Assembly (NCBI GenBank): GCA_021018995.1
Contig: CM037598.1
Coordinates: forward strand, 47,135,185 to 47,199,184
Reading direction: 5' to 3'
Origin: Chloranthus sessilifolius
Lineage: Eukaryota; Streptophyta; Magnoliopsida; Chloranthales; Chloranthaceae
Length of the DNA stretch: 64,000 nucleotides
The notes below the pieces were generated by a model. That model saw only the letters and a program-made list of their open reading frames with translations. It had not been told where the DNA came from and did not search any database. How positions within the stretch are numbered: the stretch's first letter is position 1; each line of letters starts with the position of its first letter. Below, in pieces: positions 1 through 64,000 of the stretch. The translations under genes were made by a program, and so were the position numbers.

Positions 1-261
1 TACGTGTGGCTTCCGATGCTATTTTTGCTTGGAATAGTATTTAAGTTACCATTTTAAGTTACGTTTCAAGATTTCAAACAAGTAATTGAATTGTGTGTGT
101 GTGTGTGATTAAAGTTCAACATTTTAAAATCCTTGTAAAATGTGCAATGTGCTTTTGAAATCAGTTATGGAAATTTATTCTTTGAAATATAAGACTAAAT
201 GCAAATAATGTTAACCCTATTGAGCTTAGACTGCTAGCTCACCCTTAGACTGTTACGCCAC
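1..261 (+). mobile_element. Tekay-type LTR fragment
   Basis: This piece matches 8467-8729 and the corresponding part of the LTR at 44105-46424 almost base for base, including the stretch around a GT microsatellite (94-109). It is the middle-to-late part of a Tekay LTR whose beginning lies outside the window. Similarity stops abruptly after a CACAG at about 261, and a different, coding-like sequence follows. Confidence 0.8.
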
Positions 262-2440
262 AGCCACCATCGGCTGTTCCTGAGACTCAACCCTTTCAGT
301 GGGAGACCCCTACTTGGGAAATTTTGCTCCATGATTTTGTTATCGAACACGACTTTGATAGGAAATTATTTGGCCAACTTCTCGAGGCCTAGTTTACATT
401 GGCCTACTTTAGGCGAGCCGGTCTCGAGAGTTTCTTGATTCCATCAGTGACGGTAGTTTATCCTCTCCTTGTTTGTCTCTTCTATCAAAATCACATTTAT
501 AGTACTGACGAACAAGGGAAATTTTTTACTAAGGTTGATGATTTTGACCTGTCAATCAATAAAGTTGCATTAGTAATTGCCTTCGGCCTCCCCGCTGTAT
601 GCCCTCTGGGAAGTGGACTAGTTACAGGACAAAACTTCCCTGAATTTATGGAATTGGTTAATGTCATTTTCAGAAAACCACCAGTGGGCCCTACCTTTAC
701 CACACGAGACGCCCTTCGACCCAAACTCTTCTTTGTGGATGTAGTGCTACATAAAACACTAAGTCCCATTACACCCAAGACCCAATGCCATGGGGACCTT
801 GTGAGGGTTCATTATGCCGTAATTAAGGGCTGGTGGGTGTCGCAGGTGTCGTTGGATTTTTTTAGGCTCCTCGATACCCTTAAGAAACTGGCAGCACCCC
901 GCTCCCACAAAAAGTCAGTTTGACTCCCGTACGGGTGAGTGATCACACGCTTGTTACTCCAACAGGGGTACAAGATCGACCCGCAGGAGCCACCATAGAC
1001 AAACTTGCCTAAGCTCTATGACGCGGGCCAATGGAGAAAAGCAAGGCCCACTGCTGCAGAGCAGGCTGCCATAACTTCTTCCTTGGCCATTCTTCTGATG
1101 GACTTGTTGTCTCTACACTCGACCTTGCTGGATCTGCTCTTGGGGCAGCCAGCACCACCATCCCGATCCCTTCTTTAGCCCAGCCTATACCCTTTACGCC
1201 CTCACCATCACCACCACTTGAGATGAGGGACGCTTTCCATACTCCTCCGTCTCCTCGACATTCATCTCCTTTCCTATGGGTTGAGACTACATCCATCCAC
1301 TAACCTACCGTTGCACCTCCAATGACCGTGCTTTTCATGTACCCTATTTTAACTCTGGAGCATGTACCCGCCCCATCCACTTTTATAACATCTTCTATAC
1401 CCCCCACCATGTTCTTTACTGACACCTTTGACATCGGTGTTGGTGGATAAAGTGGCCTCTTAGATGAGGCCATTCATGGAAGCACTGCCCCACCAGTTGA
1501 CCCACTTTTCCCGAGCACATCTCAATCCACGGTGGAGCAATGCCTTCATGCTGTAGAGGTGGGGCAACTAGAAATCCGTGCTGGGCTTGCCTCTATGAGG
1601 GGATTGTTGCATGAAGCATTGGGGGGAATTTCTTTATTACTATCACGGACGAGTCTAAGTGGGACTTCCCACGATGATGGACCTACTCCTCTGTCTAGTT
1701 AACGACCCCCTGCACCTCCTGCTGATGACTCCTTCATGGAGGATGACTCAGCCATGGCCACACCTAAGGCCCCTACCATGAAACCTGTCGATCTGACTCC
1801 CCCATCTTCCTCGGGAGAGCTGACTGCCAGCAGTGCTCTCAGGCTTGTTAAGTTAAAGGAGCACAGCTCCTCCTCTCCAGTCGTTGAGGGGATTATACAT
1901 GAGGTGCCAAAGGATGGGACCTCTTTAGCATTGGTTATGCACCACGAGGGTCCACTTGATCTCGTGGTGTCCGACCCATTAACCTGGGCCATTATGCCTT
2001 TCCAAGGAAAACCTACTCGGTCCTGGGTCGTGGTGGATGCCACTCTTGTCCATGCTTTGGGAGTGTATACCGATACACTCAAAGAAGAACTTTTCCAATT
2101 CAACGCTGCATTAGCCACTTAGAGATCAATGACAGTTTCTCTTCGAGATAATTGGCTTACACTGAAAGGATATTATGAGGAAGTTAAGCTCAAATTGAAA
2201 TATGAGGAGTACTACCACAAGGAGGATGCTAGATCTTTCGTGGAAGCTGCCTTGAAGCATGCTAGGGATCGTCTCCAATGGGAGAAAGATATGAACAACT
2301 TGCATAACCAATTGCCCCCCATTGTCTTTGATACCGATGATGATGATTTAGGTGGTTCCACCCTCCCCTCTCATGGGAAGGGTGTACCCTCGCAGCCGCC
2401 TCCTCCCTCTTCATTTACTCAAAAGTGGACAAAGTGGTAG
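262..2440 (+). pseudogene. Extra-ORF fossil, plant-transposon-associated protein (PF20167-like)
   Basis: Open stretches at 399-923, 1736-2122 and 2129-2440 belong to one degraded protein gene. The first holds the recognisable domain, with YPLLVCLFYQN, then IDD/VDD-like and DVVLHKTL motifs, which align with the proteins at 41915-43250 and 51740-53063 (YPRLVKLFFQN and YPFLVRLFYQ) and more weakly with the Athila-type protein at 18395. The middle is low-complexity and Pro/Ser/Thr-rich. The end (2129-2440) is charged and helix-forming, with an acidic run and a Pro-rich tail. The function of this family is not established. The fragment is broken in several places and nothing suggests it is a host gene. 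No promoter is seen directly upstream, where a Tekay LTR piece abuts it. Confidence 0.65.
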
Positions 2441-3010
2441 GTGAAATTATTTGTGGTGTGTGGGCTGATTTGATCTATTCCGCACTTGTCTTATTGCTGA
2501 TGTATAATGGTTAACTCTTTTTGTGCAATGCGGAGATAGCACCACTTAGGTTTGGGGGGGTTGTGCCCAACTGCGTGGTTCATGATACTGAATGTCCTCC
2601 ATCACATACTAGACCACTGTTTTTAAATACCCTCAAAACCTTATTTTAAAACCATCAAAAAAATTATTTTTTCGTAGTTTTCAAAATATAGTCAAAGATA
2701 CATGTAATTTTAACATGTAATTTTATGTTTTAGATACCCCTAACATGATGAAACTACGGTTACTTAGGATAATTAGTCCCAATGACAATATTTATGGACT
2801 AATCCGGATCCCATTGTTAGAAAAAACTTTCACCATTTTCCATGCTTAGGTTCGAAAATCAATGGATTAGTTTAAATTTTGAATTTTAGGATTCGAAGAA
2901 TCGATTAAAACTAGTGAGCTTTAGAACATTTGTCCGTCATTCTTGATGAGTGCTGAAAATAATTCGGAGTCAAATTTTGATTCACGAATTAACTGTGGTA
3001 CCAGTTCGAT
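2441..3010 (+). mobile_element. Athila-like 3' noncoding DNA with internal polypurine-like tract
   Basis: About 105 bases after the extra ORF lies a CACTTAGG plus TTTGGGGGGG tract (2542-2560), much like the tracts after the extra genes of element C (about 20664-20682) and element D (about 30522-30540, minus). The stretch around 2930-2975 matches 21118-21165 in the 3' noncoding part of element C, sharing the words GAGTGCTGAAA and AATTCGGAG. This ties the fragment to an Athila-like 3' end. No gene is seen here. Confidence 0.55.
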
Positions 3011-4530
3011 TCATAGATATCTCGCCATGCCGGTTCGATTCACGGTCTCTGACAAAATAATAATCAACATCAATATGCTTGGTATGCGCATGAAAATTTT
3101 GATTGGACGCAAGGCCATTGCACTAAGATTATCACACCAAAGAGTAGGCACAGAGGTAAGAAAAATGTTAAGATCATGGAGAAGCATCCGTAACCAGTAT
3201 AATTCTGCAGACGTTATTACCATAGATCGATATTCGGCCTCGGCGCTCGAGCGAGAAACGATTAATTGCTTCTTAGCTCCACATGAGATTAAGCAAGGAC
3301 CAAGAAACACTCCAAATCTGCTAGTTGAACGACAATCATCAGGACTCCCTACCCAGTCAGCATTGGTGAAACAATTTAGATTAAGCGAACCGTTGGGAAG
3401 ATGAAGACCCAAGTTAATAGTCCCTTTCAAATAACGAAGGATTCTTTTTATTGCAATCTAATGTGTGGTGGATGGAGCGTGTAGAAATTGACACACTTGG
3501 TTGACCGGAAAGGCAATATCGTGTCAAGCTAGAGTCAAATATTGTAGAACTCCTACAATATGTTGTGAAATCATTAATAGGATCACCATAATACTTTGAC
3601 AACTTGGAACCAGCTATAGTAGGGGATGAACACGGTTTAGCACCAGCCATATTTGCATGAATGAGGATATCTTGAATATATTTGGATTATGGATTCTAGT
3701 TGAATCTTGTGGACTTCAACACCTAAAAGGTAGCAAAGAGGTTCAAGATTGCGCATGGCAAATTTCATCTAAAGACGGACAATAAGAGATGAAATTGCCC
3801 TTGAATTATTACCCATGATTAGTATATCATCAACATATAGCAAGATGATGAGTAGGATGTGGTCTTCTCAAAAAAATAATAGAGAATAATCGGCATAGAA
3901 CCCTTTAAATCCAAGCTCAATGAGAAATGTAGATAAACGATTGAACCCAGCTTTTACTGCTTGTTTTAAACCATAAATCGTCTTTCACAGTTTACACACA
4001 TGGTTAGGATATTGCAGATGAACAAAACCTCGTGGCTACTCCATATAAATTTCATCATCAATGACACCATGCAAGAAAGTATTGGATACATCTAGTTGAT
4101 TAATGTACCAACCAAAGTGAACAACCAAAGCCATGACTGTGCAAATAGTTGTTGGTTTAACAACAGGGCTAAAGATCTCTATAAAATCAATCCTGTCTTC
4201 TTGCTCAAAACCTTTAACAGCAAGACGGGACTTAAATCATTCCACATGACCATCTGATGTTTGTTTTAATCTAAAAACCCACTTATTGTGCAGGACACGC
4301 TTATGATAAGGCCGAGGAGTGAGCATCCATGTGCCATTGTATTGTAAGGTGTTGAATTCGGAAGACAGGGCTGCTCTCCATTCAGGTGACTTGGAGGCTT
4401 AAGAGTAGCATGTGGGTTTGCTCGACAATAAAGTAGTAGAAAGTAGGTGCATCAGATGCTTTGTAGAATGATATAAACAGTAATCCGAAAAGAAATTTCT
4501 AAGCCGCGAATCATCCTGGGTATGAGTTAT
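3011..4530 (-). pseudogene. Ty1/copia pol fragment: reverse transcriptase and RNase H
   Basis: Read on the minus strand, the order is the end of the integrase-RT hinge (TMITHTQ, about 4520), the RT start (SPEWRAAL, NKWVFR), the RT catalytic box YVDDILIMG (about 3812-3838), then RNase H with ADWVGSPDD, SRSSAEAEYRSM and the C-terminal HTKHIDVDYYFVRD block near 3050-3090. These are standard Ty1/copia signatures. No LTR, gag or integrase is present, so this is an internal fragment about 1.5 kb long. It is broken, with several interruptions. It is joined on one side to Athila-like DNA and on the other to Ogre-like DNA. Confidence 0.85.
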
Positions 4531-4869
4531 CATGGTGTGAGTAGTTGTAGGTGCTAGTAAAGTAGGCACAGAGGAAGGGGCTTGAGAAGTAATTGGATCA
4601 AAAAGGGTAGGCGAGGCTTGCTGGATGGAATTAATGGAATGTGGGTCTTGGTGTATGGAAGGAGTTAGAGAGTTTAAAGGATTTGAGATGGGTGATGTTG
4701 TAGGTGGCATGTGATGTCCCTCAAGAGGATTTGGTATGGGTATTGGAGAAGGTGATGTATTTAGAAAAGTGAAAGGTTCCATGGATATGAGCGGTGGTGA
4801 GAATGTAACAGAAGGCATTGAAAGATAAGTGGACGAATTCTCAACGCAAGGAGAGGAAACCGTGGCCAA
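4399..4869 (-). pseudogene. Pro/Ser-rich open frame at the copia/Ogre junction
   Basis: A 156-residue open frame rich in Pro, Ser and Thr. Its C-terminal part (THTMITHTQ onward) looks like the copia hinge before RT. Its N-terminal part (PSPIPIPNP and similar) resembles either a copia linker or the Pro-rich region of the Ogre-type gag seen at 60000-61300. The join between copia fragment and element B must lie within or near it but cannot be placed exactly by eye. Confidence 0.45.
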
Positions 4870-4951
4870 ATCCCAAAACGTTGGTTTGGGCGGGGGAGAC
4901 GGATATGGGTATATCCTCTAAATGGGAATGTGTTGGAGAACGAGGTGGGGA

Positions 4952-5171
4952 TTAATCAGGATCGACGTAAGCCAGATCGACTACCCAAGACATGGTTTGG
5001 CGGCAAGTCGGGTATGGATTTCTCGTGTGAGGCCTGAATATTTTCTTCCTCCTTCGCCTATGGAATGATGGAGGGTAAGGCATCGCTGTTGTTTCGGCAG
5101 CGCAAGATCCTCTTTTTTTGAGTTTTGATTTTTTCTTGATTATTTTTGGTTTTATTATTTTGAATGGCAAA
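4952..5171 (-). pseudogene. Ogre/Tat-like gag N-terminus (element B)
   Basis: A 72-residue open frame ending near 4952. Its core RRRRKKIFRPHTRNPYPTCR aligns with RRRRARKVFGPYPRHQYNTR in element F (about 59840-59910). The basic, Arg-rich start followed by a Ser/Pro-rich stretch is shared by both copies. Little of gag remains here before the copia fragment begins. Confidence 0.65.
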
Positions 5172-6480
5172 ACAAAATTCTCTCCCTTGATTAAGGTGGT
5201 GCTTTATCCAGGGCCCTGGGAACTCCCTTTTCGGGCGGCGTTCACGCCTCCGATGCCTCGCACGGAGAGACTCCAATGCTTTTTGGAAGAATCAAAGGGA
5301 ATCCTTTCATCTATGTGAAGACACAAAAATTTGCGCGACAACCCGATCTCTCGGAGGAGTTAATAAGAGGGGTGACCTCTTTAGACCATCGAGGGCATTT
5401 TGGGTTTCGAAAGGTGGAGGAACAATCAGGAGTATGAAAATTGCTAAGCAGAGGACTTAGGAAGGGTGAAAAGGTCCTCTAATTTGGGTTGCCTGACCTA
5501 GAACAGTCTAGCGCATGTATTATATACGCTAGGCAAAAATCCTGGAGATTTGCCTTAGTGTGTGTATTATACACGCTAGGATAAATTTTTGGGATTTTGA
5601 CTTAGCGTGTATATTATACACATTAGGAAAATTCTAGGATTTTTTTACTTAGCATGTATATTACACACGCTAGGCAAAAACATTGTATATGTATATATTT
5701 TATACAACAACAGTAGACCCGAGTTGGTCTATTTTTTGGGTTTTCTAGAAGCAGTGCTTCTAGGGACTATTTTTTCTTATTATTTTGGATCCCTCGTCAC
5801 CGTACCTAGGGATACAAAGTTGTTTCGAGGTATTCTAACATGCTCCCCAAGGGTTTTAATTCTTTTTCTTAAGCTCTGTCACCCACTTGATATACCTCCG
5901 ACGCAAGCGTCTTCTCAAATAATGGATGGAGTGGCACTTTTCAGGATCATCACCACTAGGGGCTGCCGTCGTACTAAGAATCAAGATGTTTGTATCACTA
6001 CCTATTTCCCTCCCTTTAAAATCTGCTGATGTAAAATGATTTAAGTCCCTTGTGGGTTAAATTTTAAGTTCATTATTTCTTTAAGGGAGTTTTCTTAAGT
6101 TCAAAAAAGAGCGGAGAGAAACCCGTGTCGCATCTACGGGCCAGCTTCCACTGATGGTATATGATTGACAAGAAAAGTAAGTGCTCCAGTAGGCCCGCCA
6201 AACAGCTAAAGCGGTAAAATGCACAAGCCTGCCAATTGGCTAAGGCGTGTAAATGACAAAAATGTAAATGCTCACGTAAGCTCGGCCCGTCAAATTGTTA
6301 AGGCGGTAAATGAATGAATCGTAGGTGTGAGTATAAAAATGATAGAAAAGTAGGGGTAAGTATAGAACAAATGGAATCGTAGGGGTAAGTATGCAAAAAG
6401 AGAGGAAAGTTAGATAAAAGAAAATTTAAAATTCATGCAAACAAGGGACCAAAACTTTAAGGAGAACATTTACAAGCTAT
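5172..6480 (-). other. Element B leader with hairpin words
   Basis: Noncoding leader between primer site and gag. It aligns with 58319-59797 of element F, best around GGTGATGATCCTGAAAAG (about 5935-5955, minus). It contains three degenerate copies of the PuGCCC/GGCGGGCC repeat (about 6185-6320) also seen three times in F, and four hairpin words near 5507-5532, 5552-5580, 5601-5626 and 5649-5673. Confidence 0.6.
5507..5673. repeat. Cluster of four CTAGCGTGT-type hairpins (B leader)
   Basis: Each unit has arms close to CCTAGCGTGT and ACACGCTAGG around an ATATT/ATTAT centre. Units start about 45 to 49 bases apart. The same word recurs in the LTR of B at 7543-7715 and nowhere else in the window. 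Confidence 0.85.
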
Positions 6481-6496
6481 CCCAGTGGAGTCGCCA
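6481..6496 (-). other. Primer binding site of element B
   Basis: The minus strand reads TGGCGACTCCACTGGG two bases inside the LTR end. Element F has TGGCAACTCCGCTGGGGA at the same place. This resembles the tRNA-Arg-type site described for Ogre elements. Confidence 0.7.
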
Positions 6497-6758
6497 TCTG
6501 TGCAACCATGGATTTTTATCAAATCCGTCCCGACGATGCACTCAAAATTTGGAGTAGCCACCCAGAGCTTTTGGTGACCCGGGATACCTCAAAATCAATA
6601 CGTGAGCCCCTAAGTGCAAAAATACAACTCCGGTTTACCGAACAATGCCAAAGGCTCTTGGGTAGCGGCTTCGGTTATCGATCGAGAAGGTGTTAAACAC
6701 CCAATCAACCCACTCGTAAGCTGTCTCTACTATGGCTGTTTGGATGTGTACATAAAAA

Positions 6759-6794
6759 ATATATATATATATATATATATATAATTATATATAT
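6759..6794. repeat. AT microsatellite
   Basis: An almost pure run of AT dinucleotides within the LTR of element B. Confidence 0.95.
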
Positions 6795-7256
6795 AAAAAG
6801 AAGAAAAAATGGACAACACTCCCCCTTGCCCGAAGCCACTCCGATCCTATCGATCCCTTCGTACCCGACAAAATTCGGGCGACGTAACGGCTCAATTCAA
6901 GGATAGAGGAAAAGTAAAGAAGGTAGAGGAATAGAGGGAAGAGTTGGAGCTCTCAGGCCTTTGTAGCACCACTGTGGATCTTCGCGCGAGAGCATCTTTG
7001 GTGAGCTTTCGAAAGCCAATGGATGGAAGGATAGGTCTTAAATTCTAAAGTTTAGGAGCTAGAGGGAAGGGGAGATGGACTAAGGCTTTGATCTCACCTA
7101 AACTCAAGGATTGATGGTGGAGAAAAGGGATCTAAGGAGGAAAAAGGGTGCTAGAATTTTGAGGGGTTTAGTGCTGGAAAATGGAGGGAGGAGCTCACTA
7201 AAATTCTTCACTTTTTGGAAAATTTTCAATCCTTCAATCAAGGGGGGGTGGCTCTC

Positions 7257-7265
7257 TATTTATAG
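7257..7265 (-). promoter_or_regulatory. TATA box of element B LTR
   Basis: The minus strand reads CTATAAATAGAGAG, nearly the same as the box in element F at 57588-57596, and lies about 280 bases downstream of the hairpin cluster in the direction of transcription. Confidence 0.65.
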
Positions 7266-7542
7266 GAGAGGAGAGGATTAGTGAAGGGTTAAAGGGCTAA
7301 TTAGGTTAGAAATTAGGTAATAGAGATCTAGGATTTTCTAGGTTTTCTAGGGCTTAGATAGGTGGGAATTGGGTTTAAATGGTAGATGATAGGGTGGGGT
7401 TGTAAGTGGCAAAAGAGTTAAAAAAAGGAAAAGTGGGGGTGCAACAGTCCTAACGAAACCAACTCCAATGGATAGGATGGTCAACAAGTCAAACTCCAAA
7501 TTTGAAATCTGACCAAATCCCCAAAAATCACTGTTCGTAAAG

Positions 7543-7715
7543 CCTAGCGTGTGTATTAGAGATGCTAGGTATGGGAACAGTGTTCTCTGAGAATCTCGGA
7601 GGTTCAAAACCTGCCATGGGGCCCACAATAGCAACTTTTGCCTAGTGTGTCTATTAGACATGCTAGGCCAAAATTTGTCAAAATTGGGCTAGCGTGTGTA
7701 ATACACACGCTAGGC
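7543..7715. repeat. Three CCTAGCGTGT hairpins in the U3 of B
   Basis: Units lie at 7543-7569, 7641-7667 and 7688-7715. Each has near-perfect inverted arms (CCTAGCGTGTGT with ACACACGCTAGG in the third). They sit upstream of the LTR TATA box on the minus strand. Confidence 0.9.
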
Positions 7716-8066
7716 TAATTTCCTGCCTTTCTGCTCAATTTTCAAACCACGATAACTTTCAGTATATAACTCAGATTGAGGAAATTCTTAGCTCGTTGGA
7801 AAGCTAGTAACATCCTCTTTCTGATGGGATAGGTAGCAGCAGTTTGCATAAATTTTGGCACTCCTCTTTTCAACCACTACCCGGAAAGGTTTAAAACGGG
7901 TTCGAGAGGGTTTTATAGGTTGGGGTTAATGCATAAGTATCAGGACGGGCTTCTAAGGGTTTGGGTTAAGTTCTAAGGGTTCAGGAAGTGCTCTCGGAAG
8001 CTCGGAGGGTACGCCTTTCTCAAAGTGTAAGTTAATCGGGCCTTGGGCCAAATTTGGGTGTCTACA

Positions 8067-9175
8067 TATAGTCTGAATGATATGATAAGATAAGGCATGA
8101 TAAGTTGGTGAGGATTTAAACATTTGATTTACTAATCTTTCAAACAAGATATGTAAATGCAATTAGAAATGTGACATGATAAGTGTGTTAGTGGGAACTC
8201 TTAACTCATGTCTGGATTCTAGATTTCAAAACTAATTATAATGTAATCACTTTAGTTAGTGTTAAACTATAAGTTAGAATTTGCACAATTATTTAAAGTT
8301 CACATGAAATGAATCTCAAATTGTACTCTGGTATGGCAGGATATTCGTACATTCATACTGGTCAATGGTGAACTTCGTTCGACACCTGTATCCCTCACAA
8401 TGCAGGGGCTTGGGCAAATTGTGAAAAGTGGTTCATTGAACGACGATGGTTGGGGATTCCCATCGGAATATGTGTGGCTTCCGATGCTATATTTGCTTAG
8501 AATAGTATTTAAGTTACTGTTTTAAGTTACGTTTCAAGATTTCAAACAAGTAATTGAATTGTGTGTGATTAAAGTTCGACATTTTGAAATCCTTGTAAAA
8601 TGTGCAATGTGCTTATGAAATCTACTATAGAAATTTATGCTTTGAAATATAAGACTAAATGCTAATAATGTTGCCCCTATTGAGCTTAGACTATTAACTC
8701 ACCCTTCGACTATACGTCACGGGTGCCAAGTTAGAGAAGGATTTTGATCCGAAAAGCGATCCTGAGTACATTTCTGAGGAGGAGATTGAGCGCCTTCCAG
8801 ACGAGTTCTTCCCATAGAATGGGATCTATGTTAGATTTGTTTTGTGACTTAGGCTTGGTACGTCAAGCCATTTTTGTTAGAAATTTGAATCATGTAATTA
8901 ATAAATATATTATTTTGTGAGTTGTTGTTTAGGTGATGGTCGGCCATCACCGGTGCGTTTCGGTTTTTTTGTCCATGTATCTTTGCATGGAATTAGAAAC
9001 ATTATTTCGATATGTTTTTAATATAGAAATGGAGATTTAATTGTCATATATGATGACTCTATCTACTTTGAGTTCTGCCAAGTGTGGATGTATCAAGTGT
9101 TCAGTAACTCGTGGATCGCCTTGAGTGGCGGTCTGATGGCACAGATTTTGGGTTGCCAAAATATGGGCTATCACA
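8067..9175 (+). mobile_element. Element A 5' LTR, 3' half only
   Basis: Aligns with 45312-46424 of the 3' LTR and ends in ATCACA two bases before the primer site. The upstream half is missing where element B abuts at 8066. It carries the coding-like acidic stretch at 8722-8817. Confidence 0.85.
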
Positions 9176-9177
9176 GT

Positions 9178-9190
9178 TGGTATCAAAGCC
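9178..9190 (+). other. Primer binding site of element A
   Basis: TGGTATCAAAGCC, one base from the usual initiator tRNA-Met complement TGGTATCAGAGCC used by Tekay and other plant gypsy elements. Confidence 0.85.
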
Positions 9191-9303
9191 TATAGCATTA
9201 GAAAATTTTGACAGACCTTAGACTTAGACTATGTGTTTAAGATTTTGTCAGAATATAGGGACTATCAGTTAATGAAACTCTTGTTTCATGTAGACAGATT
9301 AGT

Positions 9304-9801
9304 ATGCCTCCTAGAGGTAGAGGCAGAGGACAACCAAAAGGTGGTCGAGCCCAAACCCCAAGGAGTGGTGAAGGAATCGAAACCGAAATGGATGATGTTT
9401 TGTTTGGTGAGAACATTGCTATGGGTTCGAATAGGATTCCAGTTAGGGAAAGAAATCCTCATGAAGAAGGAGATCAGGGAAGAGTAGAAAGTGAAAGAAT
9501 GGCACAAGCCATGGAAATGGTGGCCAACGCTATGGCACAACAAACTGAGTTGATGGTGAAAAATAATGCAAATAGATATACGACACCGCCTCAACCTTCG
9601 GCATTCATAGAGTTCAGAAGAATGCGTTCACTGAGTTTCTTAGGACAAGCAGAACCACTTGAAGTTGGAAAGTGGTTAATTGAAATGGAAAAGATCTTCA
9701 ATATACTCCCATGCACTAAGACAAATGAGTTAGATGGGCGCATTCTAGTTGGACGGGGAAACAAACCCATGTGGAAGTCAGTATCAAGAATAAGGGATTA
9801 G
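9304..9801 (+). pseudogene. Tekay gag, first part (element A)
   Basis: Starts MPPRGRGRG, a typical basic Tekay gag start. A linker follows, then the conserved capsid region beginning FIEFRRM and continuing through a Trp-rich stretch (GKWLIEMEKIF). The reading is cut by the insertion of element C, and the remainder of gag lies at 23753-24490. The protein would package element RNA. Confidence 0.75.
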
Positions 9802-9806
9802 GTTAC
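9802..9806 (+). repeat. Target-site duplication of element C (left copy)
   Basis: GTTAC directly before TGATCGGTG. The same five bases follow the 3' LTR at 23748-23752. This fixes both ends of element C. Confidence 0.95.
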
Positions 9807-10056
9807 TGATCGGTGCTGAAATATGACCAAAAGTCACACTTTAAATCCTATATTTAACTGTTCAATGAAAGCATCTGATGGTTGTTGTGAGGTTTTGATG
9901 TTTACAGGTGTTTTCGACAGTTAGATTGCTCAAGTGCATAAAAGAAGGAAATTACAGGCTAAAAAAGGAGATATGGACAAAAAGGTCCAAAGAAGCATTG
10001 AGAGCCATGAAGAGAATCAACTTCCATCAAGAAAAGAAAGACTTTGCATTGAAGAG

Positions 10057-10229
10057 TCAATCGATTGAGGCATTATGGTCAATCGATTGACAGATGGAGA
10101 AAAACTCAACCCTGGAAAGTCAATCGATTGAGACATAATATTCAATCGGTTGAGATATGAAGGCAGAAGTGTTCTAAGGGAATTCGAACTCTAAGTCAAT
10201 CGATTGAGATTTCTGCCTCAATCGATTGA
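10057..10229. repeat. Three palindrome pairs in C 5' LTR
   Basis: Six copies of TCAATCGATTGA (one with a single change) grouped as pairs, each pair 22 bases start to start. The identical block recurs in the 3' LTR from 22700. Confidence 0.97.
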
Positions 10230-10256
10230 GGCAATTAGGGTTAGTTTCAATCGGAT

Positions 10257-10268
10257 ATTATAAATAAG
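10257..10268 (+). promoter_or_regulatory. TATA box of element C LTR
   Basis: ATTATAAATAAGAG lies about 28 bases after the last palindrome of the U3 cluster. Confidence 0.7.
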
Positions 10269-11116
10269 AGGCTTACGGCTTTGAAAAGGGAGAGTTGTTT
10301 TGTTTGAGAGAGAGAGCTTTTTGAATAGAGAGTTTTTATTTCTTAGAGAGTTATTATTTTTGAGAGAAAAATTTGTGTAATAACTAGAGACTTTTGTAAG
10401 AAGAGTTTTCGGAGAGTATTTAAAATTGTGTTCTTCTTTTTACACCTTCTTTGCTCTTTACATTGGGAATGATTTTGAATACAATTGAAGATCTTGCAAC
10501 AAGGATGAGAGGCTAAAGGCTGTAGGTCAAGGAGGATGCGATCCCCAGATAAGTACCTATATTTTATGTTTAATGCCATAGTTTGATAATTTCATCATCA
10601 AATCGTTTTTCTTAAAGTTTAGTGATTCTGTTTTTAGTGTTTTGATCTAAAATACCATGAGATACGCTATGCTTTTCACATGATTCATACCGCATGATTA
10701 GGCTTTGAGTCATTGTTTTTAGATAGGGTATGCCGGTTAATGATCACGCAATTACTAGTCATGGTTCTCTTAGAATGATGGTGTGTTGATGTTCATAAAA
10801 TTGTGGGTTTAAAAATAGAAAAGGGTATAAATCTGGGGTAGCAAATTCCTTGATCTTGTTTTAAAAAATTTGTTCTTAGATTTCTCATTACATAATTTTT
10901 AGATTAATTTGTTTTCTTTCTTGCAATTAGAAAAGTGTTAACTCTTGGTAAAAATTAAAATCTGCCCCTTGGTACTTCCTCGGGGATATTTTCTAAATCT
11001 CTAGGAAGAATTGAATAAAATTTCAGATTTCCCTGTGGGTTCGACACCCTTGTTCTTGCCTTACTAGAACAGATCTTGTACACTTGCAAGGGTTTATTTA
11101 AAATTGATCAAGTTTT

Positions 11117-11134
11117 TGGCGCCGCTGCCGGGGA
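11117..11134 (+). other. Primer binding site of element C
   Basis: TGGCGCCGCTGCCGGGGA differs by one base from the complement of the plant tRNA-Asp 3' end (TGGCGCCGTTGCCGGGGA), the site usual in Athila elements. It starts six bases after the LTR end. Confidence 0.85.
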
Positions 11135-11190
11135 CATCGGCGAAATTTTGGTTAATTCCGATTAGAGATTTTATTTTTTTTATATAGCAG

Positions 11191-11990
11191 TCAACCGATT
11201 GAGAATAACCCCTCAATCGATTAACTCTATTTTGTGTGTGTGTTTGCTTGTCAGTCAATCGATTGAGCCTTGTTCTCAATCGATTGATTGTGTGTGTTTT
11301 TAGCAATAATTGTGTCTCAATCTATTGACACAACTCTGTCAATAGATTGAAAGCTAAAAAAAAAAAAATCTGATTTCCGAAAAAAAAAAAAAAAAAAAAA
11401 ATAAATATTCTTTCCCTAATTTTCTTTCTTAGATTAGATTTTGTGATCTTCTTTTAGGAAGTTTTTATTTTTAGGAAGTTTATATTTTTATTTATATATA
11501 TATATTTTTTTTCCTAAAAATAAAAAAATAAAAATAAAAAATAAAAAAATAAATAAATATAAAAATAAAAATAATAAAATAAAATAAAATAAAAAAAATA
11601 AAAAAAATTTTTTTTTTTTTAGTGGTCTTCTTTCCTTTTCCTTTTTACTTTGCTCTCTGTTGATAGCAGCATTCAATCGATTGAAGCTACTTTCTCAATC
11701 GATTGATACCACCACGTGGGTTTTCTACTTTTCTCTCAATCGATTGACATTCCTATGTCAATCAATTGACAGAATTCTTGAGTGTTTTTAATCTTTGAAC
11801 CTCAATCGATTGGGATAAGTCTCTCAATCGATTGACTGATAAAATCTTTTTCTGATATTCTGTGTGCTTTCTGACTCTTGGAACCTCAATCGATTGAGAG
11901 TATCCCCTCAATCGATTGACTGACAAGTCATTTGTGAGAAATTTTTTGTGCTCGTGTCAATCTATTGAGACCACAATCTCAATCGATTGA
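11191..11990. repeat. Eight palindrome pairs in the C leader
   Basis: Pairs start at 11191, 11255, 11317, 11673, 11736, 11802, 11886 and 11957. Seven are spaced 22 bases start to start and one (11255/11276) 21. Single-base variants such as TCAATCTATTGA keep the spacing. The spacer bases next to the words are often complementary to each other, so many pairs could fold as longer hairpins. Confidence 0.95.
11352..11640. repeat. A/T homopolymer-rich tract
   Basis: Long A runs, then T-rich and A-rich blocks in the leader of element C. Low complexity; the short frames through it are not genes. Confidence 0.9.
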
Positions 11991-12158
11991 GTCTGCTTGA
12001 GGACTTATTTTGGGTTCTTCAAACCTTTGATTGTTGGTGTGGTGTATGAGCTTTACTGCTTCTCATCACCCACATTTGCTACCGTTAATCCAGGAGATCG
12101 AGCGATCTTTGCGAGACAATCTTAGAATCCAAAGGAATCAAGATCATCCCACGATACC

Positions 12159-13600
12159 ATGGCTAATCAAGAGCAAGAAATGAATGAAAACAACAATCGA
12201 ATGGCAACAATGTGAATAATGGAAATAATGGGAACAATAATTACTATGGGGGACCTAGAACACTTGAATACTATAATGATCCTGGTTTTTACGAGGATCA
12301 GGAGTGAATCATCCATGCTCCCATTCCCGGGGATCATTATGAATTCAAATCAGCAATGATTCAAATGCTACCAATATTTCATGGTTTGGCAAATGAAAAT
12401 CAGACGCTCATCCGAACGAAGTTCACTGGGTATGCAAAATGTTCGAGTCCACAATGTTACTGATGAGATAGCGAAGCACCGACTCTTTCCGTTCTCTTTA
12501 AGAGACAAGGCAAAAACGTGCTTCTATTCTTTAGTACCGCAATCTATTCAGAGTTGGGCCCAGCTACATCGTCAGTTCCTCAAAAAGTATTTTCCCATGA
12601 CTAAAGCCATAGAGATGCGCCAAAGATCCTTTTCTTTTCCCAACAACCTACGAGACATTCCATGAATGCCGGGAACGCGTTTTAAGGAGTTAATCGAAGT
12701 TGCCCTAACCATCAAGTCCCAAGGTGGCAACAAGTCCAAAGTTTCTACAATGGATGATTCTCAAGAACGACGCATGGTTGATGCATCTTGCGGTGGATCT
12801 TGTGCCAAAGAGGCCGATGAGTTGTGGGCATTGTTTGAGAAATTGTATCAAACCTCGATACAAAGTGCGACAATCGGGCTTAACCACTTTGGACTTAGCA
12901 CCTAAATCTCATGTGTTGACCAAAGACGGATTGTATGAGGTCAACAATAATAACTCGATCTATCAACCAAGGTTGATATGTCAGTCCAAACAGATGACAA
13001 TGTTGTTAGCAACCAAGCAAGCTAAAGTTCCCGTCACCCCCATCAGTATGCTCAATTTGTGAACACCGTCATATGGCTAATGAGTGCCCAACTACCTTGA
13101 CATTCCTTCTCGATGAATCTACTCTTCCAGAGATAAATGTCACTCAATCTTATCGGCAAGGTAGAAACGTGTACTCAAATACCTACAACCCAGTGGAAAA
13201 ATCACCCCAACTTAGGATGGGGTGGATCAAACCAAATGGTCAGTCAACCAAGCAATACCGAGCCAATCCTATGAATGGACAACAAGTTTTTCCACAAAAT
13301 TTCCGTCCACAACAAATTTTCAGAGAATTCTAATTTTCACCGAATTCTAACTTTCGTGAGAATGCTCCATATTCTCATCCAAATTCGATTTAGGAAAAAT
13401 CGAATTTCAATCGAATCCTAATCAATCTCATACAAGCACTTCAAAGGATTACGACCGAAGAAAAGGTAATGCACGATGCAATCTTTTCAGCAGATGATAA
13501 TCGACCAAGTCACCAATTGGCAAATCAACTGAGTCGACGAGAGGAGGTAAGCTTCCACCAACCCATCGAATCCTCGCGCCAAGCATCATCGATGAAGGAC
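12159..13600 (+). pseudogene. Athila-like gag (element C)
   Basis: Begins around MANQEQEMNENNN (12159). A recognisable capsid section follows at 12381-12665 (HRLFPFSLRDKAKT, QSWAQLHRQFLKKYFP), then the Cys/Gly segment DASCGGSC near 12779 seen in all Athila-like gags, and a Gln-rich tail. The matching protein in element D has LFPFSLKDRAKTW and VDGSCGGTY. The frame is broken several times. Confidence 0.75.
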
Positions 13601-13802
13601 CATTAAATAGTCAACTTGAAAAATTGTGTTCGTGTTGCAGTGGACGGGAAGTTCATAATCAAGTGGAATTGCTCGTGGGAAGCAGAGGAAAAAGTGAAGC
13701 GCATAAAAAGAGAGGAAGCGATAAAAAGAAAGAGTCGAGAGAAGAGCGGAGAAAGAGAGAAGAAAAGAGAAGGAGGAAAGAAGAGAGAAGGGAAAAGAAA
13801 AG

Positions 13803-14640
13803 GTGATAGAGGATGAGTCTCCCTCAACTGTCCAACAAGGACAAGATTCAGAAGGGGAACCCGCACCTTTTGTCCCAAAGGCACCATTTCCTCAATGCCT
13901 AACTCCTCCATCAAGAATGGGAAAGGGACCAACAAAAATGGAAGATATTTTCGAAACATTTAAGCAAGTAAAGATAAACCTTCCATTGCTTGAAACGATC
14001 AAGCAAGTGCCTGAGTATGCAAAGTTTTTCAAAGATTTATGCACTCGGAAGAGAAAGGCACGTAATCATGTTTCGAGGAAAGTGTTCTTGACTAATCAAG
14101 TCAGTTCTATATTGCAATTGGAAACCCCACAAAAACTAAAAGATCCTGGAGTTCCTACTGTTCCATGTGTCATAGGTGGGCAACCAGTTGGGAAAGCGTT
14201 ATTGGATTTGGGAGCCAGTGTTAATTTAATCCCATATTCATTGTACGAGAAACTTCGGAATTTGGGTGAATTGAGACCCTAGCGGCCACACCTGCAAGCT
14301 GGCGATAGATCGGGAAAGACGCAGGTGCGTTATTGAGGATGTCTTGGTTGGAATAGATAAGTTTGTCTTTCCAGTGGATTTTGTTGTTTTGGACATGGAC
14401 ACACCTGTTAAGTCACTTAATCAAGTCCCCATCATCCTTGGACGTCCGTTTCTCGCTACGGCCAACGCGTGCATTAATTGTCGAACAGGAGTCATGGACA
14501 TTTCTTTTGGAAACATGAAGGTTCGATTGAATATCTTCCATGCGATGAACCATTTCCCAAACGAGGACGAGGTCGAATGTTTTTACATCGATCAGATAGA
14601 TGAAGTGGTGGATGAGGCATTACCTTCAATGCTTACCAAA
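13803..14640 (+). pseudogene. Athila-like protease region (element C)
   Basis: A linker containing KVKINLP-type residues and EYAKFFKDLC precedes the aspartic protease core LLDLGASVNLIPYSLYEKL (about 14205). The flap-side block VPIILGRPFLATANACI and FGNMKVRLN follows near 14425-14530. This order is diagnostic of Athila-like pol. Confidence 0.8.
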
Positions 14641-14799
14641 GAGGAATTTGAAAATGCTTTGTTGGCCATCTATGAAGAGAAAGGATCGGAAGAGAAGCAG
14701 TCCGACGAGAGAGAGTCTAGCTCATCATACCAGGATGATCACTTAGCTGCGAGTGTGCCTGAGATAGAATCATTACCTGTTGAGGTGGAGGACGTGTTG

Positions 14800-15900
14800 C
14801 CTCCATCACTTGAGCAACCACCACTTGTGGAATTGAAACAATTGCCAGAGTCCCTCAAGTATGCTTTTCTGGGACCTCATGAAACACTTCCAGTAATAAT
14901 CTCATCCACGTTGTCGGCAGAACAAGAAAAAGAATTGTTGAAGGTGCTGAAAGAGCACAAGGAAGCTATCGGTTGGACTCTCACTGATCTCAAAGGGATT
15001 GACCCATCGGTATGTATGCATAAAATACATTTGGAAGATGAGAGTAAACCTTCAAGGAACCTAGCACGACTTAATCCAAACATGCAAGAAGTCGTTCTAA
15101 AAGAAGTCATTAAACTCCTTGATCTGGAATCATCTATCCGATTCGATAGTGAATGGGTTAGTCGGTCAAATTATTCGAAAAGTCCGGAATCACTGTGAAG
15201 GAAACTGCTGAAGGAGAATTGGTCCCCACTCGAGAAACTACTGGATGGCGTGTCTGCATTGATTTTCGGAAATTAAACGCCGCCACCAGAAAGGATCATT
15301 TTCCCCTTCCGTTCATTGATCAAATCCTTGAGAAGTTAGCTGGGCAAGAGTTTTACTGTTTTCTTGATGGGTATTCGGGATACAATCAGGTGCCTGTCTA
15401 CCCAGCTGATCAAGAAAAAACAACGTTCACATGCCCTTATGGTACGTTTGCATACCGCAGGATGCCATTCGGCCTATGTAATGCCCCGGCCACATTTCAA
15501 CGGTGTATGTTGGCCATATTTTCAGATATGATCGACAAATTCATTGAAGTATTCATGGACGACTTCTCGGTTTTTGGGAGAACCTTTGATTCTTGTTTGA
15601 ATCATCTTTCACAAGTGCTGCAACGTTGTGTTGACTCCAAACTTGTTCTTAGCTGGGAGAAGAGCCATTTTATGGTTAAACAAGGGATTGTTCTGGGGCA
15701 CATTGTTTCACAGAAAGGAATCGAGGTGGATAGAGCAAAAGTTGATCTAATTGCTAACTTGCCACCACCCAATAGTGTTCGACAAATTCGGTCATTTTTG
15801 GGTCATGCAGGATTTTATCGAAGGTTTATTAAGGATTTCAGCAAGGTGGCTAAACCATTGTGCACCTTGCTTGGCAAAGATGTTCCATTTGAATTTCTTC
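14800..15900 (+). pseudogene. Athila-like reverse transcriptase (element C)
   Basis: Contains GWRVCIDFRKLNAATRKDHF, then CFLDGYSGYNQV, RRMPFGLCNAPATFQRCM and the catalytic box VFMDDFSVFG near 15550, ending with FLGHAGFYRRFIKDFS. This copies element RNA into DNA, and the sequence is clearly Athila clade. The best open stretch is 15195-16046. Confidence 0.88.
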
Positions 15901-15939
15901 GACTGCATGCAAGCATTTTTGAAATTGCGAGAGCTCTTA

Positions 15940-16330
15940 TCCAATGCACCAATCATCCAATACCACGGATTATTCTCTCCCATTCGAACTCATGTGTGAT
16001 GCATCCGACACGCAATTGGAGCTGTCCTAGGACAGAGGGTGAATAAATTACCTCACGTAATTTATTATGCTAGCAAGTCATTAATTGATGCCCAACTCAA
16101 TTACACCACCACCGAGAAAGAATTATTAGCTGTGGTGTATGCTCTAGACAAGTTTCGTTCCTATTTGCTTGGATAAAAAATAGTGGTCTTTTCAGATCAT
16201 TCCGCTCTGAAATATCTTCTAGCAAAGAAGGATACTAAACCAAGATTAATCCGTTGGATCCTTCTGCTCCAAGAGTTCAATTTCGAGATTAAGGATAAGA
16301 AGGGGGTTGAGAACGTGGTGGCTGATCATT
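15940..16330 (+). pseudogene. Athila-like RNase H (element C)
   Basis: Carries the MCDAS-type start near 15990, the ELLAVVYALDKFRSYLLG region (about 16115-16170) and FSDHSALKYLLAKKDTKPRL, then DKKGVENVVADHLSR, the standard RNase H to integrase linker. Confidence 0.82.
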
Positions 16331-17500
16331 TGTCGAGAATTCTACCTGAAGAATCTGCAATACCTGAGACCATCCGTGACACGTTTCCGGATGAACATTT
16401 GCTAGCAATTGATATAGCTTATGCAAAGGTTCCATGGTTTGCGAACATTGTGAATTATCTGGTTACTGGCAGAATCCCCACTGAGTGGGGTAAGAATGAT
16501 AAGAATCTCTTTTTCTCCCAAATAAAATACTATTTTTGGGATGAACCATGTCTGTTAAAATTCTGTTCAGATCAGCTCATCATGAGATGTGTACCCGAAG
16601 AGGAGCAAATGAGCATCCTACACTTGTGTCATGCTGGGGCCTGTGGCGGCCATTTCGGAGGACGTAAGACCGCCGTAAAATCCTTCAAAGCGGATTCATC
16701 GCCTCTATCTTCGTGGACGCTAAATTTTGCAAGGAATGCCGACGATGTCAACAGCTTGGCAATATTTCAAACGGAATATGATGCCCTTAATCCAATTTCG
16801 ATCGTTGAAATTTTTTGATGTTTGGGGGATTGACTTTATGGGTCCCTTTCCCCATCCTTTGGGTTTTCATATATCTAGTGGTCATGATTATGTCTCGAAA
16901 TGGATAGAAGCTGTGGCAACCCGATCGAATGATCATAAGGTTGTGGTCAAATTCCTCAGAGAAAATGTGTTTACCCGATTGGGGATTCCAAGAGCAATCA
17001 TCGATGGCGGTTTGCATTTTGTAATAGCCATTTTGCCACCTTAATGAAGAAGTACGGCGTCACTCACAAAGTTGTTACGCACCATCCACGTAGCGGTCAA
17101 GTGGAAGTGTCTAATCGGGAAATTGCGAATTCTAGAAAACGGTCCGATTGGATAGAAAAGATTGGTCAAACCGGCTCTCCGAGGCTCGTGGGCCTATCGG
17201 CCCGCATTCAAGACACCGATTGGAATGCTTCCGTTGTGAATTGTTTACGGGAAAGCTTTCCTTCTTCCTGCCGAATTGGAGCATAAAGCATTCTGGGCGA
17301 TAAAAAAGATTTAATTACGACATGCAAGCGGTTGGGTCACATCATTGCAATTGAATGAATTGGAGGAATTACGCTCAAGCGATGAGAATTGAAAATGTAC
17401 AAGGAAAGGTATAAAAGTGCATGATGCATCCATTTCTAAAAGAATTTCACGTTGGCCAAAAAGTTTGGTTATTCAATTCTCAAGCTCCACCCGGAAAATT
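16331..17500 (+). pseudogene. Athila-like integrase (element C)
   Basis: The zinc-binding H2C2 region is marked by LHLCHAGACGGHFGGRKT (about 16620-16675). The catalytic core contains WGIDFMGPFP and YVSKWIEAVATRSND, then HKVVTHHPRSGQVEVSNREI and the C-terminal block toward 17500. Compared with the same region of element D it is strongly degraded. Confidence 0.78.
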
Positions 17501-17734
17501 AAAATCTCGATGGGAAGGCCCATTTCGTAGTGTCCATTAGTGCGCATGGTGCCATAGAAATTGAACCTTGTTGACAATCGACATAAAGTTAATGGGCAAA
17601 GACTCAAACCAATGTTTGAGCCGATCACCCAGTTACAGATTGAGGCGATGCACCTCCGTGATCCCGGGATCGACATCGAAAGGTCGAAATCGACATGTAA
17701 ACTCAGCGCTTCCTGGGAGGCACCCCAGTTGTTG

Positions 17735-18250
17735 TTGTAAAAAAAAAAAAAAAAAAAAAACAACAAAGAAAGGAGCCCACAGTCAATCGATTGACTGTGA
17801 CTCCTCAATCGATTGAAGGGTCTGTGAAAGTCAATTGACTGAGATTCCTCAATCGATTGAAGAGTCTGTGTCAATCGATTGAGCTTCATCATCAATTTTT
17901 TTTAGTCTTTTGTCTCAATCGATTGAGAATTTGGCCTCAATCGATTGACGTCTTAAGAGTTTGTGCATTTGTGTTGGAAGTTGAACCGCCACCCGACAAC
18001 TCTTGTCATGGCAGCTGCCGTCTCGGGTTGGTTTTTCGTGGCCCTTTAATGCCCTTCCGTTTCCAAGGACACCAACCGGCGCTATCAATCCTCAATCGAT
18101 TGACACCTTAGTGTCAATCGATTGACATTAAGGTGTGGAGTAATGGCACACGCCCCGTCTCCCAAGCAGTGCCACGTTACCGCTCCCTCCTCGCGACGTG
18201 GGGAGTCCATGCATCCTCAATCGATTGAGCAGTACGCCTCAATCGATTGA
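17735..18250. repeat. Palindrome pairs upstream of the C extra gene
   Basis: After an A run, TCAATCGATTGA pairs start at 17783, 17849/17871 (with a shortened copy at 17831), 17915, 18092 and 18217. Spacings are 22. The last pair ends about eight bases before a TATA box. Confidence 0.95.
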
Positions 18251-18258
18251 GGCTCACA

Positions 18259-18270
18259 CTATATATATGG
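18259..18270 (+). promoter_or_regulatory. Putative internal TATA box for the extra gene of C
   Basis: CTATATATATGG lies directly after the palindrome pair at 18217-18250 and about 125 bases before the first long frame of the extra gene. The LTR of element D has CTATATATGG in the equivalent place. An internal promoter is inferred from position only. Confidence 0.55.
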
Positions 18271-18394
18271 TCCTCCCCACCCGTGGAGTCTTCATTTGAA
18301 TTCTAGCCTAATTTTCAAGCCAAGATCTTATCTCTTCCTTATTTTTGATCCCATGGCTACCCTTATCTGACCACCGCGTCCAGCCCATGATCCG

Positions 18395-19467
18395 ATGCGC
18401 ATCCCTAACGAGCATTATGTCGATCGCCAATTCCAAACGGAGAATTTTTTCGACTTGGTGAAGTATCGGAACATCGCGGAATGCGCACGGTCGATCGAAT
18501 TCATCGAGGCCCTCCATTTGGAAATGCTACTGACCCCACCACCCATCGATGTCGCCCCACGCATCATTCGCCTATTCTATCAAAAGATGGTGTGGGTGCC
18601 CGAGACCCTCTCCCCAACCGGCTTGCCGTTTATCACCATTGAGGTAGATAATTGGTAATATAATCTCCATGCCGCTGATCTTGCCCGTGCCTTTAATTTC
18701 TACGAGGCTCGTCCCGTCAACCACCACCTTCCTCCGGCTATCGAGCGTAGCCAAGATGATATGATCAACAATATGTGTGGTGGTCGCCGGGACCGGTCGC
18801 CAAAAGCGCTGTGTTGCCCATGGATATCCTCTTTTGGGATATAGTTATGGCCAATAACCTTTTGCCACATGGCACCAAGACCGAGCGGACTTTGGGTCGG
18901 GTGAAGGCGCTTCTACAGACACACCAATACTTGGTTTGATGCTGGGTTGATGTCATGAGATGTACCGCTGCCATAGCGTACCGTAAGCGTGCCAGCGATT
19001 CTCCTCCACTTCCCACACTATGTGATGCACCGGATCACCTTGGCTGCCCCATCTATGACGATGAGGAGATGGGCGACATGCAATTCTATCAATATGGTGT
19101 GAATGTGTGGGTCAAGAGTATCAAGGCGATCATCCGCGTGCAATCGGCCCCGATTGAGGATGCTCCTCCTCCTCCGTCAAACCCTACAGCGTAACGTGGC
19201 GGTGTTAGGCGACCTCGTCCCGAAGAGGTCCCCGATTTTGATGCCGAGGCGGCTGTTGCTCGCCTTGAGGTGCGGATGGACGGGCTGAATGCACGGCTTG
19301 GTGGTGTGGATAGGCGGTCCCGGTTTCAAACTGCTCTCCTTATGCGAATGGCTCGCGAGTCATTCCCGGATCGTGCCAACAATTTCATCGACGGCGCGAG
19401 AGCGGCAATGAACGAGGGGCGGGACCCGGAAGATGAAGATGAAGATGATGATGATGATGATGTGTGA
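18395..19467 (+). pseudogene. Athila-type extra ORF (element C)
   Basis: Open stretches at 18395-18658, 18955-19194 and 19270-19467. The first contains FFDLVKYRNI and IIRLFYQKMVW, like the LFYQ region of the PF20167-like proteins in this window. The last ends in a long Asp/Glu run encoded by GATGAT repeats. The position, downstream of integrase and before a long 3' noncoding part, fits the Athila ORF often called env-like. No signal peptide or membrane segment is apparent in the open stretches, so an envelope role is not supported. It is broken. Confidence 0.7.
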
Positions 19468-19626
19468 TTGTCTTGTTTTGTTGTGAAGTTTTCTTTTCTC
19501 TGTTTGGTGTTTTTGTTTTTGTTTTTGTTTTTTTGTTGTTGATGTATCGGATCGGTGGCTGCAAGTTTAAATGCTAATGTTTGTTTTGTTGTGAGCATAT
19601 TATTGTGTTTGGTTTCTGGCTCTCAG

Positions 19627-20846
19627 TCAATCGATTGAGATCTCTCTCTCAATCGATTGAGCTACTTCATGCCCTCCTAAATTTTCCTCTGTCAATCGAT
19701 TGAGACTTCTGTCTCAATCGATTGACTGATGCACCTAAATTTGGACATTCCTGGTTTTGGTCTCTATTTTTAGCATGGTTCATCAATCGATTGACATTTA
19801 GGTGCCAATCGCTTGACACTTACTTGGTCAGCCAGTCAAACCCCTGCTGGAATAGGGGAGTTTCTCCAAATATTTGGTGTGGAGCTCGGATTTACCATCT
19901 TTGCCCTCTCTTGTCAATCGATTGACACAAACATGTCAATCGATTGACTGAGACTCCTTTCTAATTATTTCTCCATGCACCGACTTCCGAATTTTTTTGT
20001 TTTTTTCTTTTAAAGTGTCCCTCTTTTAGGAAATTCTTAGCTATTTAGGGCACTTGCCGGGTCCTCCTTTAGTCCATATTTGCAGTTTCCGTCCCTGCCT
20101 TGTCGCTATGTCTTCCATCCGTCCTCGTACGAGCGTGATCCAAAGTTCATGGAACCACGCATAAGCGTGCAGATACACCGCTCCACCACGCATCGATTGG
20201 TCCACCCATACCATCATCCACCTTGATGATGAATCTGTCATCACCACCCCTACCCCACCCTTATCACCACCTCTACCACCAATTCCACCCGTCGCGCTTG
20301 GAATTTCACGAAGAAATATGGCGCTACGCTTTTCCAAAGCCACGGGGCGAAATCTCGACCATGGCGGACTAGAGGATTTGTTTTTGGTTTTTAGGGTCTA
20401 ATTTTACATGTCTTTAGGGTAGGGTTGTTTTTCTGTTTTTGTTTGGTTTGTTTTCGTTTTGAATTCGTTTGTTTCGTGTTGCATCATGTTAGAATTTTGC
20501 TTTACGTTGTTATAATTTTTTTTTTAATAATAATATAGTTTCGTATTTGTGTTTTCTCTCTTTCCCTTGCTCGGTTGTTTTTGTCCTTTGTTTGCATAGA
20601 GCAGGTTTGGGGGAGGCCTTCTTCCCTTTCTCCACATCATCACCAATGAGGACATTGGCCCATTCAGGTTGGGGGGGGGGGGGTAATTGTTCTTCTTATA
20701 AAAAAAAAAAAAAAAAAAAAAGAACCTTGTAGCTGTTCTCGGATATTTTGAATGTTTATCAGTCAATCGATTGAGCATACTGTCTCAATCGATCAACTGA
20801 TAAACATTAAAGGATATAAGAATATGTGGCTCATTCAATCGATTAA
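19627..20846. repeat. Palindrome pairs downstream of the C extra gene
   Basis: Pairs start at 19627, 19692, 19783, 19914 and 20763, all 22 bases start to start, plus a single word at 20835. The pair at 19692 has 16-base arms around a four-base loop. Confidence 0.95.
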
Positions 20847-21535
20847 CTGAGGGTTGGCAAAAGCTGTAATCTAATTGATTATTCATATTTGTGAGCATGA
20901 AGATTCTTCCTGAAATTTCTTTAATCAATGCTATCATACCATGGTTATTTTATGAGTGCCCATAAGGTGTAGATATTGAACATTAATGATCATGAATCAT
21001 GCTTAAAAATAATTGTTTTCATCACTCGCTTTCAATCTCAAAATCGGAGGATTAAGTGTGTAACATGGAATCCTAAAGATCACAAAGAAAGACTAAAACC
21101 TTGAAAGTTTTTGAAACACTTGTCCTTGCTCTTAATGAGTGCTGAAATAAATTCGGAGTATCTTTGAAATCCTTGTTCCAATTATTAAAACCCATTGATT
21201 TGTGATTTTATGTGTGTTATAACATTACACTAGAAATCATTGTGTACTAACTTGAGGCAAATGGGCATATTTTACCATCATGAAAGGAAATGATCTAAGG
21301 CCATCATTGGTTCGTCTGTGCTTAACATGACCCACCTTATAAATTTACCCTTCTAGTACACCTTTGAGCTTATTGGAAATTTACCTTTATACATTCTTTG
21401 ATAAGCTGCAATAACCTTTAACCCTTACACGAAAATTCAGCTTGCCCTTACTTATTTCTGAGAAATTAGGAACAAGGGATGAAAATGAGTGAAACGAGAG
21501 TAAGTGGGGATATATATGTGTTATAGTGTGTACTG

Positions 21536-21574
<39 letters not shown>

Positions 21575-22239
21575 AGAAGTAAAGGAAATTGCAAAAACAA
21601 TGAAAAATATATTGAGAAGAATGGTGAGAGACTAGAAAAGAAAAAAAAAAAAAAAAAAAGAATAAAAATACAAAATCAGTAGTTGTTTCTTTTCCAATTT
21701 CTCAGAAAGTTTTGAATCTATCCTTCCTTTCTTCTCTTAACCTTAACCCGAGCCCCATTACAACCTTAGAAAAGACCTTTTTGATCCAATCATGAGTGAT
21801 GAAATGCCTTGTGGAGAGTAAGTACACAATTGTCTATGGTGCTTGATATATGCATGCTTAAAATACAGATATCTTTCTTAATGAGATTTCCCTTATAATT
21901 CTTTGATACACCATATATCTTTAAACTTGTGGGATTTTCTTCTAATTGTGTTACAATTCCATCTCATTCATCGGAAGTGATTTCATTCTGAGTGTATACC
22001 CATGGTGAGGATTGGAGTCTAGACATGCGATCTAAAAGTTCCAGTTTAAAGCTTTTTCCTCTGACATAAGAACTTTGGACAGTGATGATCTCATGACATT
22101 GAGGCATGAAATATGAACATTAGAAGACAATGGTCTGAACTGAATGTGGCATAAATGGAATGAACGTGGTTAGATGTATTTTAAAAAGATTTTTCAGGAG
22201 CATCTAATTGCTAAAGGACATGATTAATCAATCCTGATA

Positions 22240-22449
22240 GCCTTGAAGTTTGTAGGTACCTTCACTGAAAACCTTCAGGAGACGCAACTCCTCCACTAGG
22301 GATCACCTAGGGGTTTAAAGGGTTGTTGCACATGCTAAGTGCAATCGTGTTCCCTACGAAAGTGGCATTTAAATTTTTAGGATGTTAGTTTATTTTTATA
22401 TTTATCATTCTCTTTGCTCGAGGACTAGCAAAGTGTAGGTTTGGGGGTG
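22240..22449 (+). other. Conserved pre-LTR block and polypurine tract of C
   Basis: Includes CTCCTCCACTAGGGATCACC and AAAGTGGCATTT, then ACTAGCAAAG and AGGTTTGGGGGTG. Element D has nearly the same text in the same order on the minus strand (28954-29150), although the rest of the 3' noncoding DNA is far less similar. Confidence 0.8.
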
Positions 22450-23747
22450 TGATCGGTGCTGAAATATGACCAAAAGTCACACTTTAAATCCTATATTTAA
22501 CTGTTCAATGAAAGCATCTGATGGTTGTTGTGAGGTTTTGATGTTTACAGGTGTTTCCGACAGTTAGATTGCTCAAGTGCATAAAAGAAGGAAATTACAG
22601 GCTAAAAAAGGAGATATGGACAAAAAGGTCCAAAGAAGCATTGAGAGCCATGAAGAGAATCAACTTCCATCAAGAAAAGAAAGACTTTGCATTGAAGAGT
22701 CAATCGATTGAGGCATTATGGTCAATCGATTGACAGATGGAGAAAAACTCAACCCTGGAAAGTCAATCGATTGAGACATAATATTCAATCGGTTGAGATA
22801 TGAAGGCAGAAGTGTTCTAAGGGAATTCGAACTCTAAGTCAATCGATTGAGATTTCTGCCTCAATCGATTGAGGCAATTAGGGTTAGTTTCAATCGGATA
22901 TTATAAATAAGAGGCTTACAGCTTTGAAAAGGGAGAGTTGTTTTGTTTGAGAGAGAGCTTTTGAATAGAGAGTTTTATTTCTTAGAGAGTTATTATTTTT
23001 GAGAGAAAAAGTTGTGTAATAACTAGAGACTTTTGTAAGAAGAGTTTTCTGAGAGTATTTAAAATTGTGTTCTTCTTTTTACACCTTCTTTGCTCTTTAC
23101 ATTGGGAATGATTTTGAATACAATTGAAGATCTTGCAACAAGGATGAGAGGCTAAAGGCTGTAGGTCAAGGAGGATGCGATCCCCAGATAAGTACCTATA
23201 TTTTATGTTTAATGCCATAGTTTGATAATTTCATCATCAAATCGTTTTTCTTAAAGTTTAGTGATTCTGTTTTTAGTGTTTTGATCTAAAATACCATGAG
23301 ATACGCTATGCTTTTCACATGATTCATACCGCGATTAGGCTGAGTCATTGTTTTTAGATAGGGTATGCCGGGTTAATGATCACGCTTAATTACTAGTCAT
23401 GGTTCTCTTAGAATGATGGTGTGTTGATGTTCATAAAATTGTGGGTTTAAAAATAGAAAAGGGTATAAATCTGGGGTAGCAAATTCCTTGATCTTGTTTT
23501 AAAAAATTTGTTCTTAGATTTCTCATTACATAATTTTTAGATTAATTTGTTTTCTTTCTTGCAATTAGAAAAGTGTTAACTCTTGGTAAAAATTAAAATC
23601 TGCCCCTTGGTACTTCCTCGGGGATATTTTCTAAATCTCAGGAAGAATTGAATAAAATTTCAGATTTCCCTGTGGGTTCGACACCCTTGTTCTTGCCTTA
23701 CTAGAACAGATCTTGTACACTTGCAAGAGTTTATTTAAAATTGATCA
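22450..23747 (+). mobile_element. Element C 3' LTR (1298 bp)
   Basis: Near-identical to 9807-11110 and followed by the GTTAC target duplication at 23748-23752. Palindrome pairs begin at 22700/22722. Confidence 0.95.
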
Positions 23748-23752
23748 GTTAC

Positions 23753-24490
23753 CCCAAGTGTTTTGTGGACTTGGGAGGAATTCGTTGAGGAATTCAATAA
23801 ATAATATTTTCCCAAGCAAGTGAGAAATAAAATGGAAGTGAAGTTCATTAACCTAGAACAAGGGAAGATGTCCCTACGAGAGTATGGGATAGAGTTTACA
23901 AGGTTGTCAAGATTTGCGTTAGAATATGTAGCCTCCGATTGGATGAAAGCCAAGAAGTTTTAGCATGGATTAAGGCCAAATATCCGCGATAGAATTTCAG
24001 TACTTGAGTTGGAGACATACGGGGAGTTGATGAGCAATGCTTTGGTTGTTGAAGAAGACATTGAAGAGATGTATAAGAGAAGGGATCAGCATAGTAGAGG
24101 AAAGGAAAACCAAGGGAGATCTTGTAACTATGACTCGGTGAATTAAAAATCGAGATTTGTACTTCAAACTCCAAAGAAATTTACCCAGACCACTAATGCT
24201 AGGCCATCTATACCTACACTAGTTAGATCTTTCCGCCTGTTTGGCCCTGCTACTACCGCAGGGGTGTCAGTTACTCAGGGATTTTCAAGAGCTACATCAT
24301 CTACTCTATAGGGGACGTGTGCACTTTGTGGTAAATCACACAAGACTACAGATTGTAGGCGGGGTGCAGGAGCATGTTTCAAATGCGGTAAGATAGGGCA
24401 TATGATAAAAGATTGCCCAGAGACTAGAAATGAAGGGAAGACATCAACTGTAGCACAAAAGCCTACACGACAACCACGATCTATTGTTTA
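23753..24490 (+). pseudogene. Tekay gag, second part with zinc knuckle (element A)
   Basis: Resumes the capsid region after element C (VKFINLEQGKMSLREYG-type residues, about 23830-23890) and ends with two Cys-rich knuckles: CALCGKSHKTTDC (about 24313) and CFKCGKIGHMIKDCPE (about 24375), the latter a CCHC knuckle. The spacing suits a nucleocapsid. Broken. Confidence 0.8.
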
Positions 24491-24549
24491 AGGCCGTGCT
24501 TATGCAGCTATCGCCAAGGATGCTCAGACAAATAACGATGTAATCCAAG

Positions 24550-24706
24550 GTATAATTGCCTATCAACTGTCAGTGTATTTTACTTTAAAATTTTATTTTT
24601 TTTAGATGAAGAAGGTGCATAGATTTAAATCATCTTTTACATTCCTACGTTTGAATGTTAATTTATTTTATGCATATCTAATTGAGTAGTATAAATAAAA
24701 ATATAG
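24550..24706 (+). other. AT-rich intron-like spacer between gag and protease (element A)
   Basis: A 157-base AT-rich stretch, bounded by AAG/GT and TAG/GT, lies between the gag tail and the protease start, where Tekay elements normally read straight through. Whether it is spliced is not known. Confidence 0.4.
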
Positions 24707-25128
24707 GTACCTTACAAATGTATAAAAAAAGTGATTATTGTTGTTATGAAGCACGAGTCTTGAAAGACTCAGGGTCTACCCACTCGTTTGTGACTTCTCA
24801 GTTTACAGTAAGATTGAATGTCATTCCAGAGCCCTTAGACTTTATTTTGGTTGTGTCAGTCCCAATAGGAAACCCGGTTAGCATCGACACAGTGTATCGA
24901 TCAGTTATCGTCGCCATCATGGATTATGAAGATTATGAATCAGTGGTCGATTTGATCTTGTTGGATATGCAAGGATTTGATGTGATCCTTGGCATAGATT
25001 GGTTATCCACTCATAATGCGAATGGCGATTGTCGGAGGAAGATGGTTACTTTTTGCCCCAATGGGGGTAGATCATTCAAACTTTACGGCATACAACCAAC
25101 CTTCGCACCGTTCATCTCCATGATTTGA
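24707..25128 (+). pseudogene. Tekay protease (element A)
   Basis: The catalytic region is KDSGSTHSFVTS (about 24762), followed by IVAIMDYEDYE and the conserved DVILGIDWLSTHNA (about 24978) at the protease end. The order matches Tekay pol. Confidence 0.8.
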
Positions 25129-25137
25129 GCCGATCGA

Positions 25138-25900
25138 ATGATGGAAAACGGATGTAGTAGATACTTAGCATTCTTACAGGAGCGGCGGGAAGAGAAGAAC
25201 ATCATATCAGAAATTCCAGTTGCGTGTGAGTATCAGGATGTATTTCCAGAAGAGTTATCCGGATTGCCACCTGATCGGGAGGTTGAGTTTGCGATTGACT
25301 TAGCCCTAGGTACAGAGCCAGTATCTAAAGCACCTTATCTGATGGCTCCAGTCGAATTGAAAGAATTAAAAGAGCAGTTATAATAATTTTTAGATAAATG
25401 ATTCATAAGACCAAGTGTTTCTCCTTGGGAAGCACCGGCCTTATTTGTTAAGAAAAAGGATGGGTCGATGAGATTGTGCATCGACTATGGTCAGTTGAAC
25501 AAGTTGACGATCAAGAACCGATTTCCCTTACCTAGAATCGATGATCTCTTTGATCAATTACAAGGAGCAAGGTTCTTTTCCAAGATCAACTTCAGATCTG
25601 GTTACCATCATCTGAAGGTGAAAGCCGAGGATGTTCAAAAGACAGCTTTCCGAACCAGATATGGGCATTACGAGTTCCTAGTGATGCCATTCGGCTTAAC
25701 TAACGCACCATCTCCATTCATGGATCTCATAAACATGGTGTTCAAACAACATCTTGATACATGTGGGGTTGGGTTCGTGGATGATATTCTCATCTACTCA
25801 AAGTCTAAATAAGAACATGAGTAGCATATAAGGATCACTCTGCAGACATTGCGTGGACGCTAGTTATATGCGAAACTCTGCAAGTGTGAGTTTTAGCTAA
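25138..25900 (+). pseudogene. Tekay reverse transcriptase (element A)
   Basis: Contains DVFPEELSGLPPDREVEF, then [33 protein letters not shown] and the catalytic [11 protein letters not shown] near 25775. This is very close to the Tekay consensus order. Broken between its two best open stretches and beyond. Confidence 0.88.
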
Positions 25901-26560
25901 ACCAAGTGAGCTTTTTGGGCCATATAGACTCAGAAGCAGGTGTCACAGTGGATCCGACAAAGATCGAGGATGTGGTAAAATGGGAACAACCAAACATTGT
26001 GACAGAGATTCGCAGTTTCCTCGATCTGGCTGGGTATTATAGGAGATTCGCAGTTTTCCAAGATTTCAGGAGCACTCACAAGGAAAGATGCTGAGTTTGA
26101 GTGGACTAAAGCATGTGAGAAAACTTTCTAAGAACTCAAGAGAAAGTTGACCTCCACACCAGTATTAGCTATTCCACCAGGAAGTGGAGGTTTTGCAGTT
26201 TACAATGATGCATCACACATCGGCTTAGGCTTTGTGCTTAACCAGAATCAGAGAGTTATCGCTTATGCATCAAGACAACTTAAGGAACATGAAAAGAACT
26301 ATCCAACACATGATCTTGAGTTGGCAGAGGTAATATTTGCCTTGAACATATGGAGGCATTCTCTATAGGGAAACCTTTGAGAACTTTTCGGACCATAAGA
26401 GTCTCAAATATCTATTTACACAGGACCTGAATATGAGACGAAGAAGGTGGATGGAGTTTCTTAAAGACAATGATTGTATAATTTAATACCACCTAGGCAA
26501 TGTAATGTAGTCGCAGATGCTCTGAGTCAGAAGATTTCGGCTCAATTATCGAGTCTCATT
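25901..26560 (+). pseudogene. Tekay RNase H (element A)
   Basis: FLGHIDSEAGVTVDP and RSFLDLAGYYRRF begin the connection region. The RNase H core has [11 protein letters not shown] (about 26198), [20 protein letters not shown] and [29 protein letters not shown] (about 26490) ends it. Confidence 0.82.
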
Positions 26561-26886
26561 TTGGGGATCCATAAATGGAAGCTATTAGAAGACATTTCAT
26601 TATATCACACGAACATCGAGGTAAAAGATTTAGGTGCTATACTGGCAAACATCACAATCAGGCCAACGATCTTCAATCACATCTATAAGCTTTAGATGAA
26701 AGATGCAGAATTATTAAGTTCAGGAAGGGAGTAATAGACGGTACTGGACAAGATTTCTCTGTCAAGAGTGATGGGTCGTTACTGTTCAGACAGCGTCTTT
26801 GTATATTGACCAATGCCGATCTGTGGGATACCATCTTAGTAGAAGCCCATTAATCGAAATATGCGATCCATCTTGGTGTTACTAAG
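26561..26886 (+). pseudogene. Tekay integrase, N-terminal part (element A)
   Basis: From the linker after RNase H into the zinc-binding region, ending at SKYAIHLGVTK-type residues, where element D is inserted. The rest lies at 39993-41289. Confidence 0.7.
26882..26886 (+). repeat. Target-site duplication of element D (left copy)
   Basis: CTAAG before the D LTR. ATAAG follows at 39993-39997. The flanking integrase sequence is continuous across the two sides, which supports this as the insertion site. Confidence 0.75.
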
Positions 26887-28953
26887 TGTTGGGGTATTCC
26901 AATGTGCTGATTTATTGCATGATGATAGCAAAACAGGAGATGGATTCAGCACATCTAGAATATCCTAGGCCTACAAGATACAGGGTCCTTTGTAGTAAGT
27001 TTTAATAAGTAAGGGAATGTCCACAAGGAGGTGAGTTTAAAATATGGTAAATCTCCAGATCTGTAAGAGATCTGGCACCCTAACTAATGCTAAGGAAGCT
27101 AAGAAAAAGGGGAGAGGTTAAACAACGTTGTCGCTTGAACTAAACTATACTTGAAATAGAAACTACTGAGATCGAGTCCAGAGATCTAGATCTTGCAAAT
27201 GGAAGGGTTTAAAAACAGAAAATGGAGAAGAGCAACTTGGAGATTGGTCTCACTGTGATCAGGTTGAGCCGATCATGTTAAAGGGGTTTCAAAGCACACA
27301 AATCCCTCAGCTAGCTACAAGCACAACAACATGGTAGAAGGTTTCACTCTAAACCAAAGGATTTAATTGATTTAAGGCTATTGTCTGTCCACTTTAATGG
27401 TCACAGACCATCCTATAGACTTCATCCGATCCAAAGGTCTATGATAGAAGAATCCAATTGAAACCAGAGATTGGACTGCTCTTAAGGCTATGATCTGTCC
27501 ACTTTAATGATCACAGATCATCCTATGGAATTCCTCCAAACCAAAGGTTTCAACCAAAGCATTAAAATCACTACAAATGCTACAATTTCCATGTCACAAA
27601 CATAAGAAACTACAAGGATATCAGATCTAGGGAGCTCAGATGGTATCCAAGAGGTATACCAGTTTAGTGGGTGAGCTGATCAACAGACTCCTCTACACAA
27701 ATCTGATCGAACACCAAATGAAACTAAAGGAACTATAAAACTAATTAAATTAATAGAAACAACATTTACATTGCAATAAAACTCGCTCTACAATGAAATG
27801 CTCTCAGATCTGTAGTTTGTGCAATAATTAACCCACAATAACACTCTCAACCTTACCCAATTACAGATCTAACCTCTCTCTTCGCTGCTCCAAGGGAATT
27901 AGCCAACCATGGTTGAGAAAAAAGAGGAAAAATGGACTTTCACTGCAAGCTCTGATCTCTAGAAATTGATCTAATTCTTGATCTCCCCCAATTGCAATTG
28001 GGGATCTCCATATATAGCTTTCTCTCTTATTTTTCCTACCAATCTTTCCTTCTAGAAGGTCCTCAGAATTTATTAGAGTTCTATTAGAGCACGTGGGTTG
28101 GTTAGGATTTTCTAGTGCGTCTTTTGGATCATCGTGCCGACCACCAATGTGCCTCGGTTTACGTGCAACAGGTCACCAAGTTGCAGCGTGTGAATTGTCG
28201 ATTTTCTAAGTTCTTCACATGATTTCGATAGGTTGAGGAAGCTTTCGATAGGTTCAAATGGAGCTTTTTGGTCCTTTCACTGGGTTCTCAGATCTCTTCG
28301 ATAGGTTCCAATAGGATGAGCCATCTCCTAATGCTTCAACATTCTCAGCCCTCTGCCTGGAGCATTCGACAGGTTGGGGAAGCTTTTCGATAGGTTGGAG
28401 GACCATTTCGATAGGTTTCTCTCTCGTGTCTCCATCTCGATAGGTTCAAGAAACCATTCGACAGGTTCCTCTTACACCTCTGGCAGGCGTTCGATAGGAT
28501 GGTTTCTTCCTTTCTTTTAGCTGCCCGATATGTTCTTGGATCCTATCGAACTCCTCAATCCACACGAATCCATTCTTCTTCTGCCTTCATATCCTATCGA
28601 AACCATTCCAACTGCACGAATTCCTCCTTTCTTTTCTTTCAGTTCCTATCAAAGTCTTCAGATGACCTCTCGATAGGATATTTTTAATCTGTTTTAACTT
28701 CCTTCGCCTTACCCTGCTGTAGCCATGCGCTCCAAGGGCCCAATGGTGTGCAACCCTCTTGTGTGCCATTGCTGGGTCTGCATTGTGTTGAGAGATGGAC
28801 TTCCTTGTGTGGCATTCTTGAGTAGTTTTCTACATTTTTCCTATCTTTTATTACTATCTACAAAATAGACTCAACAGAGGGTTATTAATGTGCTCACAGG
28901 TCCATCAAAGGTCAGGTTAAGGGGTGAAAACTGGAATTTTTCACTACTTAACA
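26887..28953 (-). mobile_element. Element D 3' LTR (2067 bp)
   Basis: Aligns with 37941-39992 throughout. Plus-strand ends are TGTTGGGG and CTTAACA. The TCGATAGG cluster lies at 28224-28681, and on the minus strand a TATA-like CTATATATGG follows near 28022-28012. Confidence 0.93.
28224..28681. repeat. TCGATAGG word cluster, D 3' LTR
   Basis: About ten forward words (TCGATAGG or TCGACAGG) between 28224 and 28500, then reversed words (CCTATCGA) from about 28541. Several neighbours are 20 or 21 bases apart (28366/28387/28408, 28437/28458). The same cluster recurs in the 5' LTR at about 39275-39730. Confidence 0.9.
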
Positions 28954-29150
28954 TACCCCCAAACCTAAGCTTTGCTAGTCCCTGAGCAAAGGAAAATTAA
29001 AGAAAAATAAAAATGCCACTTTCATAGGGATCACGGATGCATTTAGCATGTGCATCAAGCCTTTTCAACCCCTAGGTGATCCCTAGTGGAGGAGTGAAGT
29101 CTCCTGAGGGTTTTTAGTGAAGGTACTCACAAACTTCTCCCATAAAGTTA
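28954..29150 (-). other. Conserved pre-LTR block and polypurine tract of D
   Basis: Minus-strand counterpart of 22240-22449, sharing CTCCTCCACTAGGGATCACC and ending AGGTTTGGGGGTA right before the LTR. Confidence 0.8.
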
Positions 29151-30690
29151 GTTAATAGTAGTGCATCCTGCTAAAACAGAGTTTCAGTAAATAGAATAAA
29201 TTCACACCATATCTTTTCCATTCATTAGAGGAATTTCAACAGAAAAAAAAAATCAGTTCAAAACTTGAATGTCTGCTGTGATCCTTTACCATCACTCAGC
29301 TCATGTCAAGGCATTTCTCCTAAAAATTAGTGCATGGCTCACCTTTGACTTGAGAATTCCGTTTTGATACTACCCCCATCACATTGGATTTCAGACCCAA
29401 GTCTCACCAGGGTTGTTCACTCACAACAAAGAAAGTAAAAGGTGTATAATTTCACGCAGCTCAAGAGCAGTTACAACCCTGAAATAGGATTGCAAGCATG
29501 AGCATAGGCATTGCTCTAATTCCTCAAATTTTCTAGCTCTTTCCACCATAGATTAAAACAAGTCCTTATCTCCACATGACAACTCAATTTATTTCAGATC
29601 AGTAAGGTCTTTTTATTGGGTTGTAATGTGGCTTAGGGATGAGGTTTGTAAAAGAATGAAAGGATAAAAGGGGTTCAAATTGAGAAGCCAGTAAAGGTAA
29701 GGAGGTGGTCTGCAGCTCAACCTTCTTCATTTCAGCACCTCTTCACTTTCTTTTTTGAATTTTCAGACTTGAAGTGATCAGCTTTTCAAATGAAGTGACT
29801 TCTCTTTCTCACCCTTTTACTCTATTTCTATTTTTTTATTTATATGGGCCGGAATGTCACAACACCACCAAATGGGTTTTCCTCTTTCTGAACCAAAAAT
29901 ACACCCGCTCTACCTTCACCTTTGTCTTCTGAATTCTCAGAGTGAGGGTCCGGCCGTATAAGGTAAAAAGGGTTTTGTGGGTTTGGATTTTCTAGTTTCC
30001 ATCAAAGAAATTGGGATCTTTAAGGCTCAAAGCGGGTGTATCAAGGGCAGTTCAAAGGGTAGGATCTTTAAGCTCAAGTTGTCAAAGGGATGGCCTTACT
30101 TCATGTCCTCCATGTCATGAGTGCTGTCGAGTTGTTTCAACTTCGATTTGCTTAACTTCTAGTGAGCAGAATTGAGTTCAATCAGTCCTTAGAGCAGAAG
30201 AATTTGCCAAGACACTCTTCAAAGAAAAATTCTCAGGCCCAAATCTCACTGGATATGGCCTGCCATCAAATTTTCAGGGGTGTATCTTCACAATCTTCTC
30301 TCGTTTTAGGTTTACTACACATGAAAATTATTTTTTGAAAATTGTTGACATTTGCCTCATGAAGCCTTTTGGACTACAGATGATTTCAGTTTCAACAATT
30401 TTTTAATTTCCTCTTTTCCAACAAAAATCAAGTGAGAATTTACTCTAACTAATTCCAAACACTCCTTTTTAGCCTAGCTGCACTATTATTAACTCATTTC
30501 ATTGGCTTACCTGTCATACCCCAAAACCTAAATGGAACAGTGTCCTCACTGTTGGGAGCATGGTAGGAAGCACACAAGTAAGACATAATATTAGAAAAGA
30601 AAGAGACACAAAAGTTGAATGTAGACAAGCACAGAGAACATTAAAAAGACATAATATTGAAAAAAGCACACTACAAATATGAAATTTATC
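29151..30690 (-). other. Element D 3' noncoding region
   Basis: No gene seen. A polypurine-like tract (minus strand TTTAGGTTTTGGGGTA, about 30540-30522) follows the extra-gene remnant, as in element C. Weak similarity to the 3' noncoding part of C is scattered through it. Confidence 0.7.
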
Positions 30691-31110
30691 TCTATAGAAG
30701 ATCAAAATCTGGCGCAGGGATATCCTCCTCCTGCTTACGATGGAAGAGGAACTGCAAGCCAGGATGGAAGGAAGAATAGAAAAAAGAGAAAAAAAAATAA
30801 AAATGATGGATCAGGGGGAAGGGGATGGGGTAGTGGTGGAGGATGGAGGTGGGGAAGCTGGAGGCTCGGTCTTCTGTCTCTTCTTCTCCCGCTTGTTCTT
30901 TTTCCTTTCCTCCTTGGCGAGGATTCTTTGTACCTCTTCATATTATCCTAGAAAAATTGGAGAGGGTCAGGCTCGACCAGTGGTGGCGGTGGTGGCCAGA
31001 CTGGGTAGAACTTCGTCGGCAAGTCTTGACGTTTGTCGTCGACCATGAGTGTGGGATGGAAGGGTTGCACAAGTCAAGGGGCAATAGACATGGTAAGGTT
31101 GGACGAGGCT
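30690..31110 (-). pseudogene. Short extra-gene remnant (element D)
   Basis: Minus-strand frames here are basic (SPRRKGKRTSGRRRDRR) and then Pro-rich, in the position of the extra gene of element C. The LFYQ domain is not recognisable, so only the tail of such a gene, or an unrelated frame, may remain. A TTTAAATATT sequence near 31125-31110 could be a TATA box. Confidence 0.35.
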
Positions 31111-31384
31111 AATATTTAAAGGTCATGGATGTTGGAATATAAATCGGTAGAATAAATTTTCGCATTCTTTCAGGCTGAAAGTGAAAGTGGGGATAAATGG
31201 AGTGGTGGTTGCTGTGTGGGAAATAGAGCGCGGACTGCATGATGGGCTATTTTTAGGAGTGGTAGTTAAGTCAAGGAAGTATGCGCAATGAATGCTGAGA
31301 CACTAATTTGTGGATAAGGATGAACACATGCGCGGATAGTGGGAAGGGCAAATGAGGAAGAGGGAGCTAGGGTTTTTAGAAGGT

Positions 31385-31745
31385 GTCGAATGGAAGAGAC
31401 TGTCCTATCGAAAGGTTATAGAGAAGGAAAGATGATTTCAATAGGATGAGATGAGTGATTCCGATAGGTCAAGGCATCCTGTCGAAATCATGGTGAATGA
31501 AACTTTCAAATGGAATGATTTGATAGGATTCCGATAGGTATTTAGTGGGTGATCCATCATTTCTATAGGTTCCAGATAGGTATCCAGAGCCTATCGAAAC
31601 CTTCTTTCTTTCTCTCTTGATCCTATCGAAGAGTTGATTTTAGCTATCAACCAGTATTAGTACCTATCAAAAATCTCAAAGAACCTATCGAAATAATCGA
31701 CTGTCCTCACGAAAGGTGCAATTAACGTATCGAAAGGTCTCAAAA
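31385..31745. repeat. TCGATAGG words upstream of the D extra-gene remnant
   Basis: About a dozen variants in both orientations (CCTATCGAA, CCGATAGG, CTATAGG, CGTATCGAA). These are the same words as in the LTR cluster, here just upstream on the minus strand of the extra-gene remnant. Confidence 0.85.
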
Positions 31746-32171
31746 GCCCAATAACTTTGCGTTTCAGCGTAGTGCTCAACAAGGCAATGTACATGAAAAA
31801 ACTATCAAGACAAAAAGAAATATGATACATATAATACACAATGAAATCATGTATTAAACTGGAGGGCCCTGAAGATCAATGGTCTCTGCAGGCTCAAGAA
31901 TGTTTTCAACACAAATTTTTAGCATTTGACCATTGACTTTCATGGTCCTACTATCTCTAAGGTCTGTGACTTCTACAGCCCCAGATGGGGAAACATGTAC
32001 AACTGTGAAAGGTCCCTCCCATCTGGACTACAACTTTCCTGGAAAGAATTTCAATCTAGAGTTGAACATCCATACCTTGTCATTTGTCCTAAATTTTTTC
32101 TGTAGCAAGTGTCTGTCATGGAAAGCTTTGGTCTTCTCCTTGTAAATCTGGGCATTTGCATAAGCTTCTAA

Positions 32172-33180
32172 TCACAGCTCATCCATCTCAGATAACTGGA
32201 GTTTCCTAAATATAATAGTAGAGTTTAACTCAGAATTTATTACTCTAATAGCCCAGTATGCTTTGTGTTCCAACTCAATAGGCAAGTGAAATGCCTTGCC
32301 ATAAACTAGTCTGAATGGGGACATACCTATGGGGGTTTTATAGGCAGTCCTATAAGCCCATAAGGCATCTACCAATTTTATGGACCAGCCCCTCCTATTA
32401 GTTCTCACACTCTTCTTTAGAATGTGTTTGATTTCCCTGTTGGAAATCTCTACTTTTCCACTGGTTTGTGGGTGGTAGGGAGTGGCTACTTTGTGAGTCA
32501 CAGAGTATTTTTCCATCAGTTTATCAAAAGTTTTATCACAGAAGTGGCTTCCCCCATCACAAATAATAGCTTTGGGATGCCAAACCTTGAGCAGATGTTG
32601 TCTTTTAAAAATTTAATGACAACCTTGTGGTTATTTGTTCTTGCAGCTATGACCTCTACCCATTTGGACACGTAGTCCACAGCTACAAGGATGAATTATA
32701 TCCAAAGGAGGGTGGGAAAGGTCCCATAAAATTGATTCCCCAAATGTCAAATAATTTGACAACAAGTATAGGTTGCAAAGGCATGGAGTTTCTCTTTGTA
32801 ATGCTTCCCATTTGTTGGCATTGAGGACAAGCTTTACAATGCTACAGGGCATCTTTGAACAGAGTAGGCCAGTAGAAACCACTTTGAAGCACCTTCACCG
32901 TAGTCTTGTTACCACTGAAGTGTCCCCCACAAGCCTGTTCATGGCACATGGTTAGAATATTTTTGAACTCGGTCTGAGGTACACAACTTCTTTTCACCTG
33001 ATCTGCGCAATGCTTAAATAGGTAAGGATCCTCCCACATGTAATATCGAATCTGTGAAAAGAACAGACTTCTATCTTCCTTATTCCAATGTGGAGGAATC
33101 CTTTCCACCGCCAGGTAGTTTACTATATTGGCAAACCAGGGCACACTTATCTGTACAGTAAAAAGTTGCTCATCTGGGAA
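32172..33180 (-). pseudogene. Athila-like integrase (element D)
   Basis: Minus strand: ILTMCHEQACGGHFSGNKT (zinc-binding region, about 32945), then the catalytic core through to [19 protein letters not shown] (about 32460) and [18 protein letters not shown] with [20 protein letters not shown] (about 32290-32370). This inserts the DNA copy. Better preserved than in element C. Confidence 0.85.
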
Positions 33181-33640
33181 AGAATCATTGATGGGCAAGC
33201 TCTCTGTTCCAGCTTTTGGGATCCTTGACAGATGGTCAGCAACCACATTCTCAACTCCCTTCTTGTCTTTAATCTCCAAGTTGAATTCCGACAAAAGAAG
33301 AATCCATCTGATTAGTCTTGCTTTTGCTTCCTTCTTGGACAAGAGGCACTTTAAGGCTCTGTGGTCAGTAAACATAGTGATTTTTTATCCCAGCACATAA
33401 GACCTGAATTTCTCCAAAGCAAATACAATGGCTAATAGCTCCTTCTTAGTCGTGCGGTAATTCAATTGAGCATCAACCATTGATTTACTAGCATACGCTA
33501 GCACACATGGTGCCTTGTCTCTTCTTTGGCCCAAAATTGCACCAAGGGCGAAGTCTGATGCATCACACATCAGCTCAAATGGCAGAGAAAAATCGGGGCT
33601 TGCAAGATAGGAGCTATAGTCAAACAAGTCTTTAACAGTT
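33181..33640 (-). pseudogene. Athila-like RNase H (element D)
   Basis: MCDASDFALGAILGQR (about 33570), then ELLAIVFALEKFRSYVLG and FTDHRALKCLLSKKEAKARL, and DKKGVENVVADHLSRIP as the linker to integrase. Confidence 0.86.
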
Positions 33641-34840
33641 CAAAAGCAGCAAGGCATTCATCATTGAACTCAAAGGGAACATCCTGGCACAACAGGTAGC
33701 AAAGAGGCTTGGAAATTTTGCTGAAGTCCTTGAGGAACCTCCTATAGAACCCAGCATGGCCCAAGAATGACCTGACTTTCTTGACAGATTTGGGAGGGGG
33801 CAAATGTGCAATTAAGTCAATCTTAGCCTGATCAACCTCTATTCCTTTATGGGAGACAGCATGTCCTAGGACAGTGCCTTGAGTTCGCATGAAGTGACTC
33901 TTTTCCCAACTCAGAACTAGGTTGGTCTCCTCACACCTTTGCAGCACAGAGCTGAGATGGTGTAGGCATTGGCTAAAATCATCTCCATAAATGGAGAAAT
34001 TGTCCATGAAGATCTCCAAAAACTTGTCAATCATGTTAGAGAAGATGGCTTACATACATCTTTGGAAAGTGGCAAGTGCATTACACAACCTAAATGGCAT
34101 CCTTCTGTATGCAAAGCTTCCAAATGGGCATGTGGATGTGGTTTTGTCTTGGTCTTAGGGGTAGACAGGGATCTGATAGTACCCTGAATATCCATCAAGA
34201 AAATAGTAATAGGCCTTGTCTGCCAACTTGTCCAAGATTTGATCTATGAAGGGCAATGGGAAGTGATCCTTACTGGTTTTCTCATTGAGCTTTCGATAAT
34301 CTATGCATACCCTCCACCCCGTGGTCTATCTGGTTGGAATAAGCTCACCTGAGTTTGCTTCCATTACTGTGATCCCGAATTTCTTTGGTACTACCTGGGT
34401 AGGTGCCCACCCATTGAGAATCCGAGATAGGGTAAATTATCCTAGCATCGAGGAGTTTGACTACCTCCTTCATCACCACTTTCTGCATGTGTGGGTTGAG
34501 TTTCCTTTGCATCTCTCTAGAAGGTTTAGAGTCTTCCTCAAGATAGATTTTATGCATGCACACAGCAGGATTGATCCCCCCTAAGTCTGCTTCCATTACT
34601 GTGATCCCAGATTTCTTTGATACTACCTGGGTAGGTGCCACCCATTGAGAATCCAAGATAGGGTAAATTATCCTAGCATTGAGGAGTTTGACTACCTCCT
34701 TCATCACCACTTCCTATATGTGTGGGTTGAGTTTCCTTTTCATCTCTCTAAAAGGTTTAGAGCCTTCCTCAAGATAGATTTTATGCATGCACACAGCAGG
34801 ATTGATCCCCCCTAAGTCTACAATGGTCCATCCTATTGCC
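33570..34840 (-). pseudogene. Athila-like reverse transcriptase (element D)
   Basis: Palm and thumb blocks are readable: IFMDNFSIYGDDF at the active-site position (about 34000), HLSSVLQRCEETNLVLSWEK, KGIEVDQAKIDLIAHLPPP and SFLGHAGFYRRFLKDFSKI. Upstream are GGINPAVCMHKIYLEEDSKP and NPHMQKVVMKEVVKLL. Broken; clearly the same clade as element C. Confidence 0.82.
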
Positions 34841-35960
34841 CTCTTATGCCTTTTAGCACACAAAGTAGTTCTTTTTCCTGCTCAAGGGTGAGGGAAGAAG
34901 AAATTATCACTGACAATTTATTATTGTCTCCTAAAAAAGCATATTTCAAAGATTTTGGGAGCTGCTTTAATGCCACAGTTGGGGGACTGATGAGGGAAGG
35001 CAATAGGGGTGTCTTAGAGGGTGGTGGAAGTGGTAATAGAGCAGGCCTCCATGGGTGATGCTGTGTTGGCTTTGCTTCAAAGGATACACTCTTCACATGT
35101 TCAATCTCAAAGGTGGAGGCCTTCTTTTCCTCTATTTCGTTCCCTACTTTGTCAAAAACATTTGACCACTCATTACCATGTAGCAGCATATCTAAATTTT
35201 CTTGCGCAACCTCATCTATCACATATATGGAAAAATAGTCCTCATCGAGATGGGGTTGATTGGCTGAGTTGTACACATTCAATTTAACCTTCATGTTCCC
35301 AAAGGATACTTCCATGACTCCTGACCTGCATTGTATACAAGCATTAGCAGTGGCCAAAAAGGGCCTTCCTAATATTACAGGCATGGAAGTAATACACTTG
35401 CTTGGTTCCATGTCCAGCACCAAAAAATCAGCAGGGTAAAAGAATTTGTCAACCCCAACCAAAACATCTTCAATGATCCCCACAGGCTTTCTTTCAGATC
35501 TATCAGCTAGTTGTAAGACCACATGTGTGGGCTTCAATTCTCCTAATCCCAGCTTCTCATATACTGTGTATGGAAGCAAGTTCACACTAGCTCTGAGATC
35601 TAACAAAGCCTTTTCAATGGTATGATCCCCAATGATGCAGGGGATAGTGAGAACTCCAGGGTCTTGGAGTTTGGCTGGGGTGGTTATAGTCAATATCTGC
35701 TTCACCTTTTCTGCCGAAAAGACCTTCTTGGATAAATGTATCCTAGACTATCTTTTATGGGTGCACAGGTCTTTCAAGAACTTGGCATAGGCTGGAATTT
35801 GCTTGATTGCATCAAGTAAAGGCAAGTTGATCTTTAATTGCTTAAAAGTTTCCATCATTTCCTCTATTTTACCTTGCCCTTTGTCGAAAGGGGAAGATGC
35901 TTGTAATGCCTTGGGAAATGGCAAATGTGGGACTACTCTCTCATTTGTAGTCCTAGCCAA
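34841..35960 (-). pseudogene. Athila-like protease region (element D)
   Basis: Minus strand: EMMETFKQLKINLPLLDAIK and AYAKFLKDLCTHKR (about 35760-35870), then the protease core KALLDLRASVNLLPYTVYEK (about 35555-35615), LADRSERKPVGIIEDVLVGV, PVILGRPFLATANACIQC and FGNMKVKLNVY. The same order as in C. Confidence 0.83.
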
Positions 35961-36065
35961 CTGGTCATCTGTCGTTTTAACTTTATTATTTTCTTGAGAA
36001 TCCTCATTCTCTTTCTTATTTTAACTGGGTGGTTCCTGCTGTGTCTTTCCGAAAACCACTTCTTT

Positions 36066-37400
36066 TTATTTTCCCAAATCTCTGGCAGGCTCACAACTCA
36101 CTTGATTATCTACCAGTCGTCCACTCCTCAATGTAGTAACAGATTTAGCTTCCTCTTGGGTGGAGGAAACATCATCCACTACAAATTGTTCCCTTGGGTT
36201 ATCCAATGGTTGGCTAGGCAGCTTCCCTTCCTCTCTCTTAGTCAAAGCATTAGACAGCTGCCTAAGATGGTCTTCTATCTTTTTGATGCTTTGGCTGTGA
36301 GAGTGCACAATTTGAGTAAAGGGACCCAAATTCTACACTGAGGCCAAAACTTGCTCCTCGAAAGAAGGTTCTCTCATAGCTGGAGGGGGTGTAGGTTGCT
36401 AAACAGACTGGGCCATGGGCTGTTGGTAATGAGGCTGGGGAACATAACTTTGGTGGTAGGGTTGAGCATTTCTGTAGGGCTTGGGCTGCTATGGTTGCTG
36501 CTGCTGGTTTGGGTATGCATCTTGTCTCCACCTCAAGTTGGGGTGGTTCCTCCATTGATACCCAGGAGGAGGCTATTGCCCATAGGACTGAGTGGCAGCC
36601 ACATGCTCCGTAATAAAATATGGAAACTAGATAGCTGATGGGCATTCTTCAATGGGGTGGGTAGGGGATTGGCAGATAGCACATGCCTCGTCCACCCTAG
36701 CAGCCATGGGTGACTACATTGCTTCCATGAGCTTATCAAATTTTGTGTTAGGATGTCCACTTTCCTCTCTAAATCACTTTGCACATTTACCTCAAATATC
36801 TTCCCTCTGGTGGTATTTTCTTTCACCACTCTAAGAGGATCTAGGTCCCTAGACAAGGTCTCCCTTTGCATGAATTTCTCACTAATGATATCAAACAACT
36901 CCCAGGCCTCCTCAGCAGTTTTATGCAGGTAGGTGCCACCACAAGAACCATCTACCATGTCTCTGCTTTTTGAATCAATCCCTTGGTAAAAACTTTGAAC
37001 CAATTGGCATTCAGGGATTTGATGGTGGGGGCATTTATTTAGGAGTTCCTTGAATCTCTCCCAAGCTTGGTGAAAATCCTCAGTTGAATCTTGGGAAAAT
37101 GAGATGATGCCCTTCCTCAACTAGCTTGTTTTGGACATGGGGAAGAATTTGGCCAAAAATTGACATTGAAGATTAGTCCAGGACTGAATGTTGTTGGGTG
37201 GAAGCATTGACAACCATGTCTTGGCTCTATCCTTCAATGAAAAAGGAAAGAGTCTCATCCTGGTTGCTTCCTCCCCCAAACCAGTGGTGTTGAAATTGGT
37301 GCAGAGTCCTAAGAATTCATCAATATGTTTATAAGGATCCTCTTTGGTTAGGCCATGAAATGAGGGTAGCATCTGGATTATGGAAGACTTTATTTCATAA
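36066..37400 (-). pseudogene. Athila-like gag (element D)
   Basis: Starts near 37372 with MLPSFHGLTKEDPYKHIDEF, then RLFPFSLKDRAKTWLSMLPP and QFLAKFFP. A second open stretch has DFHQAWERFKELLNKCPHHQ and DMVDGSCGGTYLHKTAEEAW, followed by a Gln/Pro-rich section toward 36300. No clear CCHC knuckle was seen. Confidence 0.83.
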
Positions 37401-37916
37401 TTTCCTTGAGTAGCTAGGAACTGAATGCAAAAGGGGGAATTGTAAACCCCTAGTGCATTAAATTCATTGAGAGTTCAAGGCTGCTGTTGCTCACCCATTT
37501 CTAGAAATTCAGCTACAACAGATGTGAGTGGAGTTTGTCTAGATCGGAGAAGCCTTTCAACCTCTAGATTTAAAGGGACAATCTGAGGTTGGAAAGTTCT
37601 TCTCCCAAACATACACCACTCAAGATCTAATGCGGAGCAATTCTTCAAACACAACAAACAGGAACAAAAACAAATGACTACTGAATCTAAAAATTAACAA
37701 ATCTAACAAATGAAGGGGAGTAAAGGGATGCAAACTCAAGAGTAGCCTCCAGCACAATGCTCCTCTTTCGTAGCAGCTCCAGATCTGGTGAAATACAAAC
37801 AGAATACTGAAAGACAACAAAACTTATAGAGTTAGTAAAAAAAAAAATCAAACAAACTACTGCAGATCTATGGTCTAAACTAAATCAAACTTAGATCTAC
37901 CAATTTTAAAAACATC
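37401..37916 (-). other. Element D leader
   Basis: Between primer site and gag on the minus strand. Short frames here (37475-37657, 37620-37820) show no family resemblance. Unlike the leader of C it holds no obvious word cluster. Confidence 0.55.
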
Positions 37917-37934
37917 TCCCCGACAGCGGCACTA
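37917..37934 (-). other. Primer binding site of element D
   Basis: Minus-strand TAGTGCCGCTGTCGGGGA starts six bases after the LTR end, the same offset as in element C. It is a diverged tRNA-Asp-type site. Confidence 0.7.
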
Positions 37935-37940
37935 AAAACT

Positions 37941-39992
37941 TGTTAGGGTATTCCAATGTGCTGATTTATTGTGTGACGATAGTAAAACAGGGGATGGATT
38001 CAACACATCTACAATATCCTAGGCCTGCAAGATAAAGGGCCCTTTATAGCAAGTTTTAATAAGTAAGGGAATTTTCACAGGGAGGTGAGTTTAAAATATG
38101 GTCAATCTTCAGATCTGTAAGAGATCTGGCATCCTAACTAATGCTAAGGAAGCTAAGAAAAAGGGGAGAGCTTAAACAAGGTTGTCGCTTGAACTAAACT
38201 ATATTTGAAATGGAAACTACTAAGATCGAGTCCAGAGATCTAGATCTTGCAAATGGAAGGGTTTAAAAATAAAAAATGGAGAAGAGCAACTTGGAGATTG
38301 GTCTCACTGCGATCAAGTTGAGCTGATCATGTTACAGGGGTCTCAAAGCACACAAATCCCTCAGCTGGCTACAAGCACAGCCACAGGGTAGAAGGTTCCA
38401 CTCTAAACCAAAGGATTTAACTGATCTTAAGGCAATGGTCTCTCCACTTTAATGGCCACAGACCATCCTATAGACTTCATCCGATCCAAAGGTCTATGGT
38501 AGAAGAATCCAATTGAAACCAAGGATTGGACTGCTCTTAAGGCTATGATCTGTCCACTTTAATGGTCACAGATAATCCTATGGAATTCCTCCAAACCAAA
38601 GGTTTCAACCAGAGCATTAAAACCACTATAGATGCTACAATTTCCTGGTCATAGACACAAGAAACTACAGGGATATCAAATCTAGGGAGCCCAGATGGTA
38701 TCCAAGAGGTTTACCAGTTAAGTGGGTGAGCTGATCAATAGACTCCTCTACACAAATCCAATCGAGCACCAAATGAAACCAAAGGAACTATAAATCTAAT
38801 TAAATCAATAGAAACAACATTTACATTGTAATAAAACTCGCTCTACAATGAAATGCTCTCAGATCTGTAGTTTGTGCAACAATTAACCCATAATAACACT
38901 CTCAACCTCACCCAATTACAGATCTAAGCTCTCTCTTCGCTGCTCCAAGGAAATTATCCAACCATGGTTGAGCTAAAAGAGGGAAAATGGACTTTCACTG
39001 CAAGCTCTGATCTCCAGAAATTGATCCAAATCTTGATCTCCCCCAATTGAAATTGGGGATCTCCATATATAGCTTTCTCTCTTATTTTTCTCGCCAATCT
39101 TCCCTTCTAGAAGGTCCTCAGAGTTTGTTAGAGTTTTGTTAGAGCACGTGGGTTGGTTAGGGTTCCCTAAGGTATCTTTTAGATCGTCGTGTCGATCACC
39201 AATGTGCCTTGATTTGCATGCAGCAGGTCACCAAGCTGCAGCATGTGAATCACCGATTTTCTGAGAAGTTCTTCACACGATTTGGACAGGTTGAGGAAGC
39301 TTTCGACAGGTTCAAATGGAGCTTTTTGGTCCTTTCTTTATGTTCTCAGATCTCTTCAATAGGTTTCGATAGGATGAGTCTTCTCTTAAAGCTTTAGCAT
39401 TCTCAGCCCTCTGCCTAGAGCATTTGATAGGTTGGGGAAGTTTTTCGATAGGTTGGAGGACCATTTCGATAGGTTCCGCTCCCGCGTCTCCATCTCGATA
39501 GGTTCAGGAAACCATTCGATAGGTTTCTCTTACACCTCAGGCAGGCTTTTAATAGGATGGTTTCTTCCTTTCTTTTAGCTGTCCGATAGGTTCTATTGAA
39601 CTCCTCAATCCACACAAATCCATACTTCTTCTGCCTTCAGATCCTATCGAAACCTTTCCAATTGTATCAATTCCTCCTTTCTTTTCTTTCAGCTCCTATC
39701 GAAGTCTTCAGATGACCTCTCGAGAGGATGTTTTCATCCTGTTATCACTTCCTTTGCCTTACCCTGCTGTAGCCATGCGCTCCAAGGGCCTAATGGTGTG
39801 TAGCCCTCTTATGTGCCATTGCTGGTTCTACACTGTGCTAAGAGATGGACTTTCTTGTGTGGCATTCTTAAGTGGTTTTCTGTATTTCTCCTATCTTTTA
39901 TTTCTATCTATAAAATAGACTCAACAAAGGTTTCACAGTTCCATCAAAGGTCAGGTTAACGGGTGAAAACTGGCATTTTTCACTACTTAACA
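37941..39992 (-). mobile_element. Element D 5' LTR (2052 bp)
   Basis: Plus-strand ends TGTTAGGG and CTTAACA. Aligned with 26887-28953. Word cluster at about 39275-39730, and a TATA-like CTATATATGG near 39072-39062 on the minus strand. Confidence 0.93.
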
Positions 39993-40786
39993 ATAAGATG
40001 TACCAAGATCTAAAGAGAAATTTTTGGTGGAGTGGTTTGAAGTAAGATGTCGCCGAGTATGTTTCTAAGTGCTTGGTATGTCAGCAAGTGAAGGTGGATC
40101 GCAGGCATCCATCTGGTTTATTATAACCACTACCAATACCATAATGGAATTGGGAATCTATTTCCATGAATTTTATTTTGGGATTACCACAAACAGCGAA
40201 AAAACACAATGCTATTTGGGTAGTTGTTGATAGACTGACCAAGTCAACCCATTTCTTGCCATACAATATGACTGATACGGCACGTAGGCTTACAGAAATG
40301 TACATGAAAGAGATTGTCTGATTGCACGGTATTCCTATGAGCATTGTCTCCGATCGAGATCCGTTGTATACCTCACAATTTTGGTAGAAGTTTCAAGAAG
40401 GGGTGGGTACGAGACTAGACTATGGTTTCGCATTCCATCCACAGATAGATGGAAAAATCGAAAGGGTAAATCAAATCATAGAAGACATGCTATGAGCTTG
40501 TATGTTTGATTTTTAAGGATCATGGGATCATCATCTACCCCTGATCGAATTTGCATACAAAAATAGCTATCAGACGAGTATCTGTATGGCACAACATGAA
40601 GCATTGTATGGGAGACGATGTAAATCTCCAATCAATTAGGAAGAAATAGGAGAAAAGTTCAGTTTGGGTCTAAAAATTATTGAAAGTACCATTGAAGCAG
40701 TACGGTTGATTTGTGAAAGGTTAAAAGTCGTACAGAGTAGACAGAAGAGCTATGCCGACCTTAAAAGAATGAGTGTTGAGTTTCAG
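39993..40786 (+). pseudogene. Tekay integrase, core part (element A)
   Basis: Resumes after element D with MYQDLKRNFWW and CLVCQQVK (end of the zinc-binding region), then the catalytic core: WVVVDRLTKSTHFLP (about 40215), GIPMSIVSDRDPLYTSQFW (about 40330) and LPLIEFAYKNSYQTSI (about 40540), to SYADLKRMSVEFQ. Broken at several points. Confidence 0.85.
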
Positions 40787-40869
40787 ATAAACTTAATGCT
40801 TTAGTTATGATACAAACTCTGATATATATGTACATGTAGTCGTAATGTTAATACGATACATTTTTTCAG
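40787..40869 (+). other. Intron-like spacer before the integrase C-terminal domain (element A)
   Basis: An 83-base AT-rich stretch ending in a T run plus CAG, placed between EFQ and MGDSVFIK. Element E has a 73-base GT...AG stretch at exactly the same protein position (54215-54287). Confidence 0.55.
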
Positions 40870-41289
40870 ATGGGAGACAGTGTCTTCATCAAGATTTTGC
40901 CTAAAAAAGGCGTAATGCATTTCGAGAAGCGTGAAAAGCTAAGTCCATGTTATGTGGGACCATTTGATGTTTTGGGACACATTGGAGAAGTTGCTTATTG
41001 GATTGCTCTACCACCACAACTCTCAAGCATGCATAATTTGTTTTATGTGTCGATGCTGAGATGATACATGAAGGATCCAACACACGTCTTAGATTACCAA
41101 CCGATCGAAATTCAGGAAGACTTGACAGTTAGGGAAGAGCCGATACAAATTCTCGATCAGAAGGAACATGTACTACACACTAAAAGGATCCCATTAGTGC
41201 TTGCCAAATGGCGGAACCATTCATCGGAAGAGGACACATGGGAATGCGAGTCAGACATAAGCGACGCGCACCTGCAGTTGTTTGAGTGA
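40870..41289 (+). pseudogene. Integrase C-terminal domain and chromodomain (element A)
   Basis: GDSVFIKILPKKGVMHF and KLSPCYVGPFDVL form the C-terminal domain. LDYQPIEIQEDLTVREEPIQ, VLAKWRNHSSEEDTWE and HLQLFE form the chromodomain, which in chromoviruses steers integration toward marked chromatin. Best open stretches are 40870-41064 and 41068-41289. Element E carries the close counterpart. Confidence 0.88.
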
Positions 41290-41914
41290 AACATGTGTTA
41301 AATTTTTGTTTTGTAATGAGAAATTGCATCCAAATTACTTGTTATATTACATGTTAATCTGGTGATGGGATGAATTGTGTACAATCGCAATCGATGAATG
41401 ATGTGTGAGACCCGTAATTTTGTTAAAATAAAGGGTTGACAGGTGCAAGGATTAGTGGTCAATTGTATGTGTTTTAAAGTTCAAAGAATAGTTGGAAGTT
41501 GGGAAAAAGGAAACCCAAAATAGAAATCAATAGGAAAAAGAGGACCCGTGGGCTCGCGAGCCCGAGGTCCAAATCTCGCTTGCACGAGTCACTCAGGAAG
41601 AAAAAAATAATAATAAAGAGAAGGGAATTCAATTCCTTGTGGCGGACTGATGGCTCGCGCGCCCGAGCTTGAGTTGTCGCGCACGTGAGAATCAGGCTAT
41701 ATAAAGGTTTTAACCCTTTTCTTGGTCATTTCGAGTGAAAGGAAAAGTGGGATTTTAGGGTTTATCTTCTTCTTCATGGGAACTGCCCGAACTTCTATCG
41801 AATTGCACAAACCATCGATCTCTCAACAAAATTCCTTGATTATTTTACGCACTAAAGGTAAGCTTTACCTTTTTAAGTAGTTCCATTTCATTCTTTTTGA
41901 GTAAAAACCCTAGA
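41290..41914 (+). promoter_or_regulatory. Promoter-like segment upstream of the extra gene (element A)
   Basis: No coding sequence. A cluster of CpG-rich inverted words spans 41550-41691 (GGGCTCGCGAGCCC is a perfect palindrome at 41550-41563). TATATAAAG follows at 41698-41706. A leader follows, with an intron-like stretch (41858-41913, GTAAGC to CCCTAG) ending just before the first ATG of the extra gene. Related CpG words occur in the 3' LTR at 44930-45097. Confidence 0.6.
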
Positions 41915-43250
41915 ATGGCACCAAAATCCCCGAATCCAAAACAGAAATCGGCCATCAAATTGCCAAGTTCTAAGTGAGCTAAGGTAGTTCCTCCACCGGA
42001 TACTCTTATCCAACCCCCCGAATGGTAGGAGTTTAAAACATTTGAGGTCAAATGGTCATTTCACGATGACATCTTCGATGACCAACCAGAGAGGCATTGG
42101 ACCTTAAATTACCTTAAAACGATCGGGATGAAATCCATTTTGCGGCCATTCCATGATTATTACTACCCACGCTTGGTCAAGCTATTTTTTCAAAACCTAT
42201 GAGTGGATGAGACGAACACCAAATTGATCACTGCCATTGATGATTGGACCCTTGTGTTTGACCAAAGGAACATCTCACGAGCAATGAATTGCCCTTGGCA
42301 GTATGTAGCAGATGGGGGTTCCCAATCCCCGATCTGTGAAATAGTGAATTTTCATCACATTGTGGCTTAGATGACCCATGGACAAACCAAAACTAGCAAA
42401 TCGATTACGAGGGTCAAGCTGTCGAAGCAACTGTGGCATTTAGACATCATTATTAAGAAGAGCCTTTTTCCTTTGGGCCACGAGCAAGAAAGATGAGACC
42501 GGATCCTCCAATCTCTCATTACGGCTCACTAAAATAGGTTGTTCAACGTGCCTGTCTTGGTGAGAGAAGGAATGATGAATGCCAAGGAACGTACCCAACC
42601 CAGCGCACTTCCAACGGTGTTAAACCGCTTACCCTATTCTTGATTGATCTAAAAAATGATTGAGCAATACGAGCCCTCAACAGACACCGACGGTTACAAG
42701 GTTCACCCGGATGAACTCCTCTATATGGATAATGTCAAAACTTCTCAGGTTACGGACATGAACCTTAGCTATACTAGTCTATAAGGAAGTGTAAGAAGAA
42801 GTAAGGAAAGCAAGATAGCGAGACGTGCACAACAGCCCCAAGAACAGCAGCAACCCCCTCACCCAGGACCTGAGCAAGCAACTCAGCCTCCAATACCTCC
42901 ACAACAAGTTCCTATTCAGCAACAATTTCCTTCATATGGTGGTGTGGACTTTGCTGCTAAGCTCTTTAGAAGAATGGATTTGCAGGACCGGGCACTACCG
43001 AGGTCGAGCAGCAAAACCAGTAGATCACATGCCAGCTCCATTATCATGAGGCATTGCTGACTGACTCGATGCACTACATGTACCCTTTGGACTATTTACA
43101 GCACATGACGGCATCACGAGCCTATGTACCCAAGGCTTTTAGTTCGGGAGTGAGAGGATCTGAGGAGTTTGATGAGTAGGTTGGTGGTGCTGAGGACTCA
43201 CAGGCGAGTTCGGCCGATAGAGTTTATTTTGGAAATGTGATGTGATAATC
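41915..43250 (+). pseudogene. Extra ORF after chromodomain, PF20167-like (element A)
   Basis: Begins MAPKSPNPKQKSAIKLP, a basic Lys/Pro-rich start also seen in element E (MASKKKTATKIPVSRPKL). The domain follows: WSFHDDIFDD, IGMKSILRPFHDYYYPRLVK with LFFQN, then IDDWTLVFDQRNISRAM. The C-terminal half is Gln/Pro-rich. Tekay elements normally stop shortly after the chromodomain, so this gene is an addition to the usual layout. Function unknown. Broken at several points. Confidence 0.7.
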
Positions 43251-44091
43251 ATATTATAGTTTGAGGGTGTTTTGAGTTCTAAAACTATGGTGGCATGGTT
43301 GCCACATGTGGATCGTGTAAATTTTGGGAGGTGAATGATTGCATCGGTCTAACTTGGCCAAAATATGTTTTCTTTTGAATATGAATGAGTATTTTATTTT
43401 GTGGGTTGTGTTGTATCCATTACGGTTATTTGATTGGTAGCCTTTCGTTATATATAAATGTGCTATGATCGTGTGGCTAGAGGGTTGCCAATGTGAATGT
43501 TGTGGATATGTGAAATGTCAATGTTACATTGTGGATTTGCGTGCAGGTAAGATGATCCTATTAACTTTGCTAATTCGGAATGTAATAGCTATTACTATGG
43601 ACGTGTTTTCATGCAGGGTATAGATATGTCGTGCTATTACAGTACGTAAACGTTACTTGGTGTGAATGGTTTTGCTTTAGAGTGTTTAAACACTATTATA
43701 CTTTCGTCGATGAATCTATGGTGTATGTTAGCATTGTAAATTCTGTTATGGGGGTCAGAACAATGTGGAAGCATGTTTTTCCTAAATCTGTGTGTGGTTG
43801 GTTATGGATGATAAGCACCAACTTTGATTGTTGAAGTTCTCTTGTGCATGTGTGTGGATATGTAGAGTTTGTATTTTTGTCAGGCACATTGGTTCAATTA
43901 GCTTTAACTAATTAAATCTTCGGATTATTGATATAGTTATGCTCTCTTGTAGGGTGAACGTCTTCTCACTTTGGCTTAGTAACTTATTACTTTAATACTG
44001 AGTGTATCTTTTTGTAGCTTAGCTGTAGGCACTTATTAGCGAGTTCGAATCCGAATCACTTACGTCAATTTTCGAGGATGAAAACTTTTAT
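43251..44091 (+). other. Element A 3' noncoding region
   Basis: Between extra gene and polypurine tract. T- and GT-rich, with no recognisable gene. It ends with the Tekay-typical TTTTCGAGGATGAAAAC near 44070. Confidence 0.65.
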
Positions 44092-44104
44092 AAGTAGGGG
44101 AGGA
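44092..44104 (+). other. Polypurine tract of element A
   Basis: AAGTAGGGGAGGA immediately before TGTAATATCC. Element E has GGGGGGGAGGA before TGTAACACC. Confidence 0.8.
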
Positions 44105-44929
44105 TGTAATATCCCCAAATTTTGGAATACTATAAGTGTGTTAGAGAGGCAAGTGTTGGTCACAGTATATAGAACCGTTATAGATCTTGTTAAGAGTGCA
44201 TGATTTTTGAAACCATCTATATTTCGTTTGATTGTGTTATAAATGGCTAACACATTATTACGGTGTTGTGGCTTAGCACCATGTTGATTCCTTGTTGGTA
44301 AGAAACAACATTTATGGTGAGGTATATGGGCTTGACACTGAGTGGAAGCTTTTGGGATAAGAACAAACAAACATGTGTGTGTGTGTGGCCTCACATTGAA
44401 GCAAACACTTTTGGATAAGACCAAACACACATGGGAATGTATGTGTGCTTCACAAGGAAGCAAACATTTTGGATAAGGGGGGGGGGAATAACCTCTCACG
44501 CAAGCCTTATTGGCTTGTTCTTATTTTGCTAGAGAGTTAGAAAGAGATAGAGAGAGGGTTATGAAAGAGGATAAGAGTTCCCACATGATTTGTGTGCTCC
44601 GAAGCTCTTAACCTTCGTGATGTTTTTTTATCTCGTTCGAAGGAGTAGTTGCCATCAATTGCGATGTTGGAAATGTTGAGGGGCGTGGAGTGTGGCATAA
44701 TGGGTTTTTGAAACCCATTGCGTGTAAAGGGGGAAACACAAATCGCTTCGATCCTTGCTTATGAATCACGTAGATTTCACTAGCTTAAAAGGTGAGAAAT
44801 CGTAACTCAATGGTGCTAGAATTGTAGAATAAAGTATGTAGAAACTAGTGTGAAGAATGTAGGTTTAAGTGATGGAAAATCGTGGGAAAAACAAGTTCAA
44901 AAATTCTGAAATTTGAAGTGTTTCTGAAT

Positions 44930-45097
44930 CTCGCTCGCGCGCGCAAGATGACTTCAGATGGGCTCATGTGAGCCTCGCGCGCACGAGGGAAAGAGGCAAA
45001 ATAGAGATTCTAGTGAGCCTTTGATGGCTCGCTCACATGAGCTGGATAGGTTCCATTAGACTTGCACTCCCAACCCTGTATATCGCACGTGAGCAAC
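44930..45097. repeat. CpG/CATG inverted word cluster in A LTR
   Basis: Words such as TCGCTCGCGCGCGC, GGCTCATGTGAGCC, CCTCGCGCGCACGAGG, GGCTCGCTCACATGAGC and CGCACGTGAGC. These are variants on a GCTCGC...GCGAGC theme also present upstream of the extra gene (41550-41691). Confidence 0.75.
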
Positions 45098-45956
45098 AGA
45101 GTTAGTGTAATTTTGGTTGTTTTCTCTTGAAATTCTGGGTGACTTCGATCGTTAGGCTTCCTTTGGCTTTTCTAAAGGGTCTTTGGATGATTTGGGATGT
45201 AGGTTAAAGAAGTGAACATCCGTGTGAAGCCTTGAATAGTTTAGTGTGATTTTACTTATGGCGTGACTGAGGTAGGGGAAACTTATTAACATTAAATCTA
45301 ATGTGCTTTGTATAGATTGAATGATATGATAAGATAAGGCATGATAAGTTGATGTGCATTTAAACCTTTGATTTACAAATCTTTCAAACAAGCTATGTAA
45401 ATGCAATTCGAAATGTGACGTGAGAAGTTTGTTAGTGTGAACTCTGAACTCGTGTTTGGATTCTAGATTTGAAAACTAATTATAATGTAATCACTTTACA
45501 CTGCTTTGAACTATAAGTTAGAATTCGCACATTTATTTAAGGTTCACATGAAGCAAATCCCAAATTGTGCTCCGGTACGATGGGATATTCGTACATTCAT
45601 ACCGGTCAACGATGAACTTCGTTCGGCACAAGTATCCCTCACAACGCAGGGGCTTGGGCAAATTATGAAAAATGATTCATTGAATGATGATGATTGGGGA
45701 TTCCAATCGGAATATGTGTGGCTTTCGATGTTAGATTTGCTTGGAATAGTATTTAAGTTACGTTTCACAATTTCAAACAAGTAATTGAATTGTGTCTGTG
45801 TGATTAATGTTCAGCATTTTGAAATCCTTGTAAAATGTGCAATGGGCTTATGAAATCAGTTATGGCAATTTATGCTTTGAAATATAAGACTAAATGCTAA
45901 TAATGTTTCCCTCATTGAGCTTAGACTGTTAGCTCACCCTTCGACTATACGTCACA

Positions 45957-46052
45957 GGTGTCACGTTAGAGAAGGAGTTCGATCCAGAAAGCAATCCAGA
46001 GTACATTCCTGAGGAGGAGACTGAGCCCCTTCCATGCAAGTTCTTCCCATAG
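45957..46052 (+). other. Conserved acidic coding-like stretch in the Tekay LTR
   Basis: After a CACAG, the frame reads LEKEFDPESNPEYIPEEETE and ends CKFFP plus stop. The 5' LTR at 8722-8817 reads LEKDFDPKSDPEYISEEEIE, and element E (about 48840-48740, minus) reads DLEKEEDPDYVPEDEEE in the same phase relative to the CACAG. Possibly a terminal exon; function unknown. Confidence 0.5.
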
Positions 46053-46424
46053 ATTGGGATCTGTGTATTTTTGTGACTTAGGCTTGGTACGACGAGCCAT
46101 TTTGGTTAGAAATTTGAATCATGTAATTAGTAAATATATTATTTTGTGAACCATTATTTAGGTGATGGTTAGCCATCATCGGTGGTTCATTTCAGTTCTT
46201 TTGTCCATGTATCTTTACATGGAATTAGAACTGTCATTTTGATTAGTTTTTAATATAGAAATGGAGATTTAATTGTCATATATGATGACTCTATCTGCTT
46301 AGAAATGATATCTGCTTTGAGTTCTGCCACGTGTGGATGTACCAAGTATTCGGTAACTCATGGATCGCCTTGTGCGGTGGTCTGACGGCACAGATTTTGG
46401 GTTGCCAAAATCTGAGCTATCACA

Positions 46425-47760
46425 GTGTTGATCTTCGTCAAAATGAACTTATAAAGCAATAAGAAAGACGATTCAGTGTAAAAGTCGATTTGATGCATGT
46501 TTGAAGCCAGAAATCATACTTTGCAATTGCTCGAAGCCAAAGAAAAAATGAGCAATCGTAATTGATGATTCTTGAAACGATACTTCAGGCAGAGTACGAT
46601 AAAAAGGGGAATTGCGATCGTTCGTACTAGAGATTTGTACTATGACTTATCAGTTGAAAAGAGAAAATCATGATTTACGATTTTATAGAGTAAAGACTCT
46701 TGTTGCTGCTGATCACGTGAGAGATACATCCCCATGCACGAAATTAGAAGATTATTCAAATTATAAGTTTGGCAATCCACGGATCTGAGAAGATTCAGAA
46801 GAAAGACTCCTAAAGATCTCTACAACTACTAAAAGAAGGAACAATCCAGAGCACATCAACTACTCAAAGCAAGGAAAGATGAAATTAGGATTTAGAGTTA
46901 TATTAGAAAACCTTTTGTTTTAGTGTTTTCTTTTATTAGGATTTGAAGTTTTGTAAACCGACTCCCTATGATCAATAAGTAAGAGAGCCCTACATAGGAG
47001 AAGAGTCATCGAAGGAACTCTCAACATCAATTGACGACTGAGGTTATGTTTGCTTTCGATCAACTTTAGTTTAGTTTAATTTAGATATCCAAGGTTTCTC
47101 GAGAGAAATTGACGACTGCAATTGGGAGCTGAAAGATTAGAGTAGAGTATCTATAGTTTCTCAGGAGCAATTGACGCCTGCCACTGAGAGATGAAAGATC
47201 TTTTTAATGCTTTCTAGTTTAGATTTATTTTTATATACTTTTACTGCTTTGTAAACATCTAAAAGTTTTTTATTTGAATTGATGACACAGATTGAAAATG
47301 TGCAGATTACTGTAACGATTTTTACTTTTCCATCTTCAGTTTTCTTGAGTTTGATTGATGCCCAAATTTTAGGAAGATTGTTAATTAGATTAAATCTGTG
47401 TGAAGGAATTTTAGTATTTGATTGACGCTCAAATTCTAGAGGACTGAAATATATTGTAATGGTACTCTAATTTTGTAAATATCCGAGCACTGAAGGATTG
47501 TGATTAACGATCATAATCTGGAAGGAGGAGGATTTAGATTTATTTTCTATAATTAGTTTTAAACAAACCATTCTTTATTCATATTTCTCCAATAGTTTAG
47601 GTTCTTAAGAGACAAATATAAGTTTTAAAATAAATTAAAATATATAGAAGAAATCACTTCCTCATGGAAACGATCCTATACTGGTGCTAAAATTTCCATT
47701 GTATGCTTGCAATAGGTTAAGAATTTAGTACGAATTTAGAGCACATCAAGAATGTGTCAA
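46425..47760. mobile_element. Unclassified LTR-like segment
   Basis: AT-rich with no open frame of note. It has repeated ATTGACG(A/C)CTG phrases (about 47032, 47109, 47170, 47421) and a region near 47650-47700 (CTCATGGAAACGATCCT) like the late part of many plant LTRs. TGTTGATC at 46426 and GAGCACATCA ending at 47748 could be its ends, but no matching target duplication was found. Confidence 0.4.
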
Positions 47761-48340
47761 AGTTCAGAAGAAAATTAAAAAATGGCAATTAGTTCGTATA
47801 CTTTCAGAAAACCATTAAATATGTGCAAACATTCCGTGATTCATGCATATGCTCTACTATTTACAGTCCATGGCTTTAAAAGGTATGATCGTAATTTAGA
47901 AAACCCAATGGAAGAAGCCAACCAATTAAAAAAAAAATGAAACTGTTACCTTGTTTTGTGCTTTTAAGGAATAAACCCTAATCCTGTAGCAGAAAATGAA
48001 TCGCGGAGGGGTTTCAAGGATTAGGTGAAAGTACATGGTGGTTTCAAGCAATTAATGACGGTTTGATAGAGCATAGGAGATTTAAAAATTGGAGGGAAAG
48101 GAGGAAGCGGTAGCGGAAGAGTTTCAAAATGGGACCTAACGTATTCAGTCATGAATAAATAGGCCTTAATTTCGTGGTGACCTGCTGAATCGGTCACCAC
48201 GCTCGGTTGTAACCTAGAATCATAGGTTATGATTCTAGCCTCTTTAGCTCTTGAAAGGCCCAAATTCTTTTACGATTCAAATTGTAATCACTATGATTCG
48301 CACGAATGAAGTAATATACAAGGGAGAAGAGTTTAAGGGT
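47761..48340 (-). other. Promoter-like fragment with twin hairpins
   Basis: Minus strand: two inverted repeats (48238-48214 and 48200-48174), a TATTTATT sequence near 48160, a pyrimidine-rich leader with CATTTTGAAACTC (compare CATTTTCGAAACC upstream of the extra gene in element E), and an AACAAGGTAAC donor-like site near 47952. It resembles the extra-gene promoter of a Tekay-like element whose coding part is lost, but could be a host leader. Confidence 0.35.
48174..48238. repeat. Two adjacent perfect inverted repeats
   Basis: GTGGTGACC / GGTCACCAC (48174-48182, 48192-48200) and CTAGAATCATA / TATGATTCTAG (48214-48224, 48228-48238). Confidence 0.9.
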
Positions 48341-51182
48341 TGTGATAGTCTGGATTTCCTTACCACAAAACCCGAGGCATCAGATTGTGTGCAAGATCTG
48401 AAGTATAGTATAACATGGTATCGAAGTGTTTTCTTCATTTCATAACAGCTCAATCTTTCCCAAAATTTAAACGATTGGAAGTACCGAGCCATCAAGCATT
48501 GGTAAGCATACAAGCGTGCAGAAACAAAGTGCGCAAGCGGATAGCAGAGCGAAAGCGGAAATCAAAATGGCAACAAGTACTCAAGGCTAATCATCCACTG
48601 GTAACAAAAACTATACAAAAGATCCACAGGTGAAGGTCGTACTTCACCTAAACAGTGGAGTAATATTTATCAATTCAGTTTACAAAACACTATACAGTAT
48701 CCGAAAAGCCCAAAAACTATCTCAGCTCCGAACCAAACCAGCAACCAATAGAACCCCTCAAGCGGCTCCTCCTCATCCTCAGGAACATAATCTGGATCCT
48801 CTTCTTTCTCCAGATCCTGCTCAGTGTTAGCTCCTGCAACTGTGATGTATAGTCGGGGAATGAGCTACAATCCTAGCTCAGTAGGGATAAAATAGTGCAC
48901 AACTATATCTTATCATTCTATTGCATGGAATTCACGCATAAGTAAAATAAGCAGTTTAAATTCCAATGGTATTAAAATGCATTTGTAATAAAACAAAGAC
49001 TTTAAATCACTATCTCAAAATATGTCATATCATGAATGTAAATGATGTACAAAATTATGCAATATCAGAACAAGGCAACAAAACTGAATTTCAAAACATA
49101 TCAGGAAAGCAAGCGAATACGAGATGAAACACATGGATCATCGAGTCGGAGTGAATCAAATCACATCATAAAATCAGATTTCAAAGCAATATTGCAAGTA
49201 TCGCATAGCGGGAACTGAGCAGTCCGTAGCGGACACAGGGTCATAACCCCGGGGACTCCACCCCTCTCACAACTAATCATGAAATCAAGAAAAGAATCAT
49301 GGCAATGCATCCTGTAGCGGGAACTGAGCAGTCCGTAGCAGGACACAAGGTCTCAACCCTGGGGACTCCACCCCTCTCATGGAGGTTCTACTCGTCATTT
49401 ACACATGATCTCAAAACATATCACGTATACACAAGTCGGGAATTGGGAAAAGCTTATATCACATAATCAAATTTGAATTCAAGGAATCGAGATTAACGAG
49501 TCAAATGCAATCAAGATGCAAAGTGTATAATGCCAAAAAAAAATTCGGAAAACAAATCTTAACTATTCAAAAGTTGTCGCTTATTCAATGCATTGCTGAA
49601 AATACTATTAAAATGCGATCGAAATTAATATAGCATCCCATAGTCAAGTCAAACATATAATCTTGCAATGATATTTCTCCATTTTAAGTGTCGAAATTCC
49701 GCGAATCGAAAGGCACGAATCAACGTGAATTCTTTCACAACTGTCCCATGTATTTACCCTAAATAATGCATGGCACATTGTCGGTGTTAAGCAATCATGT
49801 CGAGCCTAAGCAAGGACTCGCAAGGCGCATAAATACACAAAAACCCAAGGTCCATAAACACGCATACCTCGTTGCGGTGAGACACAGGGTCGCCACGGTG
49901 AGGTCTACAGTGTTCCAAGTGGGACCAAGCTTCTCGCCGTGGCGAGAAATTCCAATGCTACAATAGCTTGGTTTTCAATGTCGCCACGACGTGTGCTTCA
50001 GGTCTTTTCTCATCGCGGAGAGTCCCCATGTCTCCACAACGAGCTTTATCATCTCGCTATTCCCTTGTTCATCCCATCTAGTTCTGAAACTCTAATTTTA
50101 ATGTATAGCCCTCCTCTTAAAGGCATAACAAAGATGTATACCATACAATCTTGCCAGATTTAGACTCCTATCCTATTTCGATTACCCGAGTCATGATCGA
50201 AAACTTCAGGAATCTGCGAATTCGGCTCTAGGCTCTTCATGTGTCTGATTCACGATGTTTTGAAGCATGTTTTTCATGAACTCGACTCAATTGGGTCTGA
50301 TTTAGGATAATCGAATTTCCCAACCCACTTCTGATCGTGCATGCACACAATTCGAGGGATAGGACCTCACAAATTCAGCTATGAAGCCCTTCGCATGTCT
50401 GATTCTAAAATTTTATCGCATGGAACTCAAGTGTTTGCGAGAATCTATCCTAAATCTAGGAGTTGAGATTTACGAGACGGGGATTGAAGGTTTACCTTAG
50501 CGAATTCTTCCCATGCAAAGTTTTCGAGCTTTCACATATAATTCCCCCATTAGAGACGTGTCTAATCATCCCAATTCTTGATCATAAGAGTTTGCGGTTC
50601 AAGAACACGTTCTGATGATTGGGATCGCGATGATTTTCTATCATGGAGCCGAGTGATTTGGAGAGATCGAACCGTCAGGGGGCTTTTCAAATGGAAGATG
50701 AGACGTAGGAGGAGGCTCTCTTTCTCTTACTTTCTCAATCAATTTCGAAGCCCATGCATGACTTATGCATGTGGGAGGTAATTTTAATAGTTGAGTGCCA
50801 ATTTAGGTGTGGAGCCAGCACACATATATTCGGGTGTATGGGTATTAACATAAGGCCACACATTTGGGTTTTTAAATGATGGCCCAGATTACTAATGGGT
50901 TCAGGTTCTTGGGCTTTTAACTAGTTCACATGGGCTATTAATTGATAGGCCCTATTCTATGTATTGATCCTTCGACCTCAATCCCCATTGAAGCACACCA
51001 AGGTGCTCTAAAGATCAGTGTATACTCGATACATGACTAAATCAATTGGGTCCTATTCTATAAATGCCTAATTCTTATTAATGAACGGGTTCACCCTGAT
51101 TATCGTGCGCACGTCAACTCGGGTCTCAAATACCTGTACCCATCCTGCGTACTCGGCTTCGGGAAAGTTGCAGGGTGTTACA
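48341..51182 (-). mobile_element. Element E 3' LTR (about 2.84 kb)
   Basis: Minus strand runs TGTAACACCC to CTATCACA, with Tekay-like ends. The acidic coding-like stretch (about 48840-48740), a purine-rich leader near 50715 and a donor-like CTAAGGTAAACC near 50500 parallel the LTR of A. Inverted words lie at 49866-50045. Confidence 0.75.
49866..50045. repeat. CTCGCCG-type inverted word cluster in E LTR
   Basis: Variants of TTCTCGCC/GGCGAGAA, the best example at 49931-49948, plus CTCGTTGCGGTGAG, GTCGCCACGGTGAG and CTCATCGCGG-type words. The same word family recurs at 53325-53412 upstream of the extra gene of E. Confidence 0.8.
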
Positions 51183-51196
51183 TCCTCCCCCCCTGA
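51183..51196 (-). other. Polypurine tract of element E
   Basis: Minus strand CAGGGGGGGAGGA directly before TGTAACACC. The preceding TTTTCGAGGACAAAAATT is the usual Tekay 3' signature. Confidence 0.8.
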
Positions 51197-51739
51197 TGAA
51201 ATTTTTGTCCTCGAAAATTGAAGACTGTACTAGGGGTATGGATGATGTCGTAGTACTGTGTCTTGAAAGTGATATTCTACATGCCATTAAAAGACATCAC
51301 GAGGGTGGGTCACAAAATTTTGCTTAACCAGTTTCAATCTACCCTAGAACTTGGAGTTGTCATCAATGTGACCCTATTGCTAATGACAAAATTTCCATTT
51401 TCAATGAAATCCTTATTAATGTCAACTATATTTACCATGTATAAGCAAGGGTATAGATTATCTGCCAAACGTAACAGAATATTTCACTATAGTTGTGCAG
51501 AAATTTCATTGTAAGTTTTTAACCAGTTCTAAGCTATGCTATCATTTGGGATTATTCTAAATGTGACTTGTTCATGGCAAGAGTTTCTACTTAGGATTCA
51601 TCTATTCCACATATGTCCTCAAATCTAGGTAAAATTTATATTGAAAGTGTGAGACTCATGCATAATCTACCTTACAGCAAGTAGCATACGAATGATCATT
51701 CAAATAATCAAAATATTGGTTACCAAAGTAAGCAGTATA
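51197..51739 (-). other. Element E 3' noncoding region
   Basis: Between extra gene and polypurine tract on the minus strand. AT-rich, with no convincing gene. Confidence 0.6.
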
Positions 51740-53063
51740 TTAGGTTTTTGAGAGCTCACCACGCTGCTCTGCTAATTGTTTTTCATAGTGTTGAGCTCCA
51801 ACCTCAAAGGGACCAGCTGTTGAACCATCTGCGCTCCTAGTGTAGTCTGAGATGAACTCACGTGCGTGGGCTACAAATTGAGTGTAGGCAGTCAGGTATG
51901 CCTTCTCGATCAATTGGTTTAGGATTTTGTCTTGGAAATCCAACCTTTGGTGCATCATGTGGTAGTTCTGGTGTAGGATTTCAAACTGCATGAGGTTCTG
52001 CTACTGTTGGGCCTCCATCTACCTAAAAATCATGTTATGCTACTCCTCCATTTGTCTAGTGAACTCAACCAAGGTAATGGGTTCACCATGCGACATTAGT
52101 TGCCACCCCAGCCGGCTGTTCGGGGTTTTCTTGTGGAGCGGACCCAACCGGCTGTCGTAAATTCCTATTCCTAACACTTAATTGACATCTGTTTAGAATC
52201 AAATTCCACTGTTTCCTCATAAACCTCTGAACATTATCCGTCCTTGTTTCTTCACTTGTTCGTATCTCATATGGTTCTTCATTCTCATCATCTTCATGCC
52301 CCTCGACGAGTCACGATATGATTTAGGCATAGGGCAGGGCTGTCACGGGTTTAAGGATGGTGCTTAGTGACTGCTCATTAGTGTACTTCATACCCTCGAA
52401 GACAACGCGAGGTGCACTGAACCACCTATCTTCGTGCACAACAAACAATGCTTGAAGCAAAGCGTCTCATCTCTCTCTCTCATGTTGTAGGGGGTATAAA
52501 TTGTTTCGAAAGACCACATCCAAAAACCACATGCGATCTGGTAATTGAGTTCGGGTGATGGATTGGCCGGAGGCATGAAGACCACCGGTCATTCTAGCCA
52601 TAATTTGATGAAACTTTGGCTCCTTGGGTCGAGGAGTTTGCAAATCTTGAGTGTTATCATATTTTACGCTACATCGCATGGTTGTGGCGATGTCATAGAG
52701 ACCCATGTGAGAAGTTCACCCATCGATCTATGTGGTAAAATTTCCTTCGATATTTCCCTTCTTAAAATATTGGTAGAAAAGTCTAACTAAGAAGGGGTAA
52801 AAATATGGCTGGGCGGGATGAAGTAAGGGTGCTAGTTTGGCACGCTTGATATGATCTATCAACTAGGCGACCATATCGTTGCTAAATAGTTCTGGGTAAC
52901 ACAGCCACTCAGGTTCAAAAGTTTTATCTAACCACTAGGATGCAGGCTGCTCTAGGGTTGGAGGTGGAGGTTCTGAACTAGCCAGGGCCTTGCCCTTAGC
53001 CCTAGTGGAGAGTTTAGGTCTCGAAACTGGGATCTTGGTCGCGGTTTTCTTCTTAGATGCCAT
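51740..53063 (-). pseudogene. Extra ORF after chromodomain, PF20167-like (element E)
   Basis: Starts MASKKKTATKIPVSRPKL, basic as in element A. The domain contains LIDHIKRAKLAPLLHP, YFYPFLVRLFYQYF, a MGLYDIATTMRC segment, then RTQLPDRMWFLDVVFRNNLY and the acidic GHEDDENEEPYE. The C-terminal part is helical with QFEILHQNYHMMHQRL. Lengths and order follow the gene in A, although the two proteins are much diverged. The family's function is unknown; a structural or DNA-associated role is only a guess. Broken at several points. Confidence 0.72.
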
Positions 53064-53795
53064 GCAGAAGGAAATCGGATAGAAAAGAGGGTTTTGGTGT
53101 GTTACCTCATGAAGTAGCTTAAATCGGGGAGGATTGCATCTAACGAAGCTTTAGGCACGTCTATCCTCGAGTTTTTTCGAGCTTTGGCGTGAGGATACAC
53201 CCTCTCTCAAAGGGAAATAGGTTTGAATCCACGCGGGAGAGGAGCAAGGCAAGGGCCCCACACACAAAAAGGTTTCGAAAATGACTCATTGGGGTTTCTC
53301 AGCCCCCATTTATTCTTTCACAGTCGCTGCAGTGACCTTAAGTTCTCCTCGCTGCGAGCCCAAAATCTGAAGATCTCACCGCGATGAGCTCCGATCTCGT
53401 TGCTGCGAGGGGCTTAGAAATAGGCTTTGTTTTGTTTTAGGTCTATTTTGGCTCACAATGCTGGGGTGCTTTGGGTGGTTGTACTCCAGACCTGTATTAA
53501 GCACTAACATGGTGTGCTGAGGCTAGTTTCTATAGAATTTCTGGGTCATTTAATTTTTGCTTTGTGAAATTTGGCAATTGTTTTGAAATGTCCAATTACT
53601 TTATGTTTTCCCTTAATACATGAGCACTATTATATAGTGGATGTAGTTTACTAACAATTGTTCCATATGTGTAAATTTAACTGATATACGCGATAGCGAT
53701 AATTGAGTCCTAGGCTCACTATTGGGTGTTCATTGAATATACATATATAAAACTTATTTAGTCGTCACTATAATAATATACTAAAGGGAATAACC
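53064..53795 (-). promoter_or_regulatory. Spacer between chromodomain and extra gene, with word cluster (element E)
   Basis: Noncoding. Minus-strand order: chromodomain end, AT-rich stretch, inverted words at 53412-53325 (CTCGCAGCAACGAG, CTCATCGCGGTGAG, CTCGCAGCGAGG, CACTGCAGCGACTG), an AATAAATGGG TATA-like sequence near 53315, leader and the ATG at 53063. The same organisation as 41290-41914 in A. Confidence 0.6.
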
Positions 53796-54744
53796 TCAGT
53801 CAAATAATCTCAGGTATTGATCTTTGATTTCTGCCTCTCGTTCCCATGTCACTTTGGTGGTGGAGTGATTGCGCCATTGGACTAAGACCAAAGGAATTCG
53901 CCTCGTTCTCAAAATTTGTTCCTTTTGGTCTAAAATCTTCATCGGCACTTCAACTAGCGTCAAGTCTTCTTGGAATTCGATGGGCTGGTAGTCCAGTACA
54001 TGTTGCGCATCTCTCACATACTTTCTCAGCATCGACATGTGAACACATCGTGGATTGTAGATAACTGTGGCGGCAAGGCGATGCGATAGGCCACTTCACC
54101 AGCGCGACCCAAAATTTTCAAAAGACCAATATATCGAGGACTTAGCTTCCCTTGCTTGCCAAATGACATCACTCCCTCGGTTGGTGAGATCTTTACAAAC
54201 ACATGATCTCCAACCTGACAAGAACATGATGGTTAGTCCTATGCAAGCTTAATTAGAACGTAAGACAAGACTGTGCATATGAGTTACCTGAAATTCCACG
54301 CTTGATCTTTTAAGATCAGCATAACTCTTCTGACAGCTTTGAGCAACCTTCAGTCACGCACAAATGAGATGAATGGTCTCGTTTGTGCTCTCAATGAGTT
54401 CTGGGCCCAACAATATGCATTCTCCTACCTCTTCCCAGTTGAGTGGAGATTTAGATCAACGGCCATACAATGCTTCAAAAGGAGTCATCCCGATGCTCGC
54501 TTGGTAGCTATTATTGTACGTGAACTCGATCAAGGGCAAGTGTTTGTCTAGTGATCCTTGAAAGTCCAACATACAAAACCGTAACATATCTTCAATGACC
54601 TGATTCACCCTTTTAGTTTGTCCGTAAGTTTGAGGGTGAAAATTCGAGCTGAATTCTAATTTGGAACCCATCCCTTCTTGGAAACGCTACCAGAACTGAG
54701 ATGTATAGAGCGGGTCCTGATCTGAGACAATGCTCAAGGGTATG
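53796..54744 (-). pseudogene. Tekay integrase core, C-terminal domain and chromodomain (element E)
   Basis: Minus strand: IVSDQDPLYTSQFW, NFHPQTYGQTKRVNQVIEDM, LPLIEFTYNNSYQASIGMTP and FEALYGR (54671-54456). An intron-like GT...AG stretch (54287-54215) follows between EFQ and VGDHVFVKIS. The chromodomain (54038-53796) has LDYQPIEFQEDLTLVEVPMK and VLVQWRNHSTTKVTWERE. This closely follows element A. Confidence 0.86.
54215..54287 (-). other. Intron-like spacer in integrase (element E)
   Basis: A 73-base stretch beginning GTAACTCA and ending CTTGTCAG on the minus strand, at the same place as 40787-40869 in A. Clean intron-like borders; splicing not demonstrated. Confidence 0.6.
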
Positions 54745-56710
54745 TGTTGTTTATTTTAGATTGGTTGTGCTTTTATTATCAAGAAAGTGGTAAAAATATG
54801 GTATAAAATCAGATTACACAAAGGGGTAGGAAATGGCATGATCAGCACAAAAGACAGCAATCTAAAACATAGGCCTGGAATATCTAGGGCCTATTGTAGG
54901 CATGTCTTGACAAGAAAGGGTTGTCCCACAGAGAAATCTGATCTAGAACCACAAGGGTTGTATAGTAGGCCTCCCGATCTGGCTACATATCTGGCAATTC
55001 TAACCAACACGAGAAAGTAGGGATAAAGAAAGGGAGTTTTAGGGTGTCACAGAACTAAAACTAAACCTACAAGAAAATTATAGTTCTATACTATAAGAAA
55101 GGGGTTTAGACAGAGGAGGAAATGGGTTCGGAAAATAAAATAGAAAATGGGTGAGAAGTAATAAAAGAGGGACTGATATGTTTGGCTAAAACAAGGAAAA
55201 GGCTAGAACCACATCAGTCCTTCATTTGGCTGCAAGCTCAAATGCAAGGAAGAATAATCCAATTCTTCCCAGAGATATGGACCAGTCTAAGGCTATGATC
55301 TATCCACCAAATGGTCAAAGATCATCCCCAAAGATATACTCCATTGAAGGGGTAGAAATTAGAAAAAGAAAAATTACAACAGCTGCTATGGTTGCCTGGC
55401 TACAAACTCATGCATCCAAAGGGGCATACAATCCATAAAAATCTTAAATGAAAAAAGAGCATTACAAATTGAATGATTCAATAAAAATAGTTGTGCATTG
55501 CTTACAGAATACTTACAATGTCAGCCCTCTAGGCTGCAGTCAATGCAGAGATCTATGCCCCTCACAAGCTTACATAAGTCTTTATTATAGTATAAACACA
55601 ATCCTATCTCTTACAAAAGACTTAGCCAGCAAATGCTAAGCTAAGGAGAGAAGAAAAAGATGAAAAAGATGAAAAAGATGACCTAACCCTAACCTTAGAA
55701 TGACCTAAGCCAGAGCCAAATTAGGTTAAAATGTTAGATGTTTTTCCTACTAAAAGTTACAACTTATATACAATCCTTTTCAAAAATATCTTACTCTAGC
55801 CAATCAAAAAATAGAAGAGAAAAATGCCCTATTTTGCAATACTGTCGTGGCCCATTTATGGCCAAGTGTTGCCTCAGGAAGTAGGAAATAACTTAGCACC
55901 TCGGGGTGTGTACCCTAAATATTGTGGAATCCCAAAAATGTCCATGTGTGTTGACTTAGAAGTTGGGAACCTGTGCCTTACGAGGCTAAGTGTTGCCTAT
56001 TTTGCATCTCGCGCATTTGTCGCGTGGCTGGATTACAACTGAAGAAGGCTCGCTAGGTTCAAATGAGTCCATTTATACAACTCGTGAGGATGGGGCTTCA
56101 GGAGATTCAAATCTCGAGGACCTCGACAAGATAAATTGTAGCTCCTTGCAGAGCTCAATCCATCTTTGAAGTGCATGAGAACTGCGCGAGATCTACGCAA
56201 AGTGACTTTTTAAAGCTGTAACTGGACGAGAACTGCACGAGCAGAGAATATTAGGAATATCTGAACCTCACAAGATCCACGTCAGTTGATTTTCTAAAGC
56301 TCTTCCAACATGGAACTGTGTGAGATCTGCGCGAGGTATTTATGTGTTGCAGGCTTGGACTTAGCGAGATCTTCACAAGATGACTTTTCGGGCATTTTTT
56401 AATTGCGCGAGGGTCACACCTATTTCTCTGTTGCTATGCACAGCCTGCTGCAGCAGTCTCCTCTATTGGGTCCATCCTTCTTTCTTTTGTTGGACTTCAA
56501 GGGCCCCTTTAAGCAAGTCAAATGGTCCCAATGGTGGGGGCCACCATGGTGTACTCTATGTTCTTCAATCAGCTGCACACCTTGGATTCAAAACTCTCTC
56601 TTCTTGGTCTCCAAAGTGTGGATTGTTGTACAAAGATGTTGCTTTATTCCTAACTATAAAAATGCTCAAGAGACAATTATTAAATGGCTCATAGTTATAG
56701 GAAATGTTAG
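54745..56710 (-). mobile_element. Element H: Athila-like LTR inserted in E integrase
   Basis: The plus-strand edge TGTTGTTTAT abuts integrase coding at 54744. The middle (about 55280-55340, CTAAGGCTATGATCTATCC) matches the LTR of D (27485-27510), and the far end near 56660-56705 also aligns with D before being cut by F at 56711. Either a solo LTR or the 3' LTR of an element continuing outside the window. A TATA-like TGTATATAAG lies at 55772-55761 on the minus strand. Confidence 0.7.
55980..56415. repeat. GCGCGAGATC word cluster in H
   Basis: Repeated variants of TGCGCGAGATCTGCGCGAGG, GCGCGAGATCTACGC and CTGCACGAGCAG, upstream of the TATA-like box on the minus strand. It occupies the place of the TCGATAGG cluster in the related LTR of D, but with a different word. 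Confidence 0.75.
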
Positions 56711-57098
56711 TGTAGACACCCAAATTCGGCCCAAGGCCCGATCAATTTGTACTTCGGGAGAGATGTCCCCCTGTGCTTCCGATGGAACCCCCCTGAACCC
56801 TTAGGAACCTACCTAGACCAGTAGGAATCACCCTAAGACCTTTAGAGCCATTCCCCCAATCTTTAGAAGTCACCCCTACACCCTAGAATCCCTTCCCAGA
56901 CCTAACTTAAACCCTTCTGGAGGTCGATGGGAGGAGAGCTACAGAATTTCACACAGACCAGTACAATGGATGACCCATATACCATTAGAAAGAGGACTTC
57001 TTCAGCTTTCCAACGAGCCAAAAATCACCCAATTTGGAGCTACGGTTCAAAAGTTATGGCCATTTTAAGTTTCACATAAAATCATAGGACTTTTACTC

Positions 57099-57310
57099 AG
57101 GCGTAGATATTACATATGACCATTTTAAGTTAGATTAGTCAGGCGTATATATTATATACGCCTGCCTATTTTGGGGAAAATTTGGCCGGGCGTATATATT
57201 ATATACGCCCAGTATAGGTGGGACCCACCACGGGCTTCATCTTCTCAAAACTCCCCTGATTTTGGTGAAAATTACTGTTCCTAAACTGGGCGTATATAAT
57301 ATATACGCCC
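57099..57310. repeat. GCGTATATATTATATACGC palindromes in F U3
   Basis: Three perfect or near-perfect 23-base palindromes at 57141-57163, 57188-57210 and 57288-57310, and a weaker copy at 57099-57121. Flanking GGG/CCC or AGG/CCT bases extend the symmetry. Confidence 0.95.
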
Positions 57311-57587
57311 AAACTTAGCTACTGATGTATCATCGATGCTCAATTTCCTCCATCTAGTTTGACCCTTTGACCATCCCCTTGGTTGAGGTGGGTGTCTTGA
57401 GATTGGTTGCACCCCATTTGAGCTTATTGGCAACCCTTAAGTCACCCATGGTCTCACCCCATCATCCGCCATTGAAACCAGTTTCCCAAAACCCTAGGAC
57501 CTTGAAAACCCAAAAAACCTTAGATGGGGGATTACCTAATTTCTAAATCAATTAGCTCTTAAGTAAGCCCCTAACCCATCCCTTCTC

Positions 57588-57596
57588 TATAAATAG
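57588..57596 (+). promoter_or_regulatory. TATA box of element F LTR
   Basis: CTATAAATAGAGAG, shared with element B, about 280 bases after the last palindrome, the same distance as in B. Confidence 0.75.
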
Positions 57597-58300
57597 AGAG
57601 GCCTCCCTCTTCCTTAAGGGTTAGAAAAAATTGGAGGTTAAGGATTTAGAGCTCAAGAGAGAACCCTAGTGAGAGAAAATGCACTCATTTTCCTGAATTC
57701 CAGCAAGCTTGGTTCATCTTTTCCAATCAATTTCAACCATTAGATCACTCCCTTTAGCTAAAACCTAGCCTCTAGCTTCACTCTTCACCCCCTATTTTAC
57801 TGAATCCTAGCATTGGAACCCATTTTCACACCATTTAGGCCATCGGAAGCACGCCAAAGCGAAGATCTTCCACGGTGCAACAAGGGCTCGTGAGCTCCGG
57901 CTCACCTCTCTCTTCCTCTACCTTCTTGGTGTCTCCTCCGTCCAAGGATTCAAGCCGTTACGCCGCCGAAATTTCGGTTTGGCTCAAAGTTGGATAGGAC
58001 CGTATTGCCTTCGGGCAAGGGGAAGCTCCGCCCTTTTTATTTTTATTTTGGCCATAGATAGAGACCGCTACGTGCGGGTTGATCGGGTGCCTAAACCCTT
58101 CCCGATCGATAACCGAAGTCCCTACCCTAGAGCCTTTGGCAAAGACCGGTAAATCAGAGTCATATTTAGCACTTCGGTGCGCAAAATATCGATTTGAAGG
58201 TTTCCCGGATCACCAAAAGCTCCGGGTGGCGACTCTACATTTTCATTAAAATGTGAGCGCATCGCCGCGATGGGTTCGAGAGGATCCACGGTCGCACAGA

Positions 58301-58318
58301 TGGCAACTCCGCTGGGGA
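58301..58318 (+). other. Primer binding site of element F
   Basis: TGGCAACTCCGCTGGGGA, two bases after the LTR end. Ogre-like, probably for tRNA-Arg. Confidence 0.75.
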
Positions 58319-58470
58319 TTTCACCCTAGCGCTTCCCCTCTTGTTGGCCTTTCCTTTTATTTTGTTATTTTACTAACCATGGCTGTTTTTTGTTCTAATT
58401 TGCTACTGTTTTTCATTATTTTTTGTTGATTTTACTAACACACTCACCCCTACGATTCTGTCCTTTAAGT

Positions 58471-58634
58471 GCCTTGGCCGTTTGGCGGGCCTACTTGCGC
58501 CTTACATTTCAGCTTTTACGATTCTAGTCATCTAAGCTGCCTTAGCTGTTTGGCGGGCCCACTCGCATTTATTTTTACGTCATTTAAATTTCGGCCATTT
58601 ACAAGCCTTAGCCGTTTGACGGGCCTACTTGCGC
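58471..58634 (+). repeat. Three spaced direct repeats in the F leader
   Basis: 30-base units spaced 68 and 66 bases, each containing CGTTTGGCGGGCC or a close variant. The leader of B has three degenerate counterparts (about 6185-6320, minus). Confidence 0.85.
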
Positions 58635-59140
58635 ACTTTATTTCGGTCATCATATTTCACCTTTGAACGCCGGCCCGTTGAGGTGACGGCTTCATCATCC
58701 CGATTTTGGACTTAATTTCACTCCCTTATAAAAATTTGTAATTAAAAGTGAACCAATAGTATGGGGACATAATTGAATTTATTTTTACATTTTTGGGTAC
58801 TTTTCGGGGGGTTTAGGCACAGATACATTTTACCCGGTTCCCAGTAAGGCGGCAGCCCTAGTGGTGATGATCCTGAAAAGAACCACCCCTTCTAGTACCT
58901 GAGAAGGTGTTTGCGCCGGAGGTATATCGGTTAGGTTGCCAATTCCGATCAAGCCGTAAAACCCGCATTGGTGAGAGCGTAGAAAACCCAAAATTCAGCC
59001 GTGTATCCCTAGGAAACGGAAAGGAGGGACCCGATAACATACACAGCAATCCCCGAGAGCATTTCTCTCAAGAATCCAGTTCAAAGACCCACATTCGGGC
59101 TTGCTGTCCACTGTCAAAATATAATTGACAGAACCTTTTG

Positions 59141-59277
59141 CCCGACGTATATAATATATCGACAAAAAATCCCCAGTTTACAGCGTATATAATATATCGC
59201 CAAAATCAGATTTAAGCGGTATATATAATATATCGCCCAAATCTATACTTTTTTGGTGGGCGTATAATATATCGCCC
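59141..59277. repeat. Second hairpin-word cluster of F, upstream of gag
   Basis: Four units of the GCGTATATAATATATCGC type near 59143, 59182, 59215 and 59257, spaced about 34-41 bases. The same word as in the U3, slightly decayed. Confidence 0.9.
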
Positions 59278-59797
59278 GATATACTGGGCTGCAGCAACCC
59301 GACCTGAGGCCCAACCCACCACCCCAATTCCCCGATTAGCAGTATTAGTGTCCGCGGTAGCCTCACACATTCTCTAACACCCAATATGCCCCTGCCCAGT
59401 CAAAAGAAGGTGACTTCTTATTGATTTGCTCCGGGGGATCGGGTCATTTGCGTGGATTCCCTCGCCTTCAATAGAATGAAAGGGTTCCCTTTCGCTTCTT
59501 CCGAAGTGTGCCGGATCCCGCCGTGTGACCTACCAAAGGTACATATATCGCCCGAAACGGGAATTGACCCTGGGCACCAGGTCATCATTCATCTAAGTAG
59601 AGGGGAGTTAATTGCAATTTGAAAAAAAGAGAGAAAGAAAATCCTCATCTTAAAAAAAAATCCATCTTCAAAAAAAAATCAAAAATCGAAAATAACAACA
59701 AAAAAATTCACTTTTCAAAAACAAAAAAATCAAATCAGCATCATTTTCCAAAAACCCAAAAAAAAAAACACAAAGAAAAACAATTAAAAATATACCT

Positions 59798-62700
59798 TGG
59801 TGTGACCGTCACTACGGCGACCTCAAACCCGGCCCGTAGGAGAAGAGCCAGGAAGGTATTCGGCCCTTATCCGCGACATCAATACAACACTCGTCAGCGG
59901 ATCATGTCAAGAGCCGATACATCCCCACCGTCATCCCCTTCCCATTCCCGTATAGGAGAAAACCCGATCTCCGACACCTTCACCCAAACCAGGTTCGATA
60001 TCACGGGCCCATTTGGGGCGCCCGTGTTCACCTCGACCTCATCCCCTTCCCTTACATTCTCCCAACATACCCCTTTTTCATTCCCTACTGAAACCCCTCA
60101 CTTCCCAATCGATCCCTACATCCCCATCTCCCATCCAAACACCATTACCGCATCCCATACTTCCAAAGACCCCCCAGGGAGTCCCATCCCCTGCCTACTT
60201 CCCATGTTCCATCCCTCTCATCACCCATGCCCCCAACATCCTATATCCCATCCACCCCATCTCACATACCATTCCCACCACATGGCCCATCCACATCCCA
60301 AAGATACCCCCAGCTTACTCCCGGTCATGCCCAATTCTCCCAACCACCTCCATCCTTAAGTGATCAATCACCCCCAATCTCACACAGAATCCATGCCCTC
60401 GATGGAGGACATGAGAACGATGTGTCTGCCTCTGCCCTCTTCAAACCCGCATCCAAATTTCCAAAACCTCCATACCCCATTCCCTCCTAACCATGCCCAA
60501 CCACCCATCGTCCATACCTCCCAAAATCCCCCACCTCAATTCTAGACCTAAACCCACACAAATCCATGGGCCCCAGCCCAAACACCTCTAGAGACATGGG
60601 CCCAGGCCCAAAACCCTCAAAACCCATGGGCCCAAGCCCAAGCTTATCAAGCCCACACCCCAGCCCAAACACCTCCAAACCCATGGGCTCAAGCCCAAAC
60701 CCACCAAACCAAGGCCCAGACCCAATACCCTCAAAACCCATGGGCCCAAGCCCAAGCCCATCAGACACAGACCCAAGCCCAAAACCCTCAAAACCCATGG
60801 GCCCAAGCCCAAGCCCACCAGACCCAAGCCCAAGTCCAAGCCCCCCAGGGCCCATGGACCCAAACCCACCAAACTCAAACCCAGGGCCCATGGACCCAAA
60901 CCCAGCCCCCTCATGCCCCAGTAGCCCAAACTCAACAAGGCCCATTGGCCCAAAGTCATATTAATCTCCACACCCAGGCCCAGGACCCGTCGATTCGAGC
61001 CTTCCAAAACCATCATACCAAAATCCCTCAAACCCAAGGCCCATCCGCCCACGGGCATCAAGGCCCATTCACTAACCCCATACCCCCCCACCAATACCCT
61101 TCATTCACCTATACCCCTTACGCCCCCATCCCACCTCCAATGGGAAATCCAATCCATCCCATTCCTCAAAACCACAACATCCCACCACCTCAATCACACC
61201 CCCATCACCCCCAGAATGTACACCCAACTCAGCACATCACTTACCCACAAAACGCTCACCCATTTGTCCCTTCTCATCCCCTATAAACCATGTGGCCCCA
61301 CCAAGTCATCCAACCCATCACCCCCCAAGTCCAAATAGCAGAGCTCGCCCCTCACCAATAGCATGACCAAGATGCAGGAGGATGAGATTCACATAGTGGA
61401 GGAAGTTGCAGCTTAACCCTCCTGCCCACCATCATCTCACCTAGGGTCAATCAAAATCAGAAGCGGTCCCTACAATCTCAAAGAACCAGAAGCGTTGAAA
61501 GAACAGATAGACAGAATACATAAGCAGCTGATGAAGATGGGAGGAATGGAACTACATTCAATGAACTTTTCAGACTTATGTCTGTTCTCTGACGTCCCCC
61601 TGCCACAAAAATTCAAGATGCTATCATTTGATAAGTATAATGGCACTGGCAACCCCATCGCCCACTTGAAATCTTCTTCATGGGGGATATGTGCGCGATA
61701 TGAGATGAATGACTCCTCATCAAAGTGTTCCAGAAGAGTTTGACGGGCCCAGCACTGAGATGGTTCACATCCCTGGAACCATCCATGATAAAAAATTGGA
61801 AAGATCTGACACGCTTATTTCAAGAACAATATGTCTATAACATGGACATAGAACTAAGTCAGATTTGGCCCGATTAAAGCAAAGACATGATGAAACATTT
61901 AGTGCTTACATGGGGAGGTGGAGAGCCTTAGCCGCTCAGGTAACTCATCGGATTCCTGATGATGAGCAAATTGAATTGATAACCAAGGGAGCCCTCCCAG
62001 TCATCACAAATTTTTTAGTATATATGACAATCTAAGTTTTCTTGATCCTGATGCAACGCCAATCGTTGCTAAGCGCCATTAGAGAGGGGTTAGGAAGAAA
62101 TATAGCAATAGGCTACGGGGTTGAAAAATTGAACCAAGAATTGAAAGAAGACCAGGGACAGAGCTACAGAACATTGTTTACCCCCAGGCCAATACCAACG
62201 CCCCCCGATACAACTCCAGGTTACACAACCACCCTCGACCCGTTTCGAGCAAGTACCAAGGCCAAGCAACGGACCAAGAGCCCCGTTTACCCCGGAACAG
62301 ATGAAAGCACGTTTCGAACGAGTATTCACCCCGTTGGGGCAATCCTTGAGTGTCTTACTGCCGGTGTTACTACAGAAAGGCCTGGTCAATTTACTCCAAC
62401 CTCGCCCGCCACCCCACCCAATACCAAGGAATTATGATCCGAATCTGCATTGCAATTTCCACCAGGGACCGGGTCACCCTACGGACCGGTGCTTCCCGTT
62501 AAAGCATGCGGTCCAAGATCTGATAGAGGCGGGAAAGATCATACCCCCGCCACTTCCCCAAGGGCAGAACCAGAATATCCATCAAGCCCCTCTACCACCG
62601 CACCCAGGAGGCCCCAGGCCTAACATACATTGGATAGAGGAAGAAGAAGAAGAGTTTGACCCTTCAGATTATATTAGCAATCAGGAGGAATATTCACTCC

Positions 62701-63780
62701 CTAGGCCGAACGAAGATGAACTATTTGTTGGGGTGATTGAGCCTATTCTTGATTATTTTCTCACACCGGCCAAGAGAGCCCTTAGATTTAGGCGGTATTT
62801 TTCCACCCGCTCCACCTATCAATTCAAAATGGGCACTGACCCGCCACAATCATCGCATATCCACCCCATGCCCAATTTACCCCATACACCCTCAGTCACA
62901 CATAAATCATCACTGGCAATTCCGCCATCCCCATATTATCCTACCCCATACACACCCTCAAGTCCCTCCACCCAATACATTACTCCACATCCCCAAGTTA
63001 CCCCGTTCCATACACCTTCAAGTCCATACACCCAATTTACCCCATACACCTCCATCGCCTCCATGCACAACTCCATCATCCCCAATCTATCCCATTTCAT
63101 CTTGACCCCTCATCATCCCACCATGCCACAAACCCTTTATACCCCCATTCCACCCACTACCCCGCCATATCCAAACCATCCCGCTCAATGCACAACTCCA
63201 TCGTCCTCAATCTACCCCACTTCATCCACAAACCCATCCCCATCCCATCAGACCCCATATACAAACCCTTCATATCCCTATCACCCCGCGCCCACCACAC
63301 CTCAAACGTCTCCCCATCCCTCCATTGATCACACTCCCGCTATCCCTTCGCTATTTTGGCCCTAACCCAACTCCACCGCCACCCGGACAAGCAACCCCTC
63401 ACCCAATCCCCTCATCACCCAATCACCACTGGTCCTACCATGCCTAGGTAACACCAGTACAAGCCCCCTCCGTGCCCATAACTCCAATTCTGTCAATTCC
63501 CCCCACTACCATTCCACTCCCCATTGGGGTTAACCTGGTCGGACCCGAGAAACCAGTATATCCGGCCCAATCCTCCCCGGAATCCTCACGCACTCCATTT
63601 CTCATCCCAAAACTTGCTTATGACCCGCATCAAGTACCATTGAGCCATGAACAGACGGACATGAATGCCGGGTGCAACCAAGAAGAGGTTGTTGAATTCA
63701 TTACCCGATTGGGCCGAATTTCTGCCCAGCCAGAAGCATCAGGGGTAGTCAGAGGAGAGGAAAAGAAGAAAGAATAGGCC
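59798..63780 (+). pseudogene. Ogre/Tat-like gag with long Pro-rich regions (element F)
   Basis: Starts with an Arg-rich segment (RRRRARKVFGPYPRHQYNTR) matching element B. A long Pro/Ser/Thr/His-rich region follows to about 61300. The capsid-like region (61480-62110) has LKEQIDRIHKQLMKMGG, FDKYNGTGNPIAHLKS and LKQRHDETFSAYMGRWRALA, then the zinc-finger-like NLHCNFHQGPGHPTDRCF with LKHAVQDLIEAGKI (about 62440-62550), typical of Ogre/Tat gag. An acidic stretch (EEEEEEFDPSDY) and a second Pro-rich region (62850-63520) complete it. It is larger than most plant gags. Broken at several points. Confidence 0.78.
60566..60964 (+). repeat. Coding tandem repeat (GPSPSP type) in F gag
   Basis: CCCATGGGCCCAAGCCC-like units of about 36-60 bases repeated about ten times, encoding PMGPSPSPS variants, in a strand very rich in C. 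The antisense Gly/Leu-rich open frames here are shadows of this repeat. Confidence 0.85.
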
Positions 63781-63794
63781 ATAGGAAATCCCTT

Positions 63795-64000
63795 TGAAAA
63801 AATGGCCAGGGAACATATACTGGAGACACAACTCAAGAGAACACCCGCACATATTACTGTGTGGGATTTGTTAATCACGTCTCCACTCCACTTTCAAGCC
63901 CTAATGGGAGCGCTCAAGGATGCGCATGTCTCCACCCATGTAACTCCAGATGAAGTGGGGGAAACAATAGGGCAAGTGTTGGCCCCAAACGCCATCTCTT
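63795..64000 (+). pseudogene. Start of Ogre-like protease region (element F)
   Basis: Frame reads NPFEKMAREHILETQLKRTP, then HITVWDLLITSPLHFQALMG and LKDAHVSTHVTPDEVGETIG, which resemble the conserved lead-in to the Ogre/Tat protease. The catalytic site is beyond the window. Confidence 0.6.

Follow-up and report, generated by a model that had tools for sequence, protein, structure and literature searches.

Palindrome pairs at a 22-bp spacing suggest that several unrelated kinds of element in Chloranthus sessilifolius make use of one common DNA-binding switch protein

How plant retrotransposons come to be transcribed in the face of silencing is poorly understood, and palindromes in the LTRs of maize Sireviruses were reportedly the subject of a 2016 study in Genome Research. 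The RM of Sireviruses is described, in the account available to us, as a palindromic and family-specific word that occurs 8-32 times per element and is kept while its flanks diverge (PMC2829016). It sits ahead of the TATA box in the LTR and also ahead of the envelope-like gene, and the same account gives a Tnd-1 motif, ACAATCGATTGT, that lacks CGG-CCG (PMC2829016). We analysed a window of 64,000 nucleotides of the Chloranthus sessilifolius genome, in which the 12-letter palindrome TCAATCGATTGA (core AATCGATT) occurs in 37 exact copies, all between 10057 and 22872. The first-pass annotation had proposed a comparison with shuffled sequence, and 100 dinucleotide shuffles of the window gave a mean of 0.01 exact copies and at most 1. 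Another ten copies have one mismatch, bringing the total to 47 vs 0.43 expected, and every exact and one-mismatch copy of the window falls in one retrotransposon, element C (9807-23747).

Self-BLAST places the LTRs of element C at 9807-11110 and 22450-23747, both on the forward strand, correcting the limits given earlier. The two LTRs are 98.6% identical over 1307 columns, and none of the 6 substitutions and 12 gap columns between them falls within an exact word. The element is of the gypsy type: its degenerate gag-pol (12150-17700, forward strand) contains Retrotrans_gag, RVT_1 and RT_RNaseH above cut-off, with the protease (Asp_protease_2) and the integrase zinc domain (Integrase_H2C2) below it, in that order along the element; a gypsy gag and pol is what the Athila lineage has. 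It also has the Athila feature of an extra, third gene between pol and the 3' LTR, here broken and with approximate limits of 18353 and 19464 on the forward strand, and we tentatively place element C in the Athila lineage, following the name given by the earlier reader and the primer-site sequence. Open pieces of this gene in two relatives (L008 and L024) match PF20167 Transposase_32 weakly, at 17.7 and 20.0 bits vs a cut-off of 45, and the pieces in element C itself have no PF20167 match. One piece in element C has a GP67 match below cut-off over its acidic end, a comparison with solved structures returned a single chance-level match (E 1.7), and none of the 228 candidates from a protein search reached E 0.001; the gene was rejected as a source of a known DNA-binding domain. 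No Rfam family matched at gathering scores and no tRNA was found.

When up to two mismatches are allowed, element C has 24 word pairs, 23 of them spaced 22 bp from start to start and one (11255) spaced 21. This bears out the first-pass annotation, which had counted about 24 pairs (three per LTR, eight in the leader, five before and five after the extra gene), had put nearly all at 22 with one at 21, and had described gag-pol as free of the word. All pairs were mapped on the forward strand. The 5' LTR holds three (10057-10229: 10057/10079, 10120/10142 and 10196/10218, each spaced 22), and the same three recur in the 3' LTR (22700, 22763 and 22839). Eight lie in the leader (11191-11990: 11191, 11255, 11317, 11673, 11736, 11802, 11886 and 11957), five upstream of the extra gene (17783-18250: 17783, 17849, 17915, 18092 and 18217) and five downstream of it (19627-20846: 19627, 19692, 19783, 19914 and 20763), with unpaired words at 20835 (one mismatch) and 17831 (two mismatches). 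Most spacers differ from one another, and the 16-base arms noted earlier at 19692 are readable in the sequence. Between 12150 and 17450 in gag-pol there is no copy with up to two mismatches, the matches there having three, and seven gag-pol spans of relatives hold no exact and three one-mismatch copies. The word is thus mainly noncoding in element C, as in the VANC/VANDAL target system.

Identity to relatives is 96.1% per site in the words and 78.1% in their flanks, and 11/17 words are intact in distant relatives vs 487/8,255 control 12-mers (5.9%). Within the words, the CG is a little less well conserved than the remaining dinucleotides (50/54 vs 518/536). Clusters of the Sirevirus RM are described as flanking CpG islands; CpG observed/expected in element C is 0.56 in the LTR, 1.01 in the leader, 0.92 before the gene, 1.03 in the gene and 0.59 after it. 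The words also keep a near-constant distance to TATA-like boxes. The last word in the LTR of element C starts 41 bp before TATAAATA, the box at 10259-10266 (forward strand), and across seven LTRs the first such box after the last word lies at 41 bp in four, at 39-40 in one and at 43 in two. Four of five gene-upstream regions have a TATA-like box, each 21 bp after the last word; in element C it lies at 18260-18267 (forward strand), 21 bp past the start of the word at 18239. At one locus (L016) the box is 87 bp from the last word, and the copia LTRs of L022 and L023 have no TATA-like box in the stretch scanned. Further words follow the extra gene or lie on the downstream side of the LTR promoter.

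Scanning the 2.17-Gb source genome for exact pairs gave the sharp peak at 22 that had been proposed as a check on the spacing: 18,872 pairs vs 8,039 at spacings 23-52 together, or about 70 times the mean of those 30 spacings, with a reversed-pattern control at 0. Among 20 fetched loci, selected for holding words, 59/88 adjacent exact-word distances up to 52 equal 22, and in four loci 3-5 words in a row, each with at most one mismatch, follow one another at exactly 22. Three loci (L015, L022 and L023) have copia gag or pol domains and carry the words in their LTRs, which are about 0.7 kb long in L022 and L023. Pairs also occur in unassigned repeats, so the earlier expectation that they would be confined to the family of element C did not hold. 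One of ten random 5-kb stretches has two exact words, 76 apart, a sample too small for a background rate. The exact pair was absent from viral contigs and found in two prokaryote records; its ten-base core occurs in pairs in nine stretches of viral sequence, of which one has the 22 spacing but lacks the full word. A soybean-like variant of the word gave 0 hits in the viral contigs, where plant DNA would not be expected.

A second element in the window, element D (26887-39992, reverse strand), is related to element C, with 66-68% nucleotide identity in pol. Its word, CCTATCGAAA, differs from that of element C and is found in its LTRs and in 31413-31737 as direct, non-palindromic copies phased at 21 bp. 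Nine centre distances fall in 20-22, for which simulation gives 2.3 (P 0.0002), and eight of these nine equal 21. Distances between adjacent words fit a 10.5-bp period. Four pieces of the extra gene of element C searched against element D by tblastn gave nothing at E 10.

We consider it probable that the palindrome is a promoter or enhancer site in DNA for a dimeric sequence-specific nuclear protein; binding, activation and the host origin of the protein are here read from sequence. The putative protein is probably host-encoded, given that gypsy and copia elements share the word although they are unrelated, and the sharing of 22-spaced pairs suggests that several unrelated kinds of element rely on one DNA-binding switch protein. 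Two dimers would sit on one face of the DNA, two helical turns apart. This side-by-side arrangement, already put forward by the first-pass annotation, is favoured by the peak at 22, the runs of 3-5 words, the 21-bp phasing in element D and the distances to TATA-like boxes, although the restriction to one family that came with it is not supported. The pairs closely preceding the TATA boxes, in the LTR and at the extra gene, would then be promoter elements, and those of the leader and of the stretch behind the gene may be enhancers or sites that resist silencing. From pair to pair, the gaps of C-type elements lack a 10.5-bp period (R 0.16, 5% level 0.19, n=87), and other periods score higher, such as 12.25 at 0.29. 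A wider scheme, possible though less likely than not, is a cis-code shared by the retrotransposons of this genome. Every family would have a palindromic word of its own, helically phased and with CG at its centre, and gypsy and copia elements would each have acquired the 22-bp TCAATCGATTGA pairs independently, plugging unrelated elements into a single activator or anti-silencing protein of the host.

The dimer model does not predict that spacer positions 1-3 are complementary within pairs, as they are in 63/132 cases vs 39.5 shuffled (reached by 0/4,000 shuffles). A hairpin in RNA or single-stranded DNA would account for this, the two palindromes and three spacer bases per side making a 15-bp stem with a 4-base loop, and complementarity does stop at position 3, with positions 4-5 (11/44 and 9/44) and the outer flanks lacking it. 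Moreover, 4/15 pairs with both words mutated are mutually reverse-complementary vs 0.61 shuffled (P 0.002; 2/9 with homologues merged). We nonetheless find a hairpin quite improbable. Element C alone is weakly complementary (first position 16/21, P 0.005; three positions 29/63, P 0.20), the direct words of element D, phased at 21, are unable to pair with one another by folding, words also come in runs of 3-5 at 22, and in one leader stretch the minimum-free-energy fold joins words that lie far apart. A sense-RNA hairpin in particular is disfavoured, as word changes in 13 oriented sources show no strand asymmetry (23 G.U-tolerated vs 26 pairing-breaking transitions) and their spacers have 29 G-T and 22 A-C. 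The RNA hairpin that had been offered as an earlier alternative lacks the asymmetry expected of sense RNA, but the spacer-end complementarity noted with it is non-random in the larger set. That complementarity, confined to the inner three bases, could also be a mutational by-product, with template switching in near-palindromes during reverse transcription or replication copying arm to arm, so that both the words and the inner ends of the spacers stay complementary in the absence of selection. We regard this as very improbable, since it leaves unexplained the peak at 22, the absence from gag-pol, the sharing between gypsy and copia, the near-constant TATA-like distance and the direct words of element D.

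An unlikely reading is that the elements encode the binding protein themselves, in a VANC-like manner: the protein of an Athila-like extra gene would bind words in its own noncoding DNA and strip silencing marks, with copia elements parasitising it via the same word. Element C does have an extra gene and noncoding parts dense with the words, and the window holds two related families with different words, as described for VANDAL families in the portion of the literature we cite (PMC5735166). Against this, the word is common to copia elements, the extra gene is broken in element C and its open pieces in two relatives match PF20167 weakly, and element D has its own phased word yet no tblastn match to that gene at E 10. 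VANC motifs, as partly described, also sit in one-orientation tandem repeats, whereas the spacers of element C are mostly unlike each other.

If a nuclear protein does read the palindrome, one short word present in 22-bp pairs about 19,000 times in this genome and common to unrelated elements would be easy bait. The protein could be pulled out with it, and would explain the switching-on of whole element classes. Short words with unlike spacers may also avoid identical stretches as long as small RNAs, as would be needed to escape RNA-directed silencing.

Several described systems resemble this one in part. The short interrupted repeat cassettes of Arabidopsis likewise combine short repeats with unlike spacers and have similar copies inside ATHILA, but they are direct repeats of 10-29 bp, 2-8 per cassette, with no fixed 22 spacing in the description as cited (PMC10342631). 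VANC targets are also short, dense words in noncoding parts that differ between related families; as far as cited, they are tandem repeats, rare outside their family and bound by an element-encoded protein, and the VANC21 motif is not palindromic, unlike TCAATCGATTGA (PMC5735166, PMC10398659). Nor does restriction to one family hold for TCAATCGATTGA, which is also in copia LTRs. To our knowledge, the BII boxes of Tnt1 are not 22-spaced palindrome pairs spread through a noncoding element. They lie in the promoter region of an LTR retrotransposon of plants, are recognised by DNA-binding factors that defence induces, and are described for one family in the source as cited (PMC3316501). Unlike the RM, described as specific to Sireviruses, the pairs here are carried, within a single genome, by Ty3/gypsy elements, by copia elements whose LTRs measure about 0.7 kb and by other repeats, and the 22 spacing dominates, whereas the cited RM description gives no fixed spacing (PMC2829016). 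Half the pairs between pol and the 3' LTR of element C follow the gene (5 before, 5 after), compared with 77/79 copies before it in the Sireviruses described (PMC2829016), and the CGG-CCG core is absent from TCAATCGATTGA. As in the RM, element C has at least eight palindrome copies (37 exact and 10 one-mismatch, both LTRs counted), and its LTR words lie upstream of a TATA-like box. The Sirevirus RM is thus the closest known kind, and its Tnd-1 motif ACAATCGATTGT, as given there, shares the core CAATCGATTG with TCAATCGATTGA (PMC2829016).

The 12-base palindrome TCAATCGATTGA was detected in 37 exact copies in the window, all inside 10057-22872 (0.01 expected from dinucleotide shuffles), and in 47 copies when up to one mismatch was allowed (0.43 expected). 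With up to two mismatches, element C (9807-23747), an Athila-like gypsy element with an extra gene between pol and the 3' LTR, contained 24 word pairs, 23 of them spaced 22 bases start to start and one 21. The leader holds eight of these pairs, each LTR three, and the two sides of the extra gene five apiece; gag-pol (12150-17450) contained no words at this threshold. The first-pass annotation had described pairs at 22 that are absent from gag-pol, and this held. In one leader pair (11317-11350) both words are mutated, to TCAATCTATTGA and TCAATAGATTGA, and are reverse complements of each other. The two LTRs of C share 98.6% identity and carry six substitutions between them, but the reading frames of its genes are broken, which by sequence points to a recent insertion of an element that was probably already broken at the time, its words intact.

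Across the source genome (2,168,743,587 bases, 32 contigs), exact pairs spaced 22 numbered at least 18,872, counts for large repeat families being lower bounds, vs. at least 8,039 for spacings 23-52 summed; the mean of 268 per spacing in that range takes in triplets, whose outer words lie 44 apart. The sharp genome-wide peak proposed earlier is thus present, and a reversed control pattern gave no pairs in this genome. Among ten random 5-kb stretches, one had exact words, two of these 76 apart. To see which repeats carry the word, twenty 10-kb stretches of contig 1 were picked from match lists because they bear it, and these held 173 exact words in total. Nine resembled C in gag-pol, the extra gene, the LTR or the leader, two of them (L010, L014) in the LTR alone. 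Ty1/copia LTR sequence contained or adjoined the words in six: L015, L022 and L023 were copia by Retrotran_gag_2, gag_pre-integrs or RVT_2, and L005, L009 and L017 by resemblance to the LTRs of those three, the words of L009 adjoining rather than lying inside the copia-LTR-like stretch. The other five (L006, L007, L013, L016, L018) were other or unassigned repeats. A distance of 22 accounted for 42/60 adjacent distances of up to 52 in C-related loci, 10/15 in copia and 7/13 in other or unassigned repeats; because it forms the majority in all three, the earlier expectation that the pairs are confined to the family of C is not borne out. L011 has a run of five words at exactly 22 (8450-8549), one with one mismatch.

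Between C and its relatives, per-site identity was 96.1% in words (634/660) vs. 78.1% in flanks (1,758/2,252), and 45/55 aligned words were intact (one misaligned case counted in), though all conservation figures come from loci found via the word itself, and repeated words can attract alignment. A second count in distant relatives gave 11/17 words intact vs. 487/8,255 control 12-mers, and the close copy L011/L012 gave 33/37 vs. 2,395/6,292. The central CG was kept in 50/54 aligned words vs. 136/215 CGs elsewhere in noncoding parts, and other dinucleotides within words in 518/536, so the central CG follows the word and is no better kept than its rest.

We measured placement from the start of the last word to the first TATA-like box beyond it, some stretches holding further TATA-like words. 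In the LTRs surveyed (those of L008, L014 and L024 being left out), this distance was 41 bp in C, L010, L011 and L012, 43 in L019 and L020, and 39-40 in L021. Ahead of the extra gene, C, L008, L011 and L024 each gave 21 bp, and no TATA-like box was found upstream of that gene in L019. These distances (21; 39-43) approximate two and four turns of the helix. The seven LTRs represent about five elements, since L011 and L012 belong to a single element and L019 and L020 seem to form a second couple of this kind; the gene-upstream stretches form two similarity groups (C with L011; L008 with L024), and the near-constant distance may simply be inherited among related copies. In copia LTRs the words lay near the LTR start, and the part scanned contained no TATA-like box; in L016 the box was 87 bp away.

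An RNA hairpin had been raised as a rival to protein binding, and the spacer-end complementarity behind it was borne out: in the 44 pairs that remained of 123 once homologues were merged, positions 1-3 of the spacer were complementary in 63/132 cases vs. 39.5 shuffled (0/4,000 shuffles), positions 4 and 5 in 11/44 and 9/44, and outer flanks at chance. C alone gave 29/63 vs. 25.7 over three positions (P 0.20) and 16/21 at the first (P 0.005), while, of the pairs in which both words carry mutations, 4/15 had words that were reverse complements of each other vs. 0.61 shuffled (P 0.002) unmerged, and 2/9 after merging. Pairing in sense RNA is unsupported, because in the 13 sources whose orientation is known (8 further loci were set aside for lack of it) spacers had G-T 29 times and A-C 22 times, and transitions keeping G.U pairing showed no excess (23 vs. 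26). Arm-to-arm copying, or selection for hairpins at the DNA level, may instead underlie the complementarity. One leader stretch folded at z -8.4 vs. shuffles with distant words paired, and any palindrome set would fold far below shuffles. Gaps between pairs in C-type elements showed no 10.5-bp phasing.

The related element D (26887-39992, minus strand; pol 66-68% identical to C) has no TCAATCGATTGA at up to two mismatches; a different word, CCTATCGAAA, recurs there in either orientation, both in the LTRs and at 31413-31737. Matches to it at up to two mismatches numbered 38 in the 5' LTR and internal part; the spacing analysis used the 27 that fall in two clusters and set aside the 11 scattered ones. 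TCGA-centre distances of 20-22 within clusters numbered 9 vs. 2.3 under simulated placement (P 0.0002), 8/9 being exactly 21, and adjacent distances best fitted a period of 10.5 bp (R 0.69; R 0.54, n=15, minus the 20-23 group). Direct pairs of CCTATCGAAA at 21 occurred genome-wide 437 times forward and 411 reverse. The phasing in D speaks for DNA, because two non-palindromic words in direct order cannot fold into a hairpin with one another.

We suggest that the words are candidate sites for a nuclear protein that binds as a dimer, two dimers of which would sit two turns apart; TATA-proximal pairs would switch on both the LTR and the extra gene, and the remaining pairs would keep noncoding DNA accessible. 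This protein is more likely host-encoded than element-encoded, since unrelated superfamilies have the word in common.

Other palindromes were seen as well: arrays of CGATACGTATCG spaced 14 and 26 in one randomly drawn 5-kb stretch (L027, 254-4080), TATCGGCCGATA with variants in L034 (4868-4984; 2/4 spacings 21), and long, different palindromes of CTAGCGTGTGTA.TACACACGCTAG and GGCGTATATA.TATATACGCC types in two partly matching window repeats (5560-7730, 57100-59310). The exact 22 pair was absent from viral contigs and occurred in two prokaryote records with similar surroundings (L035, 3649-3682; L036, 5233-5266), both Acidobacteriota, the phylum of Geothrix. This pair looks like a bacterial operator and is probably convergent with the plant pair.

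Among literature matches to TCAATCGATTGA, judged by title and abstract, there was no plant paper, and AATCGATT does occur in the literature together with retrotransposon. Retand elements are described as carrying tandem repeats between pol and the 3' LTR (PMC11963269). Closer are the palindromic repeated motifs of 13 Sireviruses, termed Sirevirus-specific, which sit upstream of TATA within the LTR and also precede the envelope-like gene (PMC2829016); that of Tnd-1, ACAATCGATTGT, has ten of twelve bases in common with TCAATCGATTGA. The logic is alike, but here gypsy and copia elements are carriers at once, and they show a 22-bp pairing of which the two sections of PMC2829016 consulted make no mention.
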